A stretch of 50,359 nt of DNA. It comes from Phycisphaerales bacterium. Lineage in GTDB: Bacteria; Planctomycetota; Phycisphaerae; Phycisphaerales; UBA5793. The stretch spans positions 1 to 50,359 of the forward strand of contig JADZAS010000032.1 of the NCBI GenBank assembly GCA_020852515.1, given 5' to 3'. This document shows, piece after piece, positions 1 through 50,359 of this stretch (positions are counted from its first letter, which is position 1; each line of letters begins with the position of its first letter). The notes below the pieces were generated by a model. That model saw nothing but the letters and a program-made list of their open reading frames with translations. It had not been told where the DNA came from and did no database searches. The position numbers and the translations under genes were made by a program.

Positions 1-246
1 ATCAGGTCTGCTCATGCCGTTGCCGCCTTCCGCGGCCGGCCGCGCCGCCGAAACGTGTGTTCCAAGAGCCAGCGCCGCCGTCCGCTTGACCAACGACGAA
101 TGGTAGCCGCCACCACCGGCGAAGGTGCCCATGCGATAAATGCCTCGGTCCCTCCCTGCCTGTTGCCTCTCCTCTTGCGCCTTCTGCGCCTCTTCGCGGC
201 CAACTCCCCTCCGCGATCTCCGCGGCTCTGCGTGAGACTGACGTTC

Positions 247-361
247 CCTAGTGCCTGATGCCAAGTGCCCGGCGCCTCTCTTCCCCAAGTGCCCGGTGCC
301 TCTCTTCTCTGCTCGCTGTCTCTCCCTAGTGCCTAGTGCCTAGTGCCTAATGCCTGGTGCC
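247..361. repeat. Degenerate TAGTGCC heptamer cluster
   Basis: The stretch is built largely from variants of a seven-base unit: TAGTGCC, TGATGCC, AAGTGCC, TAATGCC and TGGTGCC. Three exact TAGTGCC units stand head to tail at about 327-347, followed by TAATGCC and TGGTGCC. Spacer text such as CTCTCTTC also recurs. The same unit reappears near 951. Function is unknown. Confidence 0.6.
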
Positions 362-950
362 TGTTTCTTGCCCCGCGCGCCAGCGCACCGGGTCAGGCGC
401 GACTTGTGCGCGACAGCGCCAGAAACGGAAAAAAACGGAAAAAAACTCACCTGCACCCCCTCCAGAAAAATGAAAATCGACGAAACTCGCCCAAAAGCCG
501 CGACCATTTGGCGCTCTGGGCAGAATGAGCGTCGTGGCGCGCACGGCGCTGCTCGGAAACCAGCGCACAGAAGCGATCCCGTGCGCATGGCGTGCGCGCC
601 ACCCGGTGCGCGCCCGTGTTGGCACGCGATTTGCCTCGCACATTTCTGAAAATCGCCCCTGCCGCCCGCGCCACCCGGCACAATTCTTACATGGCCCCCC
701 ACTGCGCCGCGCCTCGCCCCCGCACTCACGGCACGAAATCAAGCCCCGCCGCGCACGCCACCGCACGCGAATCGGTATGAGGTGATGACGCGCTGCAACG
801 CCGCAACCCGCCGCGACGGCGCCCCAGGCATGGCCATGCCCGGGCGTTGTTCATCCCCTCGCTGCCTCGATCCCTCGATGCCTTCCCGATCACCCCATCA
901 CCCCATCACCCACTCACCCCGCTCACTGCCTCGACGCTTGGACGCCTTCC

Positions 951-990
951 CCTAGTGCCAAGTGCCTAATGCCAAGTGCCTGATGCCTGA
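951..990. repeat. Second TAGTGCC-like heptamer cluster
   Basis: Five or six consecutive heptamers of the same family as at 247-361: TAGTGCC, AAGTGCC, TAATGCC, AAGTGCC, TGATGCC. The phase of seven is maintained throughout. It lies about 225 bases upstream of the RRM gene. Confidence 0.6.
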
Positions 991-1214
991 TTCCCAGCGC
1001 CTGCTCCCGATGCCTCGGAAACCAAACCCCCATCCCGGCCCCAGCGACCGCCCGGCCTCTCATCGCCCGGGGCGCCTATGCTTATTCAACCGGTCATCCG
1101 CTCTTCGGGCAACGGCCCGAGCCAGTTTCGCGGACCGGCCGGTCTCCCGACGCTTCCCACCCGCCCAGGTTCGAGCGAAGGTCTCAATCTCTGGGCACGT
1201 GGAAGCATCTTCAG

Positions 1215-1511
1215 ATGAAACTGTACGTAGGAAATCTTTCGTTCGAAGTCACCGAGAACGATCTGCGCGAAATGTTCGAGCCTTACGGCGCCGCGACGGC
1301 GACCATCGTCACCGATCGCGACACCGGCCGCGCACGCGGCTTCGGCTTTGTCGAGATCCCCGACGCCTCGCAGGGCAACAAGGCCATCGCCGAGATGAAC
1401 GGCAAGAACATGAACGGCCGCGACCTGACGGTCAACGAAGCCAGGCCGCGCGAGGCCCGCAGTGGCGGGTACTCCGGCGGCCGCGGCGGCGGCGGCGGTC
1501 GCGGCAGGTAA
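1215..1511 (+). CDS. RRM-domain RNA-binding protein
   Basis: This 98-residue protein is a single RNA recognition motif followed by a short Gly/Arg-rich tail, the layout of the small bacterial RNA-binding proteins first known from cyanobacteria. RNP2 is visible as LYVGNL near the N-terminus and RNP1 as RGFGFVEI at about residues 44-51. The tail (SGGYSGGRGGGGGRGR) is the type that adds nonspecific RNA affinity. Such proteins bind single-stranded RNA and are often cold-regulated; that regulation is family knowledge and is not visible here. The start follows a weak GGAAG. The gene is monocistronic and ends in a strong terminator at 1564-1600. Confidence 0.93.
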   Translation: MKLYVGNLSFEVTENDLREMFEPYGAATATIVTDRDTGRARGFGFVEIPDASQGNKAIAEMNGKNMNGRDLTVNEARPREARSGGYSGGRGGGGGRGR

Positions 1512-1563
1512 TCTGCGGAGGACTTCGCCTGCGGGTCGCACTTCGCCCCGCACAAGTGAACAC

Positions 1564-1600
1564 ACCGGCCGGGCCTCGCGCCCGGCCGGTTTGCGTTTTT
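1564..1600 (+). terminator. Rho-independent terminator of the RRM gene
   Basis: A perfect 11-bp stem (1564-1574 with 1580-1590) closes a 5-base loop and is followed by TTGCGTTTTT. It sits 52 bases after the RRM stop codon and before the convergent TSCPD gene. Confidence 0.85.
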
Positions 1601-1627
1601 GCAGACGAGATGACCGATGCCCCGCCG

Positions 1628-1993
1628 CTACTCCCGGCCGGCCTTGTCCACAAAGTGCTGTTCGAGATAGCGGGCGGTGTAGTCGATGATGCTCTTGGCT
1701 TCGGGGATGTCCGGATTCGTCGTCGGGCCCATGGGGTCGAAGCGCATGCCTTTGAAGCGCACAATGGCATCCTGCAGCGGCAGGCCGTATTGCAGCGCGA
1801 GGCTGAAGGCCAGGCAATAGGCCTGCATGAGGCCCGACAGCGTCGAGCCTTCCTTGCTGATCTTGATGAACAGTTCGCCCGGCGAGCCGTCGGCGTGCAG
1901 GCCGATGGTCAGGTAGCCTTCCTGGCCGTTGATGCAGAACTTATGCGTGATGGACTCGCGGACCGAAGGCAGGACGCGGCGGCGGTAGGTCAT
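1628..1993 (-). CDS. Standalone TSCPD-domain protein (class II ribonucleotide reductase C-terminus-like)
   Basis: The 121-residue product matches the TSCPD domain found at the C-terminus of adenosylcobalamin-dependent ribonucleotide reductases (NrdJ). Recognisable stretches are ITHKFCINGQEGYLTIGL, GELFIKISKEGSTLSGLM, the LALQYGLPL segment and PEAKSIIDY near the end. There is no catalytic barrel in this gene or its neighbours, so it is a free domain. It could act as a separate subunit, as in bacteria with split NrdJa/NrdJb, or have another role; this is inference. The ATG at 1993 has only a distant AAGGGG; a TTG at 2005 is better spaced from it and may be the true start. The CxxC-type zinc pair of the NrdJ tail is absent. 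Confidence 0.75.
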   Translation of the reverse strand: MTYRRRVLPSVRESITHKFCINGQEGYLTIGLHADGSPGELFIKISKEGSTLSGLMQAYCLAFSLALQYGLPLQDAIVRFKGMRFDPMGPTTNPDIPEAKSIIDYTARYLEQHFVDKAGRE

Positions 1994-2090
1994 GACGGCG
2001 TTCAAGAGCAACCCCTTCCGTGGGCGGCGATGAGCGCTGCGCCTCATGCACAGCGGCTGGGAGAGAGCACCAAGCGTGATTCTTGTTCGG

Positions 2091-3239
2091 TCAGATGCCG
2101 CGGTCTTGTAGAAAAGTGCCTGCGTCTGATTGCGGGGCGCCGCCGCCGGCGCCTGGTTCTTCCTGTTCTTCCTCCTCTCCGGCCGGGGCGGCGGCCGCGT
2201 CGGCAGCGGGCCACGCGGCACGGACGCCGGCGATGCTCAGCGACAGCGACAGGAACGCCGCTGCGGCCAGAGCCAGGCCCATTGCAGCCAGCGAGCGGCG
2301 CGAGCACCACCTCGACAGCCCGACCAGCGACAGGCCGAGCACGAGTGCGGCAGGGACGCTCAAAGCGTCGAGCCGAGTCAGATCTCGCACTTCGTAGGAG
2401 GCCTCGACGCCCTGGCGAAAGCCGGCGATGATCGTGAGCCACGGGATGAGCCGCACGCAGAGCACCCCGGTCGCCAGCAGGACGATGAGAATGACGGTTG
2501 ACACGCCGCAGCGGATCGCGGCGGCAGGGCTGACGCGCCACCAGAGGGCGGCGAGCACGGCCATCTGCGTCACGGCGCCCGCAGAGGCGGGTAGCCAGAG
2601 GAAACGAAGCTCAGCATTGAGGGGCGCCCGGGAGTCGAGTGAACTGAGATAGGGAGCCGCGGCCGCGGCCAGCAGAACCAGCGGGCCGACCGCCAGAGCC
2701 GCGCTGGCCGGCGCCCCGACCGGCCGGGCGAGTGGGCCGGTCCAGTCCACCAGGAAGACGGGATCGCCGTCGGCATTTGCGGCCCGTGCGGCGGGGCTGG
2801 GCTCGCTGCTGACCGTCCAGAGCCAGAGGATCGCGGCCGTAAGCAGCACGTGGCCGGACCAGTCGCTCAGGCGGCCGGTGATGGAAGCGAGGGTCAATGC
2901 GGCGGCCACGGCCAGCAGGGCCGCCAGATGATGCCAGGGAACGAAGGAAACGGGCCGGTTGCGCGGATCGACCAAGGCGAGGCCGACGATGAGACCAGCG
3001 GCCGAGACCGGCAGCGTGACCATGAGGCTGAGCGTCGCGGGCTGGCTCAGGTGCGATGAGCCGGCCAGAAATGGCAGGGCGACGACGGGCAGGGCGAGGA
3101 TCAGGGGGATCCAGATGTCGAGCCATGCGTGCAGGGCGCGCGAGTGCGGCGATTCGTTCCTTAAGGCCGGGATGACGCCCAGCAGCAGGGCGCATAACAT
3201 GGCAAGTACTGCGGCGGCAGCGCTGAGATGAACGATCAT
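2091..3239 (-). CDS. Polytopic membrane protein, unknown function
   Basis: A 382-residue protein made mostly of hydrophobic helices, about ten by eye, starting with a signal-anchor-like segment (AAAAVLAMLCALLLGVIPAL). After the last helix comes a short acidic tail with a run of Glu (GEEEEQEEP). I recognise no family and no catalytic motif. The start is placed at the ATG at 3239 because the first membrane segment begins right after it; the reading frame continues upstream but without membrane-protein character. There is no clear ribosome binding site. The gene diverges from the LEPR-type exported protein gene. Confidence 0.7.
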   Translation of the reverse strand: MIVHLSAAAAVLAMLCALLLGVIPALRNESPHSRALHAWLDIWIPLILALPVVALPFLAGSSHLSQPATLSLMVTLPVSAAGLIVGLALVDPRNRPVSFVPWHHLAALLAVAAALTLASITGRLSDWSGHVLLTAAILWLWTVSSEPSPAARAANADGDPVFLVDWTGPLARPVGAPASAALAVGPLVLLAAAAAPYLSSLDSRAPLNAELRFLWLPASAGAVTQMAVLAALWWRVSPAAAIRCGVSTVILIVLLATGVLCVRLIPWLTIIAGFRQGVEASYEVRDLTRLDALSVPAALVLGLSLVGLSRWCSRRSLAAMGLALAAAAFLSLSLSIAGVRAAWPAADAAAAPAGEEEEQEEPGAGGGAPQSDAGTFLQDRGI

Positions 3240-3464
3240 CGGAAGCACGCCGCAAGTGTAGACGCAGCGCCGCACGATCGGGCTGCGCGTGAGGATCGGC
3301 GGGCCGCGCCTGCCGACGGGATCGACCGACGAACGTCGCGCGATGCGACACAGCGAGGTAGCGGCGGGGTTTTCCGCCTTTCCCACCACCGTCGGGCGAA
3401 TGAACTGCGAGCCGGCGCATCTGATGTGCAGCGGGCTCGAGCACCGAGTTACGGGAGAAGCATC

Positions 3465-6400
3465 ATGCCAGCGTTTCGCGATCGCACGATCCGTCGCCGT
3501 GGGACAATTCAGAACCCGTCCCAGTCGCGCCCCGCGTTTCAGCCGCTCGAACGGCGCAAGTTGCTCAGCGCCACGCCGGCGGATATTGCCGCGGCGCTCG
3601 ATCTGCCCGAGGGCGTGGTCGTCACCTACGAAGGCCACGACGACGCAATCGGTGTGTTTGAGAATTACACGGTGGAGGGGTTGCTGGGCATGCCGTCGGG
3701 CCCGAACGGGCAGTTCGTGTGCATCAGCACGGCGCATGCGTTCGACGGAGTGCGAACGACCGACTCGGGCACGCGCGACATGACGACGCGCTACCGCGAC
3801 CTGGGCGATGAAGGCTCGGCCGACGATTACGCCACGATCCGCTTCACGATCGACGTGCCCTTCTCGCTCGTGTCGCAGCGGCTGCTCATCGATTTTCTCT
3901 ACGCATCGGACATGGACACGGACGGCGGCGATTTTCTCGATATCACCGTCAACGGCGTGAACATCGCGCAGTCCGACGGGCGCGGCCGCATCGAGGCCGG
4001 CGGGGCGTACGTCGTCAACGAGCGCGACCCCGAACTCGACGCCGATGTGCCGGGCTTTGGCTTTGAAGTCGGCACGGAGTACACCGACCTGCTCACGGCG
4101 TCGTACACCATTCCCGGCGGGGTGATGACGCTGGACATCGAGATCACGATCGCCGATTCGAGCGACCCGATGAAGGACGCGTGGGCGCTGATCGACAACG
4201 TGCGCTTCGAAGAGCCGCAGGTGGTGTACCTCGACTTCGACGGGCACGACATCGACGACTTCTTCCTGAGCGGCACGCACTATGACGTGCCCGAGTTTGA
4301 CGCCAACGACTTCGGCCTGGGCAGCAACTTTGCGGACATCATCCGCGGCGACATGGAGACGCTTTTTGCCGACTTCAACATCACCTTCGTGACCGATGAG
4401 CCGATCGGCGGCGAGTTCATGCGCGTCGTCATCGGCGGCCGCAACAGCGACACGGTGACGATCGACAACAACGCGAGCACAGAATGGCTGCTGCGGCCGC
4501 TGAACACTTCGACGACGTTCGGCAAACTCTTCAACTACGTCAACTTCCGCAACGCGAACGGTTCGCAGCGGTCGTTCGGCCTGGCGGACACGCTCGATCT
4601 CGACAACGGCAACCGGGGCGACACGGCGGTGGTGTTCTCCGACGAGATCGCCCGCTTCGGCGAGTACGACTACGACGATCTGCGCAACAGCATTGCCCAC
4701 TACATCGGGCGCAACCTCGGGCTGCGGGCGGAAGATCCGGATGACACCAACGCGGCCGGCTCGATCATGAACGAGGACATCGACAGCCGGGGCGACGCCT
4801 TTCTCGATGATGATGTCAACCTGCTGAGCATCCAGTGGGGCGACCGCGTCGAGGGCGCCGAGGTGATGCGCCAGAACGCCCATGAGGTGCTGCTGGACCT
4901 TCTCGGCTCGACAACCGGCGATCCGGGCATCTTCCGGGCCCGCACCGACATCGCGAAAATGAACGAGGCGCACTGGACGATCGCCCAGCCGACGCGCGGC
5001 AAGTTGTTCGACGCCCAGTTCATCGTCATCGGCGACCAGCACACGCGAACGACCAGGACGTTCGTGGACGAATGGGAATCGAACCAGGTTCTCGTGACGG
5101 ACTACGCCGGCGGCGACCCGCAGATCGTCATCACCGCCGCGAGCCGCGACGGAGGCGCGATCACCTTCGAGACCTACGGCCCGCGCAACCTCGGGCAGTT
5201 CACGCAGGTGAACAGCGATGCGCCGATCGTGCTCATCAGCCTCTTTGAAGAGATCGGCACGACGCCGGTCTTCCGCGGCACGGCGACGGTCATCCGCACC
5301 GAAGTGGCCGACACGACGGTGTACTACTCGTCGTATGAGTTCGAAAGCGCGGACGGCGATCTGATCACGATCAGCTTCAACTCGCGCACGGGGTTGTTTG
5401 CCGTCGAAGAGACGGACGGCGGACTGGTCATCACCCTGGGTGAATCGGACGCTTCGCGCGATACGCTGACGATCAACGTCAAGCGCCGCGGCGACGGCGA
5501 CGGGCTGGCCACGATCAGCGGGATCATGGGTTCGGGACTTCGCACGCTCAAGGTGCTGCGCACCGACATCGACGGCGCCGGAGTCGATCTCGACAGTCTC
5601 CGCACCGGTCGGTTCGAGAGCATCATGGGCGGCACGAACTTCAACATCCGTCAGGATGAGGGCGTCGCGGGCGACATCCGCTTTGACATGATCGGCGGCG
5701 ACTCTCGCTTCATCGTTGGGCGCCAGGCCCGCAAGTTCATGGCCGATGACATCACCGGCGGAACGTACTCATTCGGTGAACTCGTCCGCTTCGATGCGCG
5801 CGGCGACATGGCGGTGCAGCGCCTCGATATCGAAGACGGCGATCGAGCCGTGATCAAGGTCATCGGCGACGCGATCGGCGGCGTCTGGACGGTCTGGACC
5901 GAGACGGACAAGCACGAGTCATGGAAGACCATCGACGTGCGCGGCGCGGTCATCGGCGTGAGCATCGAAGCGCCCGGCCGCATCTCGCGCGTGAAGGTGC
6001 GCGAGAACTTTGACGGCGACATTGATGCCAGGGCCTTCACTTCGGCGGTGCTGCGCGGCGACGCGACCGGCTCGATCCTGCTCCGCGAGGATGGCTCGCA
6101 CTTCCATCAGGCGTCCAAGTCGGTCAAGGTGCTCGGCGCCGCGCGAAACCTGCTGGTGCAGTCGCAGGATTCGATCAATCTCATCCAACTGGGCGCGGCG
6201 ATCGACAGCAACTTCTACGTCGGCTTTGATCTGGCCGTGAACAGCGGGCTGGTGGTCGATCCGAGTCTCATCGTCAACGAAGACGCCCGCGTCAAGACGC
6301 TCAAGATCCGGGGACTGCGCGATGAACTGTTTGATGTGGTCAATTCGTTCTTCTGTGCCGTCACGTTCGGCAAGGTGACGCTGGGCGACATCGACGGGGA

Positions 6401-6548
6401 CAACGGCGGCACCGCGTTCGGCCTGGCCGCCCGCAGCGTCGATCGCATCACCTTCGACACCGGCACCGGGCGGGTGACCAACAAGGGCGAGACGTGGTTC
6501 CTCGACAACGACAACAGCGATGATTTCCTGCTCGGGCGGATCATCTGA
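3465..6548 (+). CDS. LEPR-XLL-type exported protein with degenerate metalloprotease-like domain
   Basis: The 1027-residue protein begins with a charged stretch and the motif PLERRKLLSA (about residues 27-36), a variant of the LEPR-XLL signal found at the start of large planctomycete surface proteins. Residues about 60-250 look like a beta-rich domain. About 253-450 resembles secreted zinc metalloproteases: VVYLDFDGHD opens it, and HYIGRNLGL at 412-420 aligns with HExxHxxGxxH, but Glu is Tyr413, the second His is Arg416 and the third is Ala422. A Met-turn-like SIM (Met435) follows. The C-terminal 480 residues are repetitive and beta-strand rich, as in beta-helix surface proteins. The start has GGGAGAAG upstream. 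I infer a structural or binding role at the cell surface. Confidence 0.8.
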   Translation: MPAFRDRTIRRRGTIQNPSQSRPAFQPLERRKLLSATPADIAAALDLPEGVVVTYEGHDDAIGVFENYTVEGLLGMPSGPNGQFVCISTAHAFDGVRTTDSGTRDMTTRYRDLGDEGSADDYATIRFTIDVPFSLVSQRLLIDFLYASDMDTDGGDFLDITVNGVNIAQSDGRGRIEAGGAYVVNERDPELDADVPGFGFEVGTEYTDLLTASYTIPGGVMTLDIEITIADSSDPMKDAWALIDNVRFEEPQVVYLDFDGHDIDDFFLSGTHYDVPEFDANDFGLGSNFADIIRGDMETLFADFNITFVTDEPIGGEFMRVVIGGRNSDTVTIDNNASTEWLLRPLNTSTTFGKLFNYVNFRNANGSQRSFGLADTLDLDNGNRGDTAVVFSDEIARFGEYDYDDLRNSIAHYIGRNLGLRAEDPDDTNAAGSIMNEDIDSRGDAFLDDDVNLLSIQWGDRVEGAEVMRQNAHEVLLDLLGSTTGDPGIFRARTDIAKMNEAHWTIAQPTRGKLFDAQFIVIGDQHTRTTRTFVDEWESNQVLVTDYAGGDPQIVITAASRDGGAITFETYGPRNLGQFTQVNSDAPIVLISLFEEIGTTPVFRGTATVIRTEVADTTVYYSSYEFESADGDLITISFNSRTGLFAVEETDGGLVITLGESDASRDTLTINVKRRGDGDGLATISGIMGSGLRTLKVLRTDIDGAGVDLDSLRTGRFESIMGGTNFNIRQDEGVAGDIRFDMIGGDSRFIVGRQARKFMADDITGGTYSFGELVRFDARGDMAVQRLDIEDGDRAVIKVIGDAIGGVWTVWTETDKHESWKTIDVRGAVIGVSIEAPGRISRVKVRENFDGDIDARAFTSAVLRGDATGSILLREDGSHFHQASKSVKVLGAARNLLVQSQDSINLIQLGAAIDSNFYVGFDLAVNSGLVVDPSLIVNEDARVKTLKIRGLRDELFDVVNSFFCAVTFGKVTLGDIDGDNGGTAFGLAARSVDRITFDTGTGRVTNKGETWFLDNDNSDDFLLGRII

Positions 6549-6651
6549 GTCGGGCTGGCCGGGTAGGATACCCCCACTGGCTGTGACGCAACTGGACGGC
6601 GGTTGAGCCGTACGAGGGGCGTCGGGACATTCATCAGACAAGGGGTGCCCA

Positions 6652-8232
6652 ATGCTCGAACATGTTGGTTTTGTCCGTGTCCGTCGATTCAGTGCCGCCC
6701 TCGGACTTTGCCTGGCTGCCATGCTGCCCGGCTGCGCCGCCAGCGAAGAGTCCAACGCCCATCTGGGGCCGGATGTGTCGATCGCCGAGCACGGGTGGTC
6801 CGCGGAAGTAATGCGGATCATCGATGAGGGCAAGAACAACAACCAGGTGATGGAGCACCTGACTTACCTGACCCAGGAGATCGGCCCGCGCCTCACCGGC
6901 TCGACCCGCGCGAAAGTGGCCAACGAGTGGCAGGCGGAACTCTTCCGCTCGTGGGGGCTGCAGAACGTCGAGGTTCGGGAGTGGGGAACGATTCCGGTCG
7001 GCTTCGATCGCGGGCCCTCGTATGGCCGCATGATCGGAGCCCAGGGCGGGGATCGCGAGTTCGAATTCTCATGGCCGGCGTGGAGCCCGGGAACCAATGG
7101 TCCGGTGCGCGGCACCGTCTACCGCGAGCCGAGCAATCAGGAGGAGTTTGACGCGATCGCTGAGAATCTCAAGGGCGCGTGGATCCTGCAGCCGGCGAAG
7201 GCGCGCGGCTCGCGGCGCGGCGTCGTCGAGACCTCAGGCGCCACGCCTACGGACTGGCTCGCCAAGTGCAAGGAAGCCGGGATCGCCGGGGTGATTTCCG
7301 CAGCGCGAGGCGGCGAGATCGTGCACACGAGCGGGCGATTCCGGGATGTGGACCTTGAAAACCTGCCGACGTGGACCAACATCAGCGTCCGCCGCTCCGA
7401 CTACGACGCGATGAACAGCCGCATCGCCGACGGCGAGGAAGTGGTCGTGGAGTTCGACTGCCAGGCAACGTTCATACCTGGCCCGGTCCCCTGCTACAAC
7501 GTGATCGCCGAAATCCCCGGCACGGAGAAGCCTGACGAGGTCGTGATCATCTCCGCGCACACGGACAGTTGGGATGGCCCCGGCTCGCAGGGCACGGTGG
7601 ATAATGGGACGGGCACGTGCGTCACGCTCGAGGCGGCGCGGATTCTTGCCGCCAGCGGCGTGCGGCCCAAGCGGACCATCCGCTTCATCCTGTGGACCGG
7701 CGAAGAGCAGGGTCTGCTTGGCTCGCGGGCGTACGTCGATACGCTCAGCGAGGAGGAACTGTCGAAGATCTCGGCGGTGTTCGTGGATGACGGCGGCACG
7801 AACTACGAGGGCGGCCTGCAGGTGGTCGAGCCGATGGCGCCGATGCTCATCGAAGCGACCGCGCCGGTAAACGACGCCTTCCCCGACATGCCCGTCGAAG
7901 TGCACATCAACCCGCGCATGCCGCGCGGCGGAGCGAGCGATCACGCCTCGTTCAACGCCAAGGGCGTGCCGGGATTCTTCTGGGACGAGGTCGGCCGGGC
8001 GAACTACCGCTACGCGTGGCACACGCAGAACGACAAGCTGGACCAGGCGATTCCCGAGTACCTCGTGCAGTCGTCAACGTGCGCTGCGATCACGGCGTTC
8101 AACGTCGCCAACGCCGAGACCCTGCTGCCCCGCGAGGTGCGCGGCACCGAAGAGGAGGAGCAGACCGAAGAGGGGCCCCGTCGCCGCCGGCCGGCGGAAG
8201 AGGGCAACTCCAACAGCGGCGGCAGCAACTGA
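6652..8232 (+). CDS. M28-family zinc peptidase, lipoprotein
   Basis: A 526-residue peptidase of the M28 group, closest in layout to PGCP/carboxypeptidase Q-like enzymes, which remove amino acids or dipeptides outside the cytoplasm. A hydrophobic N-terminus ends in LPGC, a plausible lipobox with Cys28. The two-zinc site is complete by eye: His303 in SAHTDSWD, Asp317 in DNGTG, the Glu pair in TGEEQG (about 350-352), Asp379-380 in VDDGG, and His457 in YAWHTQND. The region between about 110 and 280 fits the inserted PA-like domain. The C-terminus is a low-complexity Glu/Arg/Ser tail. AAGGGGTG lies a few bases before the ATG. It is a single gene with its own terminator. Confidence 0.9.
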   Translation: MLEHVGFVRVRRFSAALGLCLAAMLPGCAASEESNAHLGPDVSIAEHGWSAEVMRIIDEGKNNNQVMEHLTYLTQEIGPRLTGSTRAKVANEWQAELFRSWGLQNVEVREWGTIPVGFDRGPSYGRMIGAQGGDREFEFSWPAWSPGTNGPVRGTVYREPSNQEEFDAIAENLKGAWILQPAKARGSRRGVVETSGATPTDWLAKCKEAGIAGVISAARGGEIVHTSGRFRDVDLENLPTWTNISVRRSDYDAMNSRIADGEEVVVEFDCQATFIPGPVPCYNVIAEIPGTEKPDEVVIISAHTDSWDGPGSQGTVDNGTGTCVTLEAARILAASGVRPKRTIRFILWTGEEQGLLGSRAYVDTLSEEELSKISAVFVDDGGTNYEGGLQVVEPMAPMLIEATAPVNDAFPDMPVEVHINPRMPRGGASDHASFNAKGVPGFFWDEVGRANYRYAWHTQNDKLDQAIPEYLVQSSTCAAITAFNVANAETLLPREVRGTEEEEQTEEGPRRRRPAEEGNSNSGGSN

Positions 8233-8251
8233 CCGATCCGCATCAGAGTTG

Positions 8252-8285
8252 AAAGGACCGGCGAGCGCGCTCGCCGGTCCTTTTT
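8252..8285. terminator. Bidirectional terminator
   Basis: A perfect 16-bp inverted repeat (8252-8267 with 8268-8283), flanked by A-rich sequence on one side and TTTTT on the other. It lies between the convergent M28 peptidase gene and the end of the secretion cluster (gspF) and can serve both strands. Confidence 0.85.
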
Positions 8286-8304
8286 CATTCATCCGTTGGC
8301 GGCG

Positions 8305-9531
8305 TTACTTGATGACCTTGGAGATCGTCATGATGGGTAGAAGCATGGCGATGGCCACGAAACCGACCACGGCGCCCATGATGGCGATCATCGTCGGTTC
8401 GATGAATTGCGTGACGCGCGTGATGGCGTCATCGAGTTCATCCTCGGCCGTGGCGCCGATCTGCTCCATGACCGGTCCGAGGCGGCCGGTGTGTTCGCCG
8501 GCGGAGATCATTCGCACGACACTGGGATGGATGAGTTTGCTCTGCGAAAACGCGTTGCTCAGCGATCGACCCTGCTCGAGATCGAACTCGACCTGCTTCC
8601 AGAGCAACTGGTAGTAGCAGTTGTTGGTGATGCCGCGCGTGATGGAGACGGCTTCGAGCAGATCGACGCCTGAAACGAGCAGCGTGGCCATGGTGCGGGC
8701 GCTGCGCGTGAGGAACAACTGGCGGTACATGCTCCCGATGACGGGCACGTGCAGTTTGGTCCAGTCGAGCATCCGCCTTCCCTGCCGGGTGCGCATGAAG
8801 ATGACGGTGGCGAAGCCGACGGCGCCCACGCCGAGCACAATCGGGATCCAGTTGTGCTGGAGGTAGTTGCTCATGGCCAGCATCATCTTCGTTGGCAGCG
8901 GCAGCATCGCGGCGCGCTTGGCGTAGATCGTCGCAAAGCGCGGGAGCACGACCGTGACGAGAAACGCGGTGATTCCCAGAGAGAGCAGGATCATGACGCA
9001 GGGGTAGGCGAGCGCGCCGCGGATCTGCTTGGCGGTCTTGACTTCCTTGGTCATGTACTTGGCAACGCGGCCGAGCATGAGCGCCATCGTGCCCGAGGCT
9101 TCTGACGCCTTGACGAGCGTGACCGTGATGGGCGGAAAGACGCGCGGCCAGCGGGACATGGCCGAGGAGAGCGTCGCACCCGAATGAACTTCGTCCTGGA
9201 TGGCGCGGGAGATTCGGCGGAACGGAGTCGTCTGGCCGACCTCATTGAACGCTTCGAGCGCATCGCCAAGCGGCACGCCCGCCTCAAGCATGACGCAGAT
9301 CTGGTGGCAGAATTCGATCACGTCGGGGCGGGAGACGCGGCGCGCCGCTTCCGCGGTCCGGATCTGCTCGACGCGGCTCTCCATCGACTTGATGACGCCG
9401 GGCGTGATGTCGAGCACGTACTTGCCTTCGGCGCGCAGGATGCGGCTGGCTTCCATGATCGATTCGGAATTGATCGTTCCGTCGATCAACTCGCCCCGAA
9501 GATCCCGCGCGCGATAGGTGAAGACGCCCAT
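8305..9531 (-). CDS. gspF: Type II secretion / type IV pilus inner-membrane platform protein GspF/PilC
   Basis: The 408-residue product is a full-length GspF/PilC protein, the inner-membrane platform that couples the GspE/PilB motor to pseudopilus assembly. Two GspF domains are visible (about 70-195 and 272-400), each beginning near FCHQICVMLEAGVPL or LTRSARTMATLLVSGVDLL. There are three membrane segments at about 173-193, 229-246 and 381-402. GGAG lies upstream of the ATG. It is the last gene of the minus-strand cluster, 29 bases after gspE, and ends at the bidirectional terminator. Confidence 0.95.
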   Translation of the reverse strand: MGVFTYRARDLRGELIDGTINSESIMEASRILRAEGKYVLDITPGVIKSMESRVEQIRTAEAARRVSRPDVIEFCHQICVMLEAGVPLGDALEAFNEVGQTTPFRRISRAIQDEVHSGATLSSAMSRWPRVFPPITVTLVKASEASGTMALMLGRVAKYMTKEVKTAKQIRGALAYPCVMILLSLGITAFLVTVVLPRFATIYAKRAAMLPLPTKMMLAMSNYLQHNWIPIVLGVGAVGFATVIFMRTRQGRRMLDWTKLHVPVIGSMYRQLFLTRSARTMATLLVSGVDLLEAVSITRGITNNCYYQLLWKQVEFDLEQGRSLSNAFSQSKLIHPSVVRMISAGEHTGRLGPVMEQIGATAEDELDDAITRVTQFIEPTMIAIMGAVVGFVAIAMLLPIMTISKVIK

Positions 9532-9560
9532 GGCTCAATTCTCCATTCTGGCCGACCGGC

Positions 9561-11300
9561 TCACAGCGCCGTTGAATAGAAGACTTCCTCGACCGTTGTC
9601 AGGCCTTCAACCGCCTTGCGCAGGCCGTCCTGGCGCAGGTTGACGTACTTGATCTTGCCGAGCACGGTCCGCAGTTCGTGCAGGTTTGCTCCCTTGCTGA
9701 TGGCTTCGAGCACGTGCTCGCTGGGAATGAAGAGTTCGAAGATGCCCACGCGGCCCGAGTAGCCGGTGTTGCGGCACTTGGCGCAGCCGACGCCGTGGTA
9801 CAGCGTCTCGAATTTGCCGATCGACTGTTCGACGGCCTTGCGCGAGATGGCGTCCACTTCGAGCGGCTCTTTGCAGTGCACGCAGATCTTGCGGACCAGC
9901 CGCTGCGCGAGCACGCCTCGTACGATGGCGGCCACGAGGTACGGTTCGACGCCGAGGTTGATCAGCCGCGTCACGGCGCTGGGGGCGTCGTTGGTGTGCA
10001 GCGTGCTGAGCACGAGGTGGCCGGTCAGCGCGGCCTGGGTGACGATGCGCGCCGTTTCCGTGTCGCGGATCTCGCCGACCATGATGACATCCGGGTCCTG
10101 CCGCAGCATCGAACGCAGCGCGGATGCGAAGGTGAAGCCGGCTTTTTCGTTTACCTGGAACTGGTTGATGCCGACGATGCCCGCCTCGACGGGGTCTTCG
10201 ACCGTGCTGATGTTGATTTCTTCGGAGTTGAGTTCGACGAGGGCGGAGTAGAGCGTCGTTGACTTTCCGCTGCCTGTGGGGCCGGTGACCAGCACGACGC
10301 CGTTGGGCTGGCTCACGATGCCGCGCCAGGTTTTGAGCATGTCTGGCGTGAAGCCGAGCTTCTCGACGTTGACGATGGCGTTACTCGAGTCGATGATGCG
10401 GACGACGACCTTCTCGCCGTTCTTGCCGGGCATGGTCGAGACGCGCAGGTCCACGGGCCGGCCGTCGAGCATGACGTGAATGTCGCCGTCCTGAGGCAGG
10501 CGGCGCTCCGAAATGTCCATGCCCGACATGATCTTGATGCGGCTGACGATGGCCAGTTGCATCGCCGGCGGCGGGCTGATCTTCTGGTACAGCCGCCCGT
10601 CCACGCGGTAGCGGACGCGCAGGCGCCCGTTCTCCGGCTCGATGTGGATGTCCGAAGCGCCTTCCTGCACCGCCGAGTAGATGAGAAAGTTGACGAGTTT
10701 GACGACCGGCGAGTGTCCGGCGACCTCTTCGAGTTTCGACAGTTCGGTGATCTGGCGCTCGACGACGGCGAAGTCGTCGTCGTTCAACTCCTGGTAGATG
10801 TCGTCAATGACGAAGACGTTGGCGTCGGGCAGGTATTGCCGGAGGGTGTTCTGAATGTCGGTGGCGGCGCTGGCGACGATCTGCACGTCGCAGTTGCTCA
10901 GCCGGGTGATTTCCTCGACGAGGTAGAGATTGGCGGGTTCGGCGACGGCGACGGTGAGGCGCCCGCGCACGTGAAAGAGTGGCAGCACGCCGTGCGTCTC
11001 GAGGAATTCACGCGGCAGCGACTCGATGACTTTTGGGTCGGCCAGTTTGGGCGACACCTTGGCGTACGGGACGCCGTAAGCCTCGGCAAGGACGGAGAGG
11101 ACCTGGTCTTCCGTCACGTATCCCATCTCGACGAGCACTTCGCCGAGCAGTTTGCGGTGTCCGCCTTCGCCCTGGCCGGCGAGGGCCTCTTTGAGTTGCG
11201 CCTCGGTGAGCAGTCCCCGATCGAGGAGCATCTCGCCGAGTTGCATCTTGGTGCCGTCGCGGAGCGAGCAGCGATCGGTGGCCGCGGTTGCTTGAATCAT
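9561..11300 (-). CDS. gspE: Type II secretion / pilus assembly ATPase GspE/PilB with MshEN-like N-terminus
   Basis: The 579-residue cytoplasmic ATPase drives pseudopilus assembly. Residues about 19-80 contain two successive copies of an LGExLxxxGxxxxxxxxxxLA-type motif (starting at LGEMLLDRG and LLGEVLVEMG), the pattern of the MshEN domain, which in other bacteria binds c-di-GMP; the leading Arg of the published motif is not kept. Walker A is GPTGSGKST at 340-348; the Asp/His boxes and VGEIRD (Walker B region, about 408-413) follow. Two CxxC pairs (Cys473/476 and Cys506/509) form the zinc ribbon. GGGAG precedes the first ATG; Met19 is an alternative start. It lies 46 bases after the STAS gene and just before gspF. 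Confidence 0.95.
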   Translation of the reverse strand: MIQATAATDRCSLRDGTKMQLGEMLLDRGLLTEAQLKEALAGQGEGGHRKLLGEVLVEMGYVTEDQVLSVLAEAYGVPYAKVSPKLADPKVIESLPREFLETHGVLPLFHVRGRLTVAVAEPANLYLVEEITRLSNCDVQIVASAATDIQNTLRQYLPDANVFVIDDIYQELNDDDFAVVERQITELSKLEEVAGHSPVVKLVNFLIYSAVQEGASDIHIEPENGRLRVRYRVDGRLYQKISPPPAMQLAIVSRIKIMSGMDISERRLPQDGDIHVMLDGRPVDLRVSTMPGKNGEKVVVRIIDSSNAIVNVEKLGFTPDMLKTWRGIVSQPNGVVLVTGPTGSGKSTTLYSALVELNSEEINISTVEDPVEAGIVGINQFQVNEKAGFTFASALRSMLRQDPDVIMVGEIRDTETARIVTQAALTGHLVLSTLHTNDAPSAVTRLINLGVEPYLVAAIVRGVLAQRLVRKICVHCKEPLEVDAISRKAVEQSIGKFETLYHGVGCAKCRNTGYSGRVGIFELFIPSEHVLEAISKGANLHELRTVLGKIKYVNLRQDGLRKAVEGLTTVEEVFYSTAL

Positions 11301-11346
11301 GACGTACTCCCTGCGTGGCCGCGCGACGCGGCGCGGCGGCGCCGTA

Positions 11347-11682
11347 TCAGCGCAGACTGCGAATTGCGTCGGTCACTTCTTCATGCATGTCAAACTGATG
11401 CTGGAGCCGCGTGATCTCGAGGATCTTGCGGATATTCTCTTCGGGCGCGACGACGCGGATCTGGCCCAGGTGCTCAGCGGCGGCTTCCTGCAGCCAGAGC
11501 AGCGATTCGAGCCCGGCGCTGTCGATGAAGGTCATTTTCTGCACCTGCAGGACGAAGTCGCGCGTCCCCTTGTTGATGCGCTCCGTGACGGTTCGCCGGA
11601 ACGAATCGATATGGTCGTGCGTCATCTCGCCTTCGATGGAGACGATCGAGATCTTGTCGTGGTCTTCGTACTTGAGTTTCAT
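11347..11682 (-). CDS. STAS-domain protein, anti-sigma-factor-antagonist type
   Basis: The 111-residue protein is a single STAS domain like SpoIIAA/RsbV. The conserved phospho-acceptor segment is FIDSAGLESL at about 51-60, with the Ser in the expected place. Proteins of this class are switched by phosphorylation of that Ser through a GHKL-type serine kinase; no such kinase or PP2C phosphatase is in the window. The start codon overlaps the stop of the HD-GYP gene (ATGA), so the two are probably translationally coupled. Its place between the phosphodiesterase and the motor gene suggests a regulatory role for the secretion machine, which is inference. Confidence 0.88.
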   Translation of the reverse strand: MKLKYEDHDKISIVSIEGEMTHDHIDSFRRTVTERINKGTRDFVLQVQKMTFIDSAGLESLLWLQEAAAEHLGQIRVVAPEENIRKILEITRLQHQFDMHEEVTDAIRSLR

Positions 11683-13331
11683 GCCGCCACTCCGCTCTGC
11701 TGCTCGAGAGCGCGATCATGGTCGCGCATCTGCTCGTAGACAGCGAAATTGATTCTGAGGAAATGTGGAATCAGGTCCGGGTCGAACTGGCTGCCGGCGC
11801 AGCGCCGCATCTCCGCCAGCACATCGTCCGACGAGAGAGCGCGGCGGTAGGTGCGCGTCGAACTCATGGCGTCGAATGCGTCCGCGATGCCGACGATGCG
11901 GCCGAAGAGCGGGATTTCGCTCCCCTTGAGTTGGTGCGGGTAGCCGCGCCCGTCGAAGCGTTCGTGGTGCGACATGACCCCCGGGATGATGTCGTCAAAG
12001 TTGGGAATGTCGCGGAGGATGCGCACGCCGATTTCCGGGTGCTTCTTGATCATGTCGAATTCGTCGTCGGTCAGGCGGCCGGGCTTGGAGAGCACCGCTT
12101 CGGGGACGCCGATCTTGCCCACGTCGTGCACGAGCCCGGCGATGTGAACGCGCTCGACCACGGCGTGATCGAGTCCCGCCTGGATGGCCAGTTCGCGACT
12201 CAGATACGCCACGCGACGCGAGTGGCCGCAGGTGTAGCGATCCTTGGCGTCGATGGACGCGGTGATCGCTTCGAGCGTGCCGAGGAACATTTTCTGCAGG
12301 CCGTCGTAGAGGCCGACGTTGTCGAGGAAGATGCGCACGTGCTCGGCCGTGGCGCCGAGGATCTTCAGATCAAACGAATTGACCTGCGCCTCTTCGCCGA
12401 TCTTGCCGCCCGCGACCAGGGCGCCGTAGACAACGTCATCGTCAGCGAGCGGCTGGACGATGATGGACCGTTCGAGTGACTCGAGTTCGGGACAGTCGCA
12501 GGTGAGGCCTTCCTCGCGGACGATCGGTTTGCCGTCGCAGCGCGTGGAGATGATGCCGTTGATCACGCGGAGCAGTTGCTGGCGGTCGCAGGTGAGATCG
12601 CCGGCCCGGAAGAGCAGGTCGGCAAAGTCGTCGCACCCCTGCTTTTTCTCGCTCAGTTTCAGCGCGGTCCAGCGGTAGGGCATGACCTCGAGCAGGTCTT
12701 TGCACACGGAATCGAGGAACTGGCGCGGCTGGCGCACCACGTTCATGTTCCGGCTGACCTTCTGGAGCAGCGCAAGTTCCTCGTAGGCGTCTGTCAACTG
12801 GCGGCCGAACGATTCGATGTGTCCTGCGGCTTCGCGAAGTTCGCACAGGTCGTGCAGCCACCAGTCGATGGCCTGAATGAGCGTCGGCACGGCGCTGCGG
12901 TCCGGCAGCGGCTGCACGAGGAGTTGGGCGCGCGGATCGCTGCCGCCGGGCGTTCGATTCACCGCCAGCGACGCGAGCATCGGATGATTGGCCAGTTCGC
13001 GCTCCGGCGTCAGGCAGACGACCTGGCCCACGCGCCGGCGGCGCTGGAGGATGGGCAGCACGATGAGCAGCAAGGGCGCCTCGAGCGCCAGTCCGCGAGC
13101 GGATTCGATTTCACATCCGAACTGGGCGGTGACGAGTTTCACGACCTCCGGCGCGCCGCCGAGCAGATCGAAGAGCCAGGCGAACTGGTTCTCCAGCACG
13201 CGCGGATCTTCAAGCGCCGGCCCCGCCGCCATGACCGCCGCGGGGAGCGAGTGACACCGCAGCGCAAGATGCGTGAGCACCTCCCGCAGATCGGGTCGAT
13301 CAAGAGGATTCGGCGAGGCGGCATGGGTCAT
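11679..13331 (-). CDS. HD-GYP cyclic-di-GMP phosphodiesterase with GAF-like region
   Basis: The 550-residue protein has an unassigned N-terminal part, a GAF-like region (about 180-340) and a C-terminal HD-GYP domain (about 345-530). The catalytic signature is intact: HSRRVAYLS, HDVGKIGVP with His402-Asp403, KKHPEIG, and HHERFDGRGYP ending at 465, so the enzyme should hydrolyse c-di-GMP. No membrane segment is seen. The start overlaps the stop of the receiver gene (ATGA), which identifies this ATG rather than the longer upstream frame. Together with the receiver protein it resembles an RpfG module split into two genes. The target could be GspE from the same cluster. Confidence 0.93.
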   Translation of the reverse strand: MTHAASPNPLDRPDLREVLTHLALRCHSLPAAVMAAGPALEDPRVLENQFAWLFDLLGGAPEVVKLVTAQFGCEIESARGLALEAPLLLIVLPILQRRRRVGQVVCLTPERELANHPMLASLAVNRTPGGSDPRAQLLVQPLPDRSAVPTLIQAIDWWLHDLCELREAAGHIESFGRQLTDAYEELALLQKVSRNMNVVRQPRQFLDSVCKDLLEVMPYRWTALKLSEKKQGCDDFADLLFRAGDLTCDRQQLLRVINGIISTRCDGKPIVREEGLTCDCPELESLERSIIVQPLADDDVVYGALVAGGKIGEEAQVNSFDLKILGATAEHVRIFLDNVGLYDGLQKMFLGTLEAITASIDAKDRYTCGHSRRVAYLSRELAIQAGLDHAVVERVHIAGLVHDVGKIGVPEAVLSKPGRLTDDEFDMIKKHPEIGVRILRDIPNFDDIIPGVMSHHERFDGRGYPHQLKGSEIPLFGRIVGIADAFDAMSSTRTYRRALSSDDVLAEMRRCAGSQFDPDLIPHFLRINFAVYEQMRDHDRALEQQSGVAA

Positions 13332-13735
13332 GCAACGGTTTTGTCGCCGACTGCGGCTCCGACGCAGGCGACGAGTTCTCTTGGGCTGAAGGGTTTGCCG
13401 AGACACTTGAGGATGTTGACCGACCGCAAGTCGGCGTCGTCGAGCGCGAAGCCGCGCGCGGTCAGCATGATGACGGGAATCGAAGCGGTCGCGGGATTCT
13501 GCTGGAGGCGCTGGCACATCTCCAGGCCGGTGAGAAACGGCATCTGGTAGTCGGTGATGATGAGGTCGGGCTGTTCTTCGGTGGCCATCTGCAGACCCTC
13601 TTCGCCATCCGAAGCGGTAAGCACTTCGTAGCCGGCGTTGGAGAGTTTCAGGTGCACCACGTGCTGGATGTAGGTCTCATCATCGACGACGAGAATCCGC
13701 GTCTTGCCCTGCCGCTTGCCGCTGTGCTGACCCAT
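13328..13735 (-). CDS. Single-domain response regulator (CheY-like)
   Basis: A 135-residue receiver domain with no output domain. Conserved residues are present: Asp18-Asp19 (VVDDE), the phospho-acceptor Asp62 (IITDYQMP), Thr92 and Lys114 (GKPFSP). It starts 3 bases after the stop of the histidine kinase gene with GGAG upstream, and its stop overlaps the HD-GYP start. The arrangement makes the adjacent kinase its likely partner and the HD-GYP protein its likely effector; neither pairing can be proven from sequence. Confidence 0.93.
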   Translation of the reverse strand: MGQHSGKRQGKTRILVVDDETYIQHVVHLKLSNAGYEVLTASDGEEGLQMATEEQPDLIITDYQMPFLTGLEMCQRLQQNPATASIPVIMLTARGFALDDADLRSVNILKCLGKPFSPRELVACVGAAVGDKTVA

Positions 13736-13738
13736 CGC

Positions 13739-15181
13739 TTACGCTCCCTGCTTGCATGGGACAATGAACCAGAAGCGGCTTCCCTTGCCGACTTCACTTT
13801 CGACGCCAACTTCGCCGTGATGCACGGCCTCGACGATCTGCTTCACGAGATTGAGACCCAGGCCGGTGCCCTTGGCCACGCGCTCGTGCTTGTTCACGCG
13901 ATAGAACTTGCTGAACAGTTTCGGCAGCGACTCGGGCGGGATGCCCAGACCCGTGTCATTCACCGAGACGATGACCGACCGATCGCAGTCCGTCAGATCC
14001 GGCGCGACAGTCACGCGCCCGCCCTCGGGCGTGTACTTGATCGCGTTGGAGATCAGGTTCGTGATGACCTGCTTGATCATGTCGCGGTCGATCTCGGCAT
14101 GGCAAGCCTGGTGCGGCCGCTGGAAGTGGATGCTGATGTCCTTCTCGGCGGCCTGAGGCTTGAGCAGTTCCACCGCCTCCTGGGCGATGGGAATGATGTC
14201 CACTGTCTCCCACGTCGCCGTGATCATGCCCGCCTCGATGCGGCTGATGTTGAGCATGTTGTCGATCATGCGGCCGAGGCGCTCGGCTTCGTGCTGGATG
14301 ATCTCGTAGAACTCGCGGCGGTCCTTCTCGCTCTTCGCTTCGCCGTCGAGCAGCATCTCGACGTAGGCCTTGATCGAGCTGAGCGGCGTGCGCAGTTCGT
14401 GGCTCGCCTTGCTCACAAACTCGTTCTTCATGCGGCTGACCTGGCGCTCCTGCGTGATGTCGTGCAGGATCGTCACCACGCTTGCCGCCTCGTTTGCGGC
14501 GTCTGCGGCCAGGGAAGAGAGCGAGACTTCAAGATTGAGCGGCTCGGGATCGCGGGGCAGGATGCACTCGGTGTGCTTGCGCGATGAGGTGTTGCCCGCC
14601 TCGGCCGCCTCGCCGATAAGCGCGACGATGGCCTTTTCGGGCAGCACCTGCGCGATCGGCTTGTTGAGTGCGCTTTCGCGGTCGAACTTGAACAGCGATG
14701 CCGCCGCCTCGTTGGCCATGACGAGTTCGTTGAACTCGTTGGTCACCAGTACGGCGTCGCGGAGCGAGTGCAGCACGCCGGAAAGGTGTTCAACCTCGGT
14801 CTGGGCCAGGTGCTTGCGGATCTCGATCTGGCGAACCTGCGATTTGGCGTTGCGGGACTCGGCGGCGAGTTCTTCGATCACTTCGAGGTGCCGCCGGGCA
14901 AGGCCGTCAAGCGGCGCCACGAGCCGGGTCGTCGGGGCTTCGGTGGCATCGGCGGTGGAGAGGATCGCGCCAAGGCGCACCAGCTGCCCGCTGAGCAGCC
15001 AGCCGCCCGCCCAACCGCCGGCAGCCCCGAGAGCGCCGGCAACTGCGGCCTGGATGAGCACGGTGGACAGATGCAGCGACGCCAGCCCCGGGCCCAGCGC
15101 CGTTACCGCCAGGACGCTGAGCAACGTGGCGAGCAGCGCCGCCGCGCCGACGCACAGGGAGATCATCCACGCCAGTCTCAT
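13739..15181 (-). CDS. Membrane histidine kinase with PAS domain
   Basis: The 480-residue protein has two N-terminal membrane helices (about 5-30 and 40-63) with almost no periplasmic loop, a linker to about 130, a PAS domain (about 135-245), a HisKA domain with SHELRTPLSSIKAY (His261) and a HATPase domain with the N box at Asn375/Asn379, DTGLGIP (409-415) and GTGLGL (438-443). The lack of an outside sensor suggests it senses the membrane or cytoplasm. AAGGGAG stands upstream of the ATG. It is 29 bases after the TPR lipoprotein gene and 3 bases before the receiver gene. Confidence 0.93.
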   Translation of the reverse strand: MRLAWMISLCVGAAALLATLLSVLAVTALGPGLASLHLSTVLIQAAVAGALGAAGGWAGGWLLSGQLVRLGAILSTADATEAPTTRLVAPLDGLARRHLEVIEELAAESRNAKSQVRQIEIRKHLAQTEVEHLSGVLHSLRDAVLVTNEFNELVMANEAAASLFKFDRESALNKPIAQVLPEKAIVALIGEAAEAGNTSSRKHTECILPRDPEPLNLEVSLSSLAADAANEAASVVTILHDITQERQVSRMKNEFVSKASHELRTPLSSIKAYVEMLLDGEAKSEKDRREFYEIIQHEAERLGRMIDNMLNISRIEAGMITATWETVDIIPIAQEAVELLKPQAAEKDISIHFQRPHQACHAEIDRDMIKQVITNLISNAIKYTPEGGRVTVAPDLTDCDRSVIVSVNDTGLGIPPESLPKLFSKFYRVNKHERVAKGTGLGLNLVKQIVEAVHHGEVGVESEVGKGSRFWFIVPCKQGA

Positions 15182-15210
15182 TCTCGCTCACTCCCTTGCC
15201 CGCGGACCAT

Positions 15211-16446
15211 TCAGCGATTTGGCGACTCATCGAGGTTCGCGTCAGTTTCAACGCCCGCGAGTGTCACGAGGCTCTGAGCCCGCTCGCTCTTGGGGGCGAC
15301 CATGCGCGCCATCTGAAAGGCCTTGCCTGCCTCGGCGTCGAGACCCTTGGCCTGGAGCGCCAGGCCCAGAAGGAGATACGGCTCTTCGTGCTGCGGCCGC
15401 AGACTGCACGCCTTCTGGTAATTCGTGATCGCCTCGTCGAGTCGATTCTCGTGCTCGAGGACCATCCCGCGGAGCATGTAACTTTCGAACCGGTTCGGCC
15501 ACACGGCCATCGTGCGGCTCACGACGTTCTGCACGCGGCGCATGTCGCCGAGTTTGAACGCGACGCTGCCGAGTTCGAACCAGATCTGCGGATCGCTCGG
15601 ATCGTCATCGACGAGTTTCAGGTAGACGGAACGGGCTTCGACGAGCCGGTCATTGGCGGCGAGGCACAGGGCCTTGAGATGCCGCAGGTCGGGCCTCTGT
15701 GCGAATTCGGATTCGCGGAAGAGTTGATCCAGGTAGTACTCGGCCTTGGCGAAGTTGCCCGCCTTCATGTAGGCGAGGATGAGCACTTCAATGATGCTCT
15801 TGTCATCGGGATTCAGGAGGAGCGCCTTCTGGAAGTGCTCGGCGGCCAGCACCGGCTGGTCGCGCAGCATCGCCAGGTGGCCCTGCGAGCGCCGAACCGC
15901 GGCGTTGTTTTCGAAGTGCGGGCGAGACGACTCGATGAGGGCCTCCGCTTCGTCCAGCCGGCGCATGGAAATCAGCGTCTCGAGCGACGCGAGCATGTAA
16001 TCGGCATTCGTCGGATTGGTGCGCAGGGCGGCCTGGTACTCTTCCACCGCGTTGGCGAGATCCGACCAGCGCTGATAGATGAGCCCGGCGTAGTAGTGGG
16101 CATCGCCGCCGTTGGGATCGAGCGTCGTCGCCTGCCGCAACGCCTGCATCGCCGGATCGAGATGATTCATCTCGATGAGGATGCGGCCCTGCATGATGTG
16201 GTAGGACGGGTTGTCCGGCGAGAGTTCGATGGCGCCGTTGATGTTGAACAGCGCGTTCTTGAGGTTGCCGACCTCGAAGTCCTGCCGCGCCTGCTGGGCG
16301 CCGAGTTCGGCCTTGTTGGTGTTCAGGCGCGTGTTGGCGTCGATGCGAGCCTGCTCGCCTGCGGTGTGGGTGGCGCAGCCGCTGAGGCTGAGCGCCGCCG
16401 CCGCACATCCGAGCGTGAGGACTTTGAACATCGTGGAAATGGTCAT
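15211..16446 (-). CDS. TPR-repeat lipoprotein of the secretion cluster
   Basis: The 411-residue protein begins with a lipoprotein signal ending in LSLSGC, then consists of tetratricopeptide repeats from about residue 45 to the end, for example NALFNINGAIELSPDNPSY and NAVEEYQAALRTNPTNADY. In secretion and pilus systems TPR lipoproteins such as PilF/PilW pilotins help the secretin reach and assemble in the outer membrane. Directly downstream of the secretin, this protein is a good pilotin candidate, although it is much longer than the usual 250 residues. The start is set by AGAGAGG 9 bases upstream and by the signal peptide. Confidence 0.85.
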   Translation of the reverse strand: MTISTMFKVLTLGCAAAALSLSGCATHTAGEQARIDANTRLNTNKAELGAQQARQDFEVGNLKNALFNINGAIELSPDNPSYHIMQGRILIEMNHLDPAMQALRQATTLDPNGGDAHYYAGLIYQRWSDLANAVEEYQAALRTNPTNADYMLASLETLISMRRLDEAEALIESSRPHFENNAAVRRSQGHLAMLRDQPVLAAEHFQKALLLNPDDKSIIEVLILAYMKAGNFAKAEYYLDQLFRESEFAQRPDLRHLKALCLAANDRLVEARSVYLKLVDDDPSDPQIWFELGSVAFKLGDMRRVQNVVSRTMAVWPNRFESYMLRGMVLEHENRLDEAITNYQKACSLRPQHEEPYLLLGLALQAKGLDAEAGKAFQMARMVAPKSERAQSLVTLAGVETDANLDESPNR

Positions 16447-16483
16447 GGGACAACCTCTCTTGGGTGTGCGGGGGGCGGGCCGA

Positions 16484-18976
16484 TTACCGGATCGGGTCAT
16501 TGGCGCCTTCGGTCGGGACTTCGGCATAGCCGGTGAGCGTCTGCTGATCCGCCAGCCAGGCCTGGTAATTGGCAAAGACGGGGCCGAAGTGCATCGTGCC
16601 CATCGGGCTGAGCGACTGGAGGATCGCCAGCGACTGCCCGACCTGCGCGTTGAACTGCGCGACCTGCACGGCGCTGCCGCCCTGCGCCGCTTCAAGCAGG
16701 CACGGATCGCCGTCGGGGTTGATCGCCACGCCCTGATCGCCGTTCGACTCCGGCTGCGTGAGCTGCCAGACTTCAAAGCCTTCGGGTGAGATCGCCGCGG
16801 TGAAGTCCTCCCACCAGGTGTCGGATTCGAGCTGCGCCGGATCGTTCGTGGCGCCCCACGAGATGTCGCGGTCCCCGGCGTTGCCGGCCTTGGCGTTCTT
16901 CGATGCCTTGCCGCTCTTGCTTGCCGAGGCGGTCTTGGTGGCGCCGCTGGTCTCGGGAGCGCCCGACTGCTTGCCGGGTTCCTCCGTCGGCTGGCTGCCG
17001 GTCGCAGGCTCGGCCTGCGGCTCGCCGGCCGGGGCCACATCGGACACGGGCGTCGGTTCGGGCTGATCGTCGAACAGAAGCGACTCGATGTCGAGCGGAT
17101 TGGCATCGGCGCTGCCCGGGCCGAGCAGCGGGTCGCTGGAGAACTCCGTGGGTACGCTGGCCGTTTTCTCGGTCGTGTTCTTGAGGTCCATGCTCGCCTT
17201 GATGCGCTCGTCGGTGAGGTGGCGCATCATCGAGCCGTTGAACCACTTCTCCGACTTGCCCAGCAGGCGTTCGCGCATTTCGATCACGAGCGGCTGATCC
17301 GGGTGCAGGTGCAGGGAGCAGTCGATGTGCCACAGCGCCAGTTCGAAGTCGCCGGCGGCGATGGCTTCTTCAGCTGCGAGGTTGTGATTTGAGGTCAGGC
17401 GGTCGTTGCTCCACCAGAGCACGCCGTTGCGGGCGGCAAAGCGCGCGTCGTTGACGAGTTCGTTCGCGCGGCTGCCTTCGGCGATGAGCACTTCATCGCG
17501 CATGATCGAGGGCGTGATGAGGAAGGTGATTTCGCTGCGGCGAGTCGCGTCTTCCTTGCCCTTGAACGCGGCGCCGATGATGGGAATGTCGCCCAGCACG
17601 GGAACCTGGCGGCGCGTGAGCGTGGTCTCTTCGCGGAACAGGCCGCCGAGCACGATCGTGTAGCCGTCGCGCACGACCACGTTGGTCTGGAGTTCCTGGG
17701 TGATCTGGTCGGGAATGGTGAACGTGCTGCCGTCGCTGCCGGTCACGTCGCGGACGATGCCTTCGGACACGCTGGGCTTGAGTTCCATGCGGATGAAGCC
17801 ATCTTTGCCGACGAAGGGCCGGAAGATCAGTTGCGTACCAGTATCGAGGAACTGCACGGTCTGCGTCGTGCTCGTTTCGGTCGAGGTCGTGGAGAGGTAG
17901 CCGATCTTGCGGCCAATGAGGATCTGACCGCGGTTGCGGTTGACGGCCAGGACGCGCGGGCGCGAGATGACAGTGGTGTCCACGACTTCATCAAGCACGC
18001 GGAGGAAGACGGAAATGTCATCAGAGATGACGCCGATCTTCAGGCCGCCGGCGCGCTGCGTCTGGCCGACATTCGAGCGAATCGTGGTCGCCTTGTTGTC
18101 GCCCGGCTGGAATCCGCCGTCGCCGGCACCCGTAATGAGGTCATCAACGATGGAGAGCGGATTGGTGAAGTCGCTGAAGTTGACGTCGGCGAGAATGCTC
18201 CAGTCCACGCCGAAGGCGTTGTCCTCATTGAGCGAACTCTGCAGGACCGTCGCCTCGACGAGCACCTGCTGGGGGCGGATGTCCAGTTCGCCGATGAGCC
18301 GCGCGATCTCTTCGATGTTCTCTTCGTAATCGTGCACGACGAGCGTGGCCGCATTGGCCCAGTTGTCGGCGCCGCCATTGGATTCATCCGGTTTGAGGCC
18401 GGCGTCGACATCGGCGCTGATGGCGATGGTGCCCTTGTCGGAAAGAAGAGGCTGCACGAAGATCGACGCGTCCGTCGAGTTGAGATAACTCAGCTCGAAG
18501 CGGCGATACGCGAGCTGGCGTGCCGCTTCCTTGATGGCCCGAAGTTCTTCAAGGGTGTAGACCTTGATGAAGGCGCCTTCCTCGATGTAGCCGTAGCCGT
18601 TGCTGTTAAGAATGGCGTCGAGGGCTTCGAAGAAGGTCACGTCGTAGAGGTCAGCGCTGACGGTGCCGCTGACGTTCTTGGAGACGATGATGTTGCGCTG
18701 GCTCTGGATGCTGAGCATCTGCAGCACCTTGGCCAGGTCGGTGTTCTGCACGTGGATGTCAACCGTCGAGTACGCCGAGACGGCGACTTTGCCGGCGAGG
18801 TCGTCGCCGCCGTCGGTCTCGGTCGTCGCGTTCGAGGCCGGCGGATCGTCGGCCCACGCGTCGAGATCGACCTGCGCCATGGCGGGGTTTGCCAGGCCGA
18901 CGCAGGCGGCACAGACCAACCCGTACGAGCGGAGCAAACCCAGCGAGAAGAACTTCCCGTTCGTGCAGTCCAACAT
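16484..18976 (-). CDS. gspD: Secretin GspD/PilQ with long C-terminal extension
   Basis: The 830-residue protein forms the outer-membrane channel. A signal peptide ends near PAMAQ. An N0/STN-type domain lies at about 70-140 (VDIHVQNTDLAKVLQML), an N1-like region at about 155-235, and the secretin core at about 236-494, with VPVLGDIPIIGAAFKG (458-473) as the family signature. The first 494 residues make a complete short secretin. The remaining 330 or so residues are unusual: a TPR-like stretch (AAEEAIAAGDFELALWHI), a Pro/Ala/Glu/Ser/Lys-rich linker and a last region I cannot assign. GGGAG precedes the ATG. Confidence 0.93.
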   Translation of the reverse strand: MLDCTNGKFFSLGLLRSYGLVCAACVGLANPAMAQVDLDAWADDPPASNATTETDGGDDLAGKVAVSAYSTVDIHVQNTDLAKVLQMLSIQSQRNIIVSKNVSGTVSADLYDVTFFEALDAILNSNGYGYIEEGAFIKVYTLEELRAIKEAARQLAYRRFELSYLNSTDASIFVQPLLSDKGTIAISADVDAGLKPDESNGGADNWANAATLVVHDYEENIEEIARLIGELDIRPQQVLVEATVLQSSLNEDNAFGVDWSILADVNFSDFTNPLSIVDDLITGAGDGGFQPGDNKATTIRSNVGQTQRAGGLKIGVISDDISVFLRVLDEVVDTTVISRPRVLAVNRNRGQILIGRKIGYLSTTSTETSTTQTVQFLDTGTQLIFRPFVGKDGFIRMELKPSVSEGIVRDVTGSDGSTFTIPDQITQELQTNVVVRDGYTIVLGGLFREETTLTRRQVPVLGDIPIIGAAFKGKEDATRRSEITFLITPSIMRDEVLIAEGSRANELVNDARFAARNGVLWWSNDRLTSNHNLAAEEAIAAGDFELALWHIDCSLHLHPDQPLVIEMRERLLGKSEKWFNGSMMRHLTDERIKASMDLKNTTEKTASVPTEFSSDPLLGPGSADANPLDIESLLFDDQPEPTPVSDVAPAGEPQAEPATGSQPTEEPGKQSGAPETSGATKTASASKSGKASKNAKAGNAGDRDISWGATNDPAQLESDTWWEDFTAAISPEGFEVWQLTQPESNGDQGVAINPDGDPCLLEAAQGGSAVQVAQFNAQVGQSLAILQSLSPMGTMHFGPVFANYQAWLADQQTLTGYAEVPTEGANDPIR

Positions 18977-19021
18977 GATTGCTTTCTCCCTCCCCAGGTC
19001 GGAGCGCTGGTGCGCGCCGGA

Positions 19022-19621
19022 TCAGCCCGGAGTGTCCATCTTCAGTTCCACCCGCACCTGATCCTTCATCAGGATCACACTCCGCTTGAGCACGCGCTCA
19101 AGCACGAAACCCTCAATCCGTCCTCCTTCGAGCACGACGCGGTCGTTGATGACGGCCGCCGGTGCGCTGCCGAGGATCAGACTCTCGAGCTGGAGCGTCA
19201 ACGCCTCCTTGGCGATGCGCTGCTGCTCCGTCTCCGGAGAATCTTCGGGCGTATCCGTTTGTGACTTGGGGGCAGTGTCGTCAACCGAAGCCGCCTGTTC
19301 CGTCTGGGGAAACATTGCCTCCGGCGATCGGAAGAAATTCCGCGCCAGGTCGGTCGTGGAGTCCAGATAAACGATCGGCGCCGATTCGATCGCCGGTCGG
19401 TCGCTCGATTTCGCGGAGCCGCTCGGCGGCGTATTGGACTTGTCCGGTTCGGGCGCCGTCTCGCCGGCAACGGGTTCGGCCAGGCCGGTGCGAGGCACGT
19501 CGTTGAGCAGCAGCAGGCGCGCCCACAGCAGCAGCCCCACCACCGCGAGCACGCACATGGCGCTGAACTTGCGGCGGTCTGAGGAAAGGCGAATCCAGAT
19601 TCGTTGCAGATCCTCGTTCAC
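19022..19621 (-). CDS. GspB/GspC-like inner-membrane connector (PilP position)
   Basis: A 199-residue bitopic protein: short cytoplasmic N-terminus, one membrane helix (about 22-40), a Pro/Ser/Thr-rich periplasmic linker, and a compact C-terminal domain (about 140-199) of the form LESLILGSAPAAVINDRVV...GFVLERV. That pattern, in which a repeat asks for no stored value and an INxxxVxEGxxxxG-like core follows, is typical of the GspB/GspC/PilP periplasmic domains that touch the secretin. It has the gene-order position of PilP, just after PilO and before the secretin. The start is GTG, chosen because GAGGAGG stands upstream; it follows the pilO stop by 13 bases. Confidence 0.7.
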   Translation of the reverse strand: MNEDLQRIWIRLSSDRRKFSAMCVLAVVGLLLWARLLLLNDVPRTGLAEPVAGETAPEPDKSNTPPSGSAKSSDRPAIESAPIVYLDSTTDLARNFFRSPEAMFPQTEQAASVDDTAPKSQTDTPEDSPETEQQRIAKEALTLQLESLILGSAPAAVINDRVVLEGGRIEGFVLERVLKRSVILMKDQVRVELKMDTPG

Positions 19622-19634
19622 GTCTGGCTCCTCC

Positions 19635-20195
19635 TCACGGCTTGGTGGGCGCTGCAGCCGTTTCGCCGGCGATGCGGTAGTAGACGTCCAGCCCGATGGT
19701 CGCCTTGACCACACCGGAGTTGTGGTCCAGGTTCTGTGCCGTGAGCGAACTGATGCGCACGAGCCTCGGCAGCGCCTCGACGCGGCGGAGCAGATCGATC
19801 ACGACGTCGAACTGACCCGTCGTTTCGATCATCAGCCCACTGCTGGCCGTGGAGCCGACGGCGGTGTCCTTGCCGCGGTCGAGCTTCTGGCCGCTCAGGC
19901 CGAGGTACCGGATATCAGTGGAAATCCCGCTGATGACGCCGGCGACGTCGCTGGACTCAGGAATCGCCTTGGTTTCCTGGTCGAGTCGGGACTGAAGCGA
20001 AGCCAGCCGCCGCCGGGCCCGATCGCGGCTGGCAAAGTCTTCATCCGCGAGGGCCACGCGGCTGGTGAGCGCCTTGACCTCCGCGAGCACCGTTGCCCGC
20101 GTGTTGTAGGCCGGCCGGACGAGCGTGAAGTACGCCGCGCCCGTGACCGCCAGCAGAATACCGCCGTACTTGATGCGGCTGATCATCTCATTCAT
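19635..20195 (-). CDS. pilO: PilO-like inner-membrane assembly protein
   Basis: The 186-residue protein has one N-terminal membrane helix (about 9-25), a coiled-coil stretch (about 30-75) and a C-terminal ferredoxin-like region, the layout of PilO/GspM. The C-terminal pattern GLMIETTGQFDVVIDLLRRVEALPRLVRI is what I rely on for PilO. With PilM and PilN it forms the inner-membrane assembly platform. The ATG at 20195 overlaps the end of pilN by 8 bases and has AAGGGG upstream. Confidence 0.85.
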   Translation of the reverse strand: MNEMISRIKYGGILLAVTGAAYFTLVRPAYNTRATVLAEVKALTSRVALADEDFASRDRARRRLASLQSRLDQETKAIPESSDVAGVISGISTDIRYLGLSGQKLDRGKDTAVGSTASSGLMIETTGQFDVVIDLLRRVEALPRLVRISSLTAQNLDHNSGVVKATIGLDVYYRIAGETAAAPTKP

Positions 20196-20877
20196 CGCCG
20201 GCTGCCCCTTCCTGCCCATCCGCGCTCGCAAGATACCGGCACTCGAGATCGACTTCGAAACGCACGCGGAATTCGCGCACCGCGGACTGATCGATGCTCT
20301 TGGTCCGGTCGTAGTCGAGCTGGACCCGGCCGAAAGCGGGCTGCGTCTCGAGGCGGCCGACGAATTCGGCGACCTTCACGCCATCCTGTCCCACGCCGGT
20401 GATGTCCACCGAGAGGTAGCGCACCTGGCGGCGATCGTCCGCCTTGCGGCTCTTTGATCGATTGACGCGCTGGCGCAGTTCCTCCATGGCCGACATCGAT
20501 TCCGCCCGCTGGCCGACGCCCACGATGAGTTCGGTCACATACAGCCCCTCGGGCATGTTCTGACTCAGCAGGCCGAGCACGTCGGTCACGTTGATCGGCA
20601 GGGCGAGGCGGTAGTAGTCGGAGAGGTTCTGCGCGAGCCCGTCGGCCTTGCGGTTCAATTCGAGCGACTCGGCGCGGACGGATTCCAGTTCGGCGACGCG
20701 GGCGGTCAGATCGCTGGCCTGGGCTTTCATGCGATTCACGCCGGCCCGGGAGTGGATGACGAGTGTGCCGATGACCAGCGCCGCGACAAGCCCGTAGGTC
20801 GTGAAGCGCTGCCTGAGGCGTGAGTTGCCCAGGCGCTCGCGGTAGGCGGGCGGCATGAGGTTGATACTGCGGCTCAC
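20188..20877 (-). CDS. pilN: PilN-like inner-membrane assembly protein
   Basis: The 229-residue protein starts with INLMPPAYRERL, the short cytoplasmic motif by which PilN binds PilM, followed by one membrane helix (about 28-43), a coiled coil (50-85) and a periplasmic domain (about 95-229) with the GLYVTELIVG strand typical of PilN/GspL. The start is GTG and overlaps the stop of pilM (GTGA), so translation is probably coupled. It should connect cytoplasmic PilM with periplasmic PilO. Confidence 0.88.
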   Translation of the reverse strand: MSRSINLMPPAYRERLGNSRLRQRFTTYGLVAALVIGTLVIHSRAGVNRMKAQASDLTARVAELESVRAESLELNRKADGLAQNLSDYYRLALPINVTDVLGLLSQNMPEGLYVTELIVGVGQRAESMSAMEELRQRVNRSKSRKADDRRQVRYLSVDITGVGQDGVKVAEFVGRLETQPAFGRVQLDYDRTKSIDQSAVREFRVRFEVDLECRYLASADGQEGAAGDE

Positions 20878-22040
20878 GCGGCACCTCTCTTTCGCTCAGC
20901 GCCCTTGCGCGACGCGGTGGCGGCCACGCGATCGACCAGCGAAGGCTGCTGCGACGACGCCGAGCGCATGCTCAGCCCGGCGGCGACGCCCCACTCCGTG
21001 AGTGCCGCGTGGCGGCGATCCAGGCGCATTTCCGCGCCGGTGACGTCGATGCCCTCGAGCGGGCCGGTGACGCGGGCATCCACCTTGAGGTGCTCGGTGA
21101 GAACGGCGGCCAGATTCGGCTCACGCGCTTCGCCGCCGATGATGCTCACAAAGTCAGGCCGGGCGCCGCGAAACGTCACGCTGTAATAACGCAGGCACAG
21201 TGCCGCCTCCTGCGCCAGTTCGTGCATGAGCGGCCGGGTCGCTTCGAACGCAGCCCGGCTGACGCGATCGGCGCTGCCCGATTCGGTGTCCTGGGACATG
21301 CGCTCGATGCGCAACTGCCGGGCGGCGTCGTCGTCAAGACTGAGCCGCTCGGACACGGCCTTGTTGAATTCCTTGCCGGCGATCTCCACGGCCTTGACGA
21401 AAGCGAGCTCACGGCCGCGCGTGATGCACACGGTCGTCAGGCTCAACCCGACGTCGATGATCATCCGCACGACTGACTTGTCTTCCTGGCGCCGCAGGGG
21501 CCGGGTCAGATTGCGCGCGGCGGCGAGGAACGGAGCATCGACCGCCAGTGGGCGCAGGCCGGCCCCTATTGCCGCATCCAGGTACGATCCGAGCACTGCG
21601 CTACGCGCGGCAATGAGGATGACCTCGTCGCGCGTGTCGTGACCCTGCGAGACTTCGCCGGCGCGGATCCACTCCACCTCGATGGCATCCATCGGCACGC
21701 CAAAGCGCTCCGAGGCCTCCCAGCGCACGGCCTTGTTGCGCTCGTCGTCGGTCATCGTCGGAAGCCGGACGGCGCGAAGCATGAGATCAGACGGGCTGGG
21801 CGCGATGACACACGCATCACCCTTGAACGCGGCCATCTCCAGGGCGGAGCGCAGCGTGCGCTCGATCTCGAGTTTGCGCTGCACCGGTTCGTCCGGGAGC
21901 GGACGGCCGTAGGACTTGCGCGCCGCCGCCAGGGCGCGAAGCGTCCCGCCGGCGTCATCGAGTTGCATGAGTTTGACGCCGCTGTGGCCGATGTCCACGC
22001 CGATGGGCAATGCCGCTTTGTTCAGGATCTTCCATCTCAC
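20874..22040 (-). CDS. pilM: PilM-like actin-fold assembly protein
   Basis: The 388-residue cytoplasmic protein has the actin/FtsA-like fold of PilM. PIGVDIGHSGVKLMQL (about 12-27) is the phosphate-1 loop, MIIDVGLSLTTVCI (about 193-206) the second phosphate loop, and SIIGGEAREP (about 305-314) the adenosine-binding region. PilM binds the N-terminal peptide of PilN and couples the motor to the periplasmic parts. The start is GTG with AAGGAG upstream. It follows the GspH-like gene by 36 bases and overlaps pilN. Confidence 0.9.
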   Translation of the reverse strand: MRWKILNKAALPIGVDIGHSGVKLMQLDDAGGTLRALAAARKSYGRPLPDEPVQRKLEIERTLRSALEMAAFKGDACVIAPSPSDLMLRAVRLPTMTDDERNKAVRWEASERFGVPMDAIEVEWIRAGEVSQGHDTRDEVILIAARSAVLGSYLDAAIGAGLRPLAVDAPFLAAARNLTRPLRRQEDKSVVRMIIDVGLSLTTVCITRGRELAFVKAVEIAGKEFNKAVSERLSLDDDAARQLRIERMSQDTESGSADRVSRAAFEATRPLMHELAQEAALCLRYYSVTFRGARPDFVSIIGGEAREPNLAAVLTEHLKVDARVTGPLEGIDVTGAEMRLDRRHAALTEWGVAAGLSMRSASSQQPSLVDRVAATASRKGAERKRGAA

Positions 22041-22076
22041 CCGAAGCGCTCCTTCTCGCGTGCGCCAGACTGACTG

Positions 22077-22634
22077 CTATTCGAGCCGTTGTACGGAGAC
22101 GCGCCCCGTGAAGCCGCTCACATTGATCTGGAACCGCCCGTCGCTTCCAGTGACGACGAGCGAACCGCCGATGCTCGACGCGTTCTCGCCATTGATCGGT
22201 CCGCCGATGGCGTCGTAGGTGATGTAGTTGTTGGCGCCGTCGAAGACGACCTCTTCGAGCGCCAGCATGCGGAAGCGCTCATCGGTCTGGAAGTTGACGA
22301 TGTACTTGCCTGACCCGCCGTCGGAGATCGGGTCATAGAGCACGTCGTTCTCGGGATCGAAGGGCGAGGCGAGGATGCGATACCCGCTGCCATCTTCGGC
22401 AAAGAGCACGCGCCGCGGCGCCTGCCTGGCCATGGCGTCGGACTGGGCAAACGAAAGATCGGCAACGATCTGCCGCACCGCCGCTTCGGTCTCGAAACTC
22501 ACCGCATTGCTCATATTGGGAATGAGCAGCGACGCGGCGATGCCCATGAGCGTCACCACGATGAGGATTTCGATGAGCGTGAACGCCCGGGACGCGTACC
22601 GCCCCATCTGTTTCGGCAGTGAAGAACTACGCAT
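22077..22634 (-). CDS. GspH/FimT-like minor pseudopilin
   Basis: The 185-residue protein has a short positively charged leader, then RA followed by FTLIEILIVVTLMG, a type IV prepilin cleavage site with Ala rather than Gly at -1 and Glu at +5. The beta-rich remainder with AVRQIVADLSFAQSDAMARQ just after the helix is characteristic of GspH/FimT. After cleavage and methylation by a prepilin peptidase (not in this window) it would join the pseudopilus tip. It starts the part of the cluster that leads directly into pilM. Confidence 0.85.
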   Translation of the reverse strand: MRSSSLPKQMGRYASRAFTLIEILIVVTLMGIAASLLIPNMSNAVSFETEAAVRQIVADLSFAQSDAMARQAPRRVLFAEDGSGYRILASPFDPENDVLYDPISDGGSGKYIVNFQTDERFRMLALEEVVFDGANNYITYDAIGGPINGENASSIGGSLVVTGSDGRFQINVSGFTGRVSVQRLE

Positions 22635-22676
22635 TCGATCTGCTCCGTACCTCCAGCACCCTCTTTGCTCATGCGG

Positions 22677-22964
22677 CTATTTCGACTCGCCGCCTTCGAC
22701 CTTGACCGGCGGCATCGACGTCACCTTGACGTTGAACTCGCGCTTCTCGAGATCGCGGCGAAGAGTTTCCATCGATGCGGAAATGCGCCGCAGTTCGCGG
22801 ATCATCTCGAGCCGCTGGCTGGCCGCGTCGGGAATGCCGAACTGCTCGCTCGCCATGGCCGGGCGCGCCAGCACGCCGCGATCGGTTGCGAACATCACGA
22901 CCAGCAGGCACAGCGCGACCGCATTGACGGTCAGCATGGCGTTGAGGTACTTTGATCGGCGCAT
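22677..22964 (-). CDS. Small membrane-anchored protein, unknown
   Basis: This 95-residue protein has an N-terminal membrane or signal segment (about 8-26), then a charged helix with heptad character (RLEMIRELRRISASMETLRRDLEKRE) and a short tail. There is no prepilin cleavage motif. AAGGAG is well placed upstream. It lies between two pseudopilin genes and the spacing on both sides (42 and 45 bases) fits an operon member. I do not recognise a family; a scaffold role is a guess. Confidence 0.7.
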   Translation of the reverse strand: MRRSKYLNAMLTVNAVALCLLVVMFATDRGVLARPAMASEQFGIPDAASQRLEMIRELRRISASMETLRRDLEKREFNVKVTSMPPVKVEGGESK

Positions 22965-23009
22965 GACGCAACTCCTTGTTTCGGTGGAGGAACTCGCCTG
23001 AGACGATGC

Positions 23010-23699
23010 TCAGAACCGTCTGGAGCGAGCGAGCAGGCGCAGTCCCGTCCGAATCGTGCTCACATCGCGACTATCGGTAGATTCGTCAAACCAGGTAAGC
23101 CTCAACGCCAACGGTTCTTCAGTTGCGTCCGGACGTAGCGTCTGGGCCGTCCTGATTCCGGTAACCTCGCAGGCGATGACGGGCTGCGCGACGACCGCCC
23201 GGACGACGTCCGTTCGCGCGGCCAGTTCCTCGACGCGGTGCGGCGTGGCCCACGCCTGGTCCGAGAGTATCGGATCCTCCTCCGCCGGCGGGGCCCAGGT
23301 GTAGGCGATGATCGAGCGGAGCATCGGACTGAACCGGATGACGAGCACTTCAGAGAGATTCACCTGGCCGGGGAAGCGATCGTCCGAGAGCCACAACACG
23401 AGTGTGTCGAGCTGGCCCGCCTGAGTCGTGCTCTCGTGCAGTGCGAGAATGGCCGCCGCGCGATCGAGCAGGTCGCGGAGCATCTGCTGCTGGCCGGCCA
23501 GCGGGCCGCTGAGCAGCACCGAGGCGCTCGCGTCGGGCGCCGTTGGCGAACCGCGAATCAGTCGTGGGCCGATCACCGCGGCCGAAAGGGCCATGAACGA
23601 GCCCAGCGCCAGCAGCGACAGCGCTTCGCTCCATGCCACGCCGGGTCTGAGGTTCCGGGCCTTGGAGGCGGGATCAATAGTCGTAGTACGCTCGGCCAT
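23010..23699 (-). CDS. Divergent minor pseudopilin-like protein
   Basis: A 229-residue protein with a single N-terminal hydrophobic segment. The segment reads PG followed by VAWSEALSLLALGSFMAL: Gly at -1 and Glu at +5 as in prepilins, but Val replaces the usual Phe/Met at +1 and the FTLxE core is lost. The size, one-helix layout and position among pseudopilin genes fit GspJ/GspI/PilW-like minor subunits. The rest is unassigned. The start ATG at 23699 has AGGA at good distance; another ATG 6 bases upstream is possible. It overlaps the upstream pseudopilin gene by 26 bases. Confidence 0.65.
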   Translation of the reverse strand: MAERTTTIDPASKARNLRPGVAWSEALSLLALGSFMALSAAVIGPRLIRGSPTAPDASASVLLSGPLAGQQQMLRDLLDRAAAILALHESTTQAGQLDTLVLWLSDDRFPGQVNLSEVLVIRFSPMLRSIIAYTWAPPAEEDPILSDQAWATPHRVEELAARTDVVRAVVAQPVIACEVTGIRTAQTLRPDATEEPLALRLTWFDESTDSRDVSTIRTGLRLLARSRRF

Positions 23700-24234
23700 T
23701 CTCATCCTGACCTGCGACGTAGGCCTTGAATTCGAGCGTCTCGGGCTTGTAGAGCCAGCCGTAGGTGGTCGGCCCGGTCGGGGCCGGCGGCAATGTCATG
23801 CCATTGGGCACGACCCAGATGGCGCTGGATCGATTGATCGGATTGATGGGCATCTCCGCCATGTAGGGACCGAATCGAAACGTCTGGGAAGAACTCGACC
23901 CGATCGAGCCGTCGGCGGAGGTGGGGTTGGTCATCTGAGCGATGAAATCCGCTTCGGTGGGCGTCACGTTCGGATCGCCGCCCGCGTAACCGGGCGAAAC
24001 GCCAAAGTGCTGGGCGCGGTAGACCTGGATCTGCTGGCGGATGTAGCGCAGGTCCTGCATGAGCGCCGAGCTGCCCGCGATTTCCGAAGCGCTCGAGAAT
24101 CGCGGCATGACGATCGCGGCGAGAATGGCGATGATAAGCACGACGATGACCAGTTCGACGAGCGTGAACGCGCGCCGCATCCGGCAGCAGTGCGAACGGG
24201 TCTGAGAGGTCGTGCTGAACATCAGCCACTCCAT
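23674..24234 (-). CDS. GspG-type pseudopilin (third copy)
   Basis: The 186-residue protein carries RRA followed by FTLVELVIVVLIIAILAAIV, a canonical prepilin helix with Ala at -1 and Glu at +5. The leader would be unusually long (about 21 residues) if the ATG at 24234 is used; a GTG 9 bases upstream and an internal ATG close to the cleavage site are alternatives. The helix continues into SALMQDLRYIRQQIQVYRAQHFG, the GspG pattern, but the C-terminal half is longer than in the two upstream genes and ends in ENGRAYYDY. Confidence 0.85.
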   Translation of the reverse strand: MEWLMFSTTSQTRSHCCRMRRAFTLVELVIVVLIIAILAAIVMPRFSSASEIAGSSALMQDLRYIRQQIQVYRAQHFGVSPGYAGGDPNVTPTEADFIAQMTNPTSADGSIGSSSSQTFRFGPYMAEMPINPINRSSAIWVVPNGMTLPPAPTGPTTYGWLYKPETLEFKAYVAGQDENGRAYYDY

Positions 24235-24307
24235 CGAAACCACCCGCCGCGAACGTGCGCCGCCTCAGGCGAGCGTGCCGCACTTCCGGATGGCTGCAGC
24301 GCAGTGA

Positions 24308-24736
24308 TCATCCGGGCGGGTTGTAGGTATTGGTGATTTCGTCAAAATACGGGGCGGTCATCACTCCGTTTACGTCGTCCCAGACCCAACCGACGTTGAT
24401 GGACTCGGCAACGCCAATCCCGACCGACTCGGTGAACGGGTTATAGGGCGCCGCCTGCAGGTACTTGACTTCATCAGGCGGATTCACCAGGGGGTCCCAG
24501 TCGGCGGCGGTGCCGCTCGTGCCCAGCGGAGGCAGCGAACCGTGCCGCGCCTTGTAGACTTCGATCTGGCCGCGCACGATCTGCAACTGGCTCTTGACGG
24601 TCGAGACGGAGGCGTCCACGCGGGCGCTGGTGAATTGCGGAATCACCATCGCGGCGAGGATCCCGAGAATCACCACGACGACGAGGATCTCGATCAGCGT
24701 GAAGCCACGATCCCGTGATCTTGAGGTGAAGCGCAT
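24308..24736 (-). CDS. GspG-like pseudopilin (second copy)
   Basis: The 142-residue protein has DRG followed by FTLIEILVVVVILGILAAMV, a canonical prepilin sequence, then VSTVKSQLQIVRGQIEVYKARHG as in the major pseudopilin. Its C-terminal half (GWVWDDVNGV, FDEITNTY) is clearly related to the upstream gene (GWLWDDANGR, FDEINNVY), so the two are paralogs. The ATG at 24736 is chosen because GGGAG lies 10 bases upstream. It is separated from the first gene by a stable hairpin. Confidence 0.9.
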   Translation of the reverse strand: MRFTSRSRDRGFTLIEILVVVVILGILAAMVIPQFTSARVDASVSTVKSQLQIVRGQIEVYKARHGSLPPLGTSGTAADWDPLVNPPDEVKYLQAAPYNPFTESVGIGVAESINVGWVWDDVNGVMTAPYFDEITNTYNPPG

Positions 24737-24793
24737 GGCAAGGAACTCCCGGTACACCCGCACTGGCCGATCGGGCCGCTCTGATTGGAAAAG

Positions 24794-24823
24794 AGAGGCG
24801 ACAGCGTTTCCGCTGTCGCCTCT
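24794..24823 (-). terminator. Intercistronic hairpin after the major pseudopilin gene
   Basis: A perfect 13-bp stem (24794-24806 with 24811-24823) with a 4-base loop. On the minus strand it is followed by CTTTTCC. It lies just after the gspG stop and before the second pseudopilin gene. It probably acts as a leaky terminator or 3'-end stabiliser that leaves more gspG message than downstream message. Confidence 0.65.
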
Positions 24824-24844
24824 GAAGTTCTGCGTTTACAACTA

Positions 24845-25291
24845 TTAATAGATGTAAACGTTGTTGATCTCGTCGAAGCCGACGGCGTAGATGCGGCCGT
24901 TGGCGTCGTCCCACAGCCAACCGTCCGTGGCGGGGTTGCCTTCCGTCAGCGGGTCACTGCCCGCGACGATCAACGACTGACCCGTGAACGGATTGATGGG
25001 GTCAGACTGAAGGTACGCACCTTCGGTCCACGCGGCGTTGTAGGTCGACGGATCAGTGAGGGGCACCCACTGATCGGTCGCGAAGTCAGGCACAAAGCCA
25101 TTGTGCTTGACGCGCATCAGCTCGATCTGGCTGCGAACCGTCTGCAGCTGGCTCTTGAGCGAAGAAGCGGAGGCTTCCTGGCTCGCGTTGGTGAACTGCG
25201 GGATGACGATGGCGGCCAGAATGCCGAGAATGACGACGACGATCAGAATTTCGACAAGCGTAAAACCCTTCGTACGACGGTAAACCTTCAT
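24845..25291 (-). CDS. gspG: Major pseudopilin GspG-like
   Basis: The 148-residue protein begins MKVYRRTKG and then FTLVEILIVVVILGILAAIV, the ideal prepilin cleavage and assembly segment (Gly -1, Glu +5). It continues SSLKSQLQTVRSQIELMRVKHNG, the GspG helix, and a short beta-rich C-terminus with LQSDPINPFTG, the region that in GspG carries a calcium site. The start has AAGGAG at ideal distance. It is the first gene of the cluster, behind a 430-base upstream gap that should hold the main promoter. Confidence 0.93.
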   Translation of the reverse strand: MKVYRRTKGFTLVEILIVVVILGILAAIVIPQFTNASQEASASSLKSQLQTVRSQIELMRVKHNGFVPDFATDQWVPLTDPSTYNAAWTEGAYLQSDPINPFTGQSLIVAGSDPLTEGNPATDGWLWDDANGRIYAVGFDEINNVYIY

Positions 25292-25724
25292 CGATGACTC
25301 CTTCACAAAAAGGTCCGAACCTGCTCGTGTGAACCGCCTTGACGGACCGGCGCCGCGGGACACGTTTTCATGCATTGCCCCGGGAACCACATGGCGCCCG
25401 ACAAGGCAAGGTCCGGAGCCGGTGTCCTCCCCACCGAGACACCGTGCGCCGGAGCCGCTGTGCTCGCTCGAGCCCGCGATGCCTCGCGAGCCGGGCTTTG
25501 GTGAGCACAGACCGAATGCGGGTGAGCGATACATACCCATGTAAATCGACTCGAACCCGCGCTCGCTGGAGTGCGGCGGTTCAAGCCGCACCCGACTCTG
25601 CCGTCTGCGCGTGTCAGCGCCTATAGAGACGTGCTCGTACCGCCCTGGCGCAGCAGAAAGTGAAACACGCAGGCGCCGGGCCTGCGTGCTCGATAACCAT
25701 GGGTTTGACACGGCGCCAGAGCGC
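25292..25724. other. Intergenic region upstream of the secretion cluster
   Basis: This 433-base stretch holds the upstream region of the secretion cluster and, near 25666-25688, the terminator of the HEAT-protein gene. I could not identify convincing sigma-70 or sigma-54 promoter elements by eye. No coding potential is visible; reading frames that run through it have no homology-like pattern and no ribosome binding site. Confidence 0.5.
25666..25688 (-). terminator. Terminator after the HEAT-like protein gene
   Basis: A perfect 9-bp stem (25666-25674 with 25680-25688) with a 5-base loop; on the minus strand it is followed by TTTCACTTTCT. It begins 37 bases after the stop of the gene at 25725-27890. 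Confidence 0.65.
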
Positions 25725-27890
25725 TCAGTCCGAGATGATCAGCGGCACCATGTTCCGCGCCGGCAGGTTCAGCGCGCCGTGCGCCTGGGCTGCGGCCGTG
25801 GCGACCGGCCCCCGGGCCGTCTTGACGAGGTTGACCAGCGAGGTGATCTGCGCGTCGCTCGCATACGAACCGTAGCGTTTTGCGGATTGTGCGGCGTAGT
25901 TAAGCAGTGCGATCTGCACCGCTTCGTCAGTCTCACCCAGAGCCGCCGTGAGCAACGCCGATTGCGCCCGCGATCCGTTCACCCACGCGAGGGTCTGCGC
26001 CGCAGTCAGGCGCAGTTCGCCCGAATACGTGGAGATCGCCTCGACGAGCGCGGTTTCAGCTCGCTTGATGTCGTAGGCAGCGCTGTTGCGCACCGCGATG
26101 TCGCGCAGCACGTGGAGCGACTCGTCCGCATAAGCGTCCGCTTCCTCGCGGGTGATCAAATCGCCCGTGGTGCGCCCGATGAGGGCCTGCAGAGCGGCGT
26201 CCATCTGCGACTGCTGGAGACCGAGCCGGATAACGGAAACGCGGCGATTGCCCTCGTACGCATTGCGGACGCGGGGCAGATCCTCCGCGGCGACCAGCGC
26301 CGCCACCGGAGTGGCCGAAATACGGTCATCAGACTGGATCGAGGCGATGGTCTCCGTCAGTCGGTCCGGCGAAATCATGAGCAGGAAAAGGTCCACCGCC
26401 GGCGCCGCAGCAAGATCGGCTCGGAGGCCCTCGAAGGTCGAGCGGGGCGGGAGCACGGTGAAGCCCATATCGCGCAGGTTCGACGCGAGGCTGCGCTGAT
26501 CTTCCTGGTTGTCGGCGAGCACCGCCGCGAACCGCTCATCGCCCGTGCGAATGGCGCCGGCGAGAATCGGCACGACGCGGTCGGCGCCGTCGAAGGTCTC
26601 AGTCGGAAGGGCGCGCCCGAGGGCGAGCGCGGCGTCATACTGCACGCGCCGCTCGGGGAAGTTGAGCGACTCGATCAGAGGCGAAGGACGGTTGTTGCCA
26701 ACCCAGAGACTCGCGCCGCCCGCGGTGCCGTTGAGCGCCTCGATGGCGTGCCGGGCGAGCCGGGCGTTGAGATCGCGATTGGCTCGGTCGAGCACCATCT
26801 GCGAAGCGGCCGGGCCCGCCGCCACGGCATAGAAGAGAGGCGGACGGCGATCGGGGCCGTAAGTCGGATCCGTTCCATCCCCCAGTTCATCGGTGCGCCG
26901 GAAGTTCCCGGCAATCCACATGCTCAGGCCGTCGAGTGAATCCGCGGACTGTTCAAGTGCGTTTTCCGAGCTTCGCATCACCATCACTTCCGAGAAGATC
27001 TCGGTGGGAACGGGGACGGCGTAGAGGCCGGAGTTGTTGTCGTAGTACCAGATGTTGTTGGTGGCTTCGGTCGGCCATGCAACGAGGCTCTGCGATTCGC
27101 CCCAGTAAAGTTCCGCCAGTGAGAGCCAGGCGTCAACGGGATCAGCATCCGCCACAGCGCCGAGGCGAGCGGCGGCGGCACGCGCGGCCGCCCGAACTGC
27201 GGGAGTCGCCTTGCCGCTGTCCCCGAGCGTGACCAGCGCGGGAAGTGCGTGGTAGTAGTTGATCTGGCCGAGGATCTCGCAGATGCGCTCCTGGCTGACC
27301 GGGTCGAGGTGCGGCAGCGCGACGCACAGCGGAGTCACGGCCTGACGACCGATGCTCACGAGCACGGGAGTGCACCGCGCCTTGAGTTCGGCGGGGCTGG
27401 CGCCGGTGATGACGTCCAGCAGTTGGGGCACGGCATACTCGCCCGCCGCACGCAGCGCCTGCTCGGCCATGAGCCTCCCGCGCGACGTACCCACGAGGTT
27501 TTTGATGTGCCGCGCGATTTCTTCGGGGTCGCGGGCCATGTCGATGCGGCCCTTGTTGAGCCGGCCCTGCAGCTGGCCGGCGATCTCTTCGAGTTCGGCG
27601 TTGCGGGCGGCACGGACGAGGGCGTCGTCGAGCCGCTTGCCGATCCCCATTTCGTCCACGAGTTGATACAACTCGGCGTCGGTCACGCTCGATTCGATCA
27701 GCGCCTGGGCAGCGCTGTGCGCGAGGTCCGGACGAGCGACGAGCGTGTAGTGGATGAAGTCTTCGAGGAGTTCCGCTTCTCTGGACTTGCCGCCCTGTTC
27801 GACAGGCTGCGCGACAACGTTCGGAACGAGTCCAAGACAGAAGACGAGCAGGCCGAACACAAAGAGCCGGCGCAGTGACGTGTGGAACAC
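25725..27890 (-). CDS. Exported HEAT-like protein with receiver-like insert
   Basis: The 721-residue protein starts with a signal peptide (LFVFGLLVFCLGLVPNVVAQ). Residues about 40-255 are helical pairs of HEAT type (for example AGEYAVPQLLDVITGA), followed by a region with aromatic-rich segments (AELYWGESQSLVAWP) and more helical repeats up to about 450. Residues about 454-571 look like a response-regulator receiver domain (FAAVLADNQEDQRSLASNL at its start) but the usual phospho-Asp position reads LLMISPD, with Met. Further HEAT-like helices complete the protein. The GTG start is chosen over the longer frame because GGAGG stands 6 bases upstream and the signal peptide follows directly. Function unknown. 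Confidence 0.8.
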   Translation of the reverse strand: MFHTSLRRLFVFGLLVFCLGLVPNVVAQPVEQGGKSREAELLEDFIHYTLVARPDLAHSAAQALIESSVTDAELYQLVDEMGIGKRLDDALVRAARNAELEEIAGQLQGRLNKGRIDMARDPEEIARHIKNLVGTSRGRLMAEQALRAAGEYAVPQLLDVITGASPAELKARCTPVLVSIGRQAVTPLCVALPHLDPVSQERICEILGQINYYHALPALVTLGDSGKATPAVRAAARAAAARLGAVADADPVDAWLSLAELYWGESQSLVAWPTEATNNIWYYDNNSGLYAVPVPTEIFSEVMVMRSSENALEQSADSLDGLSMWIAGNFRRTDELGDGTDPTYGPDRRPPLFYAVAAGPAASQMVLDRANRDLNARLARHAIEALNGTAGGASLWVGNNRPSPLIESLNFPERRVQYDAALALGRALPTETFDGADRVVPILAGAIRTGDERFAAVLADNQEDQRSLASNLRDMGFTVLPPRSTFEGLRADLAAAPAVDLFLLMISPDRLTETIASIQSDDRISATPVAALVAAEDLPRVRNAYEGNRRVSVIRLGLQQSQMDAALQALIGRTTGDLITREEADAYADESLHVLRDIAVRNSAAYDIKRAETALVEAISTYSGELRLTAAQTLAWVNGSRAQSALLTAALGETDEAVQIALLNYAAQSAKRYGSYASDAQITSLVNLVKTARGPVATAAAQAHGALNLPARNMVPLIISD
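26178..26531 (-). other. Degenerate receiver-like domain inside the exported HEAT-like protein
   Basis: The segment follows the receiver pattern: a VLADNQEDQ strand and acidic turn, a helix, MGFTVLPPRSTFEGLRADL, a VDLFLLMISPD strand, ISATPVAALVAAE and a final helix. The phospho-acceptor Asp is replaced by Met and the conserved Lys near the end is not seen. It should not be phosphorylated. The assignment rests on pattern only. Confidence 0.5.
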
Positions 27891-28551
27891 AGGTGACCTC
27901 CGCCAAAGGGGTGAAAACAGCACACGACGACCGTTGGCCGCAACACCGCCGGTCGCCGACGCGGCGCAACTGCCCGCTGGGGCCGGGAGTTGCGTCATCG
28001 TAAGTAGGGAATGTATCGAGGGCGGGACCCGGTGTCAATGCGGCGTCCCAAAAGCGAGCCCCTCGAGAACCGGTCCCGGGGTCCGGCAGCGGCGTTTGAC
28101 TCACGCGCTCCGATCGGTAGAGTGCCCCGTCAATGGCGCCCGACTCCGTCGCAGCAGGCATCCTGCTCGGCTGATGCGGGCTGAAATGGGAAGCGTGGTG
28201 CAACTCCACCGCGGACGCGCCGCCGTAATGGGTCGCCTGAGGACTTGATCCGAGGCAGTCGCCCGACCACAACGCCACTGTCCCCCACCGAACCTGCGGC
28301 TGGGAAAATGGATGGGAAGGCGGTCGGACGAGACAGACCCTGAGCCGGAAGACCTGCCACTGGCACGGGGCCGTGATCGCTCAGCGATGCGGCCTGTGGG
28401 TTGGCCGTCCTCGCGCTTCGGGACGTCGCGGCACTGACTTCTGTTCGTTCCTGACAGAAGGCTCGACCACGGCGCGGCGAGAGCGGCCGTGTCGCCGGTT
28501 GTGTCCAGGGACCGCCTCTCGCGACTAGAGGCGAACATCAGGAGTTGTGTC
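27891..28551. other. Divergent intergenic region, no gene seen
   Basis: About 660 bases separate the HEAT-like protein gene (minus) from the surface-protein operon (plus). The open frames here lack ribosome binding sites and give low-complexity proteins. Promoters for both directions must lie in it but I cannot point to clear -35/-10 pairs. Confidence 0.5.
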
Positions 28552-29631
28552 ATGCTTGCGTTCTGGTCTGCGGGACGGGCGGCGGTTGCGGCCGCGCTCG
28601 TCATCACTTTCACGTGCGGCAACGGCGTTCAAGGCGCCGCCCCGCCGCTGGAATATGTCGGCTCGCAAGGCGGGCCGGGCGGTGCGTTCGACGTGCTCGC
28701 CGACGGGCGGCTCATCGGAATGAACGGCGAGTCGGTGTTTATCGAGACGGCTGTCGGTTCGGGACAGTTCATGGACATGGGTTCGTTCGATGCCGGGCTG
28801 ATCAGTGAGTTCGGCGCCTCGTTTGTCTCCGTGAGTCCGGACGGGTCACGGTTCGTGGTCGGCGACGGCCGGTTCGGCGGTGCGCGCGTATACGAAGTCG
28901 CGCTGGCGGATCTCAATGGCGGCTCGATCGTGCATCGCTCGCACCAGCATGAAAACTACGCCGCCACGTGGTACGACAACGATCGCATCGCCATCAGCGC
29001 TGCAGATCCCAACACGTTCCTCGGCGAGGTGCGCATCCTCGAACTGGCCAGCGGCGCTTCGACGCGCGTTGTTTCGCTCGACGGCGCCTCGGGCGGCGTC
29101 GCGTTCGATGCGTCCGGCAATCTCTTCACCGCCAACGGCTACGACTTCATCCCCGGTGGATCGGCAACCGGCGAAATCCGCGCGCTGCCGGCCGGCGACA
29201 TTGCCGAAGTGCTCAGCGGCCAGCGGGGCGCGATTGAATTCGCGACCTCGGGCCAGTTCATCGGGCAGGTGCTTTCGGGTTCGGATCTGGGCTTCGACGC
29301 GGCGGGGCATCTCTTCATCGGCGGCGGCGACATTGATCGCGGCGCGTACGACTACTTTGCCGTGGCCGAGGACGCGGCGGTGCAGCGCGCGCTCGCTGGA
29401 ATGGGGGCGCTTGACTGGCCCGATCTGTTCGTTGACGACCCGGACGAAAGCCCGTTCAGCTTCTACAGCGCCCGCTACAACGCGCTCACCGGCGAGTGGC
29501 TGGTTGCTTCGGGCTCGTCTTCGCTGCTGTTCCGCTACGCGCCGATTCCCGCGCCCGGGGCTCTGCTGAGCCTGGGCGCCGGTCTGGTCATCATGCTCCA
29601 GCGCCGGCGGCGGGATGGGAGGGCGTCATGA
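28552..29631 (+). CDS. PEP-CTERM-type surface protein
   Basis: The 359-residue protein has an N-terminal signal peptide (AAVAAALVITFTCGNGVQG), a beta-propeller-like body with repeated GxxFDxxGxLF-type strands (for example GVAFDASGNLFTANG and GFDAAGHLFIGGG), and a C-terminal sorting signal: IPAPGALLSLGAGLVIML followed by QRRRR. That is the PEP-CTERM layout (short Pro motif, membrane helix, Arg cluster) recognised by exosortase. Cys is not conserved near it. AGGAG stands upstream of the ATG; the frame extends further upstream but this start fits the signal peptide. Its stop overlaps the next gene (ATGA). Confidence 0.85.
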   Translation: MLAFWSAGRAAVAAALVITFTCGNGVQGAAPPLEYVGSQGGPGGAFDVLADGRLIGMNGESVFIETAVGSGQFMDMGSFDAGLISEFGASFVSVSPDGSRFVVGDGRFGGARVYEVALADLNGGSIVHRSHQHENYAATWYDNDRIAISAADPNTFLGEVRILELASGASTRVVSLDGASGGVAFDASGNLFTANGYDFIPGGSATGEIRALPAGDIAEVLSGQRGAIEFATSGQFIGQVLSGSDLGFDAAGHLFIGGGDIDRGAYDYFAVAEDAAVQRALAGMGALDWPDLFVDDPDESPFSFYSARYNALTGEWLVASGSSSLLFRYAPIPAPGALLSLGAGLVIMLQRRRRDGRAS

Positions 29632-30506
29632 AGCAAGCCGCCATTGCAGCGATCGCGGCACTCCTTGGCCTGACGGCTGCGCATGGCGCCAAGCCGCCTT
29701 ACCGCACGATCGCTCCGCCGCCGAACCCGTTCGCCACGCGCATCATTGACTACTCACCCGCTCCCGGGCAGTTCACCCACGACCCACGGTACAACGACCC
29801 GCTCCGGGCACTTGGGGCGCCGATCGGCGGCGGGACGCTGACGCCCGACCTTTCCAAACTCGTCACGCTCGGCGGGTTCGGCGGGTCGATCACGCTCGGT
29901 TTCAGCCGGACGATCTGGGACAGCCCCAACCATGAGCCGGGACTGGATTTCATCGTCTTCGGCAACGCGTCGTGGCTCGTCGGGCTCCCGTCGGTCCGCT
30001 TTGCCGAGGCCGCCGTCGTCGAGGTGAGTTGCGATGTGAACCGCAACGGCGTTGCAGATGACCCGTGGTTCGTCATTCCCGGATCGCACATCACCGACCC
30101 CGAGTCGCAGCGGCGCAACGGGCACTTCATCCTGCCCGACGAGCCGTTCGGGCACCCGCCCATCGTCAACGCGAACACGGACGGCAGTGAAGCCTTCTGG
30201 GGCTACGCGGACATGAACCCTGTTCTACTACTGGGCGATCTGGACGGCGACAACATCATCGATGACCCAACGATGCGGCCGGAGGATTTCTACACCGTGC
30301 CCGACGATCCGCGGCGCGAAGGCGTCACGGCAGGCAGCGGCGGCGGCGACGGCTTCGACATTGCCTGGGCCGTCCATCCCCTCACCGGCAAGCCGGCGAA
30401 CCTCGCGGGGATCGACTTCGTGCGCATCACGAATGCGGTCGATTCGATCAACGGTCAGTTCGGCGAGGTGTCCGCCGAAATCGGCGCCGTCGCGGCGGTG
30501 AGGTAA
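29628..30506 (+). CDS. Exported cell-surface protein family member
   Basis: A 292-residue protein with a short signal peptide (AAIAAIAALLGLTAAHGA). The body contains segments typical of a family usually annotated simply as cell surface protein: YSPAPGQF, LGGFGGSITLGF, LDFIVFGNA, a Ca-binding-like DVNRNGVADDPWFVIPGSH and, later, LGDLDGDNIIDD, a dockerin/EF-like acidic loop. The role is not established; calcium binding is likely by composition. The start overlaps the stop of the upstream gene and GGGAGGG stands before it, so both are probably translated together. Confidence 0.75.
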   Translation: MKQAAIAAIAALLGLTAAHGAKPPYRTIAPPPNPFATRIIDYSPAPGQFTHDPRYNDPLRALGAPIGGGTLTPDLSKLVTLGGFGGSITLGFSRTIWDSPNHEPGLDFIVFGNASWLVGLPSVRFAEAAVVEVSCDVNRNGVADDPWFVIPGSHITDPESQRRNGHFILPDEPFGHPPIVNANTDGSEAFWGYADMNPVLLLGDLDGDNIIDDPTMRPEDFYTVPDDPRREGVTAGSGGGDGFDIAWAVHPLTGKPANLAGIDFVRITNAVDSINGQFGEVSAEIGAVAAVR

Positions 30507-30512
30507 GCGCCG

Positions 30513-31289
30513 ATGATGATGCACCGGACACGCAGATGCGGTTTCACGCTCGTTGAGATGCTCGTGGTCATGAGCGTCACGGCCGTACTCATCGGGCTGC
30601 TCGTGCCGGCGCTGCGCGGGGCGCGCGACGCCTCGCGCCGTGCCGGCTGCGCTTCAAACCTGCGCCAGCTGGCTCTTGCCGACCTTGCCTACGCGAACGA
30701 ATCCGCCGGCTCCCTTGCGCCCGGAGCTGCGCGGTTCGATCGCAATCTCGATCGCTGGTTCGGCGTGCGTTTGAGTACCCGCGAACCGTTCGAGCCGCGC
30801 GGCGGGCCGCTCTCGCCGCTGCTCGGGCCGGAAGGCGCCGTGCGCCAATGCCCGGCGTTCAAACCCGGGGCGCGCGAGTCGACTGACTTCGAAGCCGGTT
30901 GCGGCGGCTACGGCTACAACAACGCCTACCTCGGTGTCGAGGAGAGTGGCAAGGACGAAGTGGGCGTCCGCGCCGCGGCCATCGGCCGGCCGGATGAGAC
31001 GGTCATGTTCGCGGACGCCGCGATGGCCATGCCCGTGCCGACGCTGCGCCTGATTGAATACAGTTTCGCCGAGCCACCGCTGGCGCGCGGCACCGGGGCA
31101 CCGCTCGACGCAAGCATCCACTTTCGCCATGCCGCGACCGCGAACGTCGCCTGGGCGGATGCGCACGTCGCCTCGCGCGAACTCTCATTCACTCGGGCCA
31201 CCATCTTCGGCGTTACGGAATCGCAGATGCGCGAACTGCATCTCGGCTGGTTCGGCCCCGCGACAAACCGATACTTCGATCTGCGCTGA
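30513..31289 (+). CDS. Prepilin-type protein with DUF1559-like H-X9-D tail
   Basis: The 258-residue protein has a prepilin cleavage site (RCG followed by FTLVEMLVVMSVTAVLIGLL, Glu at +5), then CASNLRQLALADLAYANE, the pattern that follows the helix in planctomycete DUF1559-like proteins. Near the C-terminus HAATANVAWADAH fits the H-X9-DG motif of that family, with Ala in place of Gly. The protein would be processed by a prepilin peptidase and assembled or held at the membrane. It is the third gene of the surface operon, 6 bases after the previous stop. It converges on the hppD gene with only 5 bases between stops. Confidence 0.85.
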   Translation: MMMHRTRRCGFTLVEMLVVMSVTAVLIGLLVPALRGARDASRRAGCASNLRQLALADLAYANESAGSLAPGAARFDRNLDRWFGVRLSTREPFEPRGGPLSPLLGPEGAVRQCPAFKPGARESTDFEAGCGGYGYNNAYLGVEESGKDEVGVRAAAIGRPDETVMFADAAMAMPVPTLRLIEYSFAEPPLARGTGAPLDASIHFRHAATANVAWADAHVASRELSFTRATIFGVTESQMRELHLGWFGPATNRYFDLR

Positions 31290-31294
31290 TTGGC

Positions 31295-32461
31295 TCAGAG
31301 ATTGCCGCGACGCTGCTGCTCAAGTTCGAGCGCTTCGAACAGGGCCTTGAAGTTGCCCTTCCCGAAACTCTGCGAGCCGCGGCGGGTAATGATCTCGAAG
31401 AAGAGCGTCGGTCGATCCTGCACGGGTCGGCTGAAGATCTGCAGCAGATATCCCTCGTCGTCGCGATCTACGAGAATGCCCAGCTCCTTGATCTTCTGTC
31501 GATCTTCTTCGATGTCGCCGACGCGATCCCAGACGATGTCGTAGTAGGTGTCGGGCAGTTTGAGGAATTCCACGCCGCGATCGCGCAGGAGGCGCACGGA
31601 GTTGATCTCATCGCGCGAGCGCAGCGCCAGGTGCTGCACGCCGGGCGTGCCGTGGTGCCAGTCGAGGTATTCCTGCACCTGGCTCTTGCCGCGTCCGGGC
31701 GCGGGTTCGTTGATGGGCATCTTGATCAGGCCGCGCCCGCTGCTCATGACCTTACTCATGAGCGAGGAGTACTCGGTGGAGATGTCCTTGTCGTCGAAGT
31801 GCTTGAACATGGTGAAGCCCATGACGTCTTCGTACCACTTCACCCACTCATTCATCTTGCCCTGCTCGACGTTGCCCACGAGATGGTCAACGAACTTGAG
31901 GCCGCAGTCGCCTTTGTCATTGATGCGATTGACGGGCGGGTCGACGGGCATGAAGTGCGGCAGGAACTTGCCCTTGTACTGCGACCGGTCGATAAACGCA
32001 TGCGTGACTTCCCCGTACGTGAAGATCGCCGAACGCGTGATTGAACCGTGGGCATCGGATTCGACGGTGGGCTTCTGCGCCGAACGGCCGCCGCGGCGCG
32101 TGGTCTGTTCGTAGGCGTCTGTGGCGTCCCGGACGGTGAAGTTGACGCTCTTGACGCCGTCGCCAAAGAGGTTGACGTGGCGCTGGGCCGGATGGTCTTT
32201 GACGAGGCCGGTGGTGAGCACGAAGCGGATGTTGCCCTGCTCGAGCAGGTAACTGGCGGTCTCTCGGCTGCCGGTCTCCTGTCCCTTGTAGGCAGTGATG
32301 TTGAACCCGAACGCGACGGCGTAGTAGTACGCCGCCTGGCGCGCGTTGCCGACGTAAAACTCGATGTGATCAACGTCGATGAGTTCGAGCCAGCCGTGGT
32401 CCTTGGGCGTGTGCTTCTCGGGGTCAAGGTGAGAAACGCCCGCCTTGCCGGTGGTGCTCAT
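31295..32461 (-). CDS. hppD: 4-hydroxyphenylpyruvate dioxygenase
   Basis: The 388-residue enzyme converts 4-hydroxyphenylpyruvate to homogentisate in tyrosine breakdown. Two vicinal-oxygen-chelate domains are visible. The three iron ligands are present: His193 in KFVDHLVGNV, His277 in PGVQHLALRS and Glu356 in LFFEIITRRG. The C-terminal helix (GNFKALFEALE) that closes the active site is complete. GGAGG lies 6 bases before the ATG. Other tyrosine-pathway genes are not next to it; the upstream HEAT-like gene, 107 bases away on the same strand, may share its transcript. Confidence 0.96.
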   Translation of the reverse strand: MSTTGKAGVSHLDPEKHTPKDHGWLELIDVDHIEFYVGNARQAAYYYAVAFGFNITAYKGQETGSRETASYLLEQGNIRFVLTTGLVKDHPAQRHVNLFGDGVKSVNFTVRDATDAYEQTTRRGGRSAQKPTVESDAHGSITRSAIFTYGEVTHAFIDRSQYKGKFLPHFMPVDPPVNRINDKGDCGLKFVDHLVGNVEQGKMNEWVKWYEDVMGFTMFKHFDDKDISTEYSSLMSKVMSSGRGLIKMPINEPAPGRGKSQVQEYLDWHHGTPGVQHLALRSRDEINSVRLLRDRGVEFLKLPDTYYDIVWDRVGDIEEDRQKIKELGILVDRDDEGYLLQIFSRPVQDRPTLFFEIITRRGSQSFGKGNFKALFEALELEQQRRGNL

Positions 32462-32568
32462 GGCCTGCCTCCATTCAATTCGGAAACCTGCCAGAGGATA
32501 ATCCGCCCGGGCGGCTCGCTCCACGCGGGGCGCGGCCCGGTTCTGGCGTCTCCTGATGGGGCACTCGC

Positions 32569-33561
32569 TCAGCGGCTCGGATCGGCGCTGGGCGCCTCGC
32601 CGGCCCCGCCGCGGGCTGCGCGGGCTCGCACGAAGGGCTGGTATTCCTCTTCGTACCACTGCTTCCAGCGCGGTACATCGAAGCCGAAGTCCACGGGCTG
32701 GCCGAAGTCTTCCTCGACAATGTTCACCAGCGCGTTGTGCGCATCCATGTTGTAAAACTCGACGACGGCGTCCATGATGCGGACCACGGTTCCTTCCGTA
32801 ACCGCCGTGAGAGTGGGATCGAGGCCGGCCGAGTTGTCGCCGACCACCGGCTGGAGGTCGGTCACGAGGTAGCGCTGCTGACCCACCTGGATGAACGCCA
32901 GATCGCCGGTCCCGATCATCGAGGGCGCGGGGGCCTGGGCGACGATGAGATGCGGGATCGCCTGCGCCAGTTGCAGCGCTCCGGCTGCGCCGGCGCCGGC
33001 GCTGACGATGTCCATGTTGGGTGACTCGAGCGCCTGCACAACCACCTTCTGGGTTACGGGCGAAGCAGGCCCCTTGAGGTGCGTCTTGGCCGCGGCGCGC
33101 ATGTCCGCGTTCTGGTCGTGGATCGCCATCCATGCCAGCGTCGCCTGGCCCACTTCCGGCTTGACTCGCTCGGCAAGGTGCTCGAAGAGCCAGTCGCGCA
33201 CGTCCTGCTTCTCGATGCGGGCCAGATCGATGAGCGGCTCGATGGCGGCCGGGTCGGTGAACCGGGCCAGTTCTTCGAGGCCGCGCTGCCTCGTGGGAGC
33301 GAATTCCTTCGAGCCGAGGAACTTGCCGCGAATCTTCTTGATGTCTTTGTCGAACGCCCGCTTGGCGATGATGAACGCCCGCGTGGACTGCTGCGATGGC
33401 ATCGGCGGCGCGGCGATCGAAGCCGGCGCACTGACGGTCGTGCGCACCCGGGCCGTCTGGACCACCGGCCGCTGGATGGTGCCGGATTGGGCGAGCAGCG
33501 GCCCCGATGATCCGACCAGGAACAGTCCTGTCAGCAGGGCGGTGCGGTGAAGTGGCTGCAT
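32569..33561 (-). CDS. Exported HEAT-like protein
   Basis: A 330-residue protein with a signal peptide (LLTGLFLVGSSGPLLAQ), a Pro/Ala/Thr-rich linker, and helical repeats of HEAT type at about 90-215 (for example RGLEELARFTDPAAIEPLIDLA and VGQATLAWMAIHDQNADMRAAA). The C-terminal part carries a beta-strand pair (DLAFIQVGQQRYLVTDLQPV) and the segment FDVPRWKQWYEEEY, which recurs as a Trp-rich ending in exported planctomycete HEAT proteins. No enzymatic motif is seen. GGAGGAG stands upstream of the ATG. Confidence 0.72.
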   Translation of the reverse strand: MQPLHRTALLTGLFLVGSSGPLLAQSGTIQRPVVQTARVRTTVSAPASIAAPPMPSQQSTRAFIIAKRAFDKDIKKIRGKFLGSKEFAPTRQRGLEELARFTDPAAIEPLIDLARIEKQDVRDWLFEHLAERVKPEVGQATLAWMAIHDQNADMRAAAKTHLKGPASPVTQKVVVQALESPNMDIVSAGAGAAGALQLAQAIPHLIVAQAPAPSMIGTGDLAFIQVGQQRYLVTDLQPVVGDNSAGLDPTLTAVTEGTVVRIMDAVVEFYNMDAHNALVNIVEEDFGQPVDFGFDVPRWKQWYEEEYQPFVRARAARGGAGEAPSADPSR

Positions 33562-33866
33562 GGGGTGACTCCTCCGGATGTCATTCGCGCGAAAACATTC
33601 CGCCGTGGATTCTAGGGGGAACTACGAATTCGCAAGGCCGAGAAAAACGCACAATCGCCGAGTGCCGCATGGAGGAAACCCTGCTTCCACGAAGAAGCCC
33701 TGTGCCTGCTCCGAATGGGTCACTTCGGCGAAGTTGTGCCGACGACTGCTGTCGCATACTCCTATACGGATGCGCGCAGCCATGTGTTCTGGCAGTTTGC
33801 CGGTCAGATTGGATCGCCTAAACTTGGCCCTTTACCCGTCCACCGCACGCGAAACGGATTTCGAGC
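33562..33866. other. Divergent intergenic region upstream of nuoH
   Basis: About 300 bases between the HEAT-like gene (minus) and nuoH (plus). A possible nuoH promoter is noted separately. I see no coding signal; the nuoH frame extends upstream in other phases only as low-complexity sequence. Confidence 0.5.
33797..33824 (+). promoter_or_regulatory. Possible sigma-70 promoter for nuoH
   Basis: TTGCCG (33797-33802) and TAAACT (33819-33824) are 16 bases apart and lie about 43 bases before the nuoH start. The match to TTGACA/TATAAT is imperfect. Confidence 0.3.
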
Positions 33867-35336
33867 ATGCTTTCAGAGTTGTCCGAAAGTCTGGCCGGCT
33901 CGCTCGGCCTGCCGTACTGGATCTGCTTCGTCGTCGTCAAGGTGCTCGTGGCGGCGGCCGTGTTCCTGCCCGCCATCAGCCTGCTGGCGATGCTGAGCAT
34001 CTGGGCCGAGCGCAAGGTCGCGGGTCACATCCAGGGCCGGCTGGGCCCCAAGCACGTCGGGCCGTTCGGCATTCTGCAGTCGCTCGCCGATGGCATCAAA
34101 CTGCTGGTTAAGGAAGACCTCGTGCCGGCGGGCGCCGATTCGTTCCTCTTCCGCCTGGCGCCCTACCTCGCCTTTGCGCCCGTTCTCGCGGCGTTCCTGG
34201 CGATCCCCTTCGGGCCGCAGTTCGTGTTCGAAGCCGGGCTGAACGTCGGCCTGCTCTACATCCTGGCCATCCTCGGCGTCGAGGTCATGGGCGTCATCCT
34301 CTCGGGCTGGGCGAGCAACTCGAAATGGGCCATCTACGGCGCCATGCGCGAAGCATGCCAGATGGTCAGTTACGAAATTCCGCTTGGGGTGGCCATCCTT
34401 TGCGGCGTGCTCGTGGCGGGCACGCTCAACCTCGTCGAACTCGGGTATCTTCAGGGCGGCGGCATTCAGAGCTGGTTCTTCTACCAGAACCCGTTCATCT
34501 TCGGCGCGTTCTTCATCTACTTCATCGCGTCTCTGGCGGCTTCGAAGCGGGCGCCATATGACTTGCCCGAAGGCGAATCCGAACTCGTCGCCGGCTTCCA
34601 CACCGAATACTCGGGCCTGCGCTTCTCGTTCTTCTTCTTCGCCGAGTACGCCGGCATGTTCGTGGTCGGGTGCATCCAGGCGGTGCTGTTCCTGGGCGCG
34701 TGGAACAGTCCGCTGGGCGCGTACGACCCGGTGTACGCGGCTCTCGGTTATGACCCGGTTTCGGTCGGACAGGCGTTTCTCACCGGCAGTTATGTCGGCA
34801 TCACCAACTGGACCGAACTGGCCGGGGCCATGCACATGAATGGCGGGGCGCTGGGCATCTTCGTGCTCAACGTCTACGGCATGACCTGGGTGATCGGCAA
34901 GGCACTGCTGGTGGTCTTCATCCACATGTGGCTGCGATGGACGCTGCCGCGCATCCGCATCGACCAGGTCATGCACGGCTGCGTGAAGGGCCTGCTGCCG
35001 CTGAGCCTGGCGATGCTGGTGGGCACCGCGGTCTGGCTGGCGCTCGTTCAGCCGGCCGCCGAAGTGCAGGCCCGCTACGCCGTCACCACGGCGAACGTCG
35101 CGCATCTGACCGGCGAAGTCGGATCACTCCAGACGCTGACGCAGTGGATTCTCACGGCGCTGGGCGTGGCGCTTTTTGGGTTCTACGCGATGGTGATCCT
35201 CGGGGCGATTGTCTCCCGCCGGGCGGCGCCGCGCAAAGGCATGTTCGAAGACGTCATGCCCGTGGGAAGCGAAGTGGCCTTCACGCGCGGCCCCGACTAC
35301 CAGAGCCAGGAGGAGCGGAGCCTCAAGCAGTCGTGA
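33867..35336 (+). CDS. nuoH: NADH-quinone oxidoreductase subunit H
   Basis: The 489-residue membrane protein is subunit H of respiratory complex I, which forms the quinone chamber with NuoB/D. Recognisable family segments are SIWAERKVAGHIQGRLGPKHVGPFG near 45-70, LADGIKLLVKED, and the charged loop APYDLPEGESELVAGFHTEYSG (about 230-251). It is much longer than typical NuoH (about 320-350 residues); extra sequence lies in the loop at about 290-330 and in the C-terminal 60 residues. No other nuo gene is in the window, so it stands alone. The ATG has no strong ribosome binding site. Confidence 0.95.
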   Translation: MLSELSESLAGSLGLPYWICFVVVKVLVAAAVFLPAISLLAMLSIWAERKVAGHIQGRLGPKHVGPFGILQSLADGIKLLVKEDLVPAGADSFLFRLAPYLAFAPVLAAFLAIPFGPQFVFEAGLNVGLLYILAILGVEVMGVILSGWASNSKWAIYGAMREACQMVSYEIPLGVAILCGVLVAGTLNLVELGYLQGGGIQSWFFYQNPFIFGAFFIYFIASLAASKRAPYDLPEGESELVAGFHTEYSGLRFSFFFFAEYAGMFVVGCIQAVLFLGAWNSPLGAYDPVYAALGYDPVSVGQAFLTGSYVGITNWTELAGAMHMNGGALGIFVLNVYGMTWVIGKALLVVFIHMWLRWTLPRIRIDQVMHGCVKGLLPLSLAMLVGTAVWLALVQPAAEVQARYAVTTANVAHLTGEVGSLQTLTQWILTALGVALFGFYAMVILGAIVSRRAAPRKGMFEDVMPVGSEVAFTRGPDYQSQEERSLKQS

Positions 35337-35440
35337 CGGCGGCGCCGCAGATTGGATCGCAATGGTTCAACGGCGATTGAACTGCCCACGTTTTCGGCCG
35401 GAAACCGCCGCGGCGGCTCTATGCCGCAGCCGAGCCGCAT

Positions 35441-36424
35441 TCAGATCGGCCCGGCCACGTTGCTCACGGCGCAGTCGTCGGTCTTGATGCACTGCACGAA
35501 TCGGCCGCAGGCGGACGGACCGACCGTGATGCTCATCCGGCCTTCGCCGCGCGGAACGTGGATGACGCTGAAGAGGCCGAGCCGCCCCTGGATTCCCAGC
35601 AGCGTTCCTTGGCACGAGCCTCGGGGGACGGCGGTGCGTCCATGTTCATCGCCGAACAGGATGCCCATGGGGCCGCGCCCGGAGTTGGACCATTCGAGAG
35701 TCTTCGTGCCCGGGCAAGACCCGGAAAGCGCGATGGTGAAACCGCCCCCGCCGGTGTAGTGCAGTTTGAACGGATAGTCCCAGCCGACTTCGTTGCTCGA
35801 GTTGACCGCCCACGTGCCGGTGGCGACCGTGTAGAAGATCGAGTTCTCCCGACCGTCGCGCGGCACGGCGTGGTTGGCCCACGGGCCGAGATACTCGGGG
35901 TTGCCCGTGCTACCGATTTCGATCCAGTACTGACCGGACGCGAGCGGTCCCACCCACGACATGTCAACTTCTACTTCTTTGATTGCGCGGTCGCAGTTCG
36001 TCGGCGATGACTGCATCACGCGGTAGATGTTCGTGAAGGCTTGGTCAATGCGGCGGTTCGTTGTCATGTCGCCGCCGACGAACGTCGCGGCGCCGGCAAG
36101 CATTTCGGACCGGGTCCCTCTCCACAACTGGATGAATACGGCGGGAATGGGTTCCAGAGGCGGGCTGGAAGTCTGGTAGAGGTACCACATCAGGCGCGTC
36201 GGCGTCCACTCCTGCCCTTCGGGCACAACAAAGTCATCGGCCTGGTGATAGATTTCAACGAGCGTATTGCTGCCGAGGACGCCGCTGGGCGGTTCCCACG
36301 CGCTGTACCATCCGCCATTGCAGCCGCCGGCGCGGGGATCCATGCCGCCGTTGTCGTAGGTCTGTCCGACAGTCGACGCCGTCGTCAGCGCAATCGTCGC
36401 CAGCATGGCCCACATGATCTTCAT
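35441..36424 (-). CDS. Small exported protein, unknown
   Basis: The 327-residue protein has a signal peptide (IMWAMLATIALTTASTVGQ) and a beta-rich body. It has features of exported PEP-CTERM-associated proteins, such as HQADDFVVPEGQEWTPTRLMWYLYQ and SGQYWIEIG, but I see no C-terminal sorting helix. The last 40 residues contain three Cys. GGAGG is 6 bases before the chosen ATG, which is the best start; an uninterrupted frame continues upstream through a gene remnant. It converges on nuoH. Confidence 0.7.
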   Translation of the reverse strand: MKIMWAMLATIALTTASTVGQTYDNGGMDPRAGGCNGGWYSAWEPPSGVLGSNTLVEIYHQADDFVVPEGQEWTPTRLMWYLYQTSSPPLEPIPAVFIQLWRGTRSEMLAGAATFVGGDMTTNRRIDQAFTNIYRVMQSSPTNCDRAIKEVEVDMSWVGPLASGQYWIEIGSTGNPEYLGPWANHAVPRDGRENSIFYTVATGTWAVNSSNEVGWDYPFKLHYTGGGGFTIALSGSCPGTKTLEWSNSGRGPMGILFGDEHGRTAVPRGSCQGTLLGIQGRLGLFSVIHVPRGEGRMSITVGPSACGRFVQCIKTDDCAVSNVAGPI

Positions 36425-36593
36425 GGCCGTCCTCCAGTTCGCCGGCTGCTTGCGCACCGTCGTCATGTCCAGAATGGACGCTCGCCCTTCAGGCGCGGCC
36501 GGCGGGGTGCGGAAGGGTCGCGTCAATCCCGTTGGAACGCCGGTTCGATTGTACCTGCACTTTTCAGAACGGCGCTCAGCGCGCAGAAAGTAA

Positions 36594-36617
36594 CCTCGCC
36601 CCCGTGCGGGGGCGAGG
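36594..36617 (-). terminator. Hairpin downstream of the gene remnant
   Basis: A perfect 10-bp GC-rich stem (36594-36603 with 36608-36617) and a 4-base loop. On the minus strand it is followed by TTACTTTCT. It could terminate transcripts from the recombinase operon or the former host gene before the exported-protein gene. Confidence 0.55.
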
Positions 36618-36664
36618 CGTTGAACTCCGTTCTGATGGTGTTCGACTCGAGACGCTCGCGGAGC

Positions 36665-36955
36665 GAGTCCCTGAAGACCGGGCATGCCTGTCGTCCCGAT
36701 GAACGTCGTGTTGCCGGTGCTCAGGTCGATCGTGTAGAGGTTGTCGCTGACGAACCATCCCCCGTCCTCGATGGTGAAGAGGCGGCCGTCGTTGGCGAAC
36801 GCCATGCCACGGCAATCTCCGAGATTGGAGTTGACGACGGGGGTGCCGGCCCCGCTGTTGGGGTCGATGCTGATGATCACGGTCCCGGAACTGGTGTAGA
36901 TGGTTCCGTCAGCCGCACGCGCCGACGTGTTCAAATGGCCGAACCCCGACTTCTC
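36665..36955 (-). pseudogene. Truncated remnant of an exported beta-propeller-like gene
   Basis: A stretch of about 95 codons reads GHLNTSARAADGTIYTSS, then SIDPNSGAGTPVVNSN, GMAFANDGRLFTIED and LYTIDLSTGNTTFIGTTGM, the strand pattern of exported propeller-type proteins. It has no start codon of its own: on its 5' side it runs straight into the last codons of the serine recombinase gene on the same strand, in a different frame. On its 3' side the protein-like pattern stops at GLQGLA and no stop codon follows in frame. I read it as a host gene cut at its 5' side by integration of the element and also degraded or deleted at its 3' side. Confidence 0.65.
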
Positions 36956-36965
36956 TCCGATTCAC
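36931..36965. other. Probable left attachment junction of the integrated element
   Basis: The recombinase gene ends at 36931 and the host-gene remnant begins within these bases, so the crossover site must lie here. Large serine recombinases usually have their attachment site directly next to their own gene, which fits. The core sequence cannot be defined without the right end. Confidence 0.45.
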
Positions 36966-38433
36966 GCCCTTCGATCAAGAGGTCGAAGGGCTTTCTCTTT
37001 GTGAGATAGAGGTTTGCGTCGCTCAGCGTCCGGTTCAAACTCACGGAATCCAGAATCCGTCGCCGGACCGCCGAGTTTGAACGCCGCCAGTGCTCGTCGG
37101 CATTCTGGCACCAGTCGAAAACCGCAAACGCCAGCTCGATGGCCCCGGCGTCGATCCGTCCAACGCGTTCGCGCGCCTCAGTGACCCCGGCCAACTCGGA
37201 CCGCAGCTCCTCAGCCTTGTCCCTGTACTGACCCTCCGCAATCGTGCCTGCGAGGTAGGCATTTAGCAGCCGGTCCTGCATCCCGGCCAGTTCTGAGTGC
37301 CGTTTGGAGAGTGCCGCCGACTGCCGGCGTTGCTGCGACGAGATGTCCTCGAAGGCGGCGGCCAGCGTCTTGCGAAACAGGTCGCGCACTTCCGCCGGCT
37401 CGATTCGCAGCGTCGCCAGTTCGTCGGTGATGGCGCTCTCGACGTCTTCAGCACGCCAGCGGACTCGCGGGTGACCCGGATCCGGGTGATTGTTGCCGCA
37501 CCGGTAGTAGAGATGCTCGTTGACCGAGCCGTTCTTCAGCTTGCGCTTGATGCGCTCGCCCGTGATGGCGAACCCGCAATGGGCGCACCGCATCAACCCG
37601 CCGGAGAGCGGAATCTGCGGTTTTCCGGTGCGACGGTTCTTCCCGTGGAGGATGTCCTGACACGCTTCGAAGAGTTCCCGCGTGATGAGACGCTGGTATC
37701 GGCCCGTGAACGTCTGGCCGTTGCGGAGCAGTTCACCGATGTAAAACCGGTTGTTCAGGACGTACGAGAGTGCCGTGCGGGTGAACCGCGGCTGGCTCGG
37801 GCGATAGATGTGCCCCTCGCGCTCGAGGGCGTCGGCGAGGGATTGGAAGGTCATGTCGCCGTATGCGTAGAGCTCGAAGATTCGGATGATCGTCCTCGAC
37901 TTCTCCGGGTGCGGCTGCACCGGCTCCTCGTGATTGTCCTGAACATTGATGTAGCCGTACGGCGCCCCGCCGGTGGGCCAGCCCTGGCGCACCTTCTCGT
38001 CCATGCCCTTGAGCACTTCGGAGCGCAGGTTGTCGCTGTAGTACTGCGCCACCGCCGCCATCACGTTGAACGACAAGGCGCCGGCTGCGCCGGGGCCGAA
38101 CTGGTTCTCGACGAAGGCGAGCTGCACGCCGCAAGAGTCTTCGAGTTCCTGAAGCCGTACGGCGTCGCGCATGTTGCGGCAGACGCGGTCGAGTTTGTGG
38201 CTCAGAATGGCGGTGATCTTTTCGCGCCTGGCGTTGGCGCGAACCCACTTGACCATGTCATTGAAGGCGAGGCGTTCCGCCCCGCGCCGCGCCGATTCGG
38301 CCACATCGAACTCCCGAGCGACGTGCCAACCCTCTCGTTTGGCTTTCTCGCGCGTCGCCCGAAGCTGCGCGTCGATGGAATACCCCTCGCGCTGCTCGCG
38401 CGAGGAGACGCGTGCCCAGACGACCACGTTCAT
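36931..38433 (-). CDS. Large serine recombinase (phage-type integrase)
   Basis: The 500-residue protein is a serine recombinase: resolvase-type catalytic domain at 1-150 with the nucleophile Ser10 in WARVSSREQREGYS and the conserved Arg cluster (HKLDRVCRN), a recombinase domain at about 160-270 (GGAPYGYINV), a zinc ribbon with CAHC near 297-300 and a second Cys pair spread around YYRC, then a coiled coil (about 345-440). It would catalyse integration and excision between attachment sites. The start has CAGGAG upstream and overlaps the stop of the small gene before it (ATGA). Confidence 0.95.
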   Translation of the reverse strand: MNVVVWARVSSREQREGYSIDAQLRATREKAKREGWHVAREFDVAESARRGAERLAFNDMVKWVRANARREKITAILSHKLDRVCRNMRDAVRLQELEDSCGVQLAFVENQFGPGAAGALSFNVMAAVAQYYSDNLRSEVLKGMDEKVRQGWPTGGAPYGYINVQDNHEEPVQPHPEKSRTIIRIFELYAYGDMTFQSLADALEREGHIYRPSQPRFTRTALSYVLNNRFYIGELLRNGQTFTGRYQRLITRELFEACQDILHGKNRRTGKPQIPLSGGLMRCAHCGFAITGERIKRKLKNGSVNEHLYYRCGNNHPDPGHPRVRWRAEDVESAITDELATLRIEPAEVRDLFRKTLAAAFEDISSQQRRQSAALSKRHSELAGMQDRLLNAYLAGTIAEGQYRDKAEELRSELAGVTEARERVGRIDAGAIELAFAVFDWCQNADEHWRRSNSAVRRRILDSVSLNRTLSDANLYLTKRKPFDLLIEGRESERSRGSAI

Positions 38434-38699
38434 GGCCGGCGCTCCTGCCCTGTGGCGTCCAGAACCGATTCCGCGAATCGCTTGATGTTCATGATGATCT
38501 CAATGGCCTCCTCTTGCGAAATGGTCCGCCGGTACCTGCTGGACCAGACCCGCCGATGTTCCGCGATCAGTTCGTCGGTGATCCAGGCGAGCGCCACGGG
38601 CCGACTGTCGGCCGTGGGCTCGCACTGATCAGTTACTGCGCGGGGTCGAGGAAGTCCAGTCGATGCTGGCGGATTCATGACGGTGCTTTGGGCATACAT
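38430..38699 (-). CDS. Small protein between sigma-like gene and recombinase
   Basis: An 89-residue protein of unknown function. The N-terminal half looks unstructured; the C-terminal half is one helical unit (ITDELIAEHRRVWSSRYRRTISQEEAIEIIMNIKRFAESVL). I have the impression that similar helices occur next to serine recombinases, but cannot verify this. The ATG at 38699, just 4 bases after the previous stop with GGGGGA upstream, is preferred; an ATG at 38678 is an alternative. Its stop overlaps the recombinase start, so it may be a recombinase partner. Confidence 0.7.
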   Translation of the reverse strand: MYAQSTVMNPPASTGLPRPRAVTDQCEPTADSRPVALAWITDELIAEHRRVWSSRYRRTISQEEAIEIIMNIKRFAESVLDATGQERRP

Positions 38700-38703
38700 G
38701 CAA

Positions 38704-39210
38704 TCAGTCCCCCAGCCAACCATCAAGGCCCATGTTCTCGAAGCGCTGGCGAATGTCGGCGATGAGGCGCTCCACCGTGTGCCAGCCGCACTCGAGCTCC
38801 CTGGCGATGCTGGCGATCGATTCGCCCTCGGAGAGCATGGCGCAGACTCGCTGTTCTCGCGGCGACAGCTGCGCCACGGCGCTTCGCACATCGATTTCCA
38901 TTTCATGCTTGGACTCGTACTCCGTGGGCTGGCCCGCGCATCGGCGCACCTGCTCGAGGCGCTCGCGATCGCGGGCACAGCGGCGCGCTGCCGATCGCAC
39001 CTGGCGATTCACGATGGTCGCGAGCACCGCGTCGGGCTGCACCGCTTCGCGGGACCGCACCGGGTCCGATTTGAACTTGGCCGTCTCGATGGCGATCTGC
39101 TGCGCGATGTCGTCGCGGCTGTGATTGTCCAGTCCCATGCGCCGCGCTCGCGCATCAATCAGCCGCATCTGCCACTCGTCCATGAGACCGCGATACTCGT
39201 TGCTGCTCAT
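38704..39210 (-). CDS. Sigma-70-like regulator of the element
   Basis: The 168-residue protein has a helical N-terminus (about 1-85), compatible with a reduced region 2, and a clear region 4 helix-turn-helix at about 111-158 (LSPREQRVCAMLSEGESIASIARELECGWHTVERL). It could be an ECF-like sigma factor or a transcription factor built from region 4. CAGGAG lies upstream of the ATG. It is the first gene of the minus-strand operon that includes the recombinase, and it faces away from the replication genes, so it is well placed to control one or both operons. Confidence 0.8.
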   Translation of the reverse strand: MSSNEYRGLMDEWQMRLIDARARRMGLDNHSRDDIAQQIAIETAKFKSDPVRSREAVQPDAVLATIVNRQVRSAARRCARDRERLEQVRRCAGQPTEYESKHEMEIDVRSAVAQLSPREQRVCAMLSEGESIASIARELECGWHTVERLIADIRQRFENMGLDGWLGD

Positions 39211-39486
39211 TGCCTGCTCCTGAAGTGAAGGGTGTGGGTGACTTTCGGGAGCGATGGAAGACGCGCATGCGGGGACACGTCTCGCGCGTCTGAGATGAGT
39301 TTGAGCGATCAGATGTGCGGCGGGTGTACCGACACATGAGCCGCACGTGAGGCGTCAGGTGAGGCACACGTGATGCTCATGTGTCCGACATATGAGTTTC
39401 GATGACCCCGGCGGATCGGCGGCGAATGATGCACGCCACCAGCGACAACCCCTGTGCCGCGAGCGCTACTGCGGCGGGGAGTCGCC
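39211..39486. promoter_or_regulatory. Divergent control region of the element
   Basis: This 276-base gap separates the sigma/recombinase operon from the replication operon and contains an inverted repeat with arms GACACATGAG (39331-39340) and CTCATGTGTC (39376-39385). Between them are two CACGTGA-like words and a repeated GTGAGGC. The arrangement is typical of an operator region where a repressor or activator controls both directions. No protein-coding signal is seen. Confidence 0.55.
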
Positions 39487-40395
39487 ATGCCGAATCAATC
39501 CATCCTCAATGCGCTGATCCACGAGCCCGCGGAGGCGTACCACGCCCGCAGCGCCGAGCACGTGACGGCGCACCGGCTCGCTGACTTTCGACGCTGCCCG
39601 CTGCTCTTTCGCAAGAAGGAGCAGGGCCTTGTCCCGGATCGGGACTCAGCGGCATATCTCGTCGGACGCGCCGCGCATGTGCTGATACTCGAGGGGCGAC
39701 AGCGGTACGAAGCCCAGTTCGCCGTCGGCGGGCCGGTGAATCCGCGTACGGGTCAGCCCTTTGGCTCCAACACGAAGGCGTTTGCCGACTGGGCGGAACG
39801 CATCGGCAAGCCGGTACTCACGGATGATCAGGCGGCGCTGATCGAGCAGATGGCGGCGAGCGTGCGGGAGCACCTGTTCGCACGAGAGCTTCTCGCCGAT
39901 GGCGCTGCCGAGGGTGTGCTGCGCGGCGAATACGCCGAACACCGATGCCAATCCCGGCTCGACTGGGTCAACCCCAAGCCGGGGCGAGGTATTGTCGATC
40001 TGAAAACCACCGATTCACTCGACTCCTTCGAATCGGATATCGCGGCCTTCGGCTACGTCGAGCAGATGGCGTTCTATCGCGCCATGTTCGAGGTAATCGT
40101 CAAGGCCACACTCCCGGTTCATCTGCTTGCCGTCGAAAAGCGTGAGCCGTACCGATGCGGCGTCTGGCAAATCGCGCCGCAGGCGCTCGACGAAGCGCAA
40201 GCCGAGAACGAAACCGCGATGCGGGAACTGACGCGCTGCTGCGAGACAGGGATCTGGCCCACGCGGTTCGAATCAATCCGTCTCTACGAAGCCATCAGCC
40301 CATCCTCGAGCGGGCGAGCCTCGCGCACCTCATCGACTCCCCCGCCCGGCGCAGGCTCGCCCGCTTCTTCTCAATACAAGACCAGCCAGCTCTGA
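39487..40395 (+). CDS. Phage-type PD-(D/E)XK exonuclease (DUF3799/RecE-like)
   Basis: The 302-residue protein matches the phage exonucleases that resect DNA ends for single-strand annealing. The opening LADFRRCPLLFRKKEQG and LVGRAAHVLILEG (about 58-70) are typical of DUF3799-type proteins. The PD-(D/E)XK core is visible: SRLDWV with Asp159, GIVDLKTTDS with Asp171 and Lys173, and YVEQMAFYRAMF with Gln193. The C-terminal 30 residues are Ser/Pro-rich. GGGGA precedes the ATG. It is the first gene of the replication operon, with the Sak4-like ATPase immediately after it. Confidence 0.85.
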   Translation: MPNQSILNALIHEPAEAYHARSAEHVTAHRLADFRRCPLLFRKKEQGLVPDRDSAAYLVGRAAHVLILEGRQRYEAQFAVGGPVNPRTGQPFGSNTKAFADWAERIGKPVLTDDQAALIEQMAASVREHLFARELLADGAAEGVLRGEYAEHRCQSRLDWVNPKPGRGIVDLKTTDSLDSFESDIAAFGYVEQMAFYRAMFEVIVKATLPVHLLAVEKREPYRCGVWQIAPQALDEAQAENETAMRELTRCCETGIWPTRFESIRLYEAISPSSSGRASRTSSTPPPGAGSPASSQYKTSQL

Positions 40396-40405
40396 AAGGA
40401 CCGCA

Positions 40406-42235
40406 ATGACCGCGCTCAGCACGATCCAACGGGGACGAGCCCAACTCCCGCGCCGCGTGCTCCTATACGGGGTGCAAGGTGTGGGCAAAGCCCAGCCGCT
40501 GGATGCGAAGGTCTTGACGCCCAACGGCTATGTCAGGATGGGCGACATTGAGATCGGCAATGTCGTGATCGGCTCGGATGGCAGGAGTCATCGTGTTCTT
40601 GGGGTCTATCCCCAAGGGGAGAAGGATGTCTTTCGCGTCACCTTCCGCGACGGCTCCACGACGCTCTGCTGCGATGACCACCTCTGGTTCACCCAGACCT
40701 TCTGCGAGCGGAGGATGGGTCTGGCGGGGGCGGTTCGCCCCCTGCGGGACATCCGGCGGACCCTCCGCTATGGCACGCATTTCAATCACGCTGTCCCGTG
40801 CGTGCGGCCCGTGGAGTTCGAGGTTCTCGGCGATCGGCTGCCCATCGAGCCCTGGCTCCTTGGAATGTACCTCGGAGACGGATCTTCGTCTGGAAGCAGT
40901 GTCCTCATCACGAACCAGGAATCGGATGTTCAGGCGAAGATCAAGGACACGCTCGATCGTGCGGATGCAGGCGTGTATACGAGCACCGCCGCGACCGCCA
41001 TGCGCATCAGGAGCAAGCGCAACGGCCGGCCATCGATCCTCAAGTCCGCCCTGAGAGAGTTGGGTCTCGACGGGCTCGAGTCGCAGGACAAGTTCATTCC
41101 GAGCATCTACCTGCACGCGAGGGTTGAAGACCGGCTCGCGCTCCTGCAGGGCCTTCTCGACAGCGATGGGTTCGTGACCAAGCCTGGCGCGGTGGAATTC
41201 TGCACAGTCAGCTCGCACATGGCGGAGGATGTCTGCTTCCTCATCCGCAGCCTGGGCGGCTCGGCGAAAAAGATCATCAAGCCCAATCCCACCTTCACGT
41301 ATCAGGGCCAGAAGCGAACCGGTCAGACCGCCTATCGCATCTTCGCCTCGTTCCGAGCCGACCTGGTCCCGGTCTCCTCCGAAAAGCACCTGGCGAAGTG
41401 GTCGGAGCCCCGCTGGGCGATCGGCCACACGATCCGCAGCGTGGAGCCGGCGGGACGAATGCCCTGCCAGTGCATCCGCATCGATGCCCCCGATTCGCTC
41501 TACGTCACGGATGATTTCATCGTCACGCACAACACCACCTTCGGTGCGATGGCGGAAAAGCCCATCTTCATCCAGACCGAGGAGGGCGCGAACGATCTCG
41601 AAGTCGATCGCTTCCCGCTGGCGACCAAGTACGCCGACGTCATGAATGCGCTGTCGGCGCTGTACTCCGAGGATCATGACTACCAGACGGTCGTCATCGA
41701 TTCACTCGATTGGCTCGAGCGCCTCATCTGGGCCGAAGTCTGCGCCAAACGCGGCGTCGAGTCGATCGAAGATGTCGGGTACGGCAAGGGCTACATCTTT
41801 GCGCTGACTCAGTGGCGTGAGATCGTTTCCGGCCTGGATGCGCTTCGAAACGAGCGTGGGATGCAGATCATCCTGATCGCGCACTCCCAGATCGAGAAGT
41901 TCGCCAATCCCGAGACCGACCCCTACGACCGCTACGTGCCTCGTCTCCAGAAGCAGGCGTCGGCGCTGCTCTCCGAGTGGTGCGACGAGCTGCTATTCGC
42001 GTGTCACAAGGTCTTCACCAAGACCACCGACCAGGGATTCAACCGCAAGCGCGTGCAGGGTGTCGGCACCGGCGAGCGGATCATCCGCACCACCGAGCGC
42101 CCGGCGCACGCGGCGAAGAACCGTTTGAACCTGCCCGACGAGTTCCCGCTCGACTACCGCATCTATGCGGCATTCGTGCGAGGGGAAACCCCGCAAATCG
42201 ACGGACAAGAGCCTACTGAACAAGGAGCCGGATAA
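40406..42235 (+). CDS. Sak4-like phage recombination ATPase split by an intein
   Basis: The precursor is 609 residues: 28 residues of host protein, a 348-residue intein (29-376), and 233 more host residues. After splicing the host protein of 261 residues is a RecA-like ATPase of the AAA_24/Sak4 type, which anneals or pairs single strands in phage recombination. The spliced Walker A is GVQGVGK joined to TT. Further host motifs are PIFIQTEEG, VVIDSLDWLERL (Walker B) and IILIAHSQIEKF (sensor). AAGGA lies upstream of the ATG. The end overlaps the DUF669 gene (TAATG), so it belongs to the same operon as its exonuclease and probable ssDNA-binding partner. Confidence 0.88.
   Translation: MTALSTIQRGRAQLPRRVLLYGVQGVGKAQPLDAKVLTPNGYVRMGDIEIGNVVIGSDGRSHRVLGVYPQGEKDVFRVTFRDGSTTLCCDDHLWFTQTFCERRMGLAGAVRPLRDIRRTLRYGTHFNHAVPCVRPVEFEVLGDRLPIEPWLLGMYLGDGSSSGSSVLITNQESDVQAKIKDTLDRADAGVYTSTAATAMRIRSKRNGRPSILKSALRELGLDGLESQDKFIPSIYLHARVEDRLALLQGLLDSDGFVTKPGAVEFCTVSSHMAEDVCFLIRSLGGSAKKIIKPNPTFTYQGQKRTGQTAYRIFASFRADLVPVSSEKHLAKWSEPRWAIGHTIRSVEPAGRMPCQCIRIDAPDSLYVTDDFIVTHNTTFGAMAEKPIFIQTEEGANDLEVDRFPLATKYADVMNALSALYSEDHDYQTVVIDSLDWLERLIWAEVCAKRGVESIEDVGYGKGYIFALTQWREIVSGLDALRNERGMQIILIAHSQIEKFANPETDPYDRYVPRLQKQASALLSEWCDELLFACHKVFTKTTDQGFNRKRVQGVGTGERIIRTTERPAHAAKNRLNLPDEFPLDYRIYAAFVRGETPQIDGQEPTEQGAG
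40490..41533 (+). other. Class 3-type intein with LAGLIDADG endonuclease, in Walker A of the Sak4-like ATPase
   Basis: Residues 29-376 of the precursor begin AQPLDAKVLTPNGYV and end VTHN, followed by Thr. The first residue is Ala, not Cys or Ser. The class 3 triplet is present: Trp94 in block B (DDHLW), Cys356 in block F (CIRIDAPD) and Thr374 in block G (VTHN). A homing endonuclease is inserted, with LLGMYLGDG (Asp158 acidic) and LQGLLDSDG as its two motifs, both intact. Removal restores an unbroken GVQGVGKTT P-loop, so the host ATPase can only work after splicing. Confidence 0.9.
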
Positions 42236-42687
42236 TGGCGCAGCTGAATGGGTTCGACGCGCACGAAGTCGAGCCGAACCAAACGTTCGATGTTCTTCCT
42301 GCCGGCAAGTATCTGGCGATCATCACCGCCAGCGAAATGAAAGCGACCAAGGCCGGCACGGGCGAGTTCCTTGAGCTGCAACTTGAAGTGGTCGAAGGGC
42401 CGTACAAGGGGCGCAAGCTCTGGGATCGACTTACGTTGAAACACGAAAACGCGCTCACGGTACAGATCGCCAAGGGCACCCTTTCCTCAATCTGTCGCGC
42501 CGTGGGGGTGATGCGACCCCGCGATTCGGCCGAGTTGCACGGCATCCCATTGCTCGCCAAGGTGAAGGTCAAGCAGCGGTCCGATACCGGTGAATCTGTC
42601 AACGAGATTGCCGGTTACGAGAGGAAAGCCCCGGCCGCTCCCTCGCCGGTGCCGTCGACGAGTAGCACGCCGCCGTGGAAGCGTTGA
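42235..42687 (+). CDS. DUF669-family phage protein
   Basis: The 150-residue protein fits DUF669, a family of small proteins of phage recombination operons thought to bind single-stranded DNA. Visible segments are LPAGKYLAIITASEMKATKAGTGEFLELQLEV and GRKLWDRLTLKHEN; a Pro/Ser-rich flexible tail ending in PPWKR resembles SSB C-terminal tails in layout. AAGGAG is well placed and the start overlaps the previous stop (TAATG). Context with exonuclease and Sak4-like ATPase supports the role. Confidence 0.88.
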   Translation: MAQLNGFDAHEVEPNQTFDVLPAGKYLAIITASEMKATKAGTGEFLELQLEVVEGPYKGRKLWDRLTLKHENALTVQIAKGTLSSICRAVGVMRPRDSAELHGIPLLAKVKVKQRSDTGESVNEIAGYERKAPAAPSPVPSTSSTPPWKR

Positions 42688-43061
42688 ACGAACAGGTCTT
42701 CCTGCTGCCCTTCCCGCCGAGCGTCAATCACTACTGGCGCATGGTGAGCACGAGGCATGGATGTCGCATGCTCATCAGCCGCGAGGGTCGGGCCTACCGC
42801 GAAACGGTGGTCTCGGCTCTCGCGTCGGCGGGCGCCCGGGCGCAGGACGGTCGTCTTGACGTCTCGATCATCGCGGCTCCACCTGATCGTCGCCGAAGGG
42901 ATCTCGACAATTTACTCAAATGCACCCTTGATTCGCTCGCGCATGGTGGCGCGTACCACGACGATTCGCAGATCGATCACCTCGAGATCTGGCGCGGCGG
43001 CGTCGTGCCCGGGGGCCAGATCGCGATCCGCATTCGCATCATCTCAGGAGCTCATCCATGA
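42675..43061 (+). CDS. rusA: RusA-family Holliday junction resolvase
   Basis: A 128-residue endonuclease of the RusA family, which cleaves four-way junctions formed in phage recombination. FLLPFPPSVNHYW opens the protein; the metal site is RDLDNLLKCTLDSL followed by HDDSQIDHLE, with the three or four acidic residues in place. The start at GTG 42675 overlaps the previous gene by 13 bases but has no strong ribosome binding site; a nearby TTG is possible. Its stop overlaps the next start (ATGA). Confidence 0.9.
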   Translation: MEALNEQVFLLPFPPSVNHYWRMVSTRHGCRMLISREGRAYRETVVSALASAGARAQDGRLDVSIIAAPPDRRRRDLDNLLKCTLDSLAHGGAYHDDSQIDHLEIWRGGVVPGGQIAIRIRIISGAHP

Positions 43062-43933
43062 TCGATGAACGACTCATCTTCAAGAACGTGCCGACATGGT
43101 TCGGCTTCGCCGCCGCAGGCGGCACGAGCAATGTCGCCGAGGACCGCTGCATCAGGCGCGAATACCTGCTCAACCCGGGCCTGTTCTTCGAGCGGGTGGT
43201 CTACCCCCAGCTCGACTACCTGGACGCCAACGATCAGCCGCTGGCGATCATCATTGCTGACGCCTACGGGTACGAGAACACCGAGCAGGCCAAGGACTTC
43301 GATGCGCCGGTCGAGGCAAGAGACAACCCCAACCTCGACCGCTGGTGTGACGAGTTGGCAGGGCACCTCGACGCGCTCGCGCTGGTGACGGATCACCTGG
43401 GCTTCTACGTCGGCACGCCGGCGAACGACCCGGACATGCAACTGGCGCGGCAGATCGATCTCGGCGAGTATGCGGCGCGTGCGTACGCATCGCTCGAGCC
43501 GTTCATGTACGTCGCCGATTCGATCACCTTCGACCAGGTCTGCCAGCTGACCGATACCGACCCGGTCTATCACGACATGCTGCGCATTCGCAGGCGCCTG
43601 GGCATCCCGTGCTTCGCCGAGAGTCGGCCGGACTGTGAGACGACGCAGTGGATGCGAGATCGCTGGGGGTTCATGTTTCAGGAGCGGCACCTGCTGCTGC
43701 GCGGCACCCAGTGGGTGCCTCTGGCGGAGATCCGCGAAGCTGGATGCCCGATCGTTCGGATGACCACGGGTGTGCCCGATGATGCATACGCCGATCCGCA
43801 AACCGGGCAGAAGTGGGAACCCTGGGTCTGGCAGCAGCACGCCATCCGCAATGCCCGGGCCGACGGCGACTCGGTCACAACGAACCTGCGCAACCTGGCG
43901 GCTCACGATCTGCGACTGCGGGACTTCGAGTGA
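43058..43933 (+). CDS. Unknown protein in the element operon
   Basis: A 291-residue soluble protein without a recognised family. It has an acidic, aromatic-rich composition (for example NPGLFFERVVYPQLDYLD and YADPQTGQKWEPWVWQQHA) and no membrane segment or signal. No DNA-binding or catalytic motif is seen. AGGAG is close upstream and the start overlaps the RusA stop, so it is a coupled member of the replication operon. Its large size and conserved-looking architecture make it a real gene. Confidence 0.7.
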   Translation: MIDERLIFKNVPTWFGFAAAGGTSNVAEDRCIRREYLLNPGLFFERVVYPQLDYLDANDQPLAIIIADAYGYENTEQAKDFDAPVEARDNPNLDRWCDELAGHLDALALVTDHLGFYVGTPANDPDMQLARQIDLGEYAARAYASLEPFMYVADSITFDQVCQLTDTDPVYHDMLRIRRRLGIPCFAESRPDCETTQWMRDRWGFMFQERHLLLRGTQWVPLAEIREAGCPIVRMTTGVPDDAYADPQTGQKWEPWVWQQHAIRNARADGDSVTTNLRNLAAHDLRLRDFE

Positions 43934-43970
43934 TCTCACGAGTCATGGCACTCACCCGGAGCATCCCTCA

Positions 43971-44630
43971 GTGGTCCACGTGAACGCACAACCCCGGCGC
44001 CTCTACATCTCCGGCCCAATGACGGGAATGCCCGAGCACAACTTCCCTGCGTTCTTCGCGGCCGAGGAGCGCTTGAGGCAAGCGGGCTTCGAGCCTCTCA
44101 ATCCGGCCCGCAACTTCGACGGCGAGACCGATCGTGAACGCGCCGAGTACATGCGCGCCGACATGGAACTCCTGCTGCGCTGCGACGGCCTGTTGATGCT
44201 ACCGGGCTGGGAGGAATCGCGGGGGGCCAAGCTCGAGTACATGATCGCCTGGGAACTGGGCCTGCCGATTCTCGACATCGCGACACTGGCCGAGATCCGC
44301 CAGCCGCCCACGCCGTGGGTGCAGCTGCACACACTGGGCATCGCGGAACCTGCGGCGGCTCCCGAGTCCGTCCTCGCCGAGGCGGCGCGGGTCACCAGCG
44401 GTGAGCGGCAGAAGGACTACGGCCATCCCCGTGACGACTTCTCGCGGACCGCGGTGATGTGGAATGGCCTGCTGGCGTCGAAACTTCGCAGCCCGATCAC
44501 CGCGATGGACGTGCCGCTGTGCATGATCGCCGTCAAGCTCGCGCGGGAAGCCCACCGTCACAAGCGCGACAACCTCGTCGACATTGCCGGCTACGCGCGC
44601 ACGGGCGCCATGGTCGCAGGAGATGAGTGA
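43971..44630 (+). CDS. DUF4406-DUF6378 fusion protein
   Basis: The 219-residue protein joins two phage domains. Residues about 8-105 match DUF4406, a nucleoside deoxyribosyltransferase-like fold: RLYISGPMTGMPEHNFPAF, RAEYMRADMELLLRCDGLLMLPGWEESRGAKLEY. Residues about 130-215 match DUF6378: ESVLAEAARVTSGERQKDYGHPRDDF and AREAHRHKRDNLVDIAGYA. Both are usually separate genes in phage replication regions and are thought to deal with nucleotides. The start is taken as GTG at 43971, 9 bases after GGAG; GTG 43980 is an alternative. It overlaps the phosphoesterase start. Confidence 0.82.
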   Translation: MVHVNAQPRRLYISGPMTGMPEHNFPAFFAAEERLRQAGFEPLNPARNFDGETDRERAEYMRADMELLLRCDGLLMLPGWEESRGAKLEYMIAWELGLPILDIATLAEIRQPPTPWVQLHTLGIAEPAAAPESVLAEAARVTSGERQKDYGHPRDDFSRTAVMWNGLLASKLRSPITAMDVPLCMIAVKLAREAHRHKRDNLVDIAGYARTGAMVAGDE

Positions 44631-45409
44631 TGGCCAGGGCAGCAGGGCGCAAGTCGAAGGTCATGATGGCTTTCGGCGATGTGCACATCCCGCACCACAA
44701 TCCCCGCGCCGTCGAGGTCTTCTGCCGCGCCGCCGAGCGCATCAAGCCTGACTTGATTGTCTGCCTCGGTGATCTGCTCGACTGCGGCCAGTTCTCGGTG
44801 CATCCGCCCACCTACGGCGTGCCCGAGAGCGACTACAACGAGGATCTCAAGCGCGCCAACGCGCTGCTCGATCGCGTGCAGCGCTGCTGCCGTCGCCTCG
44901 TCATGGTCGAGGGCAATCACGAGTACCGCCTCGACCGCTGGGCGGCGGCGACCGCTGAGGGCCGAGGCGCGTATTCGCTGCTGGCGCCGCGGATTCAGCT
45001 CTCCAAAGGGCGGACGAAGTTCAGCTACGTGCCCTACGGCTCAGCCGACGGGCGCTATCCGCATTACCCGATCAACTCGCGCATCATCGCCGTGCACGGC
45101 TGGTCGCACGCCAAGGAGGCGACCCGGGCCCACCTGCAGATCAGCCAGGGGCGGACTGTCATCCATGGGCATACTCACCGCGCTGACGCCCACATGACCC
45201 AAAACATCTGGTCGACGGGCCGGATCATCGAGGCTCGCAGCGCCGGGTGCCTGTGCAAGCCCGTTCCACTCTACGGCACGGGCCGGCCCGTCGAGTGGGT
45301 GAACGCCTTCATCATCGGCTACCTCGGCCGGCGCAGCGACACCCTCTACACCGTGCCGATCATGCACGACCGGTGCATCCTGCCCGATGGCGCCCAGGTG
45401 GCGGCGTGA
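44630..45409 (+). CDS. Metallophosphoesterase
   Basis: The 259-residue protein has the calcineurin-like phosphoesterase motifs in order: GDVH (about 16-19), GDLLD (47-51), GNHEYR (about 94-99), HGWSH and GHTHRAD. It belongs to the DNA-repair/phage group of such enzymes, which may act on DNA ends or nucleotides; the substrate is not known. The ATG at 44630 overlaps the previous stop (TGATG) with AGGAG 8 bases upstream. Its stop overlaps the helicase start (GTGA). Confidence 0.88.
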   Translation: MARAAGRKSKVMMAFGDVHIPHHNPRAVEVFCRAAERIKPDLIVCLGDLLDCGQFSVHPPTYGVPESDYNEDLKRANALLDRVQRCCRRLVMVEGNHEYRLDRWAAATAEGRGAYSLLAPRIQLSKGRTKFSYVPYGSADGRYPHYPINSRIIAVHGWSHAKEATRAHLQISQGRTVIHGHTHRADAHMTQNIWSTGRIIEARSAGCLCKPVPLYGTGRPVEWVNAFIIGYLGRRSDTLYTVPIMHDRCILPDGAQVAA

Positions 45410-47079
45410 TCCTGCGCGAGTACCAGCGCGAAGCGGTCGAAGCCGTCTACCGGCACCTGCGCGAGCACGACACGAATCCGTGCGTGGTGTGTCCGACCGG
45501 CGCGGGCAAGAGTCTGATCATCGCCCAAGTCGCCAGAGACGTGGTGGAACTCTGGAACGGACGGATTCTCATTCTCGCGCATGTCAAGGAATTGCTCGAT
45601 CAGGCCGTGGACAAGCTGGTTGCGGTGGCGCCGGGACTGTGGAACTGCATCGGCGTGTACTCCGCGGGGCTCGGCAGCCGCGACACGGATCACCCGATCA
45701 TCGTCGGCGGCATTCAGAGTGTGTTTCGCCGGGCGCGCGAACTTGGTCGCTTCGATCTGATCCTCATCGACGAAGCCCATCTCATCGCGCCCGACGGCGA
45801 AGGGATGTATCGGCAGTTCCTCGATGACGCCAAAGCCGTCAATCCGAACGTGCGCGTCATCGGACTGACGGCGACCCCGTTCCGCATGAAATCCGGTTCG
45901 ATCTGTGCGCCTGAAAACATCCTCAACGAGATCTGCTACGAGATCGGCGTGCGCGAGCTCATCGTCCAGGGCTTCCTGTGCCCGCTTCGCACCAAGGCGG
46001 GAATCGTCCGTGCCGACACGAGCAACCTGCACGTCCGCGGCGGCGAGTTCGTCGCAGGCGAGGTCGAAGATCTCATGGACGGCGATGATCTCGTGCATGC
46101 GGCGTGCGCCGAGATCGTGGAGTACACCGCTAAGCGCCGCAGTGTGCTGATCTTCACCTCGGGCGTGCGCCACGGCCGGCACATCGTCGATGTGCTCCGC
46201 GATCACCACAGAGCCGAGTGCGGGTGGGTGGACGGCGAAACTCCCGCGCAGCAGCGGGATGCCACTCTCGACCGCTTCAAGGCCGGCGAACTGAAGTACC
46301 TCGCCAACTGCAACATCTTGACGACCGGTTTCGATGCGCCGCGGATCGACTGCGTCGTGCTTCTGAGGCCGACGCTCTCGCCCGGACTCTACTACCAGGC
46401 CATTGGTCGCGGCTTCCGTCTGCATCCCGACAAGTCCGACTGCCTCGTCCTCGACTATGGCGGGAACGTGCTCCGGCACGGTCCCGTTGATGACCTGCGC
46501 ATCAAGGAGCCGGGCGGCGGGGACGGTCCAGCGCCCGCGAAGGAGTGTCCGCAATGCCACGCCCTGATTCATGCCGCCTACTCCTCCTGTCCCGATTGCG
46601 GTTATGCATTCCCGCCTCCTGAAAAAGCCTCGCACGAGTCCAGCGCCAGCAGCGATGGCATTCTCTCCGATCAGGTCACGCGGACCGAGCACGAGGTCAG
46701 CGAAGTCTCCTATCACATCCATTTCAAGCGCAACGACCCGAGCGCCGCCCCGACCATGCGCGTTGATTACCGGTGCGGGTTCGCCACGTCATTCTCCGAA
46801 TGGCTCTGCTTTGAACATACCGGCTACGCCCGCCAGAAGGCTGAGCAGTGGTGGCGGCGACGGTCCAACGAGCCCGTGCCTGATCACGTGGATGAGGCCG
46901 TCGATCTGGCGCGCAGCGGCGCGCTGACGCCCACGCTGGCGATCACCGTTGAGCGAAAGCCCGGCGAGAAGTACGACCGGATCGTGAGCCACGTGCTGGG
47001 CGCGCGGCCTCCACGCATCGACACCGACGAAGGCGCTGCCAAGTACGCGGAAATCTCTGACGACCAGGTGCCATTCTGA
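45406..47079 (+). CDS. SF2 DEAD/DEAH-box helicase with zinc ribbon
   Basis: The 557-residue helicase starts at GTG with VILREYQREAV (Q-motif region). Walker A is CPTGAGKS at 29-36, Walker B IDEAHL at about 121-126, motif III GLTATPFR, motif VI YYQAIGRGFR. A four-Cys zinc ribbon follows (ECPQCHALIHAAYSSCPDC, about 385). The C-terminal 160 residues carry a domain with YRCGFATSFSEWLCFEHTGYARQKAEQWWRRR, commonly seen after phage helicases of this type. It probably unwinds DNA at replication or recombination intermediates. Start overlaps the phosphoesterase stop. Confidence 0.9.
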   Translation: MILREYQREAVEAVYRHLREHDTNPCVVCPTGAGKSLIIAQVARDVVELWNGRILILAHVKELLDQAVDKLVAVAPGLWNCIGVYSAGLGSRDTDHPIIVGGIQSVFRRARELGRFDLILIDEAHLIAPDGEGMYRQFLDDAKAVNPNVRVIGLTATPFRMKSGSICAPENILNEICYEIGVRELIVQGFLCPLRTKAGIVRADTSNLHVRGGEFVAGEVEDLMDGDDLVHAACAEIVEYTAKRRSVLIFTSGVRHGRHIVDVLRDHHRAECGWVDGETPAQQRDATLDRFKAGELKYLANCNILTTGFDAPRIDCVVLLRPTLSPGLYYQAIGRGFRLHPDKSDCLVLDYGGNVLRHGPVDDLRIKEPGGGDGPAPAKECPQCHALIHAAYSSCPDCGYAFPPPEKASHESSASSDGILSDQVTRTEHEVSEVSYHIHFKRNDPSAAPTMRVDYRCGFATSFSEWLCFEHTGYARQKAEQWWRRRSNEPVPDHVDEAVDLARSGALTPTLAITVERKPGEKYDRIVSHVLGARPPRIDTDEGAAKYAEISDDQVPF

Positions 47080-47145
47080 ACAAATGCTAGTGATGCGCCC
47101 CATCCAATTCGATCATGACCGGTCGCCCTGGAGGCCGCCCGACCC

Positions 47146-50100
47146 GTGAGTCTCATGCGGTCGAACATGGGTGATTCTCTCCACGCGCACGCGCAGGCGT
47201 GTGTTGCCGCGGGGCTATGCGCGCTGCCGGCGGTGCGCAATGGCCAGGAAAAGCGACCGGCGCTGAGCGAGTGGAAGCCCTATCAATCCCGACTGCCGTC
47301 GCGAGAGGAACTCGCGCGCTGGTTCGATGGGTCGGCAACCGCGCTGTGCCTCGTGTGCGGAGCGGTTTCCGGCAACCTGGAGATGATCGACTTCGACCTG
47401 GGTGGCGAGGCCTTCGAGCCCTGGCGCCGCGCCGTCGAGTCCATGGCGCCCGGTCTCGTCGATCGTCTTGTGATCGAATCGACGCCGTCGGGCGGTCGGC
47501 ACGTCATCTACCGCTGCGATCAGCCCATCTCCGGCAATACGAAGCTCGCGCAGCGCCGCATCGAGGTCGGCGCCGACGAGCCGGTTGTCGTTGGATGCAA
47601 GGAGCACAAGCCGCGCCGGGACTCTGGCGGCGCCTGGGTGATCACGATCACTATGATCGAGACCCGCGGCGAGGGTGGGCTCTTTCTGTGCGCGCCCTCC
47701 GACGGCTACGGAATCCTCCACGGCGAACTCGCCGCGCCGCCGGTCATCACCTCGGACGAGCGCGACATCCTGCTCGGTTGTGCCTGGGCGCTCGATGAGA
47801 CTCGTCCGCTCGACATTGATACGCCAAGCGCCGTCTCCGACGACGCGGTCACCTCACGCCCGGGCGATGACTTCAATCGCCGTGGTGATCCCCGCGCCGT
47901 TCTGCTCTCCCACGGCTGGACGCTTGTGCAGAGAGGCGAGAACGAGCACTGGTGTCGGCCAGGCAAGTCCGCCGGCACGAGCGCCACCCTCAAGGACGGG
48001 GTGTTCTACGTCTTTTCGACGAACGCCGCGCCCTTCGAAGCGCAGCAGGGCTACTCACCCTTCGCGGTCTACGCGCTGCTCGAACACGGCGGAGATTTCA
48101 CGGCCGCGGCGTCGGCGCTGGCGTCGCAGGGCTACGGCAGCGCGCCGACCCAAACGCGCGGCGTCGATCTCGCCGCGTTCGTGGCCGACGTCCCACCCGC
48201 GCCTGACAACCTGCTCGCCCCGGCCCCTCTCTCTGTCGAGCAGCTCGTCAGCGGCCACCCGCTGCTCCGCCCACCGGTGGTTCACGGCCTGCTGCGCCAG
48301 GGCGAGACGATGAACGTGATCGCCAGTCCAAAAGTCGGCAAGGCGCTAGCAATCGACACGCCGATCCTGACACAAGACGGTTGGGTTGCAATGGGAGACT
48401 TGCAGCCGGGAATGCACGTACATGCCGGCGACGGCTCGTTGACGCGCATCGTTGCCGTCTCGGGCATCATGCACGACCGACCCTGCTATCGCGTGCGCAC
48501 CAAATCGGGCGCCTCGCTGATTGCTGATGCCGAACACCTCTGGTCAGTGTGTTCACGAAACTCACTGGCCGTCGTCCCCACGCACCGGTTGAGTCAGGGA
48601 ATGAACGGCCGGCGCTGGAAACTCCCGATCGCAGCAGCGCTGCAGCGACCTCGAACCGAACTGCCGATTGATCCTTGGATGCTCGGCTATTGGCTCGGCA
48701 ACGGCACGACTACCAGCGGCGAGGTCACCGTGGCTGAGCCGGATGTGCGCTATGTGCAGGATCACCTTACCCGTGCAGGATTCGCTTGGGGCCGTGTTCG
48801 CCAGAAACGTGGTGCCGCGACATTCACCGTGCTCGGGCTGCAGCCACGCCTGCGCGCCATAGGTGTTCTGAGCAACAAGCACGTCCCACAGCCCTACCTG
48901 CTGGCTGCGGAATGGCAGCGCCGCGTGTTGCTGGCTGGACTCTTGGACTCTGACGGTCACGCCGGGACGCGATCCAACGGCTGCGGATTAGTTGAATTCT
49001 GCTCAACGAGCGCCGCCCTGGCTGACGCGGTTGCATTCCTCGCGCGGTCTTTGGGACACAAGCCGTACCTGCAGGTTGGTCGCGCACGCCTGAACGGGCG
49101 AGACTACGGCGCCAAGTACCGCATCAGCTTTGCCGCCACCGCATCTACTTGCCCATTCAGTTCGCCTCGAAAGTCGGCGCGACTGCCACACCGCCGGTTG
49201 GCGCGACGATCGGTGATCGATGCCGTCGCTTCGGTGGAGCGAGTGGCGTCAGTACCGGTTCAGTGCATCCAGGTCGAGCACCCGAGTGGTACATTCCTCG
49301 CTGGTAGGGATCTGACCGTCACGCACAATTCGTGGCTCACCCTCGATCTCGCCATCGCCGTCGCTACCGGCCGCCCGTGGCTGGGTCGCTACGCCACCGA
49401 GCGCGGCGATGTGCTCATCATCGATAACGAGCTGCATCGCGAAACCAGCGCTCACCGCATTCCCAAGGTCGCGCATGCTCGCGGCATTCCCATGCGCGAG
49501 TTCAACCGGCGGATCTTCGTGGACAATATCCGCGGCCGCCTGCGCGACATCTTCACCCTTGCGCCCTACTTCGCTGCCATCGAGCCGGGCCGATACAAGG
49601 TCATCGTCCTCGACGCCTTCTATCGCTTTATGCCGGCAGGCGGCGATGAGAACGACAACGGCACGATGGCCAACATCTACAACTGCATCGACGCCTTCGC
49701 CGATCGCCTCGGCTGCTCATTCGTGCTCATCCACCACTCGTCCAAGGGCAATCAGACCGGCAAGTCGGTCACCGACGTCGGGGCCGGGGCGGGCGCGCAG
49801 AGCCGGGCCACCGACACCCACGTCGTCCTGCGGCCGCACGAGGAGGACCACGTCGTCGTGCTCGAAGCCGCGGTGCGCTCTTGGCCGCCCGTCGAGCCGC
49901 TGTGCCTACGCTGGGAATTCCCGGTGTGGACCGCCGATGAGACACTCGATTCGAGCCAGCTGCTCTCGCAGGGCGGTCGCAGCCGCAGCGAACCCGGGAA
50001 GAAGGACGAATGGACGCCCGAGTCGTTCGTCGAGGCGTTCGTCGATGATGAGCCTGCCACACGTTCGGCCATCATCGGCCGCGCCGTGCGCGATGGCCTG

Positions 50101-50241
50101 TCCAAGTGGGCCGCCGACAACCTGCTGCGCATGGCTGATGCCGACGGCCTCCTCGCCCGCAACGGCGATGGCAAACGCAACGACCCCTTCACTTACCAGC
50201 GCCTCGCCAAGGCGCCGAGCACCCCGGAGGATCGCCCATGA
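47146..50241 (+). CDS. Prim-Pol primase-polymerase / RepA-like helicase split by an intein
   Basis: The 1031-residue precursor contains 702 host residues and a 329-residue intein (400-728). The N-terminal 210 residues are a bifunctional primase-polymerase (AEP) domain with the catalytic acidic pair in MIDFDLGG and a conserved His in SGGRHVIYR. A linker leads to a RecA-like AAA_25/RepA helicase domain; spliced Walker A is SPKVGK joined to SWLTLDL, followed by DVLIIDNELHRE and VIVLDAFYRF (Walker B). The C-terminus has a winged-helix-like end. This is likely the element's replication initiator. GGAGG stands 11 bases before the GTG start; ATG codons at 47155 and 47167 are alternatives. Confidence 0.88.
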   Translation: MSLMRSNMGDSLHAHAQACVAAGLCALPAVRNGQEKRPALSEWKPYQSRLPSREELARWFDGSATALCLVCGAVSGNLEMIDFDLGGEAFEPWRRAVESMAPGLVDRLVIESTPSGGRHVIYRCDQPISGNTKLAQRRIEVGADEPVVVGCKEHKPRRDSGGAWVITITMIETRGEGGLFLCAPSDGYGILHGELAAPPVITSDERDILLGCAWALDETRPLDIDTPSAVSDDAVTSRPGDDFNRRGDPRAVLLSHGWTLVQRGENEHWCRPGKSAGTSATLKDGVFYVFSTNAAPFEAQQGYSPFAVYALLEHGGDFTAAASALASQGYGSAPTQTRGVDLAAFVADVPPAPDNLLAPAPLSVEQLVSGHPLLRPPVVHGLLRQGETMNVIASPKVGKALAIDTPILTQDGWVAMGDLQPGMHVHAGDGSLTRIVAVSGIMHDRPCYRVRTKSGASLIADAEHLWSVCSRNSLAVVPTHRLSQGMNGRRWKLPIAAALQRPRTELPIDPWMLGYWLGNGTTTSGEVTVAEPDVRYVQDHLTRAGFAWGRVRQKRGAATFTVLGLQPRLRAIGVLSNKHVPQPYLLAAEWQRRVLLAGLLDSDGHAGTRSNGCGLVEFCSTSAALADAVAFLARSLGHKPYLQVGRARLNGRDYGAKYRISFAATASTCPFSSPRKSARLPHRRLARRSVIDAVASVERVASVPVQCIQVEHPSGTFLAGRDLTVTHNSWLTLDLAIAVATGRPWLGRYATERGDVLIIDNELHRETSAHRIPKVAHARGIPMREFNRRIFVDNIRGRLRDIFTLAPYFAAIEPGRYKVIVLDAFYRFMPAGGDENDNGTMANIYNCIDAFADRLGCSFVLIHHSSKGNQTGKSVTDVGAGAGAQSRATDTHVVLRPHEEDHVVVLEAAVRSWPPVEPLCLRWEFPVWTADETLDSSQLLSQGGRSRSEPGKKDEWTPESFVEAFVDDEPATRSAIIGRAVRDGLSKWAADNLLRMADADGLLARNGDGKRNDPFTYQRLAKAPSTPEDRP
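48343..49329 (+). other. Class 3-type intein in Walker A of the Prim-Pol/helicase
   Basis: Residues 400-728 begin ALAIDTPILTQDGWV and end VTHN followed by Ser. The insertion is directly after the Walker A Lys, exactly as in the Sak4-like ATPase. Trp466 (EHLW), Cys707 (VQCIQVEHP) and Thr726 (VTHN) form the class 3 triplet. The endonuclease has MLGYWLGNG in its first motif, where the acidic residue is Asn519, and LAGLLDSDG intact in the second, so DNA cleavage may be weakened or limited to one strand. The protein is clearly related over its full length to the other intein. Confidence 0.9.
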
Positions 50242-50257
50242 CGTTTCGTTTTGGGAA

Positions 50258-50279
50258 TCGTTTTGTGCGCACAAAACGA
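50258..50279. repeat. 22-bp perfect palindrome, copy 1
   Basis: Half-site TCGTTTTGTGC (50258-50268) followed immediately by its reverse complement. It lies 17 bases past the stop of the Prim-Pol gene. Additional TCGTTTTG half-sites stand just upstream (50245). Confidence 0.8.
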
Positions 50280-50304
50280 ATTGGAATTCATATCGTTTGG
50301 CGTT

Positions 50305-50326
50305 TCGTTTGGTGCGCACAAAACGA
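50305..50326. repeat. Near-palindrome, copy 2
   Basis: Same 22-bp site as copy 1 with one base changed (TCGTTTGGTGC in the left arm). Its start is 47 bases from the start of copy 1. Confidence 0.8.
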
Positions 50327-50348
50327 GTCGGGCACGCAGGGTTTCGTT

Positions 50349-50359
50349 TCGTTTTGTGC
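50349..50359. repeat. Palindrome copy 3, cut by the window edge
   Basis: The left half TCGTTTTGTGC is complete at the very end of the window, 44 bases after the start of copy 2. Whether the right half follows cannot be seen. Confidence 0.55.

Follow-up and report, generated by a model that had tools for sequence, protein, structure and literature searches.

The window, as we call the whole 50,359-nt stretch of DNA analysed here, carries a temperate-phage-type element in a bacterial genome. The element is bounded on its left by a large serine recombinase gene, and its collinearity with sister elements starts at ~36943. Two of its genes are interrupted by inteins (Table 1). Intein 1 lies in a gene for a Sak4-type recombinase (Pfam AAA_24, 3.5e-47; PHROG Sak4-like ssDNA annealing protein, 2.8e-38). 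Intein 2 lies in a gene for a replication protein (hereafter prim-pol) with Prim-Pol (Pfam, 2e-7) and AAA_25 (3.8e-26) domains. The phage setting given to both inteins in an initial annotation of the sequence is supported. A PF03354 search of the rest of the genome returned no terminase gene; therefore, the remaining phage part was not located. In a relative (L219), the same gene module is followed by a terminase.

Table 1. Genes, inteins, and key intein residues of the element, with positions in the window
Feature	Position	Strand	Basis or remark
Large serine recombinase	36931..38433	-	Left end of element; Pfam Resolvase, Recombinase, Zn_ribbon_recom
Sigma-70-like regulator	38704..39210	-	NCBIfam sigma70-ECF 1.8e-7 (below curated cut-off); PHROG sigma factor
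PD-(D/E)XK exonuclease, adjoining Sak4	39454..40395	+	DUF3799; PHROG exonuclease VIII 5e-44
Sak4-type recombinase (AAA_24) precursor, 609 aa; 261 aa predicted after splicing	40406..42235	+	Pfam AAA_24, PHROG
Intein 1, class 3, 348 aa, HINT + LAGLIDADG endonuclease	40490..41533	+	Junctions, empty sister alleles, clade, model
Intein 1 Trp66, block B, WCT triplet	40685..40687	+	Invariant among relatives
Intein 1 D130, acidic residue of LAGLIDADG motif 1 (LGDG)	40877..40879	+	
Intein 1 D226, acidic residue of LAGLIDADG motif 2 (DSDG)	41165-41167	+	
Intein 1 Cys328, block F, predicted initiating nucleophile	41471..41473	+	Invariant among relatives
Intein 1 Thr346-His347-Asn348, block G	41525..41533	+	Invariant among relatives
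Thr +1 of Sak4 C-extein	41534..41536	+	Nearest empty alleles: Ser TCC
DUF669 single-strand DNA binding protein	42235..42687	+	Profile matches including PHROG
RusA-like Holliday junction resolvase	42675..43061	+	Profile matches including PHROG
ResIII/Helicase_C DNA helicase	45247..47079	+	Profile matches including PHROG
Prim-Pol + AAA_25 replication protein precursor, 1031 aa; 702 aa predicted after splicing	47146..50241	+	
Intein 2, class 3, 329 aa, HINT + LAGLIDADG domain, LGNG motif 1	48343..49329	+	
Intein 2 Trp67, block B	48541..48543	+	Invariant among relatives
Intein 2 Asn120, LAGLIDADG motif 1 (LGNG)	48700..48702	+	Asp in PI-SceI and most relatives
Intein 2 D204, LAGLIDADG motif 2	48952-48954	+	Retained
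Intein 2 Cys308, block F, predicted initiating nucleophile	49264..49266	+	Invariant among relatives
Intein 2 Thr327-His328-Asn329, block G	49321..49329	+	Invariant among relatives
Ser +1 codon TCG of prim-pol C-extein	49330..49332	+	Near-identical empty alleles: AGT

Anatomy of the two inteins

The junctions are exact: intein 1 reads GVQGVGK/A...VTHN/TTF, between the Walker A Lys and Thr, and intein 2 reads ASPKVGK/A...VTHN/SWL, between the Walker A Lys and Ser. Aligned with intein-free sister alleles, the inteins are insertions of 1044 nt and 987 nt, respectively, at exactly these junctions. Junctions and alignments together confirm the identical Walker A insertion point (Lys followed by Thr or Ser) described in the initial annotation. 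Its assignment of both inteins to class 3, made on the Ala start, the VTHN end, and the Trp-Cys-Thr (WCT) triplet, also held. Position 1 of both is Ala, without a Cys, Ser, or Thr nucleophile, and the terminal His-Asn is followed by Thr (THN/T) or Ser (THN/S). The WCT residues align with those of class 3 DnaB inteins; W66/C328/T346 of intein 1 are invariant in an alignment with 30 relatives (A2), as are W67/C308/T327 of intein 2 with 29 relatives (A3). The predicted structures (pLDDT 94 for intein 1 and 95 for intein 2) combine a HINT fold with a LAGLIDADG fold. In VIA-align comparisons, the models scored Z 27.5 and 28.9 against PI-SceI, and Z 20.1 and 22.8 against the DnaB intein 6bs8, the best-matching class 3 structure, respectively. 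Both LAGLIDADG motifs of intein 1 carry the acidic residue (D130 and D226).

The inteins are related to each other over their whole length, as first described (BLASTP E 9e-35; 109/364 = 30% identity including gaps). Identity over aligned columns is 36%, which is 21 SD above shuffles. The unrelatedness of their hosts was likewise borne out: the two host ATPases, P-loop NTPases of the AAA_24 and AAA_25 families, share no significant sequence similarity. PHROG "terminase" and "primase" matches on the inteins reflect inteins contained in those profiles rather than homology of the hosts.

Phylogeny and host association

Approximately unbiased (AU) tests were run on a 44-row intein set, and a separate 129-row tree was also built. 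Intein 1 grouped with Sak4 inteins (support 100/98), and intein 2 fell among those of prim-pol genes (100/99); a split supported 100/100 separates the two. All Sak4 intein rows (8/8) formed a single clade, as did all prim-pol intein rows (4/4). Forcing inteins 1 and 2 together as sisters was rejected (dlnL 242, AU p 7.6e-7), and so was a union of the complete Sak4 and prim-pol intein clades (AU p 2.6e-67). Other phages carry the closest relatives of intein 1 in their Sak4 genes (up to 72% identity); those of intein 2 lie in prim-pol orthologues (56-58%). In a collection search, terminase inteins seemed closest to intein 2; this was a sampling artefact, since the inteins of prim-pol orthologues (L281-L286), which surfaced only with the extein as query, are closer. 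No direct donor turned up: the most similar known inteins are 71-72% identical to intein 1 and 58% identical to intein 2. Plasmids searched for intein 2 yielded only distant matches (<=37% identity).

Compared with two Sak4 relatives, intein 1 is more conserved than its host: the inteins are 72% identical and the host C-exteins 48% (L001), or 64% and 31% (L002). Intein 1 therefore moves without its host. Intein 2 and its nearest known relatives are 56-58% identical and their exteins 66-69%, so that the intein is no more similar than the host; the case for its horizontal transfer is thus made by the empty sister alleles alone.

Across the intein family, the GK^T/S site is occupied in 107 of 125 non-redundant relatives, whose hosts include terminase, DnaB, RecA, SNF2, AAA_25, AAA_24, and other Pfam ATPase families. 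The P-loop targeting proposed in the initial annotation is thereby supported as a property of the family. Intein-bearing orthologues of the two hosts share the insertion point; different points were not seen.

Empty sister alleles

A collinear sister element in the same genome (contig C4) has both intein sites empty, and its prim-pol ATPase domain is 96% identical to that of the window. A second collinear element, in a congener, is also empty at both sites. These two elements are ~79-92% identical to the window at the DNA level and lack exactly both inteins and a 910 bp segment. In the Sak4 host tree, the window copy falls inside a 20-row clade of which 19 are empty (99*); in the prim-pol host tree, it falls inside a 3-row clade of which two are empty (99*). 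Among de-duplicated loci showing both genes, 44 were empty at both, three had the prim-pol intein only, one had the Sak4 intein only, and none had both. Since the collinear sister on contig C4 is empty at both sites, each intein most likely entered the element separately and recently.

Endonuclease domain of the prim-pol intein

In intein 2, Asn120 occupies the position of a PI-SceI Asp, D204 is present, and the model keeps the fold. The LGNG form of motif 1 occurs in all four known prim-pol inteins; one of them (L286) also has DSDS instead of DSDG in motif 2. Among L281, L285, and L286, dN/dS of the endonuclease region was ~0.12-0.17, no worse than that of the splicing region; the estimate uses these three only, distances to the window being near saturation. 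The domain is, judging from these substitution rates, under purifying selection.

Weighing the explanations

The initial annotation had offered the possibility that an intein jumped between the two ATPases of the element; the trees and AU tests reject this. An ectopic P-loop copy of one intein, followed by divergence, would fit their shared class, shared insertion point, and whole-length homology. However, the two fall into distant phylogenetic groups, each is far closer to inteins that other phages carry in the orthologous host gene, and elements with one intein and without the other exist. Short of many independent convergent replacements, the trees refute such a copy, and we give it practically no credence. 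Nor is it at all likely that both sites were targeted by one promiscuous endonuclease able to cut any Walker A coding sequence, although the breadth of ATPase families occupied at GK^T/S would suit such an enzyme. Around the junction, only 10 of 24 bases agree between the two DNA sites. Mean site matches within a host family are ~16-18/24, and between Sak4 and prim-pol ~10-12. Moreover, the intein clades track the host genes, and three more Sak4 genes of the same genome remain empty.

The inteins might instead be ancient residents of the element lineage, with precise loss in the sister elements. Presence and absence leave the direction unproven, and the homing cycle model allows exact intein loss through recombination with an empty allele (PMC8966425). 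Against this, most of the sampled alleles, including the nearest ones, are empty, and the window has all three extra segments relative to both sister elements, so that loss needs several coincident precise deletions. The prim-pol Ser +1 codon also differs (AGT to TCG), with the rest of the junction 52-55/60 identical. This change fits insertion with short co-conversion; it is suggestive only, as both codon types occur in empty alleles elsewhere. We consider ancient residence unlikely and infer gain over loss. It is somewhat easier to imagine that the inteins are degenerate, with intein 2 a stuck, endonuclease-dead relic, as the Asn in motif 1 of all four known members and the DSDS of L286 might suggest; even so, we doubt it. 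The selection on the endonuclease region, the recency of intein 2 beside near-identical empty sisters of its element, and its intact splicing residues argue otherwise, and the prim-pol intein apparently has moved. We propose tentatively, and with no greater assurance than the relic, that its lineage has an asymmetric, functional, mobile LAGLIDADG endonuclease in which a conserved Asn replaces one catalytic Asp; such an enzyme, of a nicking or single-site type for example, might still bring about homing.

Overall, we think it very likely that the element holds two independent class 3, endonuclease-bearing inteins, each from its own gene-specific homing lineage. The lineage of intein 1 spreads horizontally between the Sak4 recombinase genes of different phages; members of the intein 2 lineage are found in prim-pol/AAA_25 genes within the same phage group. 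Should the element share an infection with an intein-free relative, the empty allele of the latter would be cleaved by the LAGLIDADG domain, and its repair would bring in the intein along with only a very short flanking tract. Both inteins are predicted to splice and to cleave DNA. In splicing, the block F Cys would attack the N-terminal junction, the chain would pass to Ser/Thr +1, and the Asn would cyclise. Because each intein separates the Lys of the Walker A motif from the following Thr/Ser, the host ATPases are expected to be inactive until self-excision, and it is a reasonable inference that recombination and replication of the element depend on splicing.

The Sak4-type recombinase and Prim-Pol/AAA_25 add two new intein hosts, within a partial library of literature in which we found no report of either. 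An attractive story of intein hopping is replaced by a tested one, in which two gene-specific homing lineages met in one element. An unusually clean natural comparison comes from the genome itself, which also contains empty alleles of both genes; the prim-pol ATPase domains are up to 96% identical. In such a matched pair, target specificity, co-conversion, and the cost of carrying a P-loop intein become testable, and a genome with one occupied and several empty alleles of both target genes would allow a direct test of the activity proposed for the intein 2 endonuclease.

Comparison with known inteins

Class 3 P-loop inteins in phage ATPases have been published. The mycobacteriophage TerL1-a type (e.g., Easy2Say gp9) represents the "classic" P-loop insertion (Kelley et al. 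2016; PMC5050341). Like the present inteins, it occupies the Walker A Lys-Thr site of a phage ATPase and has a LAGLIDADG domain, and it is 43% identical to intein 2; however, its host is the packaging terminase, and its motif 1 is LGDG rather than the LGNG of intein 2. The class 3 DnaB inteins of mycobacteria (M. smegmatis DnaBi1, PDB 6bs8; M. chimaera DnaB1, PDB 6rix) share Ala1, the WCT triplet, and THN. They are ~39-40% identical to the splicing domain of intein 2 by structure alignment (Z 22-23) and more distant from intein 1 (27-29%), but they are mini-inteins without an endonuclease and reside in a replicative helicase. Class 3-type inteins of jumbo-phage helicases (PhiPA3, phiLBG22, and relatives) match intein 1 over its whole length at 38% identity, and that of phiLBG22 is positioned at AAGTGK/T; unlike intein 1, they have helicase hosts and fall outside the Sak4 clade. 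The yeast VMA intein PI-SceI is a class 1 intein. It shares the overall two-domain fold with both models (Z 27-29) but does not occupy a Walker A site of this kind.

Inteins and host proteins

Translation recovered the junctions given for both inteins in the initial annotation, between the Walker A Lys and the following Thr or Ser. The host of intein 1 is a Sak4-like AAA_24 protein, and that of intein 2 combines Prim-Pol with AAA_25. Aligned with each other, the inteins show 30% identity across 364 columns, gaps included (E 9e-35); the spliced hosts, compared with each other, have no significant similarity although both are P-loop NTPases, in line with the annotation. Its class 3 assignment was likewise confirmed: both inteins have Ala at position 1 and a C-terminal Thr-His-Asn, and the block B Trp and block F Cys are invariant (30 relatives of intein 1, 29 of intein 2). 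AlphaFold2 models reached pLDDT 94 (intein 1) and 95 (intein 2), with a splicing-domain rmsd of 1.4 to 6bs8. That the pair are real class 3 P-loop inteins is well supported, and we infer that both splice. Class 3 P-loop inteins are known as a kind; the members and hosts are new here.

Positions of the inteins and associated features in the window
Feature	Position	Length	Context	Basis
Element	~36.94 kb to contig end			gene order by domain/profile matches
Intein 1	40490-41533	348 aa	609 aa frame, 40406-42235	translation
Segment absent from sister elements	43038-43947	910 bp
ORF in this segment	43058-43933	291 aa	no Pfam or PHROG match
Intein 2	48343-49329	329 aa	1031 aa frame, 47146-50241	translation
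Intein 2 LAGLIDADG motif 1, Asn for Asp	48700-48702		LGNG

The surrounding element and its empty sisters

The element encodes, in order, a serine recombinase, a sigma-like regulator, a PD-(D/E)XK exonuclease, Sak4, a DUF669 SSB, RusA, a DUF4406/DUF6378 protein, a metallophosphoesterase, a helicase and prim-pol. Because a terminase follows the same module in a viral relative (L219), the region is a replication/recombination module of a tailed phage, probably a temperate one. A search of the genome for a PF03354 terminase found none. This genome (G000) contains several related elements that carry Sak4, prim-pol or both (contigs C4, C3, C21, C30 and C32, the window); C4 and C32 both stop directly after prim-pol, probably where repeats broke the assembly.

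The other copies in the genome are uninterrupted: three Sak4 genes on C4, C3 and C21 (86, 80 and 77% identical) and two prim-pol genes, one on C4 (96% over the ATPase domain, a query of 256 aa) and one on C30 (61%). Two elements, L318 on C4 and L321 in a congener, are 92.6% identical to each other and align with window 36943-50359 with just three large gaps, which set the insertion points of the inteins at the DNA level. One is intein 1 and another, 48344-49330, is intein 2, shifted by one base through alignment ambiguity. The remaining gap is the 910 bp segment, which is missing from both sisters and is thus a third insertion-like difference; it had no match among phage records and no second copy in the genome.

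In the host trees, the window copy falls in sets marked 99*, in which 19 of 20 Sak4 rows and 2 of 3 prim-pol rows are empty. On the simplest interpretation, the window lineage acquired both inteins after its divergence from the sister elements, the rival being their precise loss from the sisters; intein 2 looks newly arrived. Ser+1 of prim-pol is encoded by TCG in the window and by AGT in both sisters, while the flanks of the junction are otherwise near-identical (52-55/60 bases). A very short co-converted tract would fit, only suggestively, since empty prim-pol alleles elsewhere have both Ser codon types. The sisters are a good natural control for the intein pair.

Intein 1 is 72% and 64% identical to its relatives in L001 and L002, versus 48% and 31% for the host C-exteins; this excess shows that the intein has moved between Sak4 genes that are themselves divergent. 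For intein 2, identity to relatives is no higher in the intein (56-58%) than in the extein (66-69%), so its movement is visible through the empty sister alleles only. Among loci showing both genes (duplicates removed), 44 were empty at both, three had only the prim-pol intein and one only the Sak4 intein; the window is the sole place found with both.

Phylogeny and P-loop targeting

Inteins and exteins were used as separate queries to gather relatives, whose junctions were read. In a careful 44-row tree, intein 1 groups with seven other Sak4 inteins (100/98), nested in a broader set of inteins whose hosts, by name, are DnaB, RecA and clamp-loader-like genes. Intein 2 groups with three prim-pol inteins (100/99), whose neighbours are the mycobacteriophage Easy2Say terminase intein and an Actinomadura intein (96/88). 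A 100/100 split separates these halves; joining both window inteins cost 242 log-likelihood units (AU p 7.6e-7), and joining the whole Sak4 and prim-pol clades was also rejected. The suggested jump between the two ATPases within the element is therefore wrong: the inteins share class 3 features but belong to separate clades and are not sisters. AAA_25 inteins of L018, L020 and L036 fall on the intein 1 side, and their grouping with prim-pol inteins was rejected (p 9e-5), so inteins entered the P-loops of AAA_25 genes on at least two occasions. In the named phage record Dulem virus 38 (L301, 1399-3216), an 'AAA domain protein' (AAA_24) is interrupted at the same GK^S site by an intein that begins with Arg. 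This intein lies far from the remaining Sak4 inteins and may represent a separate invasion of the Sak4 P-loop.

Of the other proposal, P-loop-directed homing, the targeting of P-loops holds at the family level. Insertion lies between GK and T/S in 107 of 125 non-redundant relatives (80% clustering, two class 1 outgroups included) and at another K^T/S in 8 more, across C-exteins of terminase, AAA_25, SNF2, PhoH, AAA_24, DnaB, RecA and other families. Taken together, these inteins have sought out P-loops over long times. The Sak4 and prim-pol junctions of the element have 10 of 24 bases in common, and those within each gene family ~16-18. A model in which each lineage recognizes its own gene and only rarely passes to another P-loop accounts for this better than a single enzyme serving every P-loop. 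Intein 1-type inteins of L038, L063 and L071 occupy a conserved GFLPG site in what are likely PhoH proteins (C-extein TxEEKxxP), so the family uses non-P-loop sites too. In L106 (~2743-4137), a class 3 intein ends in MIPTHN and the frame continues CVVGNTEVDVV..., the +1 residue seemingly serving as Cys1 of another intein that is class 1-like; two inteins seem to lie back to back at a single Walker A junction. The frame ends 37 residues further on, and the second intein may be split or truncated.

Comparison with known inteins

A mycobacteriophage survey termed K^T P-loop insertion classic and suggested that class 3 inteins have been transferred between terminase and DnaB (PMC5050341). Both ends of intein 2 match class 3 DnaB inteins of solved structure, from M. 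chimaera and M. smegmatis (E as low as 2e-21; profile comparison 4.5e-42); the matches of intein 1 to gp41-1 and the class 3 DnaB inteins are weaker. Among intein 2 clade-mates, endonuclease-region dN/dS is ~0.12-0.17, similar to the splicing region and rough, with synonymous sites near saturation; judged from these sequences, the domain is still under purifying selection. The LGNG motif of intein 2 is a puzzle: the Asn may be tolerated, the domain may serve a different function, or the intein may have moved by ordinary recombination. Both LAGLIDADG acids are present in intein 1. PI-SceI aligned to the full length of both models (Z 27.5 for intein 1, 28.9 for intein 2), but it has Asp at motif 1 (GDG), whereas every known prim-pol intein (intein 2 and its clade-mates in L281, L285 and L286) has Asn, a residue seen there in only 6 of the 108 non-redundant relatives whose motif could be read.
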